Origin: Argopecten irradians
Lineage: Eukaryota; Mollusca; Bivalvia; Pectinida; Pectinidae
Assembly: GCF_041381155.1 (NCBI RefSeq)
Contig: NC_091134.1
Span: forward strand, 68,242,469-68,306,468
Direction of reading: 5' to 3'
DNA: 64,000 nucleotides
The notes below the pieces were generated by a model. That model was not told the origin of the DNA and ran no database searches. It worked only from the letters and a program-made list of their open reading frames with translations. Shown here one piece after another: positions 1 to 64,000 of this stretch. Each line of letters opens with the position of its first letter. Within the stretch, counting starts at the first letter, position 1. A program made the position numbers and the translations under genes.

Positions 1-1225
1 TTGGAGGACAATCAGATTGTATATATTTAAGGGCCAAAAACTGGCAAGAAACGGTTAAACTTATTGCAAAATTGATACCAAAAATGTACTTGAAAATTCA
101 TCAAATAGCTTTGGTGACAAAACAAAAAATTATCTACGATAATTACTGGTATGAACTCTGCATAATCTGAACTTTCGATAAAATGAACATCTCTTGACAG
201 TAAATATCAAAATATGAAAAAGTTCACTTTTTTCTACACTTCATACCGTTCCGTTCCTTTTTTGTTTTTGTATATTTTTAATCTCATGTTACATATATGT
301 TTCTGGGGAAGTATTTTACGTGGGAGTTACCTCCCCTAAAAGCTTGCATTTCAAAGGGGGATAACTCAAATGTTATTAACCATTGATTTTACATCGTCTG
401 CCTGAATATGATACACATGTGTGTATGTGAGGTTACTATACACATGTGGGTCATGTATACATCCACGTTAACATTGGGGGCTGCTGGTTGAATGTATTTT
501 GCCGTTGTTTTTGGATACATGCAGGTAGGCCGGATATTTTACCAAAGTTCTTTTAGCCTATGTGCCGTTTTGTTTGTGCCGTTTCCATTGTTTATCCATT
601 GATAAATTTCATAGGCTCAACACGTTTAGGCTGATCAAACATTTCTGCAGATATTCACAACAAGCCATTTCAGATTGTGAATCATATATAACTATTAAAT
701 TATCTAGTTAAATGCATCGATTGCCATCTTTGCACAAGCTATTGAGGTCTAGTTACAGCATTAGGCCTAAATGACACAGATTCCTAGTTGACATCCTATA
801 GGCCTAACGGAAAATTCACGCTCTAAATAGGTCTATAACGTTATGCTTGAGCGGATAAGACATACGACTAGCGTGGACATAAAGCCATGGGAATCAAGTT
901 CAAATTTTCGTTGTCAATTTATTCTAATGGGGATACTTTAGTTTGCAATTATTCCCATATTGTACTCTAGGTCGTACTGATAATTAGGCATTAGCTAGGC
1001 TAACTATTTATTTTTACCAGTATTATGAATGGGTTATCTCCCTTGTTTTGTTTATAAAGGCTACTAATTATAAAATCATTTACATATGATATAAACTCAC
1101 AGTAATGTAAACATTGTGAAATTCATTGTAATTCGTTTTATTGTTTTATATTTACTGTGAAAATGATATGAAATAAGTAAGATAAATATTTTTTTTAGAA
1201 ACAGCATTAGCCTATACCATTTTAA
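1..1225. other. Intergenic, no gene seen
   Basis: No convincing coding exon. The first ~50 bases resemble the 'ggacaatca...tttatataaatgag' part of the repeat unit at 14940-15780, so the window may open inside a decayed element of that kind. Around 820-905 there is a tRNA-like stretch, listed separately. The rest is AT-rich sequence with no structure I can name. Confidence 0.5.
820..905 (+). mobile_element. Possible tRNA-derived SINE head
   Basis: The stretch contains GAGCGGATAAGAC, resembling an A box of a Leu/Ser-type tRNA, and about 50 bases later AAGTTCAAATTTT, resembling a B box. The spacing fits an internal RNA polymerase III promoter. It does not fold into a proper cloverleaf by eye and is degenerate, so it would be a SINE relic and not a functional tRNA. 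This is a weak call. Confidence 0.25.
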
Positions 1226-1715
1226 GGTCAAATGACCCGAAGGATGACCTATAGGCCTAGTCATCATGTTCAGTCTGCCGTCTGCCATGCGTAAACATTT
1301 CATTCAAACGACTTCTTCTCAATAACTGAAAGACCCTGGTGCTGATATTTGGTCTGTAGCATGCAGCATGGGATGAAGGGCTACCAAGATTTGTTCAAAT
1401 AAATAACCTTGACCATCATTCAAGGTCATGGGGTCAAATAGGCTTAAAATTGAAAAGGACTTCGTGTGAATAACAAACAAGCTTAGAGACCTGATATTGG
1501 GCCTGTAGCATGCTGGCAAGGGCTAACAAGTTTGTTCCAGTGAATGACATTGACTTTTATTCAAGGTAACAGAGGTCAAATAGGCTCAAATCTTTAAATA
1601 CATTCTTGTGAATAACCAAAAGAGGCCTGTAGAAACCTGATACTGGGCCTGTGGCATGTTTGCATAAAGGTTTATCAAGTTTGTTCAAATGAATGACAGT
1701 TATAATGAGAAGTAA
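1226..1715 (+). mobile_element. Truncated element with ~150-bp tandem units
   Basis: It starts with a small hairpin (GGTCA, AA, TGACC), followed by GAAGGATGACCTATAGGCC. This is close to the start of the element at 14797 (GAAGGTCAGGATGACCTATT). About three diverged ~150-bp units follow, each with 'CTGATATTGGGCCTGTAGCATG' -like text and a 'caagtttgttcaaatgaatgac' -like core. No 3' hairpin or CTTG end was found, so the copy is probably 3'-truncated. The units contain the TCAAGGTCA motif. Confidence 0.5.
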
Positions 1716-2299
1716 AAGACTTCCAGTCTGCCTATCAATTCTGAAAGAGTTTACTTATAAATGAAGTAAATTAAAAAAAATAATTGATAAAAATATATAA
1801 AAATTTCTCTACCGACCTTACCTATTTTTTTCAGCCATGTATTCTGAAACATACATATAATTTGTTTTGGCCTTAATATAACTTTTAATACAGGTGTAAA
1901 ATTTGCCTCCCTGCATCCAAAGTCACACATAAAAAATGTCTACAAAATATACAGTTAGATATGTGTCCTATATTGTGTTTCAAAGAGTCTTGTGTATATA
2001 CATACATGTACATGCTACTATCAGCTAGTCAAGGTCAACCCGACCTCAATTACTGGTTTAGAGTTCTTGTATTAGAATGAATAAAATGTACCCACGTACA
2101 TGTATTATACCTTTCTGTCAGCAATATTTTGCATTTTGCAGACAATCTTTCAGCTACAATATTGCAGCTAGGCCTCAGTCTGTTTTAGGGAATTCCCTGT
2201 ATCATCAAAGTCAGCAGCATATACCAGTACATTTGAAAATAACCACATTGCCATATGTACACTGTCAATAACTTACCACTGACATAATATTAATAACAT
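1716..2299. other. Intergenic, nothing recognised
   Basis: AT-rich sequence leading into the 49-bp minisatellite. The 64-residue ORF at 2077-2271 has no recognisable domain and ordinary intergenic composition. I see no splice-supported exon. Confidence 0.5.
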
Positions 2300-3535
2300 A
2301 GACCACCCACCAAAGCTTATTGGTTCCTTGTAGTGTACACCAGCCAGAACCAACCCAGACCACCCAAGCTTATTGGTCCTCTATATACGAGCCAGAACTA
2401 ACCCAGACCACCAAAACTTATTGGTCCCCTATACACAAGCCAGAACCTAACTGAGCCCACCCTTATTGGTTCCTGTACACCCAGAACCTAACCCAGACCA
2501 CCAAAACTTATTGGTCCCCTATACACCAGCCAGACCCTAACCCAGACCACCAAAGCTTATTGGTCCCCATACATCAGCCAGAACCTAACCCAGACCACCA
2601 AAGCATATTTGTCCCCTATACACCAGCCAGAACCTATCTGAGCTCACCAAAACTTATTGGGTCTCTATACACAAGCCAGAACCTAACTGAGCCCACCAAT
2701 GCTTATTGGTTCCCTATACATCAGCCAGAACCTAACCCAGACCACCAAAGCTTATTGGTCCCCTATACACCAGCCAGAACCTAACTGGGCTCACAAAAAC
2801 TTATTGGTCCCCTATACACCAGCCAAAACCTAACCCAGACCACCAAAGCTTATTGGTCCCCTATACACCAGCCAGACCCTAACCCAGACCACCAAAGCTT
2901 ATTGTTCCCCTATACATCAGCCAGAACCTAACCCAGACCACCAAAGCTTATTGGTCCCCTATACACCAGCCAGAACCTAACTGAGCTCAACTAAGCTTAT
3001 TGGTCCCCTATACACCAGCCAGAACCTAACCCAGACCACCAATGCTTATTGGTTCCCTATACACAACTCAGAACCTAACCCAGACCTCCAAAGCTTATCG
3101 ATTCCTTGTACACCAGCTAGAACCAACCCAGACCACCAAAGCTTATTGGTCCTATATATATATACCAGCCAGAATTAACCCAGACCACCAAAACTTATTG
3201 GTCTCCTGTACACAAGCCAGAACCTAACTGAGCCCACCAATGCTTATTGGTTCCCTATACACCAGCCAGAACCAACCCAGACCACCAAAGCTTGTTGGTC
3301 TCATATACACCAGCCAGACCCTAACCCAGACCACCAAAACATGTTGGTCTCATATACACCAGCCATAACCTAACCAAGCTTACCAAAGCTTATTGGTCCC
3401 GCATACACCAGCCAGACCATAACCTAGACTACCAAAGCTTCTTGGTCTCATATACACCAGCCAGACCCTAACCCAGACCACCAAAGCTTATTGGTCTCTT
3501 ATACACCAGTCAGAACCTCACCCAGACCACCAAAC
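2300..3535. repeat. 49-bp minisatellite
   Basis: About 25 imperfect copies of a 49-bp unit built from CCAAAGCTTATTGGTCCCC, TATACACCAGCCAGAACC and TAACCCAGACCA. Two adjacent units starting at 2843 and 2892 give the 49-bp period directly. Variants (GAGCCCACC, GAGCTCACC for GACCACC) are interspersed. The period is not a multiple of three, so small ORFs shift frame and are not genes. Every unit carries ATTGG, the reverse complement of a CCAAT box. Confidence 0.9.
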
Positions 3536-3539
3536 TTGA

Positions 3540-5689
3540 CCAAAGACTACTATAATATCATAGAAAGATATATAGCCCCCTGTTCTGAAGTGAACAATTA
3601 CTAAAGCTTGCTATTCTGGGCCCCATTCACATCTGACAGCCAGTATCAGGTATTTCCCATGGTTTTAAAGCGTACTGGTCACTTTACTCCAATCAGTATC
3701 AAAGCTCATACTATACCAAAGGAAAGTACCAAAAAGGATCAAATTTAAATCATAGTGTGACCTATTAGTCTATAAATGGTAATTTTACCCTCACCAGCTT
3801 TAGTTACTATTAATAGAGAAAGATATAACAGTTGTTTTGTTGATACTGACTTACTACATATCAATAGAAGAAGACCTTGCAGAGAGATTGTTGAATTGGT
3901 TTATTACTGTGTTAGACAGGACTTGACCTCATGATGACCAGATAAATGTGAAGTGGCATTGTTGACAGACTTGTACTAGACAGGAGAAATGAATTATATA
4001 CAGAACATGTTCAAGCTAGTGTTCATAGCTTGCATATAAACTTTTAACTGAAAACTTAAAAAATTAACTGTAAAATATACATTTTGAAGAAAACAAATAT
4101 TTGAACCCTGCAATCATAATTTTGTTTCATGTAGCTATTTAGCATACAGTAAAATATTTGCTTACTTTGATATCTCTCCTTTATGTTGAGGATAACATAT
4201 GGCATATACAACATTACTGGATATGATATTGCATCAGTGTTACATAAGTAAATAGCCATCTCTCCTTACTAAATCAAGACACATGCCTACATTGTCCACT
4301 GGGTCAGTGTCGAATCTCCCATAGCATCAGTCTACAGGCAAAGTCATCACAGCACTGTTTACACATAGATCAAGCAAATGTAAGGACTGTGGAATCTTTA
4401 AAGAGAAAGAGATTATTTTTGTAAGTTATTTGTTATTTATTTGTTAACTGCTGGTCTAGTGTTATATATATGCCATGTTTAATGTGCAGAAAGTTGCAGC
4501 TAAATGTAAGTAAAATTTATGTAGTTGATAGGTTATAATTGTATTATGTAATTGCAGATGTTATTTACATACATGTATATATTACCATACCTCAGAAAAG
4601 TTTCAATTCAATGTTCATTTCAAAATTTAGCACATATAGTACTCTGATTTGGGTAATAAAAATCATGTACATCCTAGAACATTTTAGAAATTTTCTGGCT
4701 ATATCAATGAAGATTAGGTGTTTTTATCATTTTAAATTTATTTCCTTTGTTTTTCTCATTGTTTATATTTTTATTTATTATTATTTGTTTTCATAGTTCA
4801 TATTGTTTTCAATAATTTTGTTGTTTTTCTGTACTTAAAGTCATCGTCACAAGTTCTTATCCAGACAAATCTGATTCACATCCTGTTATATATATATATG
4901 TAGTACAGGAAGTTCTCCTTATTTATCGTTTAGCTTTATTCATAGAATTTATCTCCAATCCCATCCTGACATTGTATAGTATAAGAAGTAGTCATATCAA
5001 TATAAAGTTCTTTACCATTTATTTAATCTAATTTCGTCTACTCAGTTAGAAAACATAGCTTTAGAAGTTTTGGTCCTTATATATATAATAGTGGGAATGA
5101 TACTAGCACCAGAATGTTAACATGTTCCCTAACTCTGCATGCTTGGTGATGTAGGACCACCAGTAAGGTGTGAGCCTCTATTGATTTTGTTTTCATCTGT
5201 TGCCCTGCTAATAGTCTGTCGATCATCCTTAGACTGCCATTGTATGCAGTGGTGCCAGACTAGTCAATGCTGGGTCTGTTGTTACATTAGGTAAGCATGG
5301 GTAAGACAATCTTTGCTGTAATAGAGTACATGTGGGAGAGATTACACATGCTGGAGATCACTACAGATAAACACCATTGGTTTGTGATATATAAAGCTCT
5401 GGGACAAACAACCTGTTACTGATAGAGATGACCTACAACTGTCATTGATATGTGTAAATATGCTTAGAGGGTTACAAAAAAGTACTATAGAGGCCAAGTT
5501 ACAATGTGCAGTTATATTGTATAGGGAATTACAATACGGTTACAATTTTATTATATTACTTTATATTGTGGGTTACATAGCGAATGTATAGATGGTTAGA
5601 GGTATATTTACAATGTAAATAAAGGTCGACTTACAATAAGGATAACAATGTATAATGGATCTAGAGGCTAGTATTTACAATATATACTG
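3540..5689. other. Intergenic, no gene seen
   Basis: AT-rich sequence with short ORFs (for example 4056-4259 minus and 4539-4796 plus) that are low-complexity, hydrophobic or Ile/Tyr-rich and lack any motif. From about 5460 the text 'ttacaatgta' recurs irregularly. This looks like decayed copies of the 36-bp repeat that becomes regular after 5690, partly in inverted orientation. Confidence 0.5.
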
Positions 5690-6475
5690 CATTACACCGT
5701 AACTCTTGATACCTTGTTACCATGTACACATTGTAACTCTTTATTGAATTTTTACCATTTATACCTTGTATCTCTTTATACCTTGTTACCATGTATAACT
5801 GTAATTCTTTATAACTTGTTACCATGTATACATTGTAACTCTTTATACATTGTTACCATTTATACATTGTAATTCTTTATACCTTGTTACCATTTATACA
5901 TTGTAATTCTTTATACATTGTTACCATGTATACATTGTAACTCTTTATACCTGTTACTATTTATACATTGTAACTCTTTATAACTTGTTACCATGTATAC
6001 ATTGTAACTCTTTATACATTGTTACCATTTATACATTGTAATTCTTTATACCTTGTTACCATTTATACATTGTAATTCTTTATACATTGTTACCATGTAT
6101 ACATTGTAACTCTTTATACCTGTTACTATTTATACATTGTAACTCTTTATAACTTGTTACCATGTATACATTGTAACTCTTTATACCTGTTACCATTTAT
6201 ACGTTGTAACTCTTTATACCTGTTACCATTTATACATTGTAACTCTTTATACATTTTGTTACCATTTATACATTGTAATTCTATATACCTTGTTACCATT
6301 TACACATTGTAACTCTTTATACCTTTTGTTACCATTTATACATTGTAACTCTTTATACCTTTTGTTACCATTTATACATTGTAACTCTTTATACCTTTTG
6401 TTACCATTTATACATTGTAACTCTTTATACCTTTTGTTACCATTTATACATTGTAACTCTTTATACATTGTAACC
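5690..6475. repeat. 34-36-bp minisatellite
   Basis: About 22 copies of a unit made of TTGTTACCATTTATACATTG and TAACTCTTTATACC. Early copies are 33-35 bp. The last five or six are exactly 36 bp and nearly identical, which is why an ORF repeating 12 residues is open on both strands at 6259-6628. Homogenisation toward the right end suggests the most recent expansion was there. The array ends about 50 bp before the candidate promoter of the carrier gene. Confidence 0.9.
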
Positions 6476-6519
6476 AATCTAGATATGTATATTTATTATT
6501 TTTTTTCTGGATTTTCTGT

Positions 6520-6600
6520 CACTTCTCATTGGTCAAAAACACGCCACGTGATCACCGATAAAAAACTGTATTGCACGATTTTTCCGGAAGTAGTTTATAG
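6520..6600 (+). promoter_or_regulatory. Candidate promoter of the carrier gene
   Basis: Within 70 bases lie an inverted CCAAT box (ATTGG, 6528-6532), a CACGTG E-box (6545-6550) and a CCGGAAGT ETS site (6584-6591). ETS/GABP (NRF-2) sites with CCAAT and E-boxes are common in promoters of nuclear genes for mitochondrial proteins, which fits the carrier encoded downstream. The link is inferred: no transcription start is visible, and the gene's first known exon starts 4.5 kb further on at 11110. Confidence 0.35.
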
Positions 6601-6822
6601 AAAAAGTATATTGCATGGTTATTTTTAGATAACGTTATCGTCTACGTTACCAACACGCTTCGTGTTCCTGGCGCTTTGAAACAAACGCTTTGATGACCTG
6701 AGTTTGAAGCGTAGCCACCAAATGTGACAGACGACGTTGATTGTTTCGGTTTCTTACAAAAATGATGATGACTTCCAGCTGATGACTACAGTTTAAGCTT
6801 TTAAATTTCCAACGTAAACACG
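6600..6822 (+). other. Possible non-coding first exon of the carrier gene
   Basis: The stretch is less AT-rich than its surroundings and ends at a plausible splice donor, CG|GTAGGA, with GT at 6823-6824. The exon at 11110 begins with an acceptor, so at least one upstream exon must exist, and this is the best candidate I see. Its 5' boundary is a guess. Confidence 0.25.
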
Positions 6823-7381
6823 GTAGGAGAGTAGGAATAATCGAATAATATTCATTAAGCGTCTGGAGCCATTGAATAGTGAATACGTTTGATGTTTATT
6901 TTTTCAAGATTCCACTTAGGCTAGCCTAGTTACAACATTAGGCCTAGCCCTAGGCTAATCCCTCTGTATGTATACGAATTTCATGTTACTGAATGGAGTA
7001 CTAAGCATAAGAGAATGTATCTTTATGTCAAACTGAATCTGTTAATATATGTTTGACGTCGAAGTGGATGATTTCAACGGAGAACAATTAAACTATACAT
7101 TTAATTGACTGTCACATTGTGCCCTTAAGACATGGAGCTTTATCTATAATGGAGTACATGTACATGTATGCAATTTACAAACACGCATGCACCGGATGCA
7201 TGTAATAAAAGCGTGAAGTGCATCAATTGATACTGTTTTCATATGTTGTTTTTTAATTGTACTTGTTACAAAATCATAAGATTGTAACTGTCATCACGAA
7301 GCAGAATTTACAATGCGATGCTTATTTAGTTTCACACTCATTTCAACATGTAAAAATCCAGAAAAATAATAAAACAATTAT

Positions 7382-7508
7382 AGCATTTTGATTTCGGTCA
7401 ATACATGGTTATATCGACCACAGAAAAAATATCGACCTCGGACTACATCCTCGGTCAATATTTTTTTCTATGGTCGATATAACCATGTATCTACCTCATC
7501 AAAATGCT
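7382..7508. repeat. Foldback element, ~57-bp arms
   Basis: The sequence from 7382 (AGCATTTTGAT...) reads back as its own imperfect reverse complement to 7508 (...ATCAAAATGCT). The shared inner stretch is ACATGGTTATATCGACCA and the loop is near TCGGACTACATCCTC. It looks like a MITE or foldback relic. I see no clear target duplication. Confidence 0.7.
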
Positions 7509-7580
7509 ATATTTGTATAATATTTTGTTCTGTATACATTGTAGCTATATCTTTACATTTTATCATTTGTTCTGTCAGTG

Positions 7581-8973
7581 TTAAAGGGACATGAACCTAA
7601 ATAAACCATATAAAGGAGTAGATATGATAGGACCAGTATTTGGCCTTAATATTTCATTCCGAAAAATATTAACTCTGATCCACATCAATTTCACATCAAT
7701 AAATACTCTCATACTTGCCATTCATCAAAACAAAACTTTTTATAACCATGAACACGATTTGCTCCACCTATGACGTCATCAAATTGATGATTTTCCTCTT
7801 CTCGCCAAATTTTTCTACAAATTCATCATCTTTAGGTTAGAAAAGGCTTGAAATGGATTTGGTTGCAACTTTGGAGCAACGTACTTCATATTTTGCATGG
7901 ATATGCGTAAATACATGATACACAACCTGTGAAAATATCTTTCTGCTCCACGAAGGCGTCCACATTCATTTTTAGAGAAAATCGCTCAAAAAGTATGATT
8001 TTTCAAGGATTTTTGTTAAAATGGCGGGAAACTGCATGTTGATGACGTCATACTGAACATAATTAGCACATATATTGTGGGATATTTTTGGGATGTAATA
8101 TGTTAGCAAATGTATTCAACTGTTATATGGCAAAATATGTTGTTCTTTACTGGAGAATTAATTTTGGGGCCATATTCGAGTCTTAACGTACCTTATCCTT
8201 TGAGCAAAATACATATTTACGACGTGTCAGATACCTTACAAAGTAATATATATCAGTTATTGTGCAAATGTGTCAAATAAAATAATTATGATGGAAATTA
8301 ATTCCATCTTTCTGTATTTTGAACCGACCCGGTCAAATTTTGTATAGTAGTGTTGAACTTTAGTGACCTCCCACAATGCACTGCACATATGTAAACAAAA
8401 TGGTGGGTCAAAAATGTGGGTGAAGGGAGCACAAACAAATTCTGATAGAAAACAGTGTACATCAAGAGTCACTTACGTGCGCGATTGGGAAAGTAGGTAA
8501 ATGTAAATGAATCGCTGAAATGCAAGTGACGGGAGCAACTCCCCACTTTCTACTTGCATGATATACATATGTGCAATAAGTCCTCCCTTCGCGGTGCCCT
8601 GTCGAATGAAAAGTCTTGTTTGACTTTAGACTTATCATTCTTGCGCTATAAATACAAATAATTTTATAACATATAGCTTAAACTTCATTTTTCAACCATC
8701 GTAAATTAGAAAATAATCTTAAAATGTGGAAAACTAATATTCCTTATCATGTCAGCAAGTTTGTTGTTCAGTATAACCTCGCTTTCGGCCAGCTTTCGTT
8801 TTGTGTTCCAAATATTGAATATGACAGTCTATTTTTATCATTTTTGAGGTAGGTATTCCCCACGTTTTCCTGTCGTTTTAGATAACCAATCATTGAAATA
8901 AAATATTTATTAAACATCTGAAAACCATATCTAAGCATACAGAACAAATTATTTAAGGTTCATGTCCCTTTAA
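7581..8973. mobile_element. TTAA-ended terminal-inverted-repeat element, non-autonomous
   Basis: The left end TTAAAGGGACATGAACC (7581-7597) matches the right end GGTTCATGTCCCTTTAA inverted at 8957-8973. The match continues inward for about seven more bases with one indel. Both ends finish in TTAA, which fits a TTAA target duplication as used by piggyBac-type and some other DNA transposons. The 1.4-kb interior has no transposase-like ORF, so it would be mobilised in trans. It contains TGACGTCA twice (near 7770 and 8043). Confidence 0.7.
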
Positions 8974-9780
8974 TACAACTGGAATATATCAACAAGGCAA
9001 TGTTAATCACCTTGGTAATTTGGAGATGAAATATTAAAGATATCAGCTCATTTGCAGCTTTTGAATGAATATATAACCCTGCTAATGCTAGTACTGAAAT
9101 GTAGTGAGCCTGTGTCAATTCAAGGATCCCACTTTGTATTTAGGATTATGCTGATAAAACGATGTAAATACAAATGTATTGTAAATCTACATCCATACTT
9201 GGTATCTGTAGATATTGGTACAGTAGTTGTAGTGATAAAGGAATGAGATATAAAAAGATCCATTATTATGTAAAATTGTAAATCCACATATTACTAGTTT
9301 TCACATGTTGTTTTGATACACTTACATATTCCCAGGGTTTTAACCCTGACCTGTTCTGAACTATAAACTATAAAAGTTGTTGGGACATGTTCAGTACTGC
9401 TTATATACTTCCAAACAGTAAGGACACCGTAAATAGCCAGGACATACATTTATAATTGTATTCTGCCCAGCTGTGAAATATTGTCTTGAAACTAGACCAT
9501 CCATATATATGAATGCATATGTGCATGCATCCTTGTAATGGAGTCTTGACAATTTATCGTTAATCTTCCATGATAATTAATTACTGTAGAGTTATATTCT
9601 TGTCTAAATTCTTTCAAGTTTTGCTCTCGGCTATTTTTGTTTAAATCTTAATTATTTATGCTGACACAAATTATCTACTCTCATCCTGACAGCCGAATGC
9701 ACATTAAATCTCTTCATGTGAAGTGCCATGTTTGTTGGTGTGCATTCTTTTACCTGTAGGAATTAAATGCAATATGATGG
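8974..9780. other. Intergenic/intronic, nothing recognised
   Basis: AT-rich sequence with no exon that can be joined to the carrier gene. If the promoter near 6550 is right, this would be first-intron sequence of that gene. Confidence 0.4.
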
Positions 9781-9793
9781 TTTCGAGATCCCT

Positions 9794-9943
9794 AAACGAC
9801 GCGAATAAAGTACAATTTACTGTTGATCAGTCCCACCTTCCAGTGATTATGACATCACAAAACTCACGTCAAATGATGATGTCATAATCACCAGATTGTG
9901 GGGCTAATCGACGATAGATTGTACTTAACCCATGTCGTTTTTT
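9794..9943. repeat. Imperfect foldback element
   Basis: The left arm, from AACGACGCGAATAAAGTACA, pairs with the right arm, which ends GTACTTAACCCATGTCGTT. The innermost paired part is GTGATTATGACATCA against TGATGTCATAATCAC. Arms are about 65 bp and roughly 75-80 percent complementary by eye. It is probably an old MITE. Confidence 0.55.
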
Positions 9944-9957
9944 GTCAATCTCAAAAC

Positions 9958-11109
9958 TGACATATTGGAATAATATAACACTATCAACAAATCCTATACA
10001 AGCCTTTCGCCTGTAATGTTAGAGGTCCTGATCATATGTTGGTAGGTCCTAATTACCAAAACTATCAATTCAATTAGGGACATGATTTTACCATGATTGT
10101 ACAGCTAACAAACAATATGAAACAATTATACATACACCATTATCTAAAATATGCATTTCACCAAGAAACTTAAAGTATGGTGTAAAAAAACTTACTCAAG
10201 AATATACATTGTACTTATGTGAATATTTGATCTTGTAGTATTAGTAAATGGATATATAGCTCTGATAAAGAAGTTTTTATGTCGTTAGGACAGAAATAAT
10301 ATTTTAATACTCAGGGGGAAAAATTAGATTTACTTGAAATAGAAATATTTTGAGTTGTTTTAACATAATGAAAAAACCTTGGCTATAATGTTTTAAGACT
10401 TAAAATGACCTAATTTCCTGTTTAGATATATAGTCATGCATGCAGTTAATATACATGCTACATGTACATATGTACAGACATTTAGTGAGGCATATAAAAA
10501 CACAGTTTAATTGGTCTGTCCCTATGGAAACAGTAAAACTGTGAGTAGGACAGAGATTCTATAGGATACTTTAAAATTAACCCCGGTACTTTGGTGTCTC
10601 CTATAGCTAGGCCAACAACCTCTTATGAATTAGATCTGATTATATTATATATAAAATGATAAAAATCTTACAGAACAGATCAACAGAAGTAGGTACATTT
10701 CTCATCTTAAAAGTATAATGTTGATGATCAATTATATACACACCTAGAACTAGTAACGTAGACCAAGTTACATTAGTTTTCATTGTTTTGAGAGATGGTG
10801 GTTGTAATTTTTAAAAATATTGTTGAGTTGAAATAGAAGTTGATGAGCAATTTCTTAATCTAAATAATTATGTAACTCTACTGCAGGATTTGAGTTCCGA
10901 TGTCACTATAAACTAACATGTCTAGCTGAAAACTTAGTATTTGTATCCATAATTTCCCATAGCAACACTTTGTACTAGAGACCTAATGATTTCTTAGGTG
11001 TCTAATGTATAGATTTACATAGTTTTATTAAGTTGCTGTGCAATGATTAATTGATTGGGGAATCTGGTTTCATCATTATAATACAGTTTATATATATTTG
11101 TCTTTTCAG
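9958..11109. other. Upstream/intronic sequence, nothing recognised
   Basis: AT-rich, ending in a clear acceptor (TTTGTCTTTTCAG) at 11097-11109, so its 3' part is intron. I saw no coding exon or repeat family. Confidence 0.45.
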
Positions 11110-11292
11110 GGCTAGTGTACAGTACAACACAAGGAACTTGACTCTAGCTGCTAGACTAGACTGGTCAGAATCAAGTAACACCTAACAAAGTGGATACTAG
11201 TTAATAATTGTAGAACTTCAAAACATCGAGAGCACCAGCTGAAGATTCTGTCCTCAATTTGGCCAAGTAAACCTCTGTTTGATGGAGTTTTC
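11110..11292 (+). CDS. Carrier exon 1: 5' UTR plus codons 1-3
   Basis: The exon follows the acceptor TTTGTCTTTTCAG and ends at donor TC|GTAAGT (GT at 11293). The ATG at 11282 begins MEF and leaves two bases (TC), which join the first base of the next exon to give Ser4. Everything before 11282 is untranslated. This start was chosen because it is the only ATG in the exon that joins exon 2 in frame, and it leaves the short N-terminus before the first membrane helix that glutamate carriers have. Confidence 0.7.
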
Positions 11293-14200
11293 GTAAGTAC
11301 ATTTTGTGATCAGAATTATGTGTAAATGTAGATAAAAAGCCCTGATTTAGCAAGTCATCAAAAAAATATATTTTAGCATGAATGAAGAACTACAATTTTT
11401 ATTCAAACAAATAACCTTTACCTTCATTCAAGTTCAAATTGAACACACCCTTCAACTGTTGTTATTAATACATGTATATAATCTCACCTAATTTCTGTCC
11501 TTAGGGTTAGTCATAATTGTACAATAAAACATTGATTGTTTAATTAAAATATCTCTCACATTATCATTATTAATAATTATTAAAGGTCAACATTGGTTGT
11601 AATTATCAGATCAAACATGTTTTTGATAATGCCAAAAGACACCTGATATCAGACCTGTTGAGTGTTGGATCATTAGAAAGCATATGAGCATACCCAAAGT
11701 TTTCCTTTAAATTTAAACTTAAACTCTGAACATGTATACTTGATTGTATCATTGTGTTCATGATTGTAGGTTACTACCGAAAGTAATAAATGGGGGTATA
11801 GCAGGAATTGTGGGGGTGACCTGTGTGTTCCCCATCGACTTGACAAAGACACGCCTACAGAACCAACAGCCAGGACCAAATGGCCAGCTACTATACCGCA
11901 GTCTGTAAGTCTCTGATTTGTATAAAGTCAGTATAAAGCTGACCTAATGACCAGCTACTTGACCACAGTCTGTAAGTCTCTGATTTGTATAAAGTCAGTA
12001 TAAAGCTGACCTAATGACCAGCTACTTGACCACAGTCTGTAAGTCTCTGATTTGTATAAAGTCAGTATAAAGCTGACCTAATGACCATCTACTTGACCAC
12101 AGTCTGTAAGTCTCTGATTGTATAAAGTCAGTATAAAGCTGACCTAATGACCAGCTACTTGACCACAGTCTGTAAGTCTCTGATTTGTATAAAGTCAGTA
12201 TAAAGCTGACCTAATGACCAGCTACTATACCGCAGTCTGTAAGTCTCTGATTTGTATAAAGTCAGTATAAAGCTGACCTAATGACCAGCTACTTGACCAC
12301 AGTCTGTAAGTCTCTGATTGTATAAAGTCAGTATAAAGCTGACCTAATGACCAGCTACTTGACCACAGTCTGTAAGTCTCTGATTTGTATAAAGTCAGTA
12401 TAAAGCTCAACTAATGACCAGCTACTATACCGCAGTCTGTAAGTCTCTGATTTGTATAAAGTCAGTAAAAAGCTGACCTAATGACCAGTTACTTTACCAG
12501 TCTGTAAGTCTCAGATTTGTATAAAGTCAGAATAAAGCTGACCTAATGACTAGCTACTATAACCGCAGTCTGTAAGTCTCTGATTTGTATAAAGTCAGTA
12601 TAAAGCTGACCTAATGACCAGCTACTTGACCACAGTCTGTAAGTCTCTGATTTGTATAAAGTCAGTATTAAAGCTCAACTAATGACCAGCTACTATACCG
12701 CAGTCTGTAAGTCTCTGATTTGTATAAAGTCAGTAAAAAGCTGACCTAATGACCAGCTACTTGACCACAGTCTGTAAGTCTCTGACTTGTATAAAGTCAG
12801 TATTAAAGCTCAACTAATGACCAGCTACTATACCGCAGTCTGTAAGTCTCTGATTTGTATAAAGTCAGTAAAAAGCTGACCTAATGACTAGCTACTATAC
12901 CGCAGTCTGTAAGTCTCTGATTTGTATAAAGTCAGTATAAAGCTGACCTAATGACCAGCTACTTGACCACAGTCTGTAAGTCTCTGATTTGTATAAAGTC
13001 AGTATTAAAGCTCAACTAATGACCAGCTACTATACCGCAGTCTGTAAGTCTCTGATTTGTATAAAGTCAGTATAAAGCTGACCTAATGACCAGCTACTTG
13101 ACCACAGTCTGTAAGTCTCTGATTTGTATAAAGTCAGTATTAAATCTCAACTAATGACCAGCTACTATACCGCAGTCTGTAAGTCTCTGATTTGTATATA
13201 AAGTCAGTATAAAGCTGCTGACCTAATGACCAACTACTTGACCACAGTCTGTAAGTCTCTGATTTGTATAAAGTCAGTATTAAAGCTCAACTAATGACCA
13301 GCTACTATACCGCAGTCTGTAAGTCTCTGATTTGTATAAAGTCAGTATAAAGCTGACCTAATGACCAGCTACTATACCGCAGTCTGTAAGTCTCTGATTT
13401 GTATATAAAGTCAGTATAAAGCTGACCTAATGACCAGCTACTTGACCACAGTCTGTAAGTCTCTGATTTGTATAAAGTCAGTATTAAAGCTCAACTAATG
13501 ACCAGCTACTTGACCACAGTCTGTAAGTCCCGATTTGTATAAAGTCAGTATAAAGCTGACCTAATGACCAGCTACTTGACCACAGTCTGTAAGTCTCTGA
13601 CTTGTATAAAGTCAGTATAAAGCTGAACTAATGACCAGCTACTATACCACAGTCTGTAAGTCTCTGATTTGTATAAAGTCAGTAAAAAGCTGACCTAATG
13701 ACCAGTTACTTTACCAGTCTGTAAGTCTCAGATTTGTATAAAGTCAGATAAAGCTGACCTAATGACCAGTTACTATACCGCAGTCTGTAAGTCTATTATA
13801 AAGTCAGAATAAAGCTGACCTAATGATTTTACTATACCCAGTCTGTAAGTCAGTATTAAAGTCTAACTAATGACCAGCTACTTGACCACAGTCTGTAAGT
13901 CTCTGATTTGTATAAAGTCAGAATAAAGCTGACCTAATGACCAGCTACTTGACCACAGTCTGTAAGTCTCTGATTTGTATAAAGTCAGAATAAAGCTGAC
14001 CTAATGACCAGCTACTATACCACAGTCTGTAAGTCTCTGATTTGTATAAAGTCAGAATAAAGCTGACCTAATGACCAGCTACTATACCACAGTCTGTAAG
14101 TCTCTGATTTGTATAAAGTCAGTATAAAAGCTGACCTAATGACCAGCTACTATACCGCAGTCTGTAAGTCTCTGATTTGTATAAAGTCAGTAAAAAGCTG

Positions 14201-17200
14201 ACCTAATGACCAGTTACTTTACCAGTCTGTAAGTCTCTGATTTGTATAAAGTCAGAATAAAGCTGACCTATAATGACCAGCTACTATACCACAGTCTGTA
14301 AGTCTCAGATTTGTATAAAGTCAGAATAAAGCTGACCTAATGACCAGCTACTTGACCACAGTCTGTAAGTCTCTGATTTGTATAAAGTCAGTATAAAGCT
14401 GACCTAATGACCAGCTACTATACCGCAGTCTGTAAGTCTCTGATTTGTATAAAGTCAGTATAAAGCTGACCTAATGACCAGTTACTTTACCAGTCTGTAG
14501 GTCGCTGATTTGTATAAAGTCAGTATAAAGCTGACCTAATGACCAGTTACTTTACCAGTCTGTAGGTCTCTGATTTGTATAAAGTCAGAATAAAGCTGAC
14601 CTAATGACTAGCTACTATACCGCAGTCTGTAAGTCTCTGATTTGTATAAAGTCATTGTTAAAGCTGACCTAATGACCAGTTTGTAAGTCTCTGATCTGTA
14701 AAGTCAGTATCAAAGTTGACCTATCATAATGGTCAGCTGATAAAGCCAACTAATCTATATATATATCATTGCATGAGGAATTATCGATGCATCCGAAGGT
14801 CAGGATGACCTATTGTCATCGTGTTTCTTCCGTCGTCGTGCGCCGTGCGCTGTCCGCCGTGCGTATAACTATTTATACAAAAGCCTACTCCTCCTAAACC
14901 CTTGAGTGAATTACATCCATATTTGGTGTGAAACATCCTTGGGGAAGGACAATCATATTTTATATAAATGAGATAAGTCCGACCCCTAGGGGCAGAGGGG
15001 CGGGGCCCCAAAAGGGCAAATTTTCTTAATTTAAGCTTTTAAATCCTACTCCTCCTTCATCCTTGGATGGATTTCATCCATATTTAGTGTGAAACATCAT
15101 TGGGGAAGGACAATCATATTTTATATAAATGAGCTTGGTCCGACTCCTAGGGGCTGAGGGGTGGGGCCCCAAAAGGGCAAATTTTCTTAATTTTAGCTTT
15201 AAAATCCTACTCCTCTTTCATCCTTGGATGGATTTCATCCATATTTAGTGTGAAACATCATTGGGGAAGGACAATCATATTTTATATAAATGAGCCTGGT
15301 CCGACTCCTAGGGGCTGAGGGATGGGGCCCCAAAAGGGCAAATTTTCTTAATTTTAGCTTTAAAATCCTACTCCTCTTTCATCCTTGGATGGATTTCATC
15401 CATATTTAGTGTGAAACATCATTTGGGATGGGCAATCATATATTATATAAATGAGCCTGGTCCGACCCCTAGGGGCTGAGGGGTGGGGCCCCAAAAGTGC
15501 AAATTTTCTTAATTTTAGCTTTAAAATCCTACTCCTCCTTCATCCTTGGATGGATTTCATCCATATTTGGTGTGAAACATCATTATGGATGGACAATCAT
15601 ATATATATAAATGAGCCTGGTCCGACCCCTAGGGGCTGAGGGGTAGGGCCTTAAAAGGGCAAATTTTCTTAATTTTAGCTTTAAAATCCTACTCCTCCTT
15701 CATCCTTGGATGAATTTCATCCATATTTGGTGTGAAACATCATTGGGAAAGGACAATCATATCTTATACAAATGAGTCTGGTTTGACCCCTAGGGGCTGA
15801 GGGGTGGGGCCCCAAAAGGGCAAATTTTCTTAATTTTAGCTGGCCCAATTCCTGTTTTCAGGTTTCGGTCTCCGATCTCAATGATTTTATAGGGGTTTAA
15901 TTGATGCCGAACAACATACAACATTTTCGTAAAGATTTTTGGTATTCCAAGATGGCCGCTGGCCCACTTCCTGTTTTAAGGTTTCAACCTCCGATCTCAA
16001 TGAAAATTGGTCTATAGGGGTTTTAATTGATGCCGAACAACATGAAAACATTTTCATAAAGATTTTGGTATTCCAAGATGGCCACTGGCCCACTTCCTGT
16101 TTTCAGGTTTCAGTCTCCGATCTCAATGAAAATTGGTCTATAGGGGTTTTAATTGATTCAGAAGGGGGAACTTTAGGTGAGGACAATCATATTTTATAAA
16201 GGACCGAGCTAAGACCCATGGGGATAGTACGGCGGAGGTCCAAAATGGGAGCTTTGCTGAAATTTGGCTTTAAAATCTGACGACTCCTCATATTAATCCT
16301 TGAATTGGTTACAACCATATATGGATGAAGGGCTACCAAGTTTGTTCAACAAATGATATTTACCTATTTCAGAAACTTACATATTCAACTAAGGAGTTCC
16401 TTGTATTGTTTATATTAATTGTTAACCAATTTGCTTTATACTGTGACTTTGTTGTTTTGTGCCATGAGTCAGATGACCGTTAAGGCCCATGGGCCTCTTG
16501 TATTAATTAAGTACTCCTTATCTTATTAATAGCTTACCATATTTTATCAAACAAATTGCAATAATTTTATCTTAAAATTATCATTTGCCAATTTTACATG
16601 CATTGTTCATAATTATAATATAATATGATATTGCTTTGTTTCAGATGGGACTGCTTTTCGAAAACCTACAGAAATGAAGGTTTCTTTGGGATGTACAGAG
16701 GTAGGTTGTGGTCTCTATAGCTGTTTTTAAATCAGTTTTTCCGACAGTGAAGATCCTCAATATTAATGTGTCATCAAAGCCAATATTTGTCATGCATGTC
16801 AGAGTTAGGAAATGTTTCCAATCACTACGACCACATGTTATGAGTTTGTGTATCATGTAATTGATTTAACTATACTATATCAATCCTGTAGTGTTAACCT
16901 TTTGTCCTACAGGGTCTGGTGTTAACTTAGTCCTATATATTTTGTCCTACAGTGTCTGGTGTTAAGTTGTTCTTATATTTTGTCCTACAGGGTCTGGTGT
17001 TAACTTAGTTCTGATTACTCCAGAGAAGGCCATCAAACTGGTCGGAAATGACTTCCTTCGGCATCACCTTAAAGACAGCAGGTATAACTCAGGAGGAATA
17101 GAAACCCTATATAGTGTCGGTACCTTGGATCTGTGTATTGTATATTAAGTGATCTTTATCACATACAATGTATATAATTATGTAATCTGTATATTATAGA

Positions 17201-20200
17201 CTTGCAGTATACATTGTATTTAAGACCTTTGTTACAAAGAAATGTATTTTACAGGGTCATAGGTCAACATCAAGCATTTTATTTAGTGAGCAGTTACACA
17301 AAAGTACATAGATTTATTAGCCCACCATCAACAGTTGGTGGGCTATTCAAATCGCTTTTTGTCCGTGGTCCGTCGTCCGTCCTTCCGTCCGTTAACAATT
17401 CTTGTTACCGCTATTTCTCAGAATGTACTAAAGGGATGTTTCTCAAAATTCATATGTAGGTTCCCCTAGGGCCCTAGTTGTGCATATTGTATTTTGAGAC
17501 CAATCGGTCAACAAAATGGCCGCCAGGCAGCCATCTTGGATTTTGATAGTTAAAGTTTGTTACCGCTATTTTTCAGAATGTACTGAAGGGATCTTTCTCA
17601 AATTTCACATGTAAGTTCCCCTAGAGGCCTAGTTGTGCATATTGCATTTTGGGACCAATCTGTTAACAAGATGGCCGACAGGCAGCCATCTTGGATTTTG
17701 ACAATTGAAGTTTGTTACCGCTATTTCTCAGAAAGTACTGAAGGGATCTGTCTCAAATTGCATGTGCAGGTTCCCCTAGGGTCCTAGTTGTGCATATTGC
17801 ATTTTGGGACCGATCGATGAACAAGATGGCGGACAGGCCGCCATCTTGAATTTTGACAATTGAACATTGTTACAGCTATTTCTCAGAAAGTACTGAAGGG
17901 ATCTGTCTCAAATTGCATGTGCAGGTTCCCCTAGGGGTCTAGTTGTGCATATTGCATTTTGGGACCGATTGATTGAACAAGATGGCCGACAGGCCGCCAT
18001 CTTGGATTTTGATAGTTAAAGCTTGTTACCACTATTTCTCAGAAAGTACTCAAGGGATCTGTATCAAATTGCATGTGCAGGTTCCCCTAGGGGTCTAGTT
18101 GTGCATATTGCATTTTCAGACCCATCGGTGAACAAGATGGCCGACAGGATGCCATCTTGGAGTTTGATAATTGAAGCTTGTTACCACTATTTCTTAGAAA
18201 GTACTGAAGGGATCTGTCTGAAATTTCATGTGCAGGTTCCCCTAGGTCTCTGGTTATGCATATTGCATTTTGGTACCGATCAGTGAACAAGATGGCCGAC
18301 AGAACGCCATCTTGGATTTTGACAATTGAAGTTTTTTTCCGCTATGTCTAAGAATGTACTGAAGGGATCTGTCTCAAATTGTATGTGCAGATTCTTCTAG
18401 GGGTCCAGTTGTGCTTATTGCATTTTAGGACGGATCGGTGAACAAGATGGCCGACAGGTAGCCATCAAGGATTTTGATAATTAAAGTTTGTTACCGTTAT
18501 ATATCTCAGAAAGCAGTCAAAGGATCTTTCTGAAATTCCATGTGTAGTAATATGTAGTAAAAGCTTGAAAAGCAGAGAAAAGATCCCTCTTGCCTTTGTC
18601 AGACAAAGATCGTTCTTAGGTGGGCGCCAAGATCCCTCTGGGTTCTCTTGTATTATGTATAATCTGGTGGGTTTTTTTTGCGAATTACATGCACCGCAGA
18701 CATCCTTTAGGATAATATAATATCAGGATAGTCTGTATCTATGATGAAAATTTAAAGTCACATTTCAGAGTATTTGTGGTAAGATGTAGAGTTACAAATT
18801 TAGATGAACTGTCCCAGGTCCATATGATCATCAAGGGGTTTCATTATCTTTCAGAAGAGGTGGTACGATTGCAATTTCAGAGGGTACTTTTCTCTACAAT
18901 CTGTATGCTATCTGATGTAGTTTGGCCCAAATCAGGTGGTATGTGCCACAGCCAGGTTTAACCAGGTTTTAAAAAGTACCTGGTACCACCTGATATTGAA
19001 ACTCCTGGATCATTGCTATGTCTGGATTCTGCATGATGATCTGTCTATTGACTGTTTACATTAAGTAGCATTATTCAGTAGAAATCGCCTACTATCAATC
19101 AATACAAAATCTAGAGAGCTATAGCCAATGAAGTCTGTTGGTCTTCCTTTGAGAATTTACACCACTTTCATCAACAATCAATACTTCATTCATTTTATAC
19201 TGTAATCTGTTCTTTACACACTATCTTCAGATGAATATTTCAGCCAGACATCAGAACTAGGAGTTTACAATCTCACCAAATAATATACATATATACTGAA
19301 GCTATCTAACTGTATTTGTATTGATTCATTTTGTGTACTTGTTGCTTCAGGAGACTGTATATCTCTGATACCATGTTGTTTTTTTTGTGTTTTTTTTCCA
19401 AAAAAAAATTTTTTTATTCAATAGACATATAAATAACATTATGTTCCTTTCACAGAAGGACTTGCACACAAATTTCCATATTCAAATAGATTATTCTAAT
19501 CTTGAACACAAACTTTTACCGCTTTCACATTATTTACAGATATATTCATCATTTATTCATAATTACCTCTCAATCATTCATATCCATTCAAAATAAATTG
19601 TTATTTGTAATTTCAAATAATTAATTTACATTGTGCATATAATATGGCAGGTAAGGGGAGACAACTCTAATATAAAAATTACAAATATGATATAAATGCT
19701 TTCTTACTTCTAATAAATTCAGTTGTTACATATTATGTAATGTTATTTGTTAATATGTACTTTCTTCTTTTTTTTACATTTTTAAATTTAACTTCTAATC
19801 AATCCATAATATTAGTTTTAAGGATTATGATGAACACAAAAAAGTATTAAAATTGATATCAACAACAAGGGGAGCTAAATCTCACATATACTTGAGTGAT
19901 AAAAGAGTAATTATTAATACATGTAGTTTTTTTTAGCACACCATCAACAGATGGTGTGCTATTCAAATCGCTTTTTGTCCGTGGTCCGTCGTCCGTCCTT
20001 CCGTCCGTCCGTCCGTCCGTCCGTCCGTCCGTCCGTCCGTCCTTCCGTCCGTTAACAATTCTTGTTACCGCTATTTTTCAGAAAGTACTGAAGGGATGTT
20101 TCTCAAATTTCATATGCAGGTTCCCCTAGGGCTCTAGTTGTGCATATTGTATTTTGGGACCAATCGGTCAACAAAATGGCCGCCAGGCAGCCATCTTGGA

Positions 20201-23200
20201 TTTTGATAGTTAAAGTTTGTTACCGCTATTTCTCAGAATGTACTGAAGGGATCTTTCTCAAATTTCACATGTAAGTTCCCCTAGGGGCCTAGTTGTGCAT
20301 ATTGCATTTTGGGACCAATCGGTTAACAAGATGGCCGACAGGCAGCCATCTTGGATTTTGACAATTGAAGTTTGTTACCGCTATTTCTCAGAAAGTACTG
20401 AAGGGATCTGTCTCAAATTGCATGTGCAGGTTCCCCTAGGGGCCTAGTTGTGCATATTGCATTTTGGGACCGATCGATGAACAAGATGGCCGACAGGCCG
20501 CCATCTTGGATTTTGACAATTGAACTTTGTTACAGCTATTTCTCAGAAAGTACTGAAGGGATCTGTCTCAAATTGCATGTGCAGATATCCCTAGGGGTCT
20601 AGTTGTGCATATTGCATTTTGGGACCGATTGATTAACAAGATGGCCGACAGGCCGCCATCTTGGATTTTGATAGTTAAAGCTTGTTACCACTATTTGTCA
20701 GAAAGTACTGAAGGGATCTGTATCAAATTGCATGTGCAGGTTCCCCTAGGGGTCTAGTTGTGCATATTGCATTTTCAGACCCATCGATGAACAAGATGGC
20801 CGACTATCAATTCCTTTTTCCCATTTTGTTTGATTTTTATGTATGATGACAGATTATCTTTAAGTAATTCTTTTAAAATTTGAAATGCTGATGTAGGAGA
20901 AGTTAATTTGTTTTGGTATTTTTTTATATTCCTGATCTTCCATATAACCCATTTAGTTGTAATTATGACTGTGTTAGATATTGCATTATTCAATAAATTA
21001 TCAGTGCAGTCACAGAGCATCATTTTCTCCTCATCCATATTCCATGTCATATTTACAGTGTCAAAACTTTCATTATTGTAAAGATTAGCATGTATTATGT
21101 CTAACAATTGTGTTGTGAATAAACAGTTAAAAAACAAATGGGTTAAAGTCTCATTTTCAGTTCTACACATATGACATAGTCCATCGGATCTATTCATTAG
21201 ACTTAGTTTGTGATACCATGTTAATGTATCATAATATGAATTAAAGCAAAACATGGTTATTACATCGAGTCCTAGCTCTGTTATCAAGGCATTTTCTGAT
21301 GGCTTCATTAATTGATTTTCCTTCTTAATGTAACAAATGGCCAAAACCAGTGAGAAAATCCCCTGGTAACATAGCATATCTTTGTTAACAACAAGGCCAA
21401 CCAAAATGACAAGTCCTTTTCTACATGGTCTCTGTCCTTGTCCGTGTTAACAATAGCATGGGTACTTTACACCTATCATGGTTTACTGAACATCAGAATA
21501 CTAAATGATATAATACCATTTCAGAACGGGTAAGCTGTCACTGCCACGAGAGATTGTGTGTGGGGCTGGAGCTGGGTTGTTTCAGATCATTGTAACCACA
21601 CCCATGGAACTTATAAAAATACAACTTCAGGATGCTGGTCGAAGTGGTATGTACGTCTTAGATCTCAAGTCAACATGGACATTGACACACTGGAAATCTA
21701 CAGTAAACTTATTAAAGCTTCAAATGTTCATGTTTAGCTTATTCACATATTCCCAGACAACATCCCACTCCCTCAGATCCTGATTATATCTGCAGAGAAT
21801 TCCTGTCAATTGATATCCACACCTCACAAATCATAGGACAGGTGATTTGTCATCCTCGATACTCCAGGGGTTCCGATTACTTACGATCTCTACACCCCTG
21901 GACTATCTCATAGTGAAACTGGAGGCAACAGAACAGAACAGGTAATTTAGTCATACGATGTACATCAAAAGAGCCGTATAACGGTACACTGTGGTTGACT
22001 GTGTGGCTTTGATGTTAGGCGTCGCTCTCTCTGTAGTCTTCAAAGGAAATCTTTGCTAGCCTGTGATTGGTCAAATGTTTTCCGCTGAGCTGCCTTCAAT
22101 TTCACTATGAGATAGTCCAGGGGTGTAGAGATCGTAAGTGAATGGAACCCCTGGAATATCATAGGACAGGTGATTTGTCTTCCATCTGAGATTAGTGTAT
22201 TTCAATATTTATTGTAATTTTGGTTTTCTAAAGCAGCTAAGCAATGTCTTCCAGTTTCTTTTTGCACAAACAAGTTACATGTATCGATACTGAATGCTAA
22301 TACTCTCTGAATTCTGATTCTCTATCACATTCTACAGCATTTGGTGGGTCATCTGATCAGCTCTGATTCTCTATCACATTCTACAGCTCGTGTCAATGTA
22401 GCTGCCAACGGAACCGGAACTGCCACCAAGTTAACTGCCATGAAGATCATCTCAACACTGCTCAAGGAAAAAGGCCTAACTGGCCTGTATCAGGGATGTG
22501 CAGCCACAATGCTGAGAGATGTTACATTTTCAGCTTTGTACTTCCCATTCTTTGCACACCTTAATGCTATGGTGAGAAAGCAGAAAATAAAGATTTCCTT
22601 CTTAAGTTAATGATTAAATATTTAAAGGATTTTTTTCAAAATAAAAAAAACAACTCATGTCAGGGACCTAAAAAAGTGTCTAAAAAGCTATCAAAACATT
22701 GATTGTATAATATTGTTTTATGTGGAGATACTCATGTTTGTAATTCTACTGATGGCAAAGCTGAGACAGTAGAATGACTTCAAATTAAAAAAAAAAAACA
22801 TTGATTTTATAGTTTAAAGATGTTTTGATTGAAGATAAAATATTGCTTTACTCAAATGATCTCTACAGTATTATCCTTTGTAGAGAACTTAATTATGGGA
22901 GACCTGCTTTAACAGTCAGTCTCTTGTAGAAAATTCACTTACAATGTATATCAATAAAACTGAGCACCTGCATTGTCATGTTGATATAATTGGAATAAAT
23001 TTTATTGTTTCAGGGCAAACGAAGAGAGAACAGTAATGAGGCTGTATTCTACCATACCCTTATTTCTGGAATCATTGCTGGGGGCACGGCATCAGTCTTT
23101 GTTAACCCAATGGATGGTAAGATACATAGAAACAAAAAGCACTCATTTAAGTCAAGACAAAAGTTTTATTTATTAATATAATTCAATTAAAAACAAATTG

Positions 23201-26200
23201 ATTTAAGTCCGTTTTTCACTGAAGTTTTTTTTTTTGAGAAATCAGGGCCAGTTTTTATGTGGGATATACTTTTGGTAATGTCAGGACTGTTTATGACATA
23301 CAAATCTGTGTTACCTATATCAACAAGGTCTACATTGAATTTTATAGGACCCATTACAATATTGAACTTCTTTAACACGCATGCAATTTAAATTTCACAA
23401 AATAAATAAGAAAATTATTTTATCTAATAATTCAATGTACTAGAAATTTGCTAAAATAGCATAAAATTTTCAGTCATGTAAGTGTACTAATTAAGATTAT
23501 GCATAACACAATGGACATTTCCAGTTGTGAAAACGAGACTACAGACAATTGAGAAGGGAGCTGGAGAGAGGAGCTACTCTGGAATTGTAGATTGTTTTAG
23601 GTAATTGATATATGTGTTATACCAATCACTAAAGTTAACAGATAATGAGATTCACACTTACTGGAAACCTATTGATTTTTACGAGATGCAAATTATCACA
23701 TAATTTAGTAAGGAAGCTTGATCGTGAATTAATTGTTTAAAACATATATAGAAGTACATAATTTTCAGTAAGATTCCTTGATTGCGAATATATGTTTTTG
23801 CTAGTAACATGTTAAAAAAGCTGAATAAATGGCAAACATGTTGAGTACAATGAAAACATGATGAATTGTTTATATATGCAAAGTGGTTTATATTATCTCC
23901 CTTCTGTTTATTCTCGAGCTTTTTTAGGTCACCTGAGACGAAGTCTCTCTATTCTAATCGCCTTTTGTCCGTCGTCGTCCGTCGTCCGTCGTATGTCCGT
24001 AAACAATTTACATTTTCGACCTCTTCTCCAAAACTGCTGAAGCAATTTCAATGAAATTTTGCACAAACCTTCTAAGGCATAAGGCCAATCAAAATTGTGA
24101 ATTATATGGTCCCCACCCCACAGGGGGCTGTGGGAGGGGCCAAAAGGGGTAAAATTGAGTAAAATTTCAAAAATCTTCTTCTCTACTCACAGATGTGGTA
24201 GAATCAAATACTCTTCATAAATAGAAAGGTCTTAAGGTCCTTTACAAAAATTGTGAATTATATGACCCTGGGGTCTCTAGTTTCCCCCTGGGGAGGGGGT
24301 TAAGTTTACTATACTTTATATTGAGAAAAACACATTTTTGCGCATTATTTGGTCATTTGTAATAGGAAATGAGTCAAATGTTGTGAGAATTATCAGTATG
24401 AGATGGCCATTTAATCCTATTAACAAATTTTCTATAACTGACCCCCAGGGGCCTTAGGGGCGGGGTCAAAAGGGGTCAAATAGGCTTAAACTTCAAAAAT
24501 CTTCTTCTGAAATTCTGGATATGGTAGAATCAAATACTTTTCATAAATAGAAAGGTCTTAAGGTCCTTTACAAAAATTGTGAATTATATGGGTCTCACGT
24601 TTCCCCCTGGGGAGGGGGTCAAGTTTACTATAGTTTATATAGGGAAAACACATTTATGAGCATTTTTTGCTCAATTTTCATTGGAAACGAGTCAAACTTG
24701 GTTAGAATTATTAGCCTGAGATAGCATTTTAATATCATATCCACATTGGTTCTGGCCGACCCCCTGGGAACAGAGGGGTGGGGCTAAAAAAGGGTCAAAT
24801 AGGCTAAAACTTCAAAAATCTTCTTCTGAAATTCTGGAAATGGTAGAAACAAATACTTTTCATAAATAGAAAGGTCTTAAGGTCCTTTACAAAAATTGTG
24901 AATTATATGACCCTGAGGTCTCACGTTTCCCCCTGGGGAGGGGGTCAAGTTTACTATAGTTTACATTTATGAGCATTTTTTGCTCAATTTTCATTGGAAA
25001 CGAGTCAAACTTGGTTAGAATTATTAGCCTGAGATAGCATTTTAATATCATATCCATATTGGTCCAGGCCGACTCCCCTGGGGGCAAAGGGGCGGGGCCA
25101 AAAAAGGTCAAATAGGCTAAAACTTCAAAAATATTCTTTTAAAATTCTGGAAATGGTATAATCAAATACACTTTATAGATATGAAAAGGTCTTAAAGTTT
25201 GTATATAAAAATTGTAAATTATATGACCCTGGGGTCTCCTGTTTTCCCTTGGGGAGGGGGTCAAGTTTACTATAGTTTATATAGGAAAAACACATTAATG
25301 AGCATTTTTTGCTCAATTTTTATAGGAAATGAGTCAAACTTGGTTAGAATTATTAGCCTGAGATAGCATTTTAATATCATATCCAGATTGGTCCTGGCCG
25401 ACCCCCTGGGGGCAGGGGGGGGGGGACTAAAAAGGGTCAAATAGGCTAAAACTTCAAAAAATTTTCTAAAATTCTGGATATAGTAGAATCAAATAATTAT
25501 AGATGGAAAGGTCTTCAGGTGTTTTATAAAAACTGTGAATTATATGATCTTGGGGTATCACGTTACCCCCTGGGGAGGGGTCAAGTTTACTTTAGTTTAT
25601 ATAGGAAAAACATATTTGTGAACATTATTTGCACAATTTTCGTAGAAAATTAGTCAAACTTGATTAGAATTATTAGCCTAAGATATAGCATTTTAACATC
25701 CATATCCATCCTCGATGACCCCTGGGGGACCAGAGGGGCAGGACCAAACAGGGTCAAATTGATTAAAATTTTAAAAAATACCTCTAAGTTCACAGGTTTG
25801 ATGGAAGCAAATACTCTTCATAGTCTAAAAAGGTCAAATTTATAAATCACTGACCAACTTCAAGGCCCAGCATATAGTGTTTATATGTCTTTAATTTGTT
25901 TCATTATTTGTTTCATTATGTATTCTAACTCAGGTGACCGTTAAGGCCCATGGGCCTCTTGTTTTTTTTGTTTTTTTTTCTAGATGTGATTACAGATGTA
26001 TTTACTGAATGACATTGATAATCAATAATCAAGAGAGGTAAAAAATGAATACAAATAGTTAGATGTGCAGAGAAAATGTAGTGAATGCAAATTTCTGCTT
26101 CTCTTTCAGGAAAGTCTACAAGTATGAAGGTTTTAAAGCCTTCTACAAAGGTGGCCTATGTCGGATTCTAGTCATCGCTCCACTGTTTGGTATCGCACAG

Positions 26201-26257
26201 ACTGTTTATTATTTTGGTGTAGGAGAATTTCTTGTCTCTATGACTGCCAGAGAATAA
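11282..26257 (+). CDS. SLC25A22: Mitochondrial glutamate carrier, spliced, 308 aa
   Basis: Coding exons 11282-11292, 11770-11904, 16645-16700, 16991-17081, 21525-21646, 22387-22571, 23014-23116, 23525-23600 and 26110-26257 total 927 nt and join in one frame with GT-AG introns. The product is a six-helix inner-membrane carrier expected to import glutamate with H+ into the mitochondrial matrix. The three repeat signatures are visible: PIDLTK (residues 25-30), PMELIK (124-129) and PMDVVK (232-237, split by intron 7). Family-typical blocks include [45 protein letters not shown] and APLFGIAQ. The length is close to vertebrate SLC25A22/SLC25A18 (about 315-323). I cannot tell which vertebrate paralogue is closer; an invertebrate gene may be co-orthologous to both. 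Introns 2, 4, 5 and 8 carry transposable elements, and three introns show duplicated splice sites. A polyadenylation signal was not identified with confidence. Confidence 0.93.
11770..11904 (+). CDS. SLC25A22: Carrier exon 2 (residues 4-49)
   Basis: Acceptor ATGATTGTAG, donor CAGTCT|GTAAGT. It encodes the first membrane helix and signature PIDLTK (residues 25-30), followed by TRLQNQQ. The last 26 bases (11879-11904), coding NGQLLYRS, are the seed of the 67-bp array that follows. In the exon's frame the donor reads CTG TAA, so any read-through meets a stop at once. Confidence 0.92.
11879..14720 (+). repeat. 67-bp minisatellite of a splice donor junction
   Basis: About 43 copies by hand count of a 67-bp unit that begins as the end of exon 2 (AATGGCCAGCTACTATACCG, CAGTCT) and runs through the donor GTAAGTCTC and ~41 bp of intron. 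The first unit is the real junction; spacing is 67 bp (11899, 11966, 12033). Nearly every copy keeps CAGTCTGTAAGT, so intron 2 opens with dozens of strong decoy donors. Two main subtypes occur, TACTATACCGCAG (exon-like) and TACTTGACCACAG. Single-base indels and variants (GTAGGT near 14500) accumulate toward the right end. Confidence 0.95.
14797..16500 (+). mobile_element. Rolling-circle-like element, family C, in intron 2
   Basis: The 5' hairpin is AGGTCA, GGA, TGACCT (14797-14811), followed by a GTCGTC/GCGCCGTGCG tract. The core has about six ~160-bp units ('cctactcctcctt...ggggaaggacaatcat...gggccccaaaaggg') from about 14880 to 15840. About three ~122-bp units follow, containing CCAAGATGGCCGC and CACTTCCTGTTTT. 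The 3' end is the palindrome AGGCCCATGGGCCT (16483-16496) plus CTTG, then T. No ORF of transposase type is present. The termini resemble Helentron/HINE elements. Confidence 0.75.
16645..16700 (+). CDS. SLC25A22: Carrier exon 3 (residues 49-68)
   Basis: A 56-nt exon between acceptor TTTGTTTCAG and donor AGAG|GTAGGT. It encodes [19 protein letters not shown], the matrix loop after helix 1, with the 'EGFFGMYRG' block common to carriers. Confidence 0.92.
16900..16990 (+). repeat. Tandem triplication of the intron 3 acceptor
   Basis: TTTTGTCCTACAG followed by G(G/T)GTCTGGTGTTAA occurs three times, with acceptor AGs ending at 16912, 16952 and 16990 (spacing 40 and 38 bp). The copied segment spans polypyrimidine tract, AG and the first ~20 bases of exon 4. 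Only the third copy opens into exon 4. Splicing at the first or second leads to an in-frame stop (TAA and TAG respectively). Confidence 0.93.
16991..17081 (+). CDS. SLC25A22: Carrier exon 4 (residues 68-98)
   Basis: A 91-nt exon from the third acceptor copy to donor GCAG|GTATAA. It encodes [19 protein letters not shown] and [12 protein letters not shown], the second helix with the family-typical ITPEKAIKL. Confidence 0.92.
17319..18650 (+). mobile_element. Rolling-circle-like element, family B copy 1, in intron 4
   Basis: The 5' hairpin has stem AGCCCACCA/TGGTGGGCT (17319-17344), followed by CTATTCAAATCGC and a GTCCGTC tract. The core has about seven ~156-bp units starting TTGTTACCGCTATTTCTCAG, each with the inverted pair CAAGATGGC...GCCATCTTG. 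Near the 3' end GGTGGGC (inverse of the 5' GCCCACC) precedes a hairpin AGATCCC, TCT, GGGTTCT (18630-18646), then CTTG and T. ORFs inside are unit-derived and not genes. Confidence 0.82.
18652..19934. other. Intron 4 sequence between elements
   Basis: AT-rich with a long T run near 19378-19412. No exon can be joined to the carrier frame. 'AGGGGAGACAACTC' -like and 'AGGGGAGCTAAATCTC' -like text at 19650 and 19870 hints at further old repeats, which I cannot delimit. Confidence 0.4.
19935..20804 (+). mobile_element. Family B copy 2, 3'-truncated, in intron 4
   Basis: The 5' hairpin is AGCACACCATC / GATGGTGTGCT (19935-19960), with both members of one base pair changed relative to copies 1 and 3. 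A longer (GTCC) tract follows, then about five to six 156-bp units very similar to copy 1. The element stops abruptly at AAGATGGCCGAC (about 20804), where sequence of a LINE fragment begins. The subterminal repeat, 3' hairpin and CTTG end are missing. Confidence 0.8.
20805..21404 (-). pseudogene. LINE reverse transcriptase C-terminal fragment
   Basis: The minus-strand frame encodes about 200 residues with [18 protein letters not shown], matching the zf-RVT zinc-binding segment (CxxC...HLFxxC) found after the reverse transcriptase domain of many non-LTR retrotransposons. [16 protein letters not shown] follows, also typical of those C-termini. The polymerase and endonuclease domains are absent, so it is a dead fragment. 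Its last ~8 residues read into the truncated family B element, so the two were joined by insertion or deletion. It lies antisense in carrier intron 4. Confidence 0.65.
21525..21646 (+). CDS. SLC25A22: Carrier exon 5 (residues 98-139)
   Basis: A 122-nt exon between acceptor ATACCATTTCAG and donor AGTG|GTATGT. It encodes [20 protein letters not shown], the second carrier signature PMELIK (residues 124-129) and QLQDAGRS. It is shorter than in vertebrate proteins at the following loop, which fits the smaller total length. Confidence 0.92.
21863..22155. mobile_element. ~293-bp inverted-repeat element (MITE) in intron 5
   Basis: The left arm, starting TCCAGGGGTTCC (21863), pairs with the right arm ending GGAACCCCTGGA (22155). 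The match continues inward for about 65 bp through TTACGATCTCTACACCCC and CTATCTCATAGTGAAA with few mismatches. The ~160-bp middle has no ORF. Outside it, a 22-bp direct repeat (ATCATAGGACAGGTG, ATTTGTC) occurs at 21830-21851 and 22158-22179. Confidence 0.75.
22313..22386 (+). repeat. Duplicated intron 5 acceptor
   Basis: A perfect 25-bp direct repeat (TCTGATTCTCTATCACATT, CTACAG) at 22313-22337 and 22362-22386 gives two identical polypyrimidine-AG acceptors 49 bp apart. Only the second joins exon 6 in frame. Use of the first adds 49 nt with an in-frame TGA after nine codons. Confidence 0.93.
22387..22571 (+). CDS. SLC25A22: Carrier exon 6 (residues 139-200)
   Basis: A 185-nt exon ending in phase 0 at donor CTATG|GTGAGA. 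It encodes [18 protein letters not shown], then the matrix loop and fourth helix with [19 protein letters not shown] and [15 protein letters not shown], typical of this carrier subfamily. Confidence 0.92.
23014..23116 (+). CDS. SLC25A22: Carrier exon 7 (residues 201-235)
   Basis: A 103-nt exon between acceptor TTATTGTTTCAG and donor GGATG|GTAAGA. It encodes [19 protein letters not shown], helix 5 ([13 protein letters not shown]) and the first half of the third signature, PMD. Confidence 0.92.
23525..23600 (+). CDS. SLC25A22: Carrier exon 8 (residues 235-260)
   Basis: A 76-nt exon between acceptor GGACATTTCCAG and donor TTTTAG|GTAATT. It completes the third signature (PMD|VVK, residues 232-237) and encodes [23 protein letters not shown] in two runs, the third matrix loop. 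Confidence 0.92.
23926..25961 (+). mobile_element. Rolling-circle-like element, family A, in intron 8
   Basis: It begins AGGTCACCTGAG (23926-23937), overlapping a GAGAC/GTCTC hairpin, then CTATTCTAATCGCC and a GTCCGTC tract nearly identical in layout to family B. The core has about five ~310-bp units ('aaaggtcttaaggtcctttac...ttccccctggggaggggg...ggggtcaaatagg'). At the 3' end CTCAGGTGACC (25929-25939), the inverse of the start, precedes the palindrome AGGCCCATGGGCCT (25944-25957), then CTTG and T. No coding capacity is seen. Confidence 0.82.
26110..26257 (+). CDS. SLC25A22: Carrier exon 9 (residues 260-308 and stop)
   Basis: It follows acceptor TTCTCTTTCAG and ends in TAA at 26255-26257. 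It encodes [20 protein letters not shown] and the sixth helix [20 protein letters not shown], ending MTARE. The APLFGIAQ block is highly characteristic of the glutamate carrier. Confidence 0.93.
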
Positions 26258-29200
26258 ACTTTGTATGTTCCTGTGCCCTCTATGACCAAAGTCCTCTGGC
26301 AGTCAAAGAAAAGCCAGAATCCCTGGCTACAGACGTTCTTAGAATTAGTCTACTTCTTTGTTTAAATGAATTAGGTTTCATAAAAAAGAGCTGGTTTGCT
26401 TGTTTCTGTACCCTAGTCATATTCAGGAGCATCTTACAGGTGATTGTAGAAAGCTGTTTGATTACAGTCATCTGAAGTTTATAAATGTAAGTATTATTTT
26501 AGTTCAGTGCTATTGATAGTGCTATTTAACCTTAAAATTGTGATTTATTTGCAGTTTATTTAGTTTTAAAATAGTGCTAAATGATGTTTTTTTTGTTTTT
26601 TGTTTTTTTTTTGTTTGTTAAAAAAGCAGTATTGTGCTTTAAGTATTTTTTCCCTTTTTTCTTCCAAGGTTTTAAGAAAGAAAAGTATTCATACTCATGC
26701 TTGATTAGATACATGTATCTAGTGTGGTCGAAGAAGTTTAAGTGAAACATCAGACAGAGGTTTCTTCATAAATAGAACATATCATCATGTAAAGTTAATG
26801 ATTCAAGACACTTATACAGTTTAGTGTTCATAGGTGATTTCCAGTTTTGTATTTGTGACAAATTTATTACCCATTTTTAAATTGATATTTACATGTAACT
26901 TTAACCCATACATAACCTTGATTTTACACAAGAAATTTAGTCATTTAGTAAAGATATTACAGAAATTGTATGCAAGTATACTATGGAGATTGTATGCAGG
27001 CAGCATTTGATGACTGAGTTACCCTGCCGAGTTTTATTTTATCAGTCGAGGCATTATGATTAGTACCTACCACCTACATTTAAAATGTGAACAACTAGTC
27101 TTCTGATTCTGCAAAATGCTGTATCAGACATTTTAAGTTAAATCAATCATCTCCATCTTATTATTTGAAAAACTTATAAAGGAATATAATCATTCCTCTT
27201 TACTAATAATAAGGAAATGATCTGCCCTTTAACACATCACTGAAGTCACTTTAGGGATGTATTTATAACAGTATCATTTATATTTTAGACTAAATTTTCA
27301 ATGTAATGTAATCAATCCCCTTTATCAATATCATTTTCAGATAAGTAAATTCCCTTTTAAGAATATAATTTTTTAGTGATGTAGTTTACACTCTTTATTA
27401 AAATATCATTTTCGGTAATGTAATTATGTCCCATTTAACACTGCATACCCAAAAAGACAGTTATAAACCATGCCATATATTATCTGTACAAATATTACTA
27501 ATTAAACGATCATAATGCTGCAAATGCAATGAAATACTCTTCTATTTACCGATTTTACTGACCATAAGATAGACTTAAATTTTTGAAGTAACATAAATTG
27601 TTTCTTTCCGAAGATCTCTTGTATAACAATGAAAAAATAAAGGTTAAAATTTATAGTCCTTGACTTGAAAGTATTCACTATACTAAATGAATGATATATT
27701 TTTATCAATAGTTTTAAAAACCATTCAACTTAAATTTCAGTTTTTAGACAGTAAAATTTGAATCTCTAAAGTGGACCTCATATTATAATCACTAAAATTC
27801 TAAACCTTCATTTAGATGGTGCTGGCTTATAACAAATATACATATTTAAGTGGTGATGGCTTATTAAGTTTTGATATTTTATATAATAATCAAATGTTTG
27901 CCAAATTGCTGTGATGTATGCTTCATTGTGATACAAATATTGTAATTCCTTCAAAACATGCCAAACTGAAAAATCACCTTATAATGTCAAAATATGTTGT
28001 GTATATTTATAATTAGAATTGATTATTTTTGTAGATAATTGCTTAATATTATGTGTTCATTATTTTAATTCAAAGTCAGATATCAGGGATTATCAATTAT
28101 TTTATTATTGATTAAACTTTTTCTTAATTGATTTGTTTTAAACCCAGATATAGAAAGAAGTGAAATAAGTAGGTTTTATGTTTAAAAACTGAATTATTTT
28201 AATATTTGAAGAAAGGAAGATTAAACATGTGTCAACATAAGGTCATTCATTAGGTTGTTCCATCTTGTATGATTGTGTTCTTACTTCTCTTGTTGTTACT
28301 GAAGCTGATTCACCAGATAACCTGTCTTGGTATGTTGTATAGTTACCTCCCTTGTACACAGGGATTTATTATGCATGCAGTCATTATTTTATGAGCAACA
28401 TCGATTTTCTCTGAATAGTATGATGTCAGGCTCACAAACACATGATGTCACAATCAATACCTACCTGCAAGGGCAGATTACTCTGTTAGGTGCTTACACA
28501 TAATATCAACATTGTGAATATCATTGGGAAATAACACTTTGTAACTGCCGACCTTTTGGATAGGGTGTTAGGGTAATCACATTCCTGATGACAGACAAAA
28601 ATCACCGCTCAAACTTCCTTATGTTAATGGTTCCATTTGAATGAAAGTTTATGAAACAAACAAAAATCATAACTGGCTGGTAAATACGTTTAACTTGAAA
28701 TCTTAAAAAAAAAACAAAAAAAAAAAAAACAGAAATAAGCTAGCAAATCATCACAAAAAAATTATTTTCCTTAGGTTGTGTATTTATATAAGGACAATTT
28801 AGAAACAAGGAAACAATTTAGATTTAAAGAATAAATTAATAACAAAAAAGTGTAGGCTGAATTAATCAAGACATACAAATAAAAACTACGGGAAACTAAA
28901 AACATGTTTGACTTAAAAATTAGGGAGCAATGTCTTTTTGGCATTTTTTTCAACATTAGTTATAATGGTAAGAATATTTTTTTTCCGATTTTTTTTGTAT
29001 TTTTCAATTTGATAAAAACTTCAACAAAAAATGTTGATATTTTCAATATAAAAGTGTTGATACTTTACATACACATGTGTTAATGCACATTAGTAACAGA
29101 ATCTCGGGACATGATTTCCCATAACTGTTAGCCTCATAATATCTATACATGGACTCTACCTACATCAAATAACCAGACACTTGATGTGTGATATTATGAC

Positions 29201-31431
29201 TCCCAAAAACAATAATCTTAAGAAGAGTGTTATTTATGCATATACTAAAACCACTGTACTAGTCAGAATGTATTGTGTAAGTATACGTAACTATCCAAGT
29301 TACCCCCCTTGCCTCATCTCTAATACTAGACATACAATGCTACAACATTGGTCAGCAGTTGTAAGGGACCTTAGAATTACTTTTAATTTACACTTTTTTG
29401 AATACAAACTATTATCCATTGATCATTTCCAGATGTTTGAATTGTCTAGATTTAAAATTTGGTTAAAATAATACCTATACTGTCAGTAAAAGGTAGTCAA
29501 AACTGTCTATACAGTCCACCCAAGAGACCAAGAAAATGGTCTTTATAGTCAGGTGATCTATATACACAGATCAACATGTGTTGAAGTCGTCCATTTTGTA
29601 CCCTGAATAAAGTGGTCTTATTAAGAGGTGGTCGCTATGGCAGACTATATTTTTGACTATATAATGTATGTGTATATAATGAATTGTGACTGATTCTCGG
29701 GTCCCTGTGGCATATATAAAAATGTTGCTAAATATTTATTTCAGTGGTGATTTTTTGTTCTTTATTCAGTATATACAGTGTGTAGTTAATTTGTAATAAT
29801 AAGGGATATTTGACAGTATAATTACAGAAATGTTTTAAGTTTTAGTAGATGTGTTTTAACTAACCTGACATGAACATGTGATATTGGAGCATCTGATAGG
29901 TGTCTTTCTTCCATGATAGACTTAATCTTCCATGATTGGAAGTCAAACCAGTCATCCTTATTTCATATAAACCCAATATGACACAAATTGTGAGACAATT
30001 TCCCTCCTTTCTGCACGGAGGGGCAGATGGGACTTACCAGGGTATTATGATGAGTAAGGGGAACTGCAAAATTATCTTAAATCTGTAGATAGGAAGACTT
30101 AGTAGAAATTGTAATCCTATATAATCTAGTGATCAGTTCTTATTATATCTGCGTAGGTCTGCCACTAACTGATTTCAAACTGGAGAATAAGCCTGACCAG
30201 TAGACTACTGTACACTGTATCTCACTCACTGATACATGTCTTCATAGGCACCTGTCATTACTCAAATAGGATATTTTGTTACCATTAGCTGATGTTCAAC
30301 ATAGAACCAGATGTAAAAATATCAACTTTATTTATGTTTGGGTTGATCTATCAAATGGTAATGTTTTTTATTGTGTACACATTGTACAATACCCGTCGGC
30401 CAACATGATGTTTAAAGCGCTATCATCTATTTTTGGTGATGGGTCCCAAGCTTTTAAGCATTAATTTTGTTTTGTTTCAAGTATGAAGATCTGATGTTCA
30501 ATTAATAACTTGAGTAAGTAATTGTAACTTCTGTTTTGTTTTTGTGTCAACCATTAGGTATTTGTTGGGGTATACATTCATTATTAGATTATCAATCTGA
30601 AAACGTATGTTTGTAGAATATGTTAGATAGAGCTTTACTGTTGACATTCGATAAGATATTCCGATAGAAACACCTTATCTGTTATAACACAATATACATG
30701 TATACTGTGAATATTTTTAACTTGTGATACTGAGAAGTCCAAATGAAAAGTCATTCCATTTTAAAGTACATGTTTTAGGTTTATCTTATTGTTCCATAAT
30801 TGTAACGTTTGTCAACTTTTAATTTTTGTTAATATCAGTTTGAATATTTGTATAAAGAAATTGAAGAAGTGGCCTAAAAAAACTCAACAAAATTAAATTG
30901 TTAAATTGCGAAATGAAAAGAATTATCAAAATACAGTAAATCGTTCTTACAGATTGCATCTGTTGATGTCACTGTGACACATTTAAAACCTTCTAACGTC
31001 TGCTCTACTATCACTGATATTTTGATCCAAGCCTTTATCAATATGACATGTTTATTGATCTTATTGGCGTTTTATGGTTTCTTCAAGACATATGATAATT
31101 TGACAATAAAAATGTCCGAATATCCAGCCTATCTCGTAATTGTGCCTCACAAGCTGTGAAGTCACATTCCACAGGTACTGGTATCTGATACCGGAGTTCT
31201 TCTTTGGTTTCTAGGTCTTATAATGTAATATAATTATACTTCAATTGCAAAATACTAGCTTTTGCAATCAACTCCATAATATGTGTATGCATGTTTACGT
31301 AGATATCTCAATGACTTCAGCAGTATTTTTTGTTGATGTTAATCAGTCATTAATTTTCATACTACTTTCCCTAGGGCAGCATACATATATCCTTATCAAA
31401 TGAAGATATATATATATACATGTTATACCAC
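26258..31431. other. 3' UTR and intergenic region, no gene seen
   Basis: The first part must hold the carrier's 3' UTR. AATAAA occurs at 27636-27641, too far away to assign safely. Short ORFs (26158-26475, 28771-28956, 29181-29471, 30974-31159) have no recognisable domain. Around 29490-29650 phrases such as 'gtggtcttattaagaggtggtcgc' suggest an old tandem repeat, which I cannot delimit. The rest is AT-rich unique-looking sequence. Confidence 0.5.
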
Positions 31432-31510
31432 AGGTGCTCGTTTCTAATATAATTATAAGTATAATACTGACCCAGTATTATACTTATACTTATATTAGAA
31501 ACGAGCACCT
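31432..31510. repeat. Palindrome with 38-bp arms
   Basis: Arms 31432-31469 and 31473-31510 are reverse complements with one mismatch, around a 3-base loop (ACC). The ends read AGGTGCTCGTTTCTAATAT and its inverse. It lies 130 bp before the 50-bp array. Confidence 0.88.
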
Positions 31511-31639
31511 ATACATGTTATACATTAGGAGTAATTGAGTGTGTTCCTGTATAGCTAGTATGATTTCTAGATGATAATATGTGTATGTACGTATCTGTCG
31601 TGTTTCACTCCCAATGCTCTAGTCCCTATGCACTGGTGT

Positions 31640-32545
31640 TACATGTTAGGTTGAAATCTAATAAACAGGATTCATCCAATCACAGACGTGTTCTGTTTTA
31701 TTGAAGTCTGATAAACAGGATTCATCCAATAACAGACGTGTTCTGTTTTATTGGAGTCTGATAAACAGGATTCATCCAATCACAGACGTGTTCTGTTTTA
31801 TTGAAGCCTGATAAACAGGATTCATCCAATCACAGACGTGTTCTGTTTTATTGAAGTCTAATAAACAGGATTCATCCAATCACAGACGTGTTCTGTTTTA
31901 TTGAAGTCTGATAAACAGGATTCATCCAATCACAGACGTGTTCTGTTTTATTGAAGTCTGATAAACAGGATTCATCCAATCACAGACGTGTTCTGTTTTA
32001 TTGAAGTCTGATAAACAGGATTCATCCAATCACAGACGTGTTCTGTTTTTATTGAAGTCTAATAAACAGGATTCATCCAATCACAGACGTGTTCTGTTTT
32101 ATTGAAGTCTAATAAACAGGATTCATCCAATCACAGACGTGTTCTGTTTTATTGAAGTCTAATAAACAGGATTCATCCAATCACAGACGTGTTCTGTTTT
32201 ATTGAAATCTGATAAACAGGATTCATCCAATCACAGACGTGTTCTGTTTTATTGAAGTCTGATAAACAGGATTCATCCAATCACAGACGTGTTCTGTTTT
32301 ATTGAAGTCTGATAAACAGGATTCATCCAATCACAGACGTGTTCTGTTTTATTGAAGTCTGATAAACAGGATTCATCCAATCACAGACGTGTTCTGTTTT
32401 ATTGAAGTCTAATAAACAGGATTCATCCAATCACAGACGTGTTCTGTTTTGTAGAAGTCTAATAAACATAATTCGTTCAAGCAGAGACGCGTTCGTTTAT
32501 GTTGAATACTGATAAACAGGATTCATCCAATCACAGAAGTTTCTG
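31640..32545. repeat. 50-bp minisatellite upstream of the C1q gene
   Basis: Eighteen copies by hand count of a 50-bp unit made of TTGAAGTCTGATAAACAGG, ATTCATCCAATCACAGACG and TGTTCTGTTTTA. All but one carry CCAAT (usually CCAATCACAG). The central copies are almost identical; the last two, near 32455-32545, are decayed. The array ends about 400 bp before the C1q start codon. Confidence 0.93.
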
Positions 32546-32945
32546 TTCACACACTTTTATCAATTATCTTTCTTAATCAATTATCAAATAAAAAAAGACT
32601 GACCATATTATACCGATGTCATACACTGATTTAAAAGTATACCATGAATAAACGTCTACCGTACGGTATAGGGATGTTTGTTCTTGAGGAAAAGGAAACG
32701 AATGAATTTTCCAACCCCTTTTGCAAATTTGATTTGACCTTTGGTCACAACTTTTGCTTTTAGAGACCCTGTAACGCAGGTCGAGTCATCTGTTCGCCTT
32801 TAACTATCAGTTTACATTCCTTCGTGTTTTGTTCCATGTACTTGGATACATGGGTCATGAGCTGATAAGATGACCATCTAGTGGGCGATTTGCTTATCTC
32901 TGCCTACTAAACTTTTCAGGGCCATTGTAGTGATTGAACGGTACA

Positions 32946-33207
32946 ATGATGTGTTTTGTTATTTTAACGTTTTTGACCATTTCAATTCATTGGTCAGATT
33001 GTGTTCAACAAAAGGATTCTGACTTGGAAAATCTTAAACTCCAAGTCGAACGTCTGTCTGCTCTTAGAGAAGAAGACCACAAAAAAATTCAGAGTTTGGA
33101 AAATCAATACATCAGCGAACGTAACGAACGTCTGGCGTTAGATGAATCCCTTGCTGATCTGAAATCGTTACACAAGGAGACCGATGGAGCGAGAGCTACC
33201 AGATCAA
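32946..33207 (+). CDS. C1q gene exon 1 (signal peptide, coiled coil)
   Basis: Ends at donor GATCAA|GTAATA (GT at 33208-33209) after 87 codons plus one base. It encodes the signal peptide and the coiled coil. Confidence 0.85.
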
Positions 33208-35143
33208 GTAATATATTTTCTGCTATGATAGTAGGTCATGTGACAGTTCTCTCTGTATTTTCTCCGAAAATGTGATGATACGGGGTCTGAAATGCATTGT
33301 ACTGAAGCAGATAGACAAAATATCCCTTTTCAACCATACTTTTCCGAAGTAAAAACAGATAGAACGTAGGGCAAGATCGACTATTAATTTACTTAAAGTC
33401 CTAGTGTTACAGGTGTCGGTGTGTTTCGGAATCCAAATCCTCTGGTCAATAATACCGATACAGAAACAATGTATTTGTTTGATGGTTTTTTATTAGCCCA
33501 CTATCATCAGATGGTGGGCTATTCAAATTGCCCTGCGTCCGTCGTCCGTCGTCCGTCCGTAAACAATGCTTGTTATCACTATTTCTAAAAAACTACAGCA
33601 GGGATTTTGTTCAAACTTCACATGGAGGGTCCTCTTGGTCCATATTTGTGCCATACAGATTTTGTGGCTGATCGGAAAAACAAGATGGCCGCCAGGCTGC
33701 CATCTTTGATTTTGGCAGTTGAAGTTTGATATCGATATTTCTTGAGAACTACTGAAGGGATTTTGTTCAAACTTCACATGGAGGTTATCCTTGGTCCCTA
33801 GTTGTGCCATACAGATTTTGAGGCTGATCGGAAAAACAAGATGGCCTTGGATTTTGATAGTTACGTTTTGATATCCCTATTTCTCAAAAAGTGCTGAAGA
33901 AATCTTTCTCAAATTTAATATGTAGGTTTCCCTAGGACCCTAGTTGTGCATATTGCATTTTTGGACCAATCGGTGAACAAGATGGCCGCCAGGCCGCCAT
34001 CTTGGATTTTGATAGTTAAAGTTTGTTATCGCTATTTCTCAGATAGTACTGAAGGGATCTGTCTCAAATTTCATATGTAGGTTCCCCTAGGGACCTAGTT
34101 GTGCATATTGCATTTTGGAACCGATCGGTCAACAAGATGGCCGCCAGGCAGCCATCTTGGATTTCGTTATTCAAAGTTTGTTATCGCTATTTCTCAGAAA
34201 GTACTGAAGGGATCTGTCTCAAAATTCATATGTAGGTTCCCCTAGGGCCCTAGTTGTGCATATTATGATTTGGGACCGATTGATCAACAAGATTGCTGCC
34301 AGGCAGCCATCTTGGATTTTGATATTCAAAGTTTGTTATCGCTATTTCTCAGAAAGTACTGAATGGATCTTTCTCAAATTTCACATGTTGTTCCCCTAGG
34401 GCCCTAGTTGTGCATATTGTGATTTGGGACCGATTGATCAACAAGATGGCCGCCAAGGAGTCATCTTGGATTTTGATAGTTGAAGTTTGTTACCGCTATA
34501 TCCCAAAAGGTACTGAAGCGATCTGTCTCAAATTTTATGTGTAGTATGTTTGAAAAAGTTTAAAAAGTAGAGAAAAGATCCATATTTCCTTTGTCAGATA
34601 TAGATCATTCTTTGGTGGGCGCCAAGATCCCTCTGGGATCTCTTGTATTGTTAGTGTTTGGCTCTCATCCTATCAATTAGCTTTCGATTATAGAATTTCG
34701 ATTTCGATTATAGAATGACAACTGATGTTTTTTGTCTTGCAGTACATTTACCAGTGTTCGCGTTCCACACAGTCTTGTCCTCGGATTTTGTCGCCTCACA
34801 AGATAACCAGCCGGTGCCGTTTGATTACGTATCAGCCGATTACCCTACTGGCCACACCCACTATAACAGCACCACGGGGAAATACACGTGCCTTTTGGAG
34901 GGTTTTTACTTCTTTTCCTGGTCGATTGGTGCTACTGGACAAGGTTCGTCTGCTGAAACCTCCCTGGTGAAGAATGGTGACTGGCATGGTATGCAGATCG
35001 CGTACGACAGTTTCGCCTCCTCCTCGGCCTCAGTCATCTTACACCTCGACATCCAGGATACAGTATGGATCAAGGTATCAACCAAAGGTTCTTCAGTTCT
35101 GAGGGACGTCAGTTCGTTCATGGGGTACAGGTTAAGCGGATAA
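32946..35143 (+). CDS. Secreted C1q-domain protein, spliced, 220 aa
   Basis: Exons 32946-33207 and 34743-35143 join in frame (663 nt). Residues 1-19 (MMCFVILTFLTISIHWSDC) form a signal peptide. Residues ~25-78 are a charged heptad-like coiled coil (DLENLKLQVERLSALRE...). The second exon is a C1q globular domain beginning LPVFAFHTVLSSDF, with the expected FDYVSADY, YNSTTGKYTCLLEGFYFFSW and C-terminal FMGYRLSG blocks. There is no collagen stretch. Such proteins usually trimerise and act as secreted lectin-like or immune recognition proteins in bivalves; that role is inferred. An upstream acceptor (CTACTAAACTTTTCAG, AG at 32918-32919) implies a non-coding first exon. The ATG at 32946 is used because the frame's earlier 'start' at 32934 is TTG. 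AATAAA at 35209-35214 is a good polyadenylation signal. The one coding intron holds a family B element. Confidence 0.87.
33495..34645 (+). mobile_element. Family B copy 3, complete, in the C1q intron
   Basis: The 5' hairpin is AGCCCACTATC / GATGGTGGGCT (33495-33520), then CTATTCAAATTGCC and a GTCCGTC tract. About six ~156-bp units follow with CAAGATGGCCGCCAGG and CCATCTTGG. Near the 3' end is GGTGGGC, then a perfect hairpin AGATCCC, TCT, GGGATCT (34625-34641), then CTTG and T. It starts after T and ends before T. The ORFs inside are unit-derived. Confidence 0.82.
34743..35143 (+). CDS. C1q gene exon 2 (C1q domain)
   Basis: Follows acceptor TTTTTTGTCTTGCAG (AG at 34741-34742), and ends with TAA at 35141-35143. 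The whole C1q domain, about 133 residues, is in this exon, as is usual for invertebrate C1q-domain genes. Confidence 0.88.
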
Positions 35144-35208
35144 AAAAGGCTTATATATAATAGGGTATAAGTTTGAAGTTCTTTGTCTGATTCACCATTA
35201 TTTTGTTA

Positions 35209-35214
35209 AATAAA
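35209..35214 (+). terminator. Polyadenylation signal of the C1q gene
   Basis: AATAAA 66 bases after the stop codon. Confidence 0.7.
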
Positions 35215-38200
35215 AAAAATCGATATTGCCTCTATGTTCTTTGATATTTTGTCTTCTGAGAACAACAACAACTTATGATAGATAACATTAACCTGTAGTG
35301 TTCATAAGAATACCAACATGACTATCATCACTCTCCCGATAATTATCATGTTTTATTTTTTTATTAAAAAAGACCACAAATAGTGTAAGTTGAATAAAGA
35401 GAACGTTTCTACGGTACAAACTTTAAGCAAAAAAAAATCTGAAGCCGAACAAACCAAGCATGCGCGTTTCGTTCGGCAGAAACTTTGACGGTGCCACATC
35501 GACCATTGATTTTAAGATTAATTTCTAATCTTCCAACCTTTAGTTACATGGCTGAGGTAGAGGGGATTCCATGAACTGTCGGTTGTTCGATGATTTACTC
35601 TTGAGAACTTTAAATCTAACCCAACAACAAATAATGAGATAAAATATGAATCAATATGACATAAAGCACTATGTATTAAATAACCACATAAGTCCCGGCG
35701 TGTTACGATCTACAGCGCATTGATGACGCACTCCAACCATCCAACACTTTAATTTACCAAGGCCAGTGTTTACCCATGCTTACATGGATAAATACATTGT
35801 ATTTGCTTCAACAATACAATATTACAGAGAATACGTCATTACAATTGTTCAGAGGATAAAAACAATACAAATATTGGTTAAAACGATGCATATAAGCTTC
35901 ATCAGTGTCCATTTAACAGTAGCAATGATAGTTTAAATATGTTCGATTTTCTCCCAATCCTTAGAGAGTGTTCTGTAAACATTAACAACAACAATAGGCA
36001 GGCCATTTATAGTGCGGCTAATGTATCTTTACACATGTTTAGTAACGCCGAAGGTTAGGACGTGCATCTATTGTACCTGTTACCTGATTCGTACTTACAC
36101 AAATCTCTTTTGTTTTCGCTTCCTTCCACGTATTTAACTAGTAGTACATGTATATCATTCTTTCGTATTGCAATGTCGAGATATAGGAATGCTTTCTTTC
36201 CCTAGATTAAACTCTGTCTTCAAGGAAGCTATTTGAGTGCATTATACAGTATAGGCGGTTATATAGCAGGCTAAATATTCGCGAATTTAATCTAAAACAC
36301 GAAATTCTAATTCAATGAACGAAAACTTTGGCTATAAGAGCATACATGATTATGCCATTATTTGTTTTTTTACGTTACAGTGATGATAGACTAATTATTG
36401 AACAAGGTGGGGAATAGCAGAAGACGATTTCCCTACAGGAATGTCTTTCTTACCATTGTAAACAGGTCCGATAATGACAAGTTTCATGTGATCGAAGCTG
36501 GAAGCTGATTAAAGCTGTATGATAAACATGATATGCCTTTTCTCCGTTTCTTTTGATATCTTGTAGTTTCTCTTTCACATCCAGTTATTAATGAAAACTA
36601 TAACTTAACCCATGATAACACTGAGTTGTGTGTTGGAATCCATGAAGAAATAACGGTTACTTGGGCTCAGGTATAGTAGCGTATTTTAAATGAATCTTCT
36701 ACCCCATACTTTTCGCCTTCTTTGTTCAGTATAATTTACCCAAGATATTAAGTTTATACGGCGGTAGGTACAGGACTACTTCTTCTTTTACTTAGGACTT
36801 TACAGGTCGCTACTGTATGACCCAAATCAAAAGTTTTATTGGGTGTAACATTAAAAGAATGCGATGAACACAAAAGACACCTAATGTGTATCAGATCGTC
36901 TCCATTGTACCCTGTGTGAATGGACATCAATAACAAACATTGTACTTTCTAATGGACTTTTTACAACAATCAATGCTTGCTGTCTTTGAAAATATTTGAT
37001 CGAATATTAGAACATTTATAAACTGAACGGCTCACAAATATTGACGAAGTATTTAGACAGGTAGCTTTGGGCATATCCCTTCTAACGAGTGACCAACACA
37101 GAGAAACACAAACAAGACGGAACAATTCTCTATCGATGGGGAAACTATTGGTGAGCTGTTTAATTATGTGATCAAGTGGTGTGTACGTATATATATGGTA
37201 CGTACAACCAATTAAAACATTACATACCAACGTCTACCGGTGTTTAAACACAGATCAATGGGGCCATGTCATAGCGAGTCGTGTGTTACAAGCGGTGTAA
37301 ATGTCGTGGCGGATAGTCTGTAATCATAATGGGACATTGAAAGAATTTAAATGGAGCATATCTAGTGAAAAAATAAATGATACCTGCTTCAGGCGAAATA
37401 ACGGTGACATTAAGTAAAGGATTAATTAACAGACGAACCCAATGTTGGACCCACTAAGTGCGGACCAGATGGTGTAGTCATAAAAACGAACTGATTTTAT
37501 GGGAAAAGAAATATACACCAGTATGGATACCAGTTCAATCGAAGATGACATCCGGAAAAAATTGTAACAGTCACTAGGATTGTAAGTATAGTGTTTCCTA
37601 ATTTTTCAATGATTTATCTGCGTTGTACTACAAATTCCATCGAACTAACTTTTGATTACTACGTGAAATCCGCTGTATCCATGTTTGAATTATTCAAAAA
37701 ATAATTCCATGGGTTTAAATAATATGCAGTAAGTTTGGTATCGTTTAGTATTTTCTTTATAAAAGGATGCCGTCACAATGTCCTAGTGTAGTTAGCGATT
37801 TTGAAATGATTTCTAGTGTGGCCTGGTATATCGGAACTTCATGCTTATATCACTAGTATTCTCACTATAAGAATTTGGTAGGTTTTCGTGTCATTTTGTT
37901 TGTTCCTACATTGGTAATGTTTTGTACTATCAGAATAATTTCCCAAACTGATTAGTGCTAATTTTCTATATTAGAACTATTGACATTGTGTTTTCTGCTT
38001 TATGCTTCTTTCAAAGCGACTTGGTATTGGCTCTGTAATACTGGACTGGAATGATCTGGCGTTGTTGAACTATTTGTTTATTGATTGGGTATGTTTTATT
38101 TAATCATTATTTATTTTTGGCTATGGTTTCTGTAACTTTGGTGTCACTTCTTTATTAGCTTTAGAATTTAATAGATTTTACAACTAGGATTGGTGTTGCA

Positions 38201-39594
38201 AAATAGGTTAACGAGGATTCTGTATTTTTCTCCAAAATATTTCTATTCCTCCTAACACTGTACGTTAAAATATGAACAAATGACATCATCAGAATTTATC
38301 AAAAGACAAAATAACATATCAATTATATACCTTTACCTGTCCCTGCTGATGTTGATAATTTTATCTGTGATTTTGTCTATACCTTCCATATTTGGTGGTA
38401 AACTTGTTAGCTTTTGTCTTGGCTTATCTTTTGTGCAAACCATTCTAGTGTCTAAAATGTAAACCTTATTACGTAGTAATACATGTAGATAATCAGTTTC
38501 ACAATAATAATGCGTACCACCGTATGTTTTATTCTGTACAGTCGCTGTTTTATAAAATAGCGTTGTAAGAGCTTTCATAATGAATACGTTTAAAGATGAA
38601 TTGAATCTCCGTTACTTTTAAGTCGTAATATTTCGTTCTTAAACACATCTGACAACAGAAGATCCTATGGTCTAATTTTATATCCAAGGATTTGGTGTCG
38701 ACTTGGATTATTGCAAACGTTACGTCACCAAACACAGCTACAATAGATAAAATATCGGAATGCACAAAATAGTCATTCGATAACGTGTTACAATAACCCA
38801 TAATTACTACATTAAACTAGACATGGTCGTGCCTAATGAAGTAGCCCTATCGCATACTAAGAACTATCTGTTAACCTAATTTAGTGTTTTAATCTGAGCT
38901 GTAATTAGTGGTCTCGAATGTTCAAACTATCAGAATATTTTCTTTCATATTGCTCTACAGGTAGACCTTAATTTCTTGTTCGGGAACCTCAAGGATATAC
39001 AGATTATGTATATAAAGACTATGAATTTTTTCTAACACGAAATCATATTACAGTAAAAATAATTACCGAAGGTAATATACTGATTACGTTGGATAAAAAT
39101 GTTGTACGTTTTGCCTTGCTGATGGACCCCTTCTATGGCTCTATCCTGCCTAGCTCATTTTATTTAACTCATTATAGAAGTCGTTAAAATGGAATTAAGA
39201 TATGCATTGGTTTAACCGATCATTTCTTTTATTGATTTAGTTTCTTTAAATATCTACGCATAATATTTGCCCGGTGTAACTTCCTATTTAGGACCAAAAA
39301 TGAATTAAAATCTGACACCTCCAGTAATAACTACCACGAAGTGCCACCTCCTCACTGTGTGCAAATAGCAATGTTGACCCTGAGTAAATTGAACAGATCA
39401 TTAGACGTCACGGCTTCCTAAGAAAGCCTTTATCATTCGTTCATATTAATTTTATATGCTCTTCAGGATACATAATCCAATACAACGATATCAAGGCTAA
39501 ATTATCAAATCATAATTTATACATTGAAATTTGATGAATGAGAACAGTCGTTTCAATTGTTGCAAAGTTAGGGTGATCAAGTACGTCTTGCGAT
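35215..39594. other. Intergenic, no gene seen
   Basis: AT-rich sequence with many short ORFs on both strands (for example 36754-36936 minus, 36970-37230 minus, 38280-38462 plus, 38550-38801 minus). None has a domain, repeat or splice context that supports it. The frame at 38280 is hydrophobic (IIYLYLSLLMLIILSVILSI) but isolated. I saw no repeat family here. Confidence 0.5.
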
Positions 39595-41660
39595 AAACAT
39601 TCATATAACAATTAATCTAACCTTATAAACATTAGTAAATATTTATATAACAATGAATCTAACCTGGTCAACATCAGTAATTATTCATTAAACAATGAAT
39701 CTAATCTGGTAAACATCAGTATATAATCATATAACAATGAATTTAACCTGGTAAACATCAGTAAATAGTCATATAACAATGAATCTAACCTGGTCAACAT
39801 CAGTAAATAGTCATATAACAATGAATCTAATCTGGTAAACATCAGTAAATATTCATATAACAATGAATCTAACCTGGTAAACATCAGTAAATAGTCATAT
39901 AACAATGAATCTAACCTGGTCAACATCAGTAAATAGTCATATAACAATGAATCTAATCTGGTAAACATCAGTAAATATTCATATAACAAGGAATCTAACC
40001 TGGTTAACATCAGTAAATATTCATATAACAATGAATCTAACCTGGTAAACATCAGTAAATATTCATATAACAATGAATCTAATCTGGTAAACATCAGTAA
40101 ATATTCATATAACAATGAATCTAACCTGGTCAAAATCAGTAAATATTCATAAAACAATTAATCTAATCTGGTAAACGTCAATAAATAGTCATATAACAAG
40201 GAATCTAACCTGGTCAACATCAGTAAATATTCATATGACAATGAATTTAACCTGGTAAACATCAGTAAATATTCATATAACAATGAATGTAACCTGGTAA
40301 ACATCAGTAAATATTCATATAACAATGAATCTAACCTGGTAAACATCAGTAAATATTCATATAACAATGAATCTAACCTGGTAAACATCAGTAAATATTC
40401 ATATAACAATGAATCTAACCTGGTAAACATCAGTAAATATTCATATAACAATGAATCTAACCTGGTTAACATCAGTAAATATTCATATAACAATGAATTT
40501 AACCTGGTAAACATCAGTAAATATTCATATAACAATGAATCTAACCTGGTCAACATCAGTAATTATTCATATAACAATGAATCTAATCTGGTTAACATCA
40601 GTAAATATTCATAAAACAATGAATCTAACATGGTCAACATCAGTAAATATTCATATAACAATGAATTAACTGGTCAACTCAGTAAATATTCGTCAAGAAT
40701 CTAACCTGGTAAACATAAATAGTCATATAACAATGAATTAAACCTGGTAAACATCAGTAAATATTCATATAACAAGGAATCTAACCTGGTTAACATCAGT
40801 AAATATTGATGTAACAATGAATTTAACCTGGTAAACATCAGTAAATATTCATATAACAATGAATTTAACCTGGTAAACATCAGTAAATATTCATATAACA
40901 ATGAATCTAACCTGGTCAACATCAGTAAATATTCATATAACAATGAATCTAACCTGGTAAACATCAGTAAATATTCATATAACAATGAATCTAACCTGGT
41001 AAACATCAGTAAATATTCATAAAACAGTGAATCTAACCTGGTAAACATCAGCAAATATTTATATAACAAGGAATCTAACCTGGTAAACATCAGTAAATAT
41101 TCATATAACAATGAATCTAACCTGGTTAACATCAGTAAATATCCATATAACAATGAATTTAACCTGGTAAACGTCAATAAATAGTCATATAACAATGAAA
41201 CTAACCTGGTCAACATCAGTAAATATTCATATAACAATGAATTTAACCTGGTCAACATCAGTAAATAGTCATATAACAATGAAACTAACCTGGTCAACAT
41301 CAGTAAATATTCATATAACAAGGAATCTAACCTGGTAAACATCAGTAAATAGTCATATAACAATGAAACTAACCTGGTCAACATCAGTAAATATTCATAT
41401 AACAATGAATTTAACCTGGTCAACATCAGTAAATATTCATATAACAAGGAATCTAACCTGGTAAACATCAGTAAATATTCATATAAAAATGAGTCTAACC
41501 TGGTAAACATCAGTAAATATTCATATAACAATGAATCTAACCTGGTAAACATCAGTAAATAGTCATATAACAAGGAATCTAACCTGGTAAACATCAGTAA
41601 ATATTCATATAACAATGAATTTAACCTGGTAAACATCAGTTAATATTCATATAACAATAT
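39595..41660. repeat. 42-bp minisatellite, left block
   Basis: About 49 copies of a 42-bp unit, TCTAACCTGGTAAACATCAG then TAAATATTCATATAACAATGAA. Because 42 is a multiple of three, the minus strand stays open over long stretches as a 14-residue repeat (RLDSLLYEYLLMFT). Frequent variants (GTCAAC, TTTAACC, AAGGAA, AGTCAT) are scattered, showing unequal exchange. The ORFs have no start context or splice support. Confidence 0.95.
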
Positions 41661-42980
41661 TTACATTTTCACTTCGCTCCGCCTCAATGAAACTAGTAAA
41701 CTCCGATCACTTCATTTCCCAATGAAGATGCTTGGTCACGCGCTGACCTCTGACCGGCGTGAGAATACATTTTGACATTGTTTACATTTTAACCTAGTTT
41801 TACGCCGCTTCAGTTTTGAATGAACTTTCTGGGATGTGGCCTATCGCTGTACATTTAGAAACACAGACAGAAATGTTTGATAAAGTGATATTAGAAATTG
41901 TTAGTAATATGATATTACAGATATTTTACACGTATTTTGAAGAAACGATGACTTAGGCTCAAGCCCCGGAAAATGCTGAACATAGGCTACTGAGCGCAGC
42001 GATGTTCATCACTCATCGAAGTAGGCATAATCGAACGCAAATAGTTAGGATAATGTGTACAATATATAGATCTATATGTAAAACGGTGACATACATGTAA
42101 GCTTAGAAACGATAGATTCCATAAAAATACGCTCAAATACCAAACAGGCTGATTTCAGTGACATAAGCCTAACGAAACGATTCTGCGAGTGTCAAAACCC
42201 ACGGCATTCGAGGGTCGTTGGAAACCACCAACATTTCAAATCAATGTTTCTCTACTTACTTTATACAGAATTTTAATCCTAAAACTCCCGTTGACAGAGA
42301 AGTTATCACATTTCAAGAATAACACACAAGTCTTCCAGTGATCTGCGACTAAATCCCACATTTTAACACGTTTTATTGAGCCCCTGAAGCATGGTTCTTG
42401 GACTGCATCGCATACCATAGACACAGGGGTTGAATTTCACAACAGGTTTAGTTAATAAGCATTTAACTGCCAGCTACAAACAATTACCAGACGGAAATAC
42501 AACATTCAGGTACATTCCACAACAATCGCAATTGATTTTTAAAAGATTTGATTATGTTTAGATACCAACTATTCAGCATTTTCACCACAATCGTCATTTT
42601 CTTCAAAACCGGACCCCTGCTAAATCGAGCAACCGGATTACACGTTGACTGCACTGCTAGTACTGCGCAGTATTTTTTTATTTGAAGCTACATGATCATG
42701 TTTTTATGATAAAATTTAAGCCATTAATTCTTGTACATAAAAACAATATTTCAAAATCGCCGTTTTTAATTGTAACAACGCGCAAAGAATGAAGTTATTT
42801 TCGGAACTACTTTTTATGTTGCCTTGGTGACGAAAAGAACTGACTGGCGGCTGTTCCGTAGCTGTACATACATGTACGATAACTGGTACAATGTTGCAAA
42901 TTGTATAATAATTTTATACCGAATACATATAATTTGACTTTTTTCAAAAGCGGGATATTTAAATTGGTTAACGTAAATGT
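41661..42980. other. Spacer between the two 42-bp blocks
   Basis: Non-repetitive sequence without a gene, richer in CpG than its surroundings (for example TTCACTTCGCTCCGCCTC and GACCGGCGTGAG). It is flanked on both sides by the same minisatellite and ends at a long hairpin, so it may be an inserted element. I found no clear terminal repeats at its left edge. The ORF at 42236-42424 has no recognisable domain. Confidence 0.4.
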
Positions 42981-43134
42981 AAGGATTGATTATCAATTTT
43001 GTTGCTTGCATTGACTGATGAAGAAAGTTAATCTCGTGCAAATGTTACATGAACTGCTTCGCAGTTCACTTCATTTGCACGAGATTAACTTTCTTCATCA
43101 GTCAATGCAAGCAACAAAATTGACAATCAATCCT
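42981..43134. repeat. Long hairpin with 64-bp arms at the array border
   Basis: Arms 42981-43044 and 43071-43134 are reverse complements with one mismatch. The 26-base centre contains a second hairpin, GAACTGC, TTC, GCAGTTC. It ends two bases before the right 42-bp block begins. Confidence 0.9.
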
Positions 43135-43135
43135 T

Positions 43136-45602
43136 AAATGAATGTAACCTGGTTAACATCAGTAAATATTCATAAAACAATGAATGTTACCTGGTAAACA
43201 TCAGTAAATATTCATATAACAAGGAATCTAACCTGGTTAACATCAGTAAATATTCATATAACAATGAATCTAACCTGGTAAACATCAGTAAATATTCATA
43301 TAACAATGAATCTAACCTGGTAAACATCAGTAAATATTCATATAACAATGAATTTAACCTGGTAAACATCAGTAAATAGTCATATAACAATGAATCTAAC
43401 CTGGTCAACATCAGTAAATAGTCATATAACAATGAATCTAATCTGGTAAACATCAGTAAATATTCATATAACAATGAATCTAACCTGGTAAACATCAGTA
43501 AATATTCATATAACAATGAATCTAATCTGGTAAACATCAGTAAATATTCATATAACAATGAATTTAACCTGGTAAACATCAGTAAATATTCACATAACAA
43601 TGAATTTAACCTGGTTAACATCAGTAAATATTCATATAACAATGAATGTAACCTGGTAAACATCAGTAAATATTCATATAACAATGAATCTAACCTGGTC
43701 AACATCAGTAAATATTCATATAACAATGGGTCTAACCTGGTCAACATCAGTAAATATTCATATAACAAGGAATCTAACCTGGTAAACATCAGTAAATATT
43801 CATATAACAAGGAATCTAACCTGGTCAACATCAGTAAATATTCATATAACAAGGAATCTAACCTGGTAAACATCAGTAAATATTCATATAACAAGGAATC
43901 TAACCTGGTCAACATCAGTAAATATTCATATAACAATGAGTCTAACCTGGTCAACATCAGTAAATATTCATATAACAATGAATCTAACCTGGTAAACATC
44001 AGTAAATATTCATATAACAATGAATTTAACCTGGTAAACATCAGTAAATATTCATATAACAATGAATCTAACCTGGTAAACATCAGTAAATATTCATATA
44101 ACAATGAATTTAACCTGGTCAACATCAGTAAATATTCATATAACAATGAATCTAACCTGGTAAACATCAGTAAATATTCATATAACAATGAATCTAACCT
44201 GGTAAACATCAGTAAATATTCATATAACAATGAGTCTAACCTGGTCAACATCAGTAAATATTCATATAACAATGAATCTAACCTGGTAAACATCAGTAAA
44301 TATTCATATAACAATGAATGTAACCTGGTAAACATCAGTAAATATTCATATAACAATGAATCTAACCTGGTTAACATCAGTAAATATTCATATAACAATG
44401 AATTTAACCTGGTAAACATCAGTAAATATTCATATAACAAGGAATCTAACCTGGTCAACATCAGTAAATATTCATATAACAAGGAATCTAACCTGGTAAA
44501 CATCAGTAAATATTCATATAACAATGAATCTAACCTGGTAAACATCAGTAAATATTCATATAACAATGAATTTAACCTGGTAAACATCAGTAAATATTCA
44601 TATATAACAAGGAATCTAACCTGGTCAACATCAGTAAATATTCATATAACAAGGAATCTAACCTGGTCAACATCAGTAAAATATTCATATAACAAGGAAT
44701 CTAACCTGGTCAACATCAGTAAATATTCATATAACAATGAATCTAACCTGGTAAACATCAGTAAATATTCATATAAAAATGAATCTAACCTGGTAAACAT
44801 CAGTAAATATTCATATAACAATGAATCTAACCTGGTCAACATCAGTAAATATTCATATAACAATGAATCTAACCTGGTAAACATCAGTAAATATTCATAT
44901 AACAATGAATTTAACCTGGTAAACATCAGTAAATATTCATATAACAATGAATGTAACCTGGTAAACATCAGTAAATATTCATATAACAATGAATCTAACC
45001 TGGTCAACATCAGTAAATATTCATATAACAATGAATCTTACCTGGTCAACATCAGTATAATATTCATATAACAAGTAATTTAACCTGGTCAACATCAGTA
45101 AATATTCATATAACAAGGAATCTAACCTGGTAAACTTCAGTATATATTCATATAACAAGTAATCTAACCTGGTCAACATCAGTTAATATTCATATAACAA
45201 GGAGTCTAACCTGGTCAACATCAGTAAATATTCATATAACAATGAATCTAACCTGGATAACATCAGTAAATATTCATAAAATAATGAATTTAACCTGGTA
45301 AACATCAGTAAATAATCATATAACAATGAATGTAACCTGGTAAACATCAGTAAATATTCACATAACAATGAATTTAACCTGGTAAACATCAGTAAATATT
45401 CATATAACAATGAATCTAATCTGGTAAACATCAGTAAATATTCATATAACAAGGAATCTAATCTGGTAAACATCAGTAAATATTCATATAACAAGGAATC
45501 TAACCTGGTTAACATCAGTAAATATTCATATGACAATGAATTTAACCTGGTAAACATCAGTAAATATTCATATAACAATGAATTTAACCTAGTGAACATC
45601 AT
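43136..45602. repeat. 42-bp minisatellite, right block
   Basis: About 58 copies of the same 42-bp unit as at 39595-41660 and in the same orientation. The minus-strand ORFs at 43187-44587, 44642-45031 and 45183-45686 are this repeat read in one frame and break wherever an indel occurs (for example the extra TA near 44601). They are not genes. Confidence 0.95.
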
Positions 45603-48376
45603 TGTCTTACACAGTTTTCTTCTCAACACATTAACCATTCTAGTTAGGACAAAGAAGATTTGTTTCTGGCTACTATGACTTTTCACATTGTATCGATGTC
45701 CTTGTATACCATACCTGATATTTCAGTGTGTTCAATAAAACTATCAACACAATACACTCCATTGATTTCTTACATTCATTTTGGTTTGGAGCTACTAAGG
45801 TTTCAGTTTGGAACATCAATTCTTCAAAAGATTCCATCATTCAGTAACGAAAACAGCGTCGGATGTCGATTACAATAAAACGTCATTAAACGTGTTTAGT
45901 AAGTTTACATTGTATGTCGAAATTACGTATTTGAAATCGAACCCGGGCCTTCATGTGTAATTATGATAGAGGATGCTTTGTGTCGTCAAATCAAACGGAA
46001 GCAACACTACATAGCAACACTAGTACGCCATTCAAATGATATTGAACTCAAAACTGTTTTAAACATATCACAATGCATTTTATCTGGTATAATATTGATT
46101 TCCATAAACATCATTAGATAGTCAAATATAGACAATAATACATGCGTCCGGTCTAATTGTCGTGCGTCTATTTGTTAGGGACATTGTTTAGATACCCGTA
46201 AAATGGTCGTCTCTTTGTATCAGAATCTATCGGCATGATGCTTGTTATCTCATTAAAATATTAGATAATGTCAGACAAAATGGAATCTCTTTATAGATAC
46301 ACTCTTTGAAAGGTATATCTGTCTGTTCCATGATAGGATAAGAGGAGATTAGAATTAAAGTTATCGCGAAATCTGCCAAACTCGGTCACACTAAAATAGA
46401 TAAATAAATAACAAATATGTGTTATTACGAATGCTAAACCAAGAAAATCTTCAATCCGCTTTGTTTATTGGTGTTGATCTGGGGATTTATTTGGTCATTC
46501 AAAGCCAACTACTATTTCTGTCTGACATGTTTCCGTGTCTGTTGTATATGATACAGATTAACGCCGCAACATGTTCTGCTTTTAGAACGTACCAACAACG
46601 ATACAGGTATAATACATTCATTCTTCGTCCGTTTCCAACATAATGGAAGATATAATGAGGACATTTAAATAACCTTACCAGGCCAGACTGTCACTACATT
46701 GATCCTCTATGTTGATCCTTTCTGAATCCCCCTTTAATGACAGTGACGTGTATCAATACGACATTTAAAACGTTAGATTGACTTGCTCTACTAATATCAG
46801 ATACTTAAAATCTTTATACCAACAACTACAACTCCGAAATTTGCCAATCCATTTATAGCAGACGCATTCAAAGAATCCTTTCAAAACCGTAAGAAAAAAA
46901 AAAGAATACTACATAACGTACGAAAACATATGTTATATATGATTTAATTGACATTCTTTCTCAATTACATAACTCACCTTGACGGTGATAATCTAAACAT
47001 GAAATGAAACTACCTTATTATAGGAAAGAAAATCCGCCGTCGGTCTCTAGTTTGCTTATAGCTATGTACAGCTATATATTCTTTGTCTTGCTAGGTATAA
47101 TCTTTATTGATAAAGAAAATAGTCTATATCGGTAAACGTATATATCAAAACAAATTGAGAATCGGAAAATTCCCGTCATTTACCACTGAAGTTAGATTCA
47201 CCGTAACATAAAACCGCGTAGGGATATTACATTAAAAATACGTCTTTCTTTGACACAAAGTAACATGACTGGACCTTGAAGAAAATATACAAAACATCAT
47301 TTCTACAGGCAGTACATAAATTACATGCTACTATCATTTTGATATCGATAAAGCTTTCATTATTTTGCTGCAATGTTTCTATTCGTTATTTAAACAAGGT
47401 CAGTCCTTTTTACCCTTTAGACTTTGATATAGCTGGGATTGATTAGCTTAAGGTAAATAATGTAGAATCCTGGCCAATATTTGGGGCCATGGAGCATGAT
47501 TCCTTCTATAGTACTCCCAAAGCGTTAGCGTCGTGTTTATGAAGCTTGATAAAGATGATGACGGATTAATGAGCTGTAGCATTGTGATAAGCTGTGAGGT
47601 ACAATATTGATCGTTAACCAAGTGTCTGTTAGGTTGTTATATTTAACAACCTACTTCAGCATCTTGTTTAAATCCGTAAAACAAAGGTATAATTAATACA
47701 GCACCAATTACATTGTATTTTGTACGGAACATGGGATATGGCTAGTTGTAAAGGAACAACTATAAACGTTTTTTACTTGTAGCTTGTGTATGCATGGACA
47801 TAATACACACCACCAACTAAATGAAAATGATTTTTAACGGATAATAAAACACTTCAGATCACAACCTGGTATACAATCAGTGTTGAGATGAACTGCAGCA
47901 TTAATCAAACCTATGGGATGTGTTGGCATTGGTGATAATCGAATTTTGGTGCTGGTTAATCGCAGTGTTGACCGAGATCTAAAGTCTGAAATCTTTCTGC
48001 TCAAGGTGAAGTTATTGAAAATAGAACTGAATAATGAGACGGATTTTTTGTGTTTTGTGAAGCTTTCGAATAAATGTCATTTCCGATTCCTTTATAGATA
48101 TGTGTTAGGTCGCGTGTTGGCGAACTGTTAACACGGCGCTCTGTCAATACCTGCATATTTATTATAAGTACAATAATTACAAACGCATATGAACATTTCA
48201 TAATTCAGCCAAAGGACGAAAAAATAGTTAATGCATGTGGTCACAGTTCAATATTTCAAAACCTTTTAACGGCACACAACATTTATAAATGAAGCCACTA
48301 TGCGGAGAAGATTTATATTGCATTTTCAAGATATCTTATGTACATTTACTTATGAAATCAATGTATTTTATTTCAG
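45603..48376. other. Intergenic, upstream of the 641-aa gene
   Basis: No repeat family or supported exon. Short ORFs (45660-45878, 46419-46643, 47913-48131) have no recognised domain. The sequence ends with the acceptor TTTTATTTCAG at 48376, so its 3' part is intron of the next gene. Any upstream exon of that gene was not identified. Confidence 0.45.
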
Positions 48377-48385
48377 AAAACAATC

Positions 48386-50311
48386 ATGCCTACCTCTGCA
48401 TCAAACGAGAAGCTTTTCTGGGCCGACCGGAAGAACCGAATGGAAAAGTCTCGCTTAGATATGTTACTGAAAAATATGGACAGGGAACAAATGTATCTTA
48501 CACACGATATAGACCGAGAAAAAAGAGCCGTTGTGAAGGATCTGACATTAGTACGTCGTACTTCCGGTGTGAGTGACCAGGGAGTTCCGCCCCGTGATGA
48601 AAATGATACGGGCTATCAGAGCGCCCCCAACTATCGCATGGGACTCCGCCTCAGTGAGCGAAGACTGTTAGAATGGCGGGAAAATGAAAAACAAATGGAG
48701 AAATTTATGCATCACTCTGCATGGGAACTGGCGAAAGCCAGTGGTAAACACAGGCGCCATTCTGAAGATCATAAACTCCCTAAGAGGGCACAAAGTGCAA
48801 AACATTATAACTACTCGACGTCCTCAGTCGGAGGCTATACGGAGGTAAAGGTACTGGACGATGATGTGTTTATGAACGGACAGCAGGCTTCGGAGAGTTT
48901 GTTGAACCTAGACCCACTGGAACTGGAGAAACAGATATTCCAACAGTATAAGGATTCTATCCATCAAACGCGAATCCCATCCACGTCCGACGTTATGAAA
49001 CTGAAGGCGACCCGCCAGGTGCGGTCCGACAGCGACCTAGGTAACGAAGAAAAGAAACGCTTGCGATTCAGACCACACACTGCTTCGTTCACATCACAAA
49101 CAAAGAGGAAAACTTCCCGAGGCATTCCAAAGAGACCAGCCACAGCCTTTTCGAAGGCACAGGCTAATGAAAAACAGACAATAACTTTGGAAAATGAAAC
49201 AATTCCAAAACCTACCAAACTACTTGTTGATAATTTTATGACTATGTCATCTCCTTTACGAGAACAGCTGCATGAGGACATTCCCTCGAATGATATTATG
49301 GATACGTCTGAGCATGCTCATAACGATAATATGTCTGAATGTGAAAGCGATATAGGAAGTTCTACTTCAAATCCTAGTCCACGAACTATATCAGATCGCA
49401 TGCGAGCTCTTATGCCCGAGGTAGAAGACAAGCTAAAGGGAACTTATATCAATTCGTCCATCACAATCATTTATGATGAAGGAGAAGACCCATACAACAA
49501 AGACGGGGATGAACAGCAAGGGTCAGAAAGATCAAATGGAGAAACTCTAATTGAACTTAGAAATTCAGAAAATCTAAACCCTAATGACGTAGACGGGACA
49601 GACGTCAATGAAAATAAAAGCGTCGACGATACAGAAAGTGAGGAGGTCGAACAAACGTTTAGTGAAATCATCAAAACTAATACCGGTCCTAAAGCTGATC
49701 CTGAGAATAGTCAGGATAAGCTAACAGGGCATTTGTCGAGTGACATGGTGAATGGTAGATTTCCGAAACAACAGCGACTGACTGGCCGTGTTCTTACAGG
49801 GATCGCCGAGGACAAAGTCCTTACTATTGATGAACAAGGGTTAAATAATACAAATCCTACTCAGAACACTGACATGTTGTCTACAACTCTCAGTTCGTCG
49901 TCTCGGCTGACATCACGACAGCGTCGTCCGAGTTCAACAAGCAGCCTATCTCAGTCTGACCGTCTGTCAGGCATGTACAGCAGTATGAGTGACATCTACT
50001 CTATCGGCTCAGACGGTCAGCGCCGTCCAAGTAAATGGCGCCAATATGTAGCCGCCGATACTGCGCCAGTTCCACAGAAAAAAATGGTGACAGTTACAGC
50101 AGTAGTAAAAGCGGCGCTAGCGTTCTCAAAAATGGCGCGGAAGCGCGCCCTTAACAAACTGGTGGAAGAGCAAAGCACAGACCCTGTAGAGTTAATCCGT
50201 CAGGAGAGACTGCGGCGTCTTCATTCACGAAACAACATTCTACAGACCATCACAAACTCATGGTCAATGAACGGAGATACAAACATTGCGGAGGTAAAGG
50301 AGCAGGTGTAA
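48386..50311 (+). CDS. Unrecognised 641-aa, mostly disordered protein
   Basis: A single long open frame, 641 residues, far longer than chance in this AT-rich sequence and with balanced codon composition. It follows acceptor ATTTTATTTCAG (AG at 48375-48376), nine bases before the ATG; the start context AATCATGCC is acceptable. Residues ~8-60 are a charged helix (KLFWADRKNRMEKSRLDMLL, REQMYLTHDIDREKRAVVKD). Residues ~85-125 are basic and helical (LSERRLLEWRENEKQMEKF). The middle (~280-450) is acidic, Ser/Asn-rich and looks disordered. Residues ~500-545 are Ser-rich with RRPSS-type basic sites. The C-terminus (~560-625) is a basic helix (VVKAALAFSKMARKRALNKL, RQERLRRLHSRNN). No signal peptide, membrane segment or catalytic motif is visible. 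I do not recognise the family; a cytoskeletal or scaffold role would be a guess. Confidence 0.85.
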   Translation: MPTSASNEKLFWADRKNRMEKSRLDMLLKNMDREQMYLTHDIDREKRAVVKDLTLVRRTSGVSDQGVPPRDENDTGYQSAPNYRMGLRLSERRLLEWRENEKQMEKFMHHSAWELAKASGKHRRHSEDHKLPKRAQSAKHYNYSTSSVGGYTEVKVLDDDVFMNGQQASESLLNLDPLELEKQIFQQYKDSIHQTRIPSTSDVMKLKATRQVRSDSDLGNEEKKRLRFRPHTASFTSQTKRKTSRGIPKRPATAFSKAQANEKQTITLENETIPKPTKLLVDNFMTMSSPLREQLHEDIPSNDIMDTSEHAHNDNMSECESDIGSSTSNPSPRTISDRMRALMPEVEDKLKGTYINSSITIIYDEGEDPYNKDGDEQQGSERSNGETLIELRNSENLNPNDVDGTDVNENKSVDDTESEEVEQTFSEIIKTNTGPKADPENSQDKLTGHLSSDMVNGRFPKQQRLTGRVLTGIAEDKVLTIDEQGLNNTNPTQNTDMLSTTLSSSSRLTSRQRRPSSTSSLSQSDRLSGMYSSMSDIYSIGSDGQRRPSKWRQYVAADTAPVPQKKMVTVTAVVKAALAFSKMARKRALNKLVEEQSTDPVELIRQERLRRLHSRNNILQTITNSWSMNGDTNIAEVKEQV

Positions 50312-50762
50312 GGCTATAGCTGACACGAACACACACACTGTATCATACTGCAACGAACTAAGCCCACCATGTTATACTCTCTGGAACATAAGCAGTAGAT
50401 CGGAACACAAATGTCTTCTCCTGTGAAATCGGATTCTGTAGAGTAATCACGAGGTTCTACAAAGTGGAATTAGATTGTGGGCTTATCAGACCGAGGCTCC
50501 ATAATCATTATTATAACTTTCTATCGTTTTGAATGCATGGTTTTGGTTTTTTTTTTTGTATTTTAGAACCAAAATTAACACCAATAAGTTATATAAAGAC
50601 CTTAGACACCGATTCCCCACTGGTGTTTATGCCCTGGTCCCTGTGTTATGTCAGTTGAAGGGTTAACGTTCTGGTCATGGTTACGTCGTAAATGGAAGAG
50701 CATGCAATGAACTCAAGTAATATAAATTACAGTGTGTTTCCCATTATTTAGCTCAAATAGCT

Positions 50763-50768
50763 AATAAA
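50763..50768 (+). terminator. Likely polyadenylation signal of the 641-aa gene
   Basis: AATAAA about 450 bases after the stop codon, in an AT-rich 3' region with no intervening ORF. Confidence 0.5.
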
Positions 50769-52024
50769 TGAAAAACGTTAACTTAAAGTTATTTGTGCCG
50801 TATTTTTTTATACTAACGAATCAAGATAAGTTTTTGATGTGTTATTCATCACCAAACATCACCGAAATTTTGAAAATCAAAGTACCTCCAATGCTTAGGT
50901 TATATAGTGATGTGAAAAGAGTACATACGGTCAGACCATGAATCCAAAGTGTGGTCTACAATTTCTTTTCACACTATTACAGTGTTATGAATAATTGTTA
51001 AGTAATTTCTGCTGGTATGTTTCCATCTAAACATACATAAGTCATAGAAAACAACAATTTTACAGTACATAACTTCTGTCTTTTATCTAACGTTTTTAAG
51101 GCATCTGAAGCCATTTGAATGATTACCACAGCTTAATTATTAACCCTTTTGGTTTTCAAAAGATCAATGAAGATAAGATATGTCAAATTATTCGCCAAGT
51201 TACGGCATATATAGCTTTAAAAGTTATTCCTTTTATGATAAAACTGAACAAAAGAATGTGCCAAACGTTCCCTTATCACTATGGTGTTCGCACGAAGTAT
51301 CCATAATGAAGAAACGAAGTATCGTTTTATAAAAGCGGAGTTTTCAACTTCGAAATTTCCTGTTAACATCTCGGAATGTTTACTTTTTAATGCGTGATTT
51401 TTTTTATTCTTACCGCAAAACGGTTTTTTTTCCTATTTACCCTAATGATCTTCTGCAACTAGGTTTACAAAATTGTGATGAATAACAAAATAAACTTCAA
51501 TATATCTCATAATTGAAGAGTGAGTGTGAGAGTGGATAACTCGATATGACTGTATAATACATACTAATCATCATTATTTCTCAGAATTCTGTGATGTTAG
51601 TTGTAATAGATTTTTGGAGATTAAATTTATGTCTTTACGCTGTTGTTGTTGTTGTTGGTTTCTAAGGTAGAGAAGTTGGTCAGGCTGACCTCACCCAGAT
51701 CCTTTAAGGTGTGACATGATTATAACATATTAGCAGCCTGGCGTTATAGCGGCTATGTCGTTAATGACAGGTAACGGTACACATACGTTTACAAAGGTGT
51801 TAGTCAAGTAAACGCTAAAGATCAATACACTTTGATAATGATCTCAGCAAGGTCAATATTAGTCTGAAATGTCCATCTGTTTTGTCAATAAGTGTATTTA
51901 ATTTATTAGCCCTCAGATAAGCTGTTCTTACTATTTTTCTTTGCCAATTCAAACACTTGAATACGTTTGTACGCCAAGTGGTAGCCAGCACTAATGTTGA
52001 TGGTAGTAAATCAGCAGTTAAGTC
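50769..52024. other. Intergenic, nothing recognised
   Basis: AT-rich sequence with a short GTT microsatellite near 51641-51657. No supported exon. Confidence 0.5.
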
Positions 52025-52852
52025 ACCTTACCCTCAGGACACGTCTTAGGAATCAAAAGACAAACAAGCGAAATCATTATTTCATTTCTAACCTTATTCT
52101 GAGGACACGTCTTAGGAATCAAAAGACAAACAAGCGAAATTATTATTTCATTTCTAACCTTACTCTCAGGACACGTCTTAGGAATCAAAAGACAAACAAG
52201 CGAAATCATTATTTCATTTCTAACCTTACTCTCAGGACACGTCTTAGGAATCAAAAGAGAAACAAGCGAAATCATTATTTCATTTCTAACCTTATTCTCA
52301 GGACACGTCTTAGGAATCAAAAGACAAACAAGCGAAATTATTATTTCATTTCTAACCTTACTCTCAGGACACGTCTTAGGAATCAAAAGACAAACAAGCG
52401 AAATCATTATTTCATTTCTAACCTTACTCTCAGGACACGTCTTAGGAATCAAAAGACAAACAAGCGAAATCATTATTTCATTTCTAACCTTACTCTCAGG
52501 ACACGTCTTAGGAATCAAAAGACAAACAAGCGAAATCATTATTTCATTTCTAACCTTACTCTCAGGACACGTCTTAGGAATCAAAAGACAAACAAGCGAA
52601 ATCATTATTTCATTTCTAACCTTACTCTCAGGACACGTCTTAGGAATCAAAAGACAAACAAGCGAAATTATTATTTCATTTCTAACCTTACTCTCAGGAC
52701 ACGTCTTAGGAATCAAAAGACAAACAAGCGAAATCATTATTTCATTTCTAACCTTACTCTCAGGACACGTCTTAGGAATCAAAAGACAAACAAGCGAAAT
52801 TATTATTTCATTTCTAACCTTACTCTCAGGACAAGTCTTAGGAATCAAAACG
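52025..52852. repeat. 66-bp minisatellite
   Basis: Thirteen copies by hand count of a 66-bp unit (GGACACGTCTTAGGAATCAA, AAGACAAACAAGCGAAATCA, TTATTTCATTTCTAACC, TTACTCTCA). Copies are almost identical, differing mainly at one ATCATT/ATTATT site. A 22-codon period keeps frames open on both strands (51994-52980 plus, 52018-52848 minus); neither is a credible protein. Confidence 0.95.
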
Positions 52853-52924
52853 TAAACAAATATAATTATGATTATTTACAGACTATAGATTTAGGTGGTC
52901 AAGAAGCTTTGCTTAAAATAGACC

Positions 52925-54490
52925 GAAATCTGGTATATCTGGTATATATTGATTTTTGCCACACATGTGTCTGTAAATAACTGTTCTTATCTGGGATATT
53001 GATGTATACCATTGTCTTTATGACATATCTGGTATATCTGGTATATATTGATTTTTGCCATACATGTGTCTGTAAATAGCTGTTCTTATCTGGGATATTG
53101 ATGTATACCATTGTCTTTATGACATATCTGGAATATCTGGTATATATTGACATTTGCCACACATGTGTCTGTAAATAACTGTTCTTATCTGGGATATTGA
53201 TGTATACCATTGTCTTTATGACATATCTGGTATATCTGGTATGTATTGATTTTTGCCACACATGTGTCTGTAAATAACTGTTCTTATCTGGGATATTGAT
53301 GTATACCATTGTCTTTATGACATATCTGGAATATCTGGTATATATTGATTTTTGCCACACATGTGTCTGTAAATAACTGTTCTTATCTGGGATATTGATG
53401 TATACCATTGTCTTTATGACATATCTGGTATATCTGGTATGTATTGATTTTTGCCACACATGTGTCTGTAAATAACTGTTCTTATCTGGGATATTGATGT
53501 ATACCATTGTCTTTATGACATATCTGGAATATCTGGTATATATTGATTTTTGCCACACATGTGTCTGTAAATAACTGTTCTTATCTGGGATATTGATGTA
53601 TACCATTGTCTTTATGACATATCTGATATATCTGGTATGTATTGATTTTTGCCACACATGTGTGTCTGTAAATAACTGTTCTTATCTGGGATATTGATGT
53701 ATACCATTGTCTTTATGACATATCTGGAATATCTGGTATATATTGATTTTTGCCACACATGTGTCTGTAAATAACTGTTCTTATCTGGGATATTGATGTA
53801 TACCATTGTCTTTATGACATATCTGGTATATCTGGTATATATTGATTTTTGCCACACATGTGTCTGTAAATAACTGTTCTTATCTGGGATATTGATGTAT
53901 ACCATTGTCTTTATGACATATCTGGAATATCTGGTATATATTGATTTTTGCCACACATGTGTCTGTAAATAACTGTTCTTATCTGGGATATTGATGTACA
54001 CCATTGTCTTTATGACATATCTGGAATATCTGGTATATATTGATTTTTGCCACACATGTGTCTGTAAATAACTGTTCTTATCTGGGATATTGATGTATAC
54101 CATTGTCTTTATGACATATCTGGTATATCTGGTATATATTGATTTTTGCCACACATGTGTCTGTAAATAACTGTTCTTATCTGGGATATTGATGTATACC
54201 ATTGTCTTTATATTGATTTTTGCCACACATGTGTCTGTAAATAACTGTTCTTATCTGGGATATTGATGTATACCATTGTCTTTATGACATATCTGGAATA
54301 TCTGGTATATATTGATTTTTGCCACACATGTGTCTGTAAATAATTGTTCTTATCTGGGATATTGATGTATACCATTGTCTTTATGACATATCTGGTATAT
54401 CTGGTATGTATTGATTTTTGCCACACATGTGTCTGTAAATAACTGTTCTTATCTGGGATATTGATGTATACCATTGTCTTTATGACATAT
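52925..54490. repeat. 99-bp minisatellite
   Basis: Sixteen copies by hand count of a 99-bp unit (GATTTTTGCCACACATGTGT, CTGTAAATAACTGTTCTTAT, CTGGGATATTGATGTATACC, ATTGTCTTTATGACATATCT, GGTATATCTGGTATATATT). The minus strand encodes a 33-residue repeat (KSIYTRYSRYVIKTMVYINI...), which is an artefact of the 3n unit. One copy near 54207 lacks about 28 bp. Units alternate between GGTATATCTGG and GGAATATCTGG, suggesting a two-unit higher-order pattern. Each has the palindrome ACACATGTGT. Confidence 0.95.
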
Positions 54491-54591
54491 CTTGCCCGAT
54501 TAGTCATGTCATACTCATGGGTGTGTCATAGATATCGTACGACACATGTGTGTAACGACACTATTGTGATATTACGGCTAAAAATGACATC

Positions 54592-54755
54592 ATATAGGGA
54601 TTGGATTTCGTTTTTATGTTAACCATGCTTGTATGGAGCAATTCCTCTAAGAATATATTCTATGGGGCGCGTTAGCGCCCCATATTGAATATATTCTTAG
54701 AGGAATTGCTCCATACAAGCATGGTTAACATAAAAACGAAATCCAATCCCTATAT
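54592..54755. repeat. 164-bp near-perfect palindrome
   Basis: Arms 54592-54660 and 54687-54755 are perfect 69-bp reverse complements. The centre is itself a hairpin, ATGGGGCGC and GCGCCCCAT around GTTA. The whole can form one hairpin of nearly 80 bp with a 2-base bulge and a 4-base loop. Confidence 0.95.
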
Positions 54756-55932
54756 TTACACTCACACGACTTTTTATTTATATTTTATGCAATAAAATCG
54801 TCATTTGAAAGTGACGTAATTATTCAATAAAAGTCGGTCAAAAGTGGGAGGAGCTTACTCAATTGAACAGCGAATGATGACGCTTCACGTAAGGTAGAAT
54901 TATTCATCCGCGACGACAAAAAAGTTCAATATTTTAGTGTAAAATAAACATGACAAACAAAGTAAATTTCAGAGATAATTTTATTTAATCAGATCAGAAC
55001 TTTAAATATATATTCAATTTTGCTAAAAGTTAATATATAGCGTAATAACATAAAGAATTTGTACACGGCCACATGTGTGAACTCGGTGACCGTTATTGTG
55101 CAGCGAGGCGAAGCTGACGCACGCTTACACACTTTAGTTTGCGGAAGTTGTGAAAACACCGATTTTCAAGTAGCTCAATGTGTTTGAGATGTCGTCTGAC
55201 TTGACGATATTACATCCTTGGGAGCCATGTGATTATGTAATCTACGTTTAGATCCATATCGCCATCGATAGATGAAACAAATTCACTTGTGTTCGATGGA
55301 TACAATGTATTTGTGGTGACGCGAAACTGTCAACACGTGGATTATTAGCGGTGCATGTTTTATAATACACATGATTAAATACTCAAAGAGCAAAGACAAG
55401 AGGATATGTTTATAACTGACCTCTATCAGAGGGTCTCACACCCGTCCACCCCAAAGGCTCGATCGTAGGACGAACATAGGCACAGAGGTAATGTTTACAT
55501 TTGACACCCATCATTTTTAACAAAAATGAAAGCACGTCGCCCCGGTCGGGATATTTTTCCGTTTCTTTATACAATTGTTAATTTAAAAATTGTTTGAATC
55601 ATATATAAATATAAAACATGTATATATTGTTTACATTTTTCCAAAATTCTATGAAAAACAACAATATACACGTAATGTTTCGTCAAAATGTAAACAAAGC
55701 CATGTGTTTCTTTTAAAAAAAGTAGTCCTTTTACGTTGCACAGAACATTTCCTTACGCAAGTTCAAAGTTCAATGTTACCATGCAGTTATGGTAAACAAA
55801 ATCGGCTAGTATTAGCGTATAGTGACCAAGCCTAGCAAGTGTAAATATAATGTTATAATCAAAATATATGATATCGCACGATGGTCTCGGTAGACCATTC
55901 AAACGTCAAATCCGAGTCTGATTTCGACGCTT
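54756..55932. other. Intergenic, no gene seen
   Basis: Non-repetitive sequence with somewhat more CpG than usual (for example GCAGCGAGGCGAAGCTGACG near 55100). Short ORFs have no domain. It borders the family D array. Confidence 0.45.
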
Positions 55933-56104
55933 TTATTAGGGCTTTTCACTTTTTGGTGAAAAGACCTATTGTTTTCGTTAAGTTTCTTATTCTTATTAGG
56001 GCTTTTCACTTTTTGGTGAAAAGACCTATTGTTTTCGTTAAGTTTCTTATTCTTATTAGGGCTTTTCACTATTTGTGAAAAGACCTATTGTTTTCGTTAA
56101 GTTT
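55933..56104 (+). repeat. Family D 5' hairpin block, three 60-bp copies
   Basis: Three tandem 60-bp units starting TTATTAGGGCTTTTCAC at 55933, 55993 and 56053. Each holds a perfect 8-bp stem (CTTTTCAC / GTGAAAAG) followed by ACCTATTGTTTTCGTTAAG. The third has a shorter loop (TATTT). The block precedes the first body unit. Confidence 0.9.
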
Positions 56105-58560
56105 CTTATTCTTATTATTATTATTCTTATTATTATTATTCTTCTTCCAGTTTTGTGAACGCTCTATCGGTCAAACGGTAAGACATAGGATAAAAATGAT
56201 TTCAGTATGTTTAAACCAAACATCTGAAGGTGATCCATGAACAAAATTAAGTAGGTCAAAAAATCCAAAATGGCCGCCATGACGTAAAACCTTAAAACAC
56301 AAAAAATGCTATAACTCAAAAAGTATGCAAGCTTTTTCAAATCTGAAGGTATGTTATTGTAGGGAATGAACATATCTAACTTTTACCCATGACATGTTTC
56401 CACAAAATATGTCTCGTTAAAAAGCTCGCTATGAGGTCGAAGTTTACCAAAAGTGACTATTTTTAGATTTTTTTTTATTATTCGTTTTTTCTCCAACTTT
56501 TTTCAATACATCGACTCCGGATGTCATTTTGAAGGTTTGGATGTCTTCAAAAATCAAATTGGTCCACTAATTAATTTTTTATGACGTAATTAATATTTAA
56601 CTAAGATTTTTTTGCAAATTTCGACAATTATATTTTAAACATCTCCTCTGATTCCACCAGACCAATCAAGCCCAAACTCACACAAGATCTTCAACTGATT
56701 ACCGTGACTAATTCTTGTTAATATGGTGTTGATTCAAATTCAAATATGGCCGCAATGACGTCACTTCCGGTTTAACCTAGACAGCCATAACTCGTTAACC
56801 ACTGAGCCAATTTCTTTCAGTTTTTTATATGTTGTGTAGAATAGTATACTGAGAAACTTTGTAATTGTACATTTTTCTCTAAAATGTCAACTTCCGGTTG
56901 TTTATTGACTCATAGTGCAAAATCGCCGTTTTCGGTGAAAATCACGAAAAAATCTTCTTGTCAAGTTCTACATGGTATAGAGGCTTCATGTTTTGCATGA
57001 AGTAAGCTTAGGTAGTTGACTACCGGATTTGAAAAAAATAAACGAGCTTGACCATCATCCAAGGTCACAGAGTGCGTTTGATTGTAGAGTTATGAAAATA
57101 ATCCTGTGAAAATTCAGCTCATTGAGACAGCCGTAGCCGGTTAACCACACAGCCAATTCCTTTCATTTTTGGATATGTTATGAAGAATCAAAAATGAAAC
57201 AACCAGTTTTCTGTAAAACGTCAACTTCCGGTTGGAAATAAGGGACAAAGTTCAAAAATGCAATTTTTCGACAAAATCATTAAAAAATCTTCTTGTCAAT
57301 TTCTAGAAGGCATAGAGACCTAATTTTAAGCATGAAGCATGCTGATATCGATGTCTACCAAGTTTTTTAATGTGATTGACCTTGACCTATATCAAAGGGC
57401 ACTCGGGCTAACAATCCTAAAATCTTCAAATGACTTATTGTAAAGTTCTGAAAGGCCTACGGCCTGGTATTGGACTTTTGGTACGTTGAAACTAAGCGCT
57501 ACCAAGTGTGTTATGAATGACCTTGAACGGAGTAGCTTTTAGGTGAAAAGCCCGTCAAATTGTCCCGGTGACAATTTCTAGTTATTCTTATTATTATTAT
57601 TATTCTTCTTCCTGTTTTTGTGAACGCTCTATCGGTCAAACGGTAAGACATAGGATAAAAATGATTTCAGTATGTTTAAACCATGTATCTGAAGGTGTTC
57701 CATGAACAAAATTAAGTAGGTCAAAAATTCCAAAATGGCCGCCATGACGTAAAACCTAAAAACACAAACTCTGCTATAATTCGAAAAGTATGAAAGCTAT
57801 TTCAAATCCGAAGATATTTTATTGTAGGGAATGAACATATCTAACTTTTACCCATGACATTTTTCGACAAAATATGTCTCGTTAAAAAGCTCGCTATTAG
57901 GTCAAAGTTTACCAAAAATGACTATTTTTAGATTTTTTTTTATTATTCATTTTCCCCCCAACTTTTTTCAATACATCGATTCAGGATGTCATTTTGAAGG
58001 TTTGGATGTCTTCAAAAATAAAATTGGTCCACTTATTAATTTTTTATGACGTAATTAATATTTAACTAAGATTTTTTTTTGCAAATTTCGACAATTATAT
58101 TTTAAACATCTCCTCTGATTTCACCAGTCCGATCAAGCCCAAACTCACACAAGATCTTCCACTTATTACCGTGACTAATTCTTGTTAATATGGTGTTGAT
58201 TCAAATTCAAATATGGCCGCAATGACGTCACTTCCGGTTTAACCTAGACAGCCATAACTCGTTAACCACTGAGCCAATTTCTTTCATTTTTTTATATGTT
58301 ATGTAGAATAGCATACTGAGAACCTTTGTAATTGTACATTTTTCTCTAAAATGTCAACTTCCGGTTGTTTATTGACTCATACTGCAAAATCGCCGTTTTC
58401 GGTGAAAATTACGAAAAAATCTTCTTGTCAAGTTCTACATGGTATAGAGCCTTGATGTTTTGCATGAAGTAAGCTTAGGTAGTTGACTATCGGGTTTGAA
58501 AAAATAAACGAGTTTGACCTTCATCCAAGGTCACAGAGTGCGTGTGATTGTAGAACACCT

Positions 58561-58790
58561 TCACTTTTTCACTTTTTGGTGAAAAGACCTATTGTTTTCG
58601 TTAAGTTTCTTATTCTTATTAGGGCTTTTCACTTTTTGGTGAAAAGACCTATTGTTTTCGTTAAGTTTCTTATTAGGGCTTTTCACTTTTTGGTGAAAAG
58701 ACCTATTGTTTGTTAAGTTTTTATTAGGGCTTTTCACTATTTGTGAAAAGACCTATTGTTTTCGTTAAGTTTCTTATTCTTATTATTATT
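58561..58790 (+). repeat. Family D 5' hairpin block, four copies
   Basis: Four tandem copies of the CTTTTCAC/GTGAAAAG hairpin unit. The first is 5'-truncated where it joins body 2, and the units vary in length. The last has the short TATTT loop, as in the block at 55933-56104, so that variant is always next to the body in these two blocks. Confidence 0.88.
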
Positions 58791-61700
58791 ATTATTTATT
58801 ATTCTTCTCCTGTTTTTGTGAACGCTCTATCGGTCAAACGGTAAGACATAGGATAAAAATGATTTCAGTATGTTTAAACCATGCATCTGAAGGTGTTCCA
58901 TGAACAAAATTAAGTAGGTCAAAAAATCCAAAATGGCCGCCATGACGTAAAACCTTAAAACACAAAAAATGCTATAACTCAAAAAGTATGAAAGCTTTTT
59001 CAAATCTGAAGGTATTTTATTGTAGGGAATGAACATATCTAACTTTTACCCATGACATGTTTCCACAAAATATGTCTCGTTAAAAAGCTCGCTATTAGGT
59101 CAAAGTTTACCAAAAGTGACTATTTTTAGATTTTTTTTTATTATTCATTTTTTCTCCAACTTTTTTCAATACATCGATTTCGGATGTCATTTTGAAGGTT
59201 TGGATGTCTTCAAAAATCAAATTGGTCCACTAATTAATTTTTTATGACGTAATTAATATTTAACTAAGATTTTTTTGCAAATTTCGACAATTATATTTTA
59301 AACATCTCCTCTGATTTCCACCAGTCCGATCAAGCCCAAACTCACACAAGATCTTCAACTGATTACCGTGACTAATTCTTGTTAATATGGTGTTGATTCA
59401 AATTCAAATATGGCCGCAATGACGTCACTTCCGGTTTAACCTAGACAGCCATAACTCGTTAACCACTGAGCCAATTTCTTTCATTTTTTATATGTTATGT
59501 AGAATAGCATACTGAGAAACTTTGTAATTGTACATTTTTCTCTAAAATGTCAACTTCCGGTTGTTTATTGACTCATAGTGCAAAATCGCCGTTTTCGGTG
59601 AAAATCACGAAAAAATCTTCTTCTCAAGTTCTACATAGTATAGAGGCTTCATGTTTTGCATGAAGTAAGCTTAGGTACTTGACTATCGGGTTTGAAAAAA
59701 AAACGAGCTTGACCTTCATCCAAGGTCACAGAGTGCGTGTGATTGTAGAGTTATGAAAATGATCCTGTGAAAATTCAGCTCATTGAGACAGCCGTAGCTC
59801 GTTAACCACAAAGCCAATTACTTTCATTTTTGGATATGTTATGTAGAATCGAAAATGAAACAATTCATTTCTTACAACTTTTCTGTAAAACGTCAACTTC
59901 CGGTTGGAAATAAGGGACAAAGTTCAAAAATGCAATTTTTCGACAAAATCATTAAAAAATCTTCTTCTCAATTTCTAGAAGGCCTAGAGACCTAATATTA
60001 AGCATGAAGCATGCTGACATAAATGCCTACCAAGTTTGTTAATGTGATTGACCTTGACCTATATCAAAGGGCACTCGGGCTAACAATCCTAAAATCTTCA
60101 AATGACTTATTGTAAAGTTCTGAAAGGCCTAAGACCTGGTATTGGACTTTTGGTACGTTGAAACTAAGCGCTACCAAGTGTTTTATAAATGACCTTGAAC
60201 GAAGTAGCTTTTAGGTGAAAAGCCCGTCAAATTGTCCCGGTGACAATTTCTAGTTATTATTCTTATTATTATTATTCTTCTTCCAGTTTTGTGAACGCTC
60301 TATCGGTCAAACGGTAAGACATAGGATAAAAATGATTTCAGTATGTTTAAACCAAACATCTGAAGGTGATCCATGAACAAAATTAAGTAGGTCAAAAAAT
60401 CCAAAATGGCCGCCATGACGTAAAACCTTAAAACACAAAAACTGCTATAACTCAAAAAGTATGAAAGCTATTTCAAATCTGAAGGTATTTTATTGTAGGG
60501 AATGAACATATCTAACTTTTACCCATGACATGTTTCCACAAAATATGTCTCGTTAAAAAGCTCGCTATGAGGTCGAAGTTTACCAAAAGTGACTATTTTT
60601 AGATTTTTTTTTATTATTCATTTTTTCTCCAACTTTTTTCAATACATCGATTCCGGATGTCATTTTGAAGGTTTGGATGTCTTCAAAAATCAAATTGGTC
60701 CACTAATTAATTTTTTATGACGTAATTAATATTTAACTAAGATTTTTTTGCAAATTTCGACAATTATATTTTAAACATCTCCTCTGATTCCACCAGACCA
60801 ATCAAGCCCAAACTCACACAAGATCTTCAACTGATTACCGTGACTAATTCTTGTTAATATGGTGTTGATTCAAATTCAAATATGGCCGCAATGACGTCAC
60901 TTCCGGTTTAACCTAGACAGCCATAACTCGTTAACCACTGAGCCAATTTCTTTCAGTTTTTTATATGTTGTGTAGAATAGCATACTGAGAAACTTTGTAA
61001 TTGTACATTTTTCTCTAAAATGTCAACTTCCGGTTGTTTATTGACTCATAGTGCAAAATCGCCGTTTTCGGTGAAAATCACGAAAAAATCTTCTTGTCAA
61101 GTTCTACATGGTATAGAGGCTTCATGTTTTGCATGAAGTAAGCTTAGGTAGTTGACTACCGGATTTGAAAAAAATAAACGAGCTTGACCATCATCCAAGG
61201 TCACAGAGTGCGTTTGATTGTAGAGTTATGAAAATAATCCTGTGAAAATTCAGCTCATTGAGACAGCCGTAGCCGGTTAACCACACAGCCAATTCCTTTC
61301 ATTTTTGGATATGTTATGAAGAATAAAAAATGAAACAATTAATTTAACAACCACTTTTCTGTAAAACGTCAACTTCCGGTTGGAAATAAGGGACAAAGTT
61401 CAAAAATGCAATTTTTTCGACAAAATCATTAAAAAATCTTCTTGTCAATTTCTAGAAGGCATAGAGACCTAATTTTAAGCATGAAGCATGCTGATATCGA
61501 TGTCTACCAAGTTTTTTAATGTGATTGACCTTGACCTATATCAAAGGGCACTCGGGCAAACAATCCTAAAATCTTCAAATGACTTATTGTAAAGTTTTGA
61601 AAGGCCTAAGACCTGGTATTGGACTTTTGGTACGTTGAAACTAAGCGCTACCAAGTGTGTTATGAATGACCTTGAACGGAGTAGCTTTTAGGTGAAAAGC

Positions 61701-63206
61701 CCGTCAAATTGTCCCGGTGACAATTTCTAGTTCTTATTATTATTATTATTCTTCTTCCTGTTTTTGTGAACGCTCTATCGGTCAAACGGTAAGACATAGG
61801 ATAAAAATGATTTCAGTATGTTTAAACCATGTATCTGAAGGTGTTCCATGAACAAAATTAAGTAGGTCAAAAATTCCAAAATGGCCGCCATGACGTAAAA
61901 CCTAAAAACACAAACTCTGCTATAATTCGAAAAGTATGAAAGCTATTTCAAATCCGAAGATATTTTATTGTAGGGAATGAACATATCTAACTTTTACCCA
62001 TGACATTTTTCGACAAAATATGTCTCGTTAAAAAGCTCGCTATTAGGTCAAAGTTTAACAAAAAAGTGACTATTTTTTTTAGAATTTTTTTTATTTTCAT
62101 TTTTTTTTTCCAAAATTTTTGCATTAAATCGATGCACTATCTCATTCTGAAGGTTTTGATGTCTTCAAATTAAAAATTGGTCCACTAAAAATTATTTTAT
62201 GACGTAATTAATATTTAACTAAGATTTTTTTGCAAATTTCGACAATTATATTTTAAACATCTCCTCTGATTCCACCAGTCCGATCAAGCCCAAACTCACA
62301 CAAGATCTTCCACTTATTACCGTGACTAATTCTTGTTAATATGGTGTTGATTCAAATTCAAATATGGCCGCAATGACGTCACTTCCGGTTTAACCTAGAC
62401 AGCCGTAGCTCGTTAACCACACAGCCAATTACTTTCATTTTTGGATATGTTATGTAGAATAGCATACTGAGAAACTCTGTAATTGTACATTTTTCTCTAA
62501 AATGTCAACTTCCGGTTGTTTATTGACTCATAGTGCAAAATCGCCGTTTTCGGTGAAAATCACGAAAAAAATCTTCTCAAGTTCTACATAGTATAGAGGC
62601 TTCATGTTTTGCATGAAGTAAGCTTAGGTACTTGACTATCGGGTTTGAAAAAAAAACGAGCTTGACCTTCATCCAAGGAACAGAGTGCGTGTGATTGTAG
62701 AGTTATGAAAATAATCCTGTGAAAATTCAGCTCATTGAGACAGCCGTAGCTCGTTAACCACAAAGCCAATTACTTTCATTTTTGGATATGTTATGTAGAA
62801 TCGAAAATGAAACAATTCATTGTGTGACAACTTTTTCTGTAAAACGTCAACTTCCGGTTGGAAATAAGGGACAAAGTTCAAAAATGCAATTTTTCGACAA
62901 AATCATTAAAAAAATCTTCTCAATTTCTAGAAGGCCTAGAGACCTAATATTAAGCATGAAGCATGCTGTCATAAATGCCTACCAAGTTTGTTAATGTGAT
63001 TGACCTTGACCTATATCAAAGGGCACTCGGGCTAACAATCCTAAAATCTTCAAATGACTTATTGTAAAGTTCTGAAAGGCCTAAGACCTGGTATTGGACT
63101 TTTGGTACGTTGAAACTAAGCGCTACCAAGTGTGTTATGAATGACCTTGAACGGAGTAGCTTTTAGGTGAAAAGCCCGTCAAATTGTCCCGTGACAATTT
63201 CTAGTT

Positions 63207-63270
63207 CTTATTAGGGCTTTTCACTTTTTGTGAAAAGACCTATTGTTTTCGTTAAGTTTCTTATTCTTTT
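63207..63270 (+). repeat. Family D single 5' hairpin
   Basis: One copy of the 5' hairpin unit, with AG at 63213-63214, directly after the CTAGTT end of body 5. A complete 3' end followed by a complete 5' start marks a true element boundary. Confidence 0.88.
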
Positions 63271-64000
63271 ATTATTATTATTATTATTATTCTTCTTCCT
63301 GTTTTTGTGAACGCTCTATCGGTCAAACGGTAAGACATAGGATAAAAATGATTTCAGTATGTTTAAACCAAACATCTGAAGGTAATCCATGAACAAAATT
63401 AAGTAGGTTAAATAATCCAAAATGGCCGCCATGACGTAAAACTTAAAAACAAAAAAACTGCTATAACTCAAAAAATATGAAAGCTATTGCAAATCTGAAT
63501 GTATTTTATTGTAGGGAATGAACATATCTAACTTTTATCCATGACATGTTTCCACAAAATATGTCTCGTTAAAAAGCTCACTAGAGGACAAAGTTTACAA
63601 AAAAGTGACTATTTTTAGAATTTTTTTTATTATTCATTTTTTTCCAAAATTTTTGCATTAAATCGATGCACTATGCCATTTTGAAGATTTTGATGTCTTC
63701 AAACTTAAAATTGGTCCACTAATTCATTTTTTATGACGTAATTAATATTTAACTAAGTTTTTTTGCAAATTTCGACAATTATATTTTAAGCATCTCCTCT
63801 GATTCCACCAGTCCGATCAAGCCCAAACTCACACACAAGATCTTCCACTTATTACCGTGACTAATTCTTGTTAATATTGGTGTTGATTCAAATTCAAATA
63901 TGGCCGCAATGACGTCACTTCCGGTTTAACCTAGACAGCCATAACTCGTTAACCACTGAGCCAATTTCTTTCATTTTTTTATATGTGATGTAGAATAGTA

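Follow-up and report, generated by a model that had tools for sequence, protein, structure and literature searches.

The DNA analysed here, called the window below, is a 64,000-nt stretch of the Argopecten irradians genome. It carries a gene predicted to encode a mitochondrial glutamate carrier, in which splice junctions have been tandemly duplicated. The features are as follows.

11282..26258, forward strand: predicted mitochondrial glutamate carrier gene (SLC25A22/SLC25A18-like), nine coding exons
11282-11292, 11770-11904, 16645-16700, 16991-17081 and 21525-21646, forward strand: predicted coding exons 1-5
22387-22571, 23014-23116, 23525-23600 and 26110-26258, forward strand: predicted coding exons 6-9
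11770..11904 (135 nt), forward strand: exon 2, with the 31 nt at its end (11874-11904) giving rise to the repeat unit
11905..11910, forward strand: GTAAGT, the true donor of intron 2 as predicted; with splicing at this site the frame is restored and the protein conserved in Pecten maximus results
11874..14723, forward strand: 67-bp splice-donor minisatellite of 43 units, the exon's own among them (TRF and a GTA[AG]GT scan)
16900..17012, forward strand: about 2.9 tandem copies of the exon 4 acceptor junction (TRF, 30-mer search and sequence)
22314-22337 and 22363-22386, forward strand: two copies of the exon 6 acceptor signal, 49 bp apart (read by eye)

The spliced frame of the carrier gene encodes 308 aa without internal stops. 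The protein contains three PF00153 (Mito_carr) stretches (E 1.8e-67), and its best match is the carrier of P. maximus, with 291 of 303 residues identical (96%) in an alignment that crosses the exon 2 junction. The three Mito_carr repeats and this close similarity place it among the mitochondrial glutamate carriers (SLC25A22/A18), and the host of the array is, judged by its sequence, an intact gene of this family. The first-pass annotation had taken the repeat unit for the real donor junction of a glutamate carrier, which the intact frame and the match across the junction bear out. Splicing is predicted to occur at donor 11905, at the start of a predicted intron 2 of about 4.7 kb.

The repeat unit is the exon 2/intron 2 donor junction, arranged head-to-tail and made of 31 exon nt followed by 36 intron nt; the junction and its GTAAGT had been correctly described, but the exonic part had been given as 26 coding bases. 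TRF reported two rows with a 67-bp period, at 11874-13826 (29.1 copies) and 13847-14679 (12.4 copies), and a single row at 11874-14679 with a 134-bp period, and a degenerate tail extends to 14723. A motif scan found 43 GTA[AG]GT sites from 11905 to 14683, in agreement with the estimate of about 43 repeats. The first is the exon 2 donor and the other 42, from 11972 to 14683, are copies, with the core GTAAGT in 40 and GTAGGT in two. Spacings between donors were 65-69 bp in 38 of 42 cases, and 72, 58, 50 and 54 bp in the remaining four. None of the 42 spacings was of double length, and therefore no unit is without its donor. Chance as the origin of such an array is excluded. By its head-to-tail units, within the range of roughly 10-100 bp, it is a minisatellite, and since the host gene's exon end, donor and first intron bases are contained in each unit, it is in structure a junction repeat of the type found in human CBS.

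Comparison of exon and copies indicates the direction of the duplication. The exonic AAATGGCC is present in none of the 42 copies, of which 38 carry TAATGACC. Among 13 aligned proteins, picked out of 120 listed, PGPNGQ is found at the coding end in six, and G42 and Y46 are invariant. Judging from a coding end conserved in relatives and from the lack of any copy with the exon's AAATGGCC, the exon is the origin of the repeat unit. A DNA search of the whole genome listed at least 18 matches, every one within 11700-14723; in this one genome, no copy elsewhere and no second allele was found among the matches listed.

If any of the 42 decoys were used, CTG TAA would be read in the exon frame, as had been proposed, and the 308-codon frame would be cut off at codon 50. 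The decoys had also been called strong donors. This holds for the six intronic bases, which match the consensus, but not for the adjoining exonic TCT, which is poor; the resulting rough score is 1.27, identical for the true donor and 39 of the 42 copies. The donor 9-mer is 99.2% conserved, versus 91.2% across the rest of the unit, in units anchored on GTA[AG]GT, the spacing indicating that none lacks this motif. There is no clear sign of selection on the decoys, because seven of 59 9-mer windows reach the donor value, counting the donor's own and shifted windows; among them is TAAAGTCAG, for which no part in splicing is known. High conservation of the donor region is also predicted by a functional reading of the array. 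No Rfam family reached the gathering threshold in the whole 64,000-nt window, and RNA folding of two stretches gave nothing notable (z -1.45 for 134 nt and -0.06 for 98 nt).

Acceptor junctions of the same gene are duplicated as well. At exon 4, the acceptor AGs end at 16912, 16952 and 16990, the last being the true one, and use of either decoy would end the frame early, at codon 85 in one case and 86 in the other. At exon 6, the duplication extends 1 nt into the exon and was not reported by two automatic searches; the upstream copy, if used, would lead to a stop at codon 148.

The array had been presented as a single locus, which does not stand, given junction-spanning arrays both elsewhere in this gene and outside it. 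In a survey of further genes of the same genome, tandem duplications spanned six of 118 called junctions; three of these are long arrays, holding 12, 22 or more, and 25 or more copies of an acceptor. Coding-interior points were spanned in 33 of 2843 cases (1.2%) and non-coding points in 1215 of 11510 (10.6%). The rate at junctions is thus far above that of coding interiors and below that of non-coding points, as tolerance of junction copies would predict. With a stricter overlap on each side, six of 119 junctions (15 nt) and four of 119 (20 nt) were counted. The density of array edges at junctions was about 4-5 times that within introns (P 0.007-0.024, in small, exploratory edge-bin tests). 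The birth-normalised density, a rough measure since its control DNA comes mostly from tiles of other gene families, gave 7/119 junctions observed for 1.6 expected (P 0.0014, before removal of one false call). These enrichment tests were exploratory and not fixed in advance. Inspection by eye covered the seven positives out of 119, the other 112 being negative calls of the automatic survey. One candidate, L091, was dropped, its called acceptor lying inside coding sequence. Some junctions are non-independent, as the genes include SLC6 paralogs and C451 seems to duplicate part of C4. An acceptor present twice (L054) and a donor present twice (L079) look real, yet lie outside the positives of the 119-junction set; a donor-side array (L072) reaches less than 10 nt into its exon and was counted only in the junction bin of the edge test. 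Two arrays are open in frame: in an SLC6 gene, with a unit of 87 bp, the frame is open over the 128 codons that precede the acceptor, and in a myosin gene, with a unit of 60 bp, it is open over 237 codons. When 30 carrier loci were screened for self-matches, no duplication overlapped the coding domain that had been matched; most of those matches are whole domains and do not end at junctions.

The closest known relative of the scallop array is the 31-bp VNTR of human CBS, c.1444_1467+7(16_21), in which an exon end and donor junction is repeated 16-21 times (PMC2630376). By that description, the CBS and scallop arrays share a unit made of a real exon-end and donor junction (24 exon and 7 intron nt by the name of the CBS allele), an intact gene, a near-constant unit length and single-base differences between units (PMC2630376). 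They differ in gene and animal, and the CBS unit is shorter, present in fewer copies and without the some 36 intron nt per copy; it is known to be length-polymorphic (PMC2630376), whereas the scallop array was seen in one genome. Internal tandem repeats of human duplicated genes are also reported as minisatellites at exon-intron boundaries that can alter splicing and form novel introns, but their units average 30 bp in about 4 copies and were recognised from paralog comparison, with RNA in support (PMC2812944), while the 43 units of 67 bp reported here are known from DNA. In intron gain by tandem duplication, splice signals are likewise duplicated when the duplication crosses an intron-exon boundary, and in fission yeasts a repeated 24-bp exonic segment is spliced across; there a new intron arises, whereas in the scallop an existing intron is lengthened, with no new boundary evident. 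The ABCA7 intron 18 VNTR is a long, length-variable intronic minisatellite whose length correlates with altered splicing, but it is described as intronic, and the available part of the report mentions no exon junction in the unit (PMC6660495). Intron 3 of an abalone TSSK1-like gene carries a molluscan minisatellite with 27-bp units and variable repeat number, not described, in the text available, as crossing a splice junction (PMC6905558). Scallop genomes have been compared for tandem-repeat content, the available text making no mention of junctions (PMC10225492). As judged on titles and abstract openings, no literature report of minisatellites at mollusc splice junctions was found.

The array is probably best explained as a duplication that straddles a junction, buffers itself, was amplified under weak selection and leaves the exon-proximal site in use. 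A tandem duplication across the exon 2/intron 2 junction would have arisen in the scallop lineage and then grown into the 67-bp minisatellite, by unequal exchange or slippage. The first copy of a donor array, or the last of an acceptor array, would preserve the exon edge together with its splice site and the intron next to it. With an intact copy left beside the exon, normal mRNA would still be possible and selection against the array weak, making it nearly neutral. The spliceosome would mostly choose the exon-proximal donor, by exon definition of the 135-nt exon 2. Occasional use of a decoy would extend the exon by multiples of about 67 nt and bring in the stop at codon 50; nonsense-mediated decay would presumably clear the product. 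Other junctions of the genome would be subject to the same process. An intact gene with 96% identity to P. maximus despite 42 decoys speaks for tolerance, as do the tripled exon 4 acceptor and the arrays in other genes. That array edges are in excess at junctions relative to introns is not predicted by tolerance on its own, so that biased birth, or selection of another kind, may play a part as well.

Alternatively, each decoy might have a small chance of being chosen, so that a longer array would yield less carrier mRNA and length polymorphism would tune expression. All 42 decoys share the donor core of the true site and give the identical stop, and human VNTRs offer precedents: that of CBS lies across a donor junction and, by the title of a paper in the reference list of PMC2630376, is tied to reduced enzyme activity, and in ABCA7 exon skipping and reduced expression correlate with VNTR length (PMC6660495). 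By analogy, length-dependent control of carrier mRNA is possible. However, similar arrays lie in genes unrelated to the carrier, and in two of these arrays the frame is open, with no stop, which does not suggest one regulatory design, and decoys without a clear sign of selection add to our view that this explanation is unlikely. The recurrence of junction arrays favours a genome-wide process of birth and tolerance over a control device special to the carrier.

U1 snRNP is known to protect transcripts against premature cleavage and polyadenylation. Dozens of intact GTAAGT motifs on the sense strand of the intron could, as unspliced decoys, bind it and so shield the 4.7-kb intron or aid exon definition. 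We hold this to be very improbable, as acceptor arrays of like kind occur in other genes, where no U1 logic applies, and the donor is not the only conserved part of the unit. That a single gene could titrate U1 across the genome is unlikely, the abundance of U1 making it implausible. Misassembly of the array, or of most of its length, has slightly less to recommend it: long tandem arrays are error-prone, but the units differ mutually at many positions, the array lies within a 75.5-Mb contig, and similar arrays with different units exist at other loci; its exact copy number is uncertain. Least credible of all is piecewise removal of the intron by recursive or nested splicing with the units as stepwise splice points, since, in spite of an AG three bases upstream of the donor in each unit and branch-like CTGAC/CTAAT motifs further upstream, none of 252 array AG sites (best score 3.43) reached the 10th percentile (3.57) of 70 acceptors called elsewhere, a weak test because score had served to select these 70 and because, of the carrier gene's own eight true acceptors, four also fall below 3.57.

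Returning to the tolerated, self-buffering duplication, junction repeats are of a known kind, and the scallop case is notable for array size and recurrence. Exon edges can be hidden by repeat masking, a warning for annotators. Tandem duplication at splice junctions has long been proposed as a route to new introns. More tentatively, splice junctions of this scallop genome may be preferred birthplaces of minisatellites, several percent of the junctions carrying tandem copies of themselves. These would form a genome-wide reservoir of duplicated but intact sites, poison or in-frame according to unit length, and a source of peptide repeats, new introns or length-dependent expression. If this is true, the carrier (67 bp) would exemplify a poison array, and the SLC6 (87 bp) and myosin (60 bp) genes in-frame cassettes. 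Dozens of near-identical donors or acceptors by one exon constitute a natural experiment on site choice by position alone, and recurrence in one genome would make junction tandem duplication measurable in its birth rate, spread, length polymorphism and expression cost.

The window lies at 68.24 Mb on a 75.5-Mb contig of the 845.8-Mb genome. Most of the later exons of its carrier gene were placed via conserved motifs and the remainder were read from the sequence. The predicted gene model comprises nine coding exons with GT-AG introns, and its spliced frame encodes an intact 308-aa protein with three Mito_carr stretches (Pfam PF00153). The best match among the 120 of 2847 matches listed was a Pecten maximus mitochondrial glutamate carrier 1-like protein (291 of 303 residues identical). 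The first-pass annotation had proposed that the repeat unit is the real donor junction of a glutamate carrier, which the intact frame and this match support. Exon 2 ends at 11904 and GTAAGT opens intron 2; the 67-bp tandem repeat begins at 11874, within exon 2, and ends at 14723 (TRF and sequence). It holds 43 GTA[AG]GT donors, 42 of them copies (40 GTAAGT, two GTAGGT), spaced by 65–69 bp in 38 of 42 cases with no unit skipped, in agreement with the roughly 43-fold repetition first noted.

By sequence comparison, exon 2 is the source of the unit, because its coding end is conserved among relatives, whereas the copies differ from the exon at AAATGGCC. PGPNGQ was found at this coding end in 6 of 13 aligned relatives, with one G and one Y invariant. 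The exon's AAATGGCC was present in none of the 42 copies, 38 of which carry TAATGACC in its place. The 43 units fell into subtypes B (17), A (14), C (5) and a (4), with three unassigned. Subtypes alternate mid-array and TRF reported a second period of 134 bp; therefore, amplification probably proceeded partly by multiples of the 67-bp unit.

Computed splicing at each of the 42 decoys gave a message with a stop at codon 50 of 308, as had been anticipated for any decoy use. The description of the decoys as strong donors held for the intron side, which is perfect; the exon side is weak, as in the true donor. Since true and decoy donors are practically identical locally, discrimination must rest on position, and the exon-proximal copy is probably favoured through exon definition. 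Three results weigh against a function of the array. Within the unit, conservation at the donor ranks among the highest, but windows without known splice role match it. RNA folding of two stretches was unremarkable and no Rfam family matched in the whole window. A length effect of the array is possible and compatible with these three results.

Other features of the window were as follows; one further minisatellite spans about 6 kb in 42-bp units.

2336-3534, minisatellite (TRF)
5699-6476, minisatellite (TRF)
31651-32547, minisatellite (TRF)
39594-45601, minisatellite (TRF)
52025-54492, minisatellite (TRF)
34694-35140, ORF with a C1q domain (PF00386, E 9.3e-17)
48356-50308, 651-aa ORF, no Pfam match

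Two more splice sites of the carrier gene are present in extra copies.

16900-17012, + strand, exon 4 acceptor junction, 3 copies (TRF, sequence)
22314-22386, + strand, exon 6 acceptor signal, 2 copies (read by eye)

The three extra acceptors would, as computed, lead to early stops if used. Because these acceptors were also duplicated, other genes were surveyed. Four Pfam families gave 345 profile matches in the genome (PF00153 83, PF00118 59, PF00063 82, PF00209 121), spread over contigs C1–C16 and two small contigs, C451 and C1399. CCT exons were present on C451 and on C4, scoring equally, and twice within C4 (11.54-11.57 Mb), perhaps reflecting a haplotig and a local gene duplication. The survey took in 155 matches (42, 40, 46 and 27, respectively) in or near the tiles analysed; 60 loci taken from the searches and 60 retrieved by position were merged into 101 tiles (234.5 kb), with the window's carrier gene excluded. 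Junctions were called from profile ends (homology) and a weighted splice consensus, giving 119 (70 acceptors, 49 donors). A junction was scored as spanned when a tandem duplication, 24 bp or longer and 80% or more identical, reached at least 10 nt on both sides. Seven of 119 were spanned; reading by eye covered these seven calls and left 6 of 118 in this small survey of four families in one genome.

Myosin acceptors, loci L083 and L069
SLC6 acceptors, loci L121, L114 and L122
CCT donor, locus L049

Acceptor copies, counted with at most two substitutions, the true site included and extra flanks added, numbered at least 25 in L083 and at least 22 in L121, both arrays continuing past the sequence analysed, and 12 in L114. 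Real-looking junction duplications at L054 and L079 were left out of the 6/118 count. L049, on C10, carries a second donor-junction minisatellite (1640-1878; 53-bp unit, 4.5 copies), its unit being an exon end plus GTAAGT in degenerate copies (78% matches). At a myosin locus on C2 (L072), an array of 34-bp units on the donor side places several additional GTAAGT motifs just within the intron. The call dropped by eye, at another myosin locus (L091), lay within coding sequence. There (C1:42670554-42671724) a myosin coding stretch occurs in tandem duplicate, about 118 bp apart, a distance not divisible by 3, with 98% identity. An assembly error may account for it, or it may be a candidate for intron creation.

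When control points were scored as the junctions had been, 10.6% of non-coding points (1215 of 11510) and 1.2% of points inside coding sequence (33 of 2843) were spanned, so that junctions were intermediate. As an intronic array covers points with every one of its copies, the comparison has to be of births instead, measured as the exon-proximal edge of each array binned by distance from the junction. Edges numbered 6/118 at 10–60 nt into the exon, 4/118 from −10 to +40, and 7/673 at 40–340 nt into the intron (exon versus intron bins, Fisher P 0.007, tests chosen after the data were seen). Against intron bins 40–190 (4/354), where short tiles hide fewer arrays, post hoc tests gave P 0.019 for the exon bin and P 0.024 for exon plus junction bins (10/236). 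The density of edges at junctions was thus some 4–5 times that within introns, a figure from small counts and from tests picked after seeing the data.

A duplication straddling an exon-intron boundary would keep the first copy intact at a donor and the last at an acceptor. Normal mRNA could still be made, and selection would act through mis-splicing alone. Such tolerance would explain why duplications are present at junctions and all but absent from coding interiors. By itself it leaves the excess of edges at junctions over those in introns unexplained. Selection against arrays within nearby intronic signals may possibly account for it; more speculatively, births might be biased towards junctions by breakage or R-loops at exon edges.

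The human CBS VNTR is alike in architecture to the carrier array: it has a 31-bp unit, and its name, c.1444_1467+7(16_21), denotes 24 exon plus 7 intron bases in 16–21 copies (PMC2630376). Sources on related cases describe exon-intron boundary repeats that can yield alternative splicing via novel introns in human duplicated genes (PMC2812944), a new potato intron from a tandem duplication crossing an intron-exon boundary and fission yeast introns carried by repeated 24-bp segments (both PMC4974935), exon skipping correlated with VNTR length in ABCA7 (PMC6660495), and a minisatellite of 27-bp units in an abalone intron (PMC6905558). What is new relative to these cases is the array size, the presence at both donors and acceptors, and the frequency within one genome.

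The outcome of an array depends on unit length. The carrier's 67-bp unit leads to a stop, and the 60-bp SLC6 array of L114 to an immediate stop in the exon frame. The exon frame stays open for 128 codons upstream of the true acceptor in an 87-bp SLC6 array (L121 and L129, C1) and for 237 codons in a 60-bp myosin array (L083 and L131, C5). Leaky use of upstream acceptors in these last two arrays would insert repeats of 29 and 20 residues, respectively.
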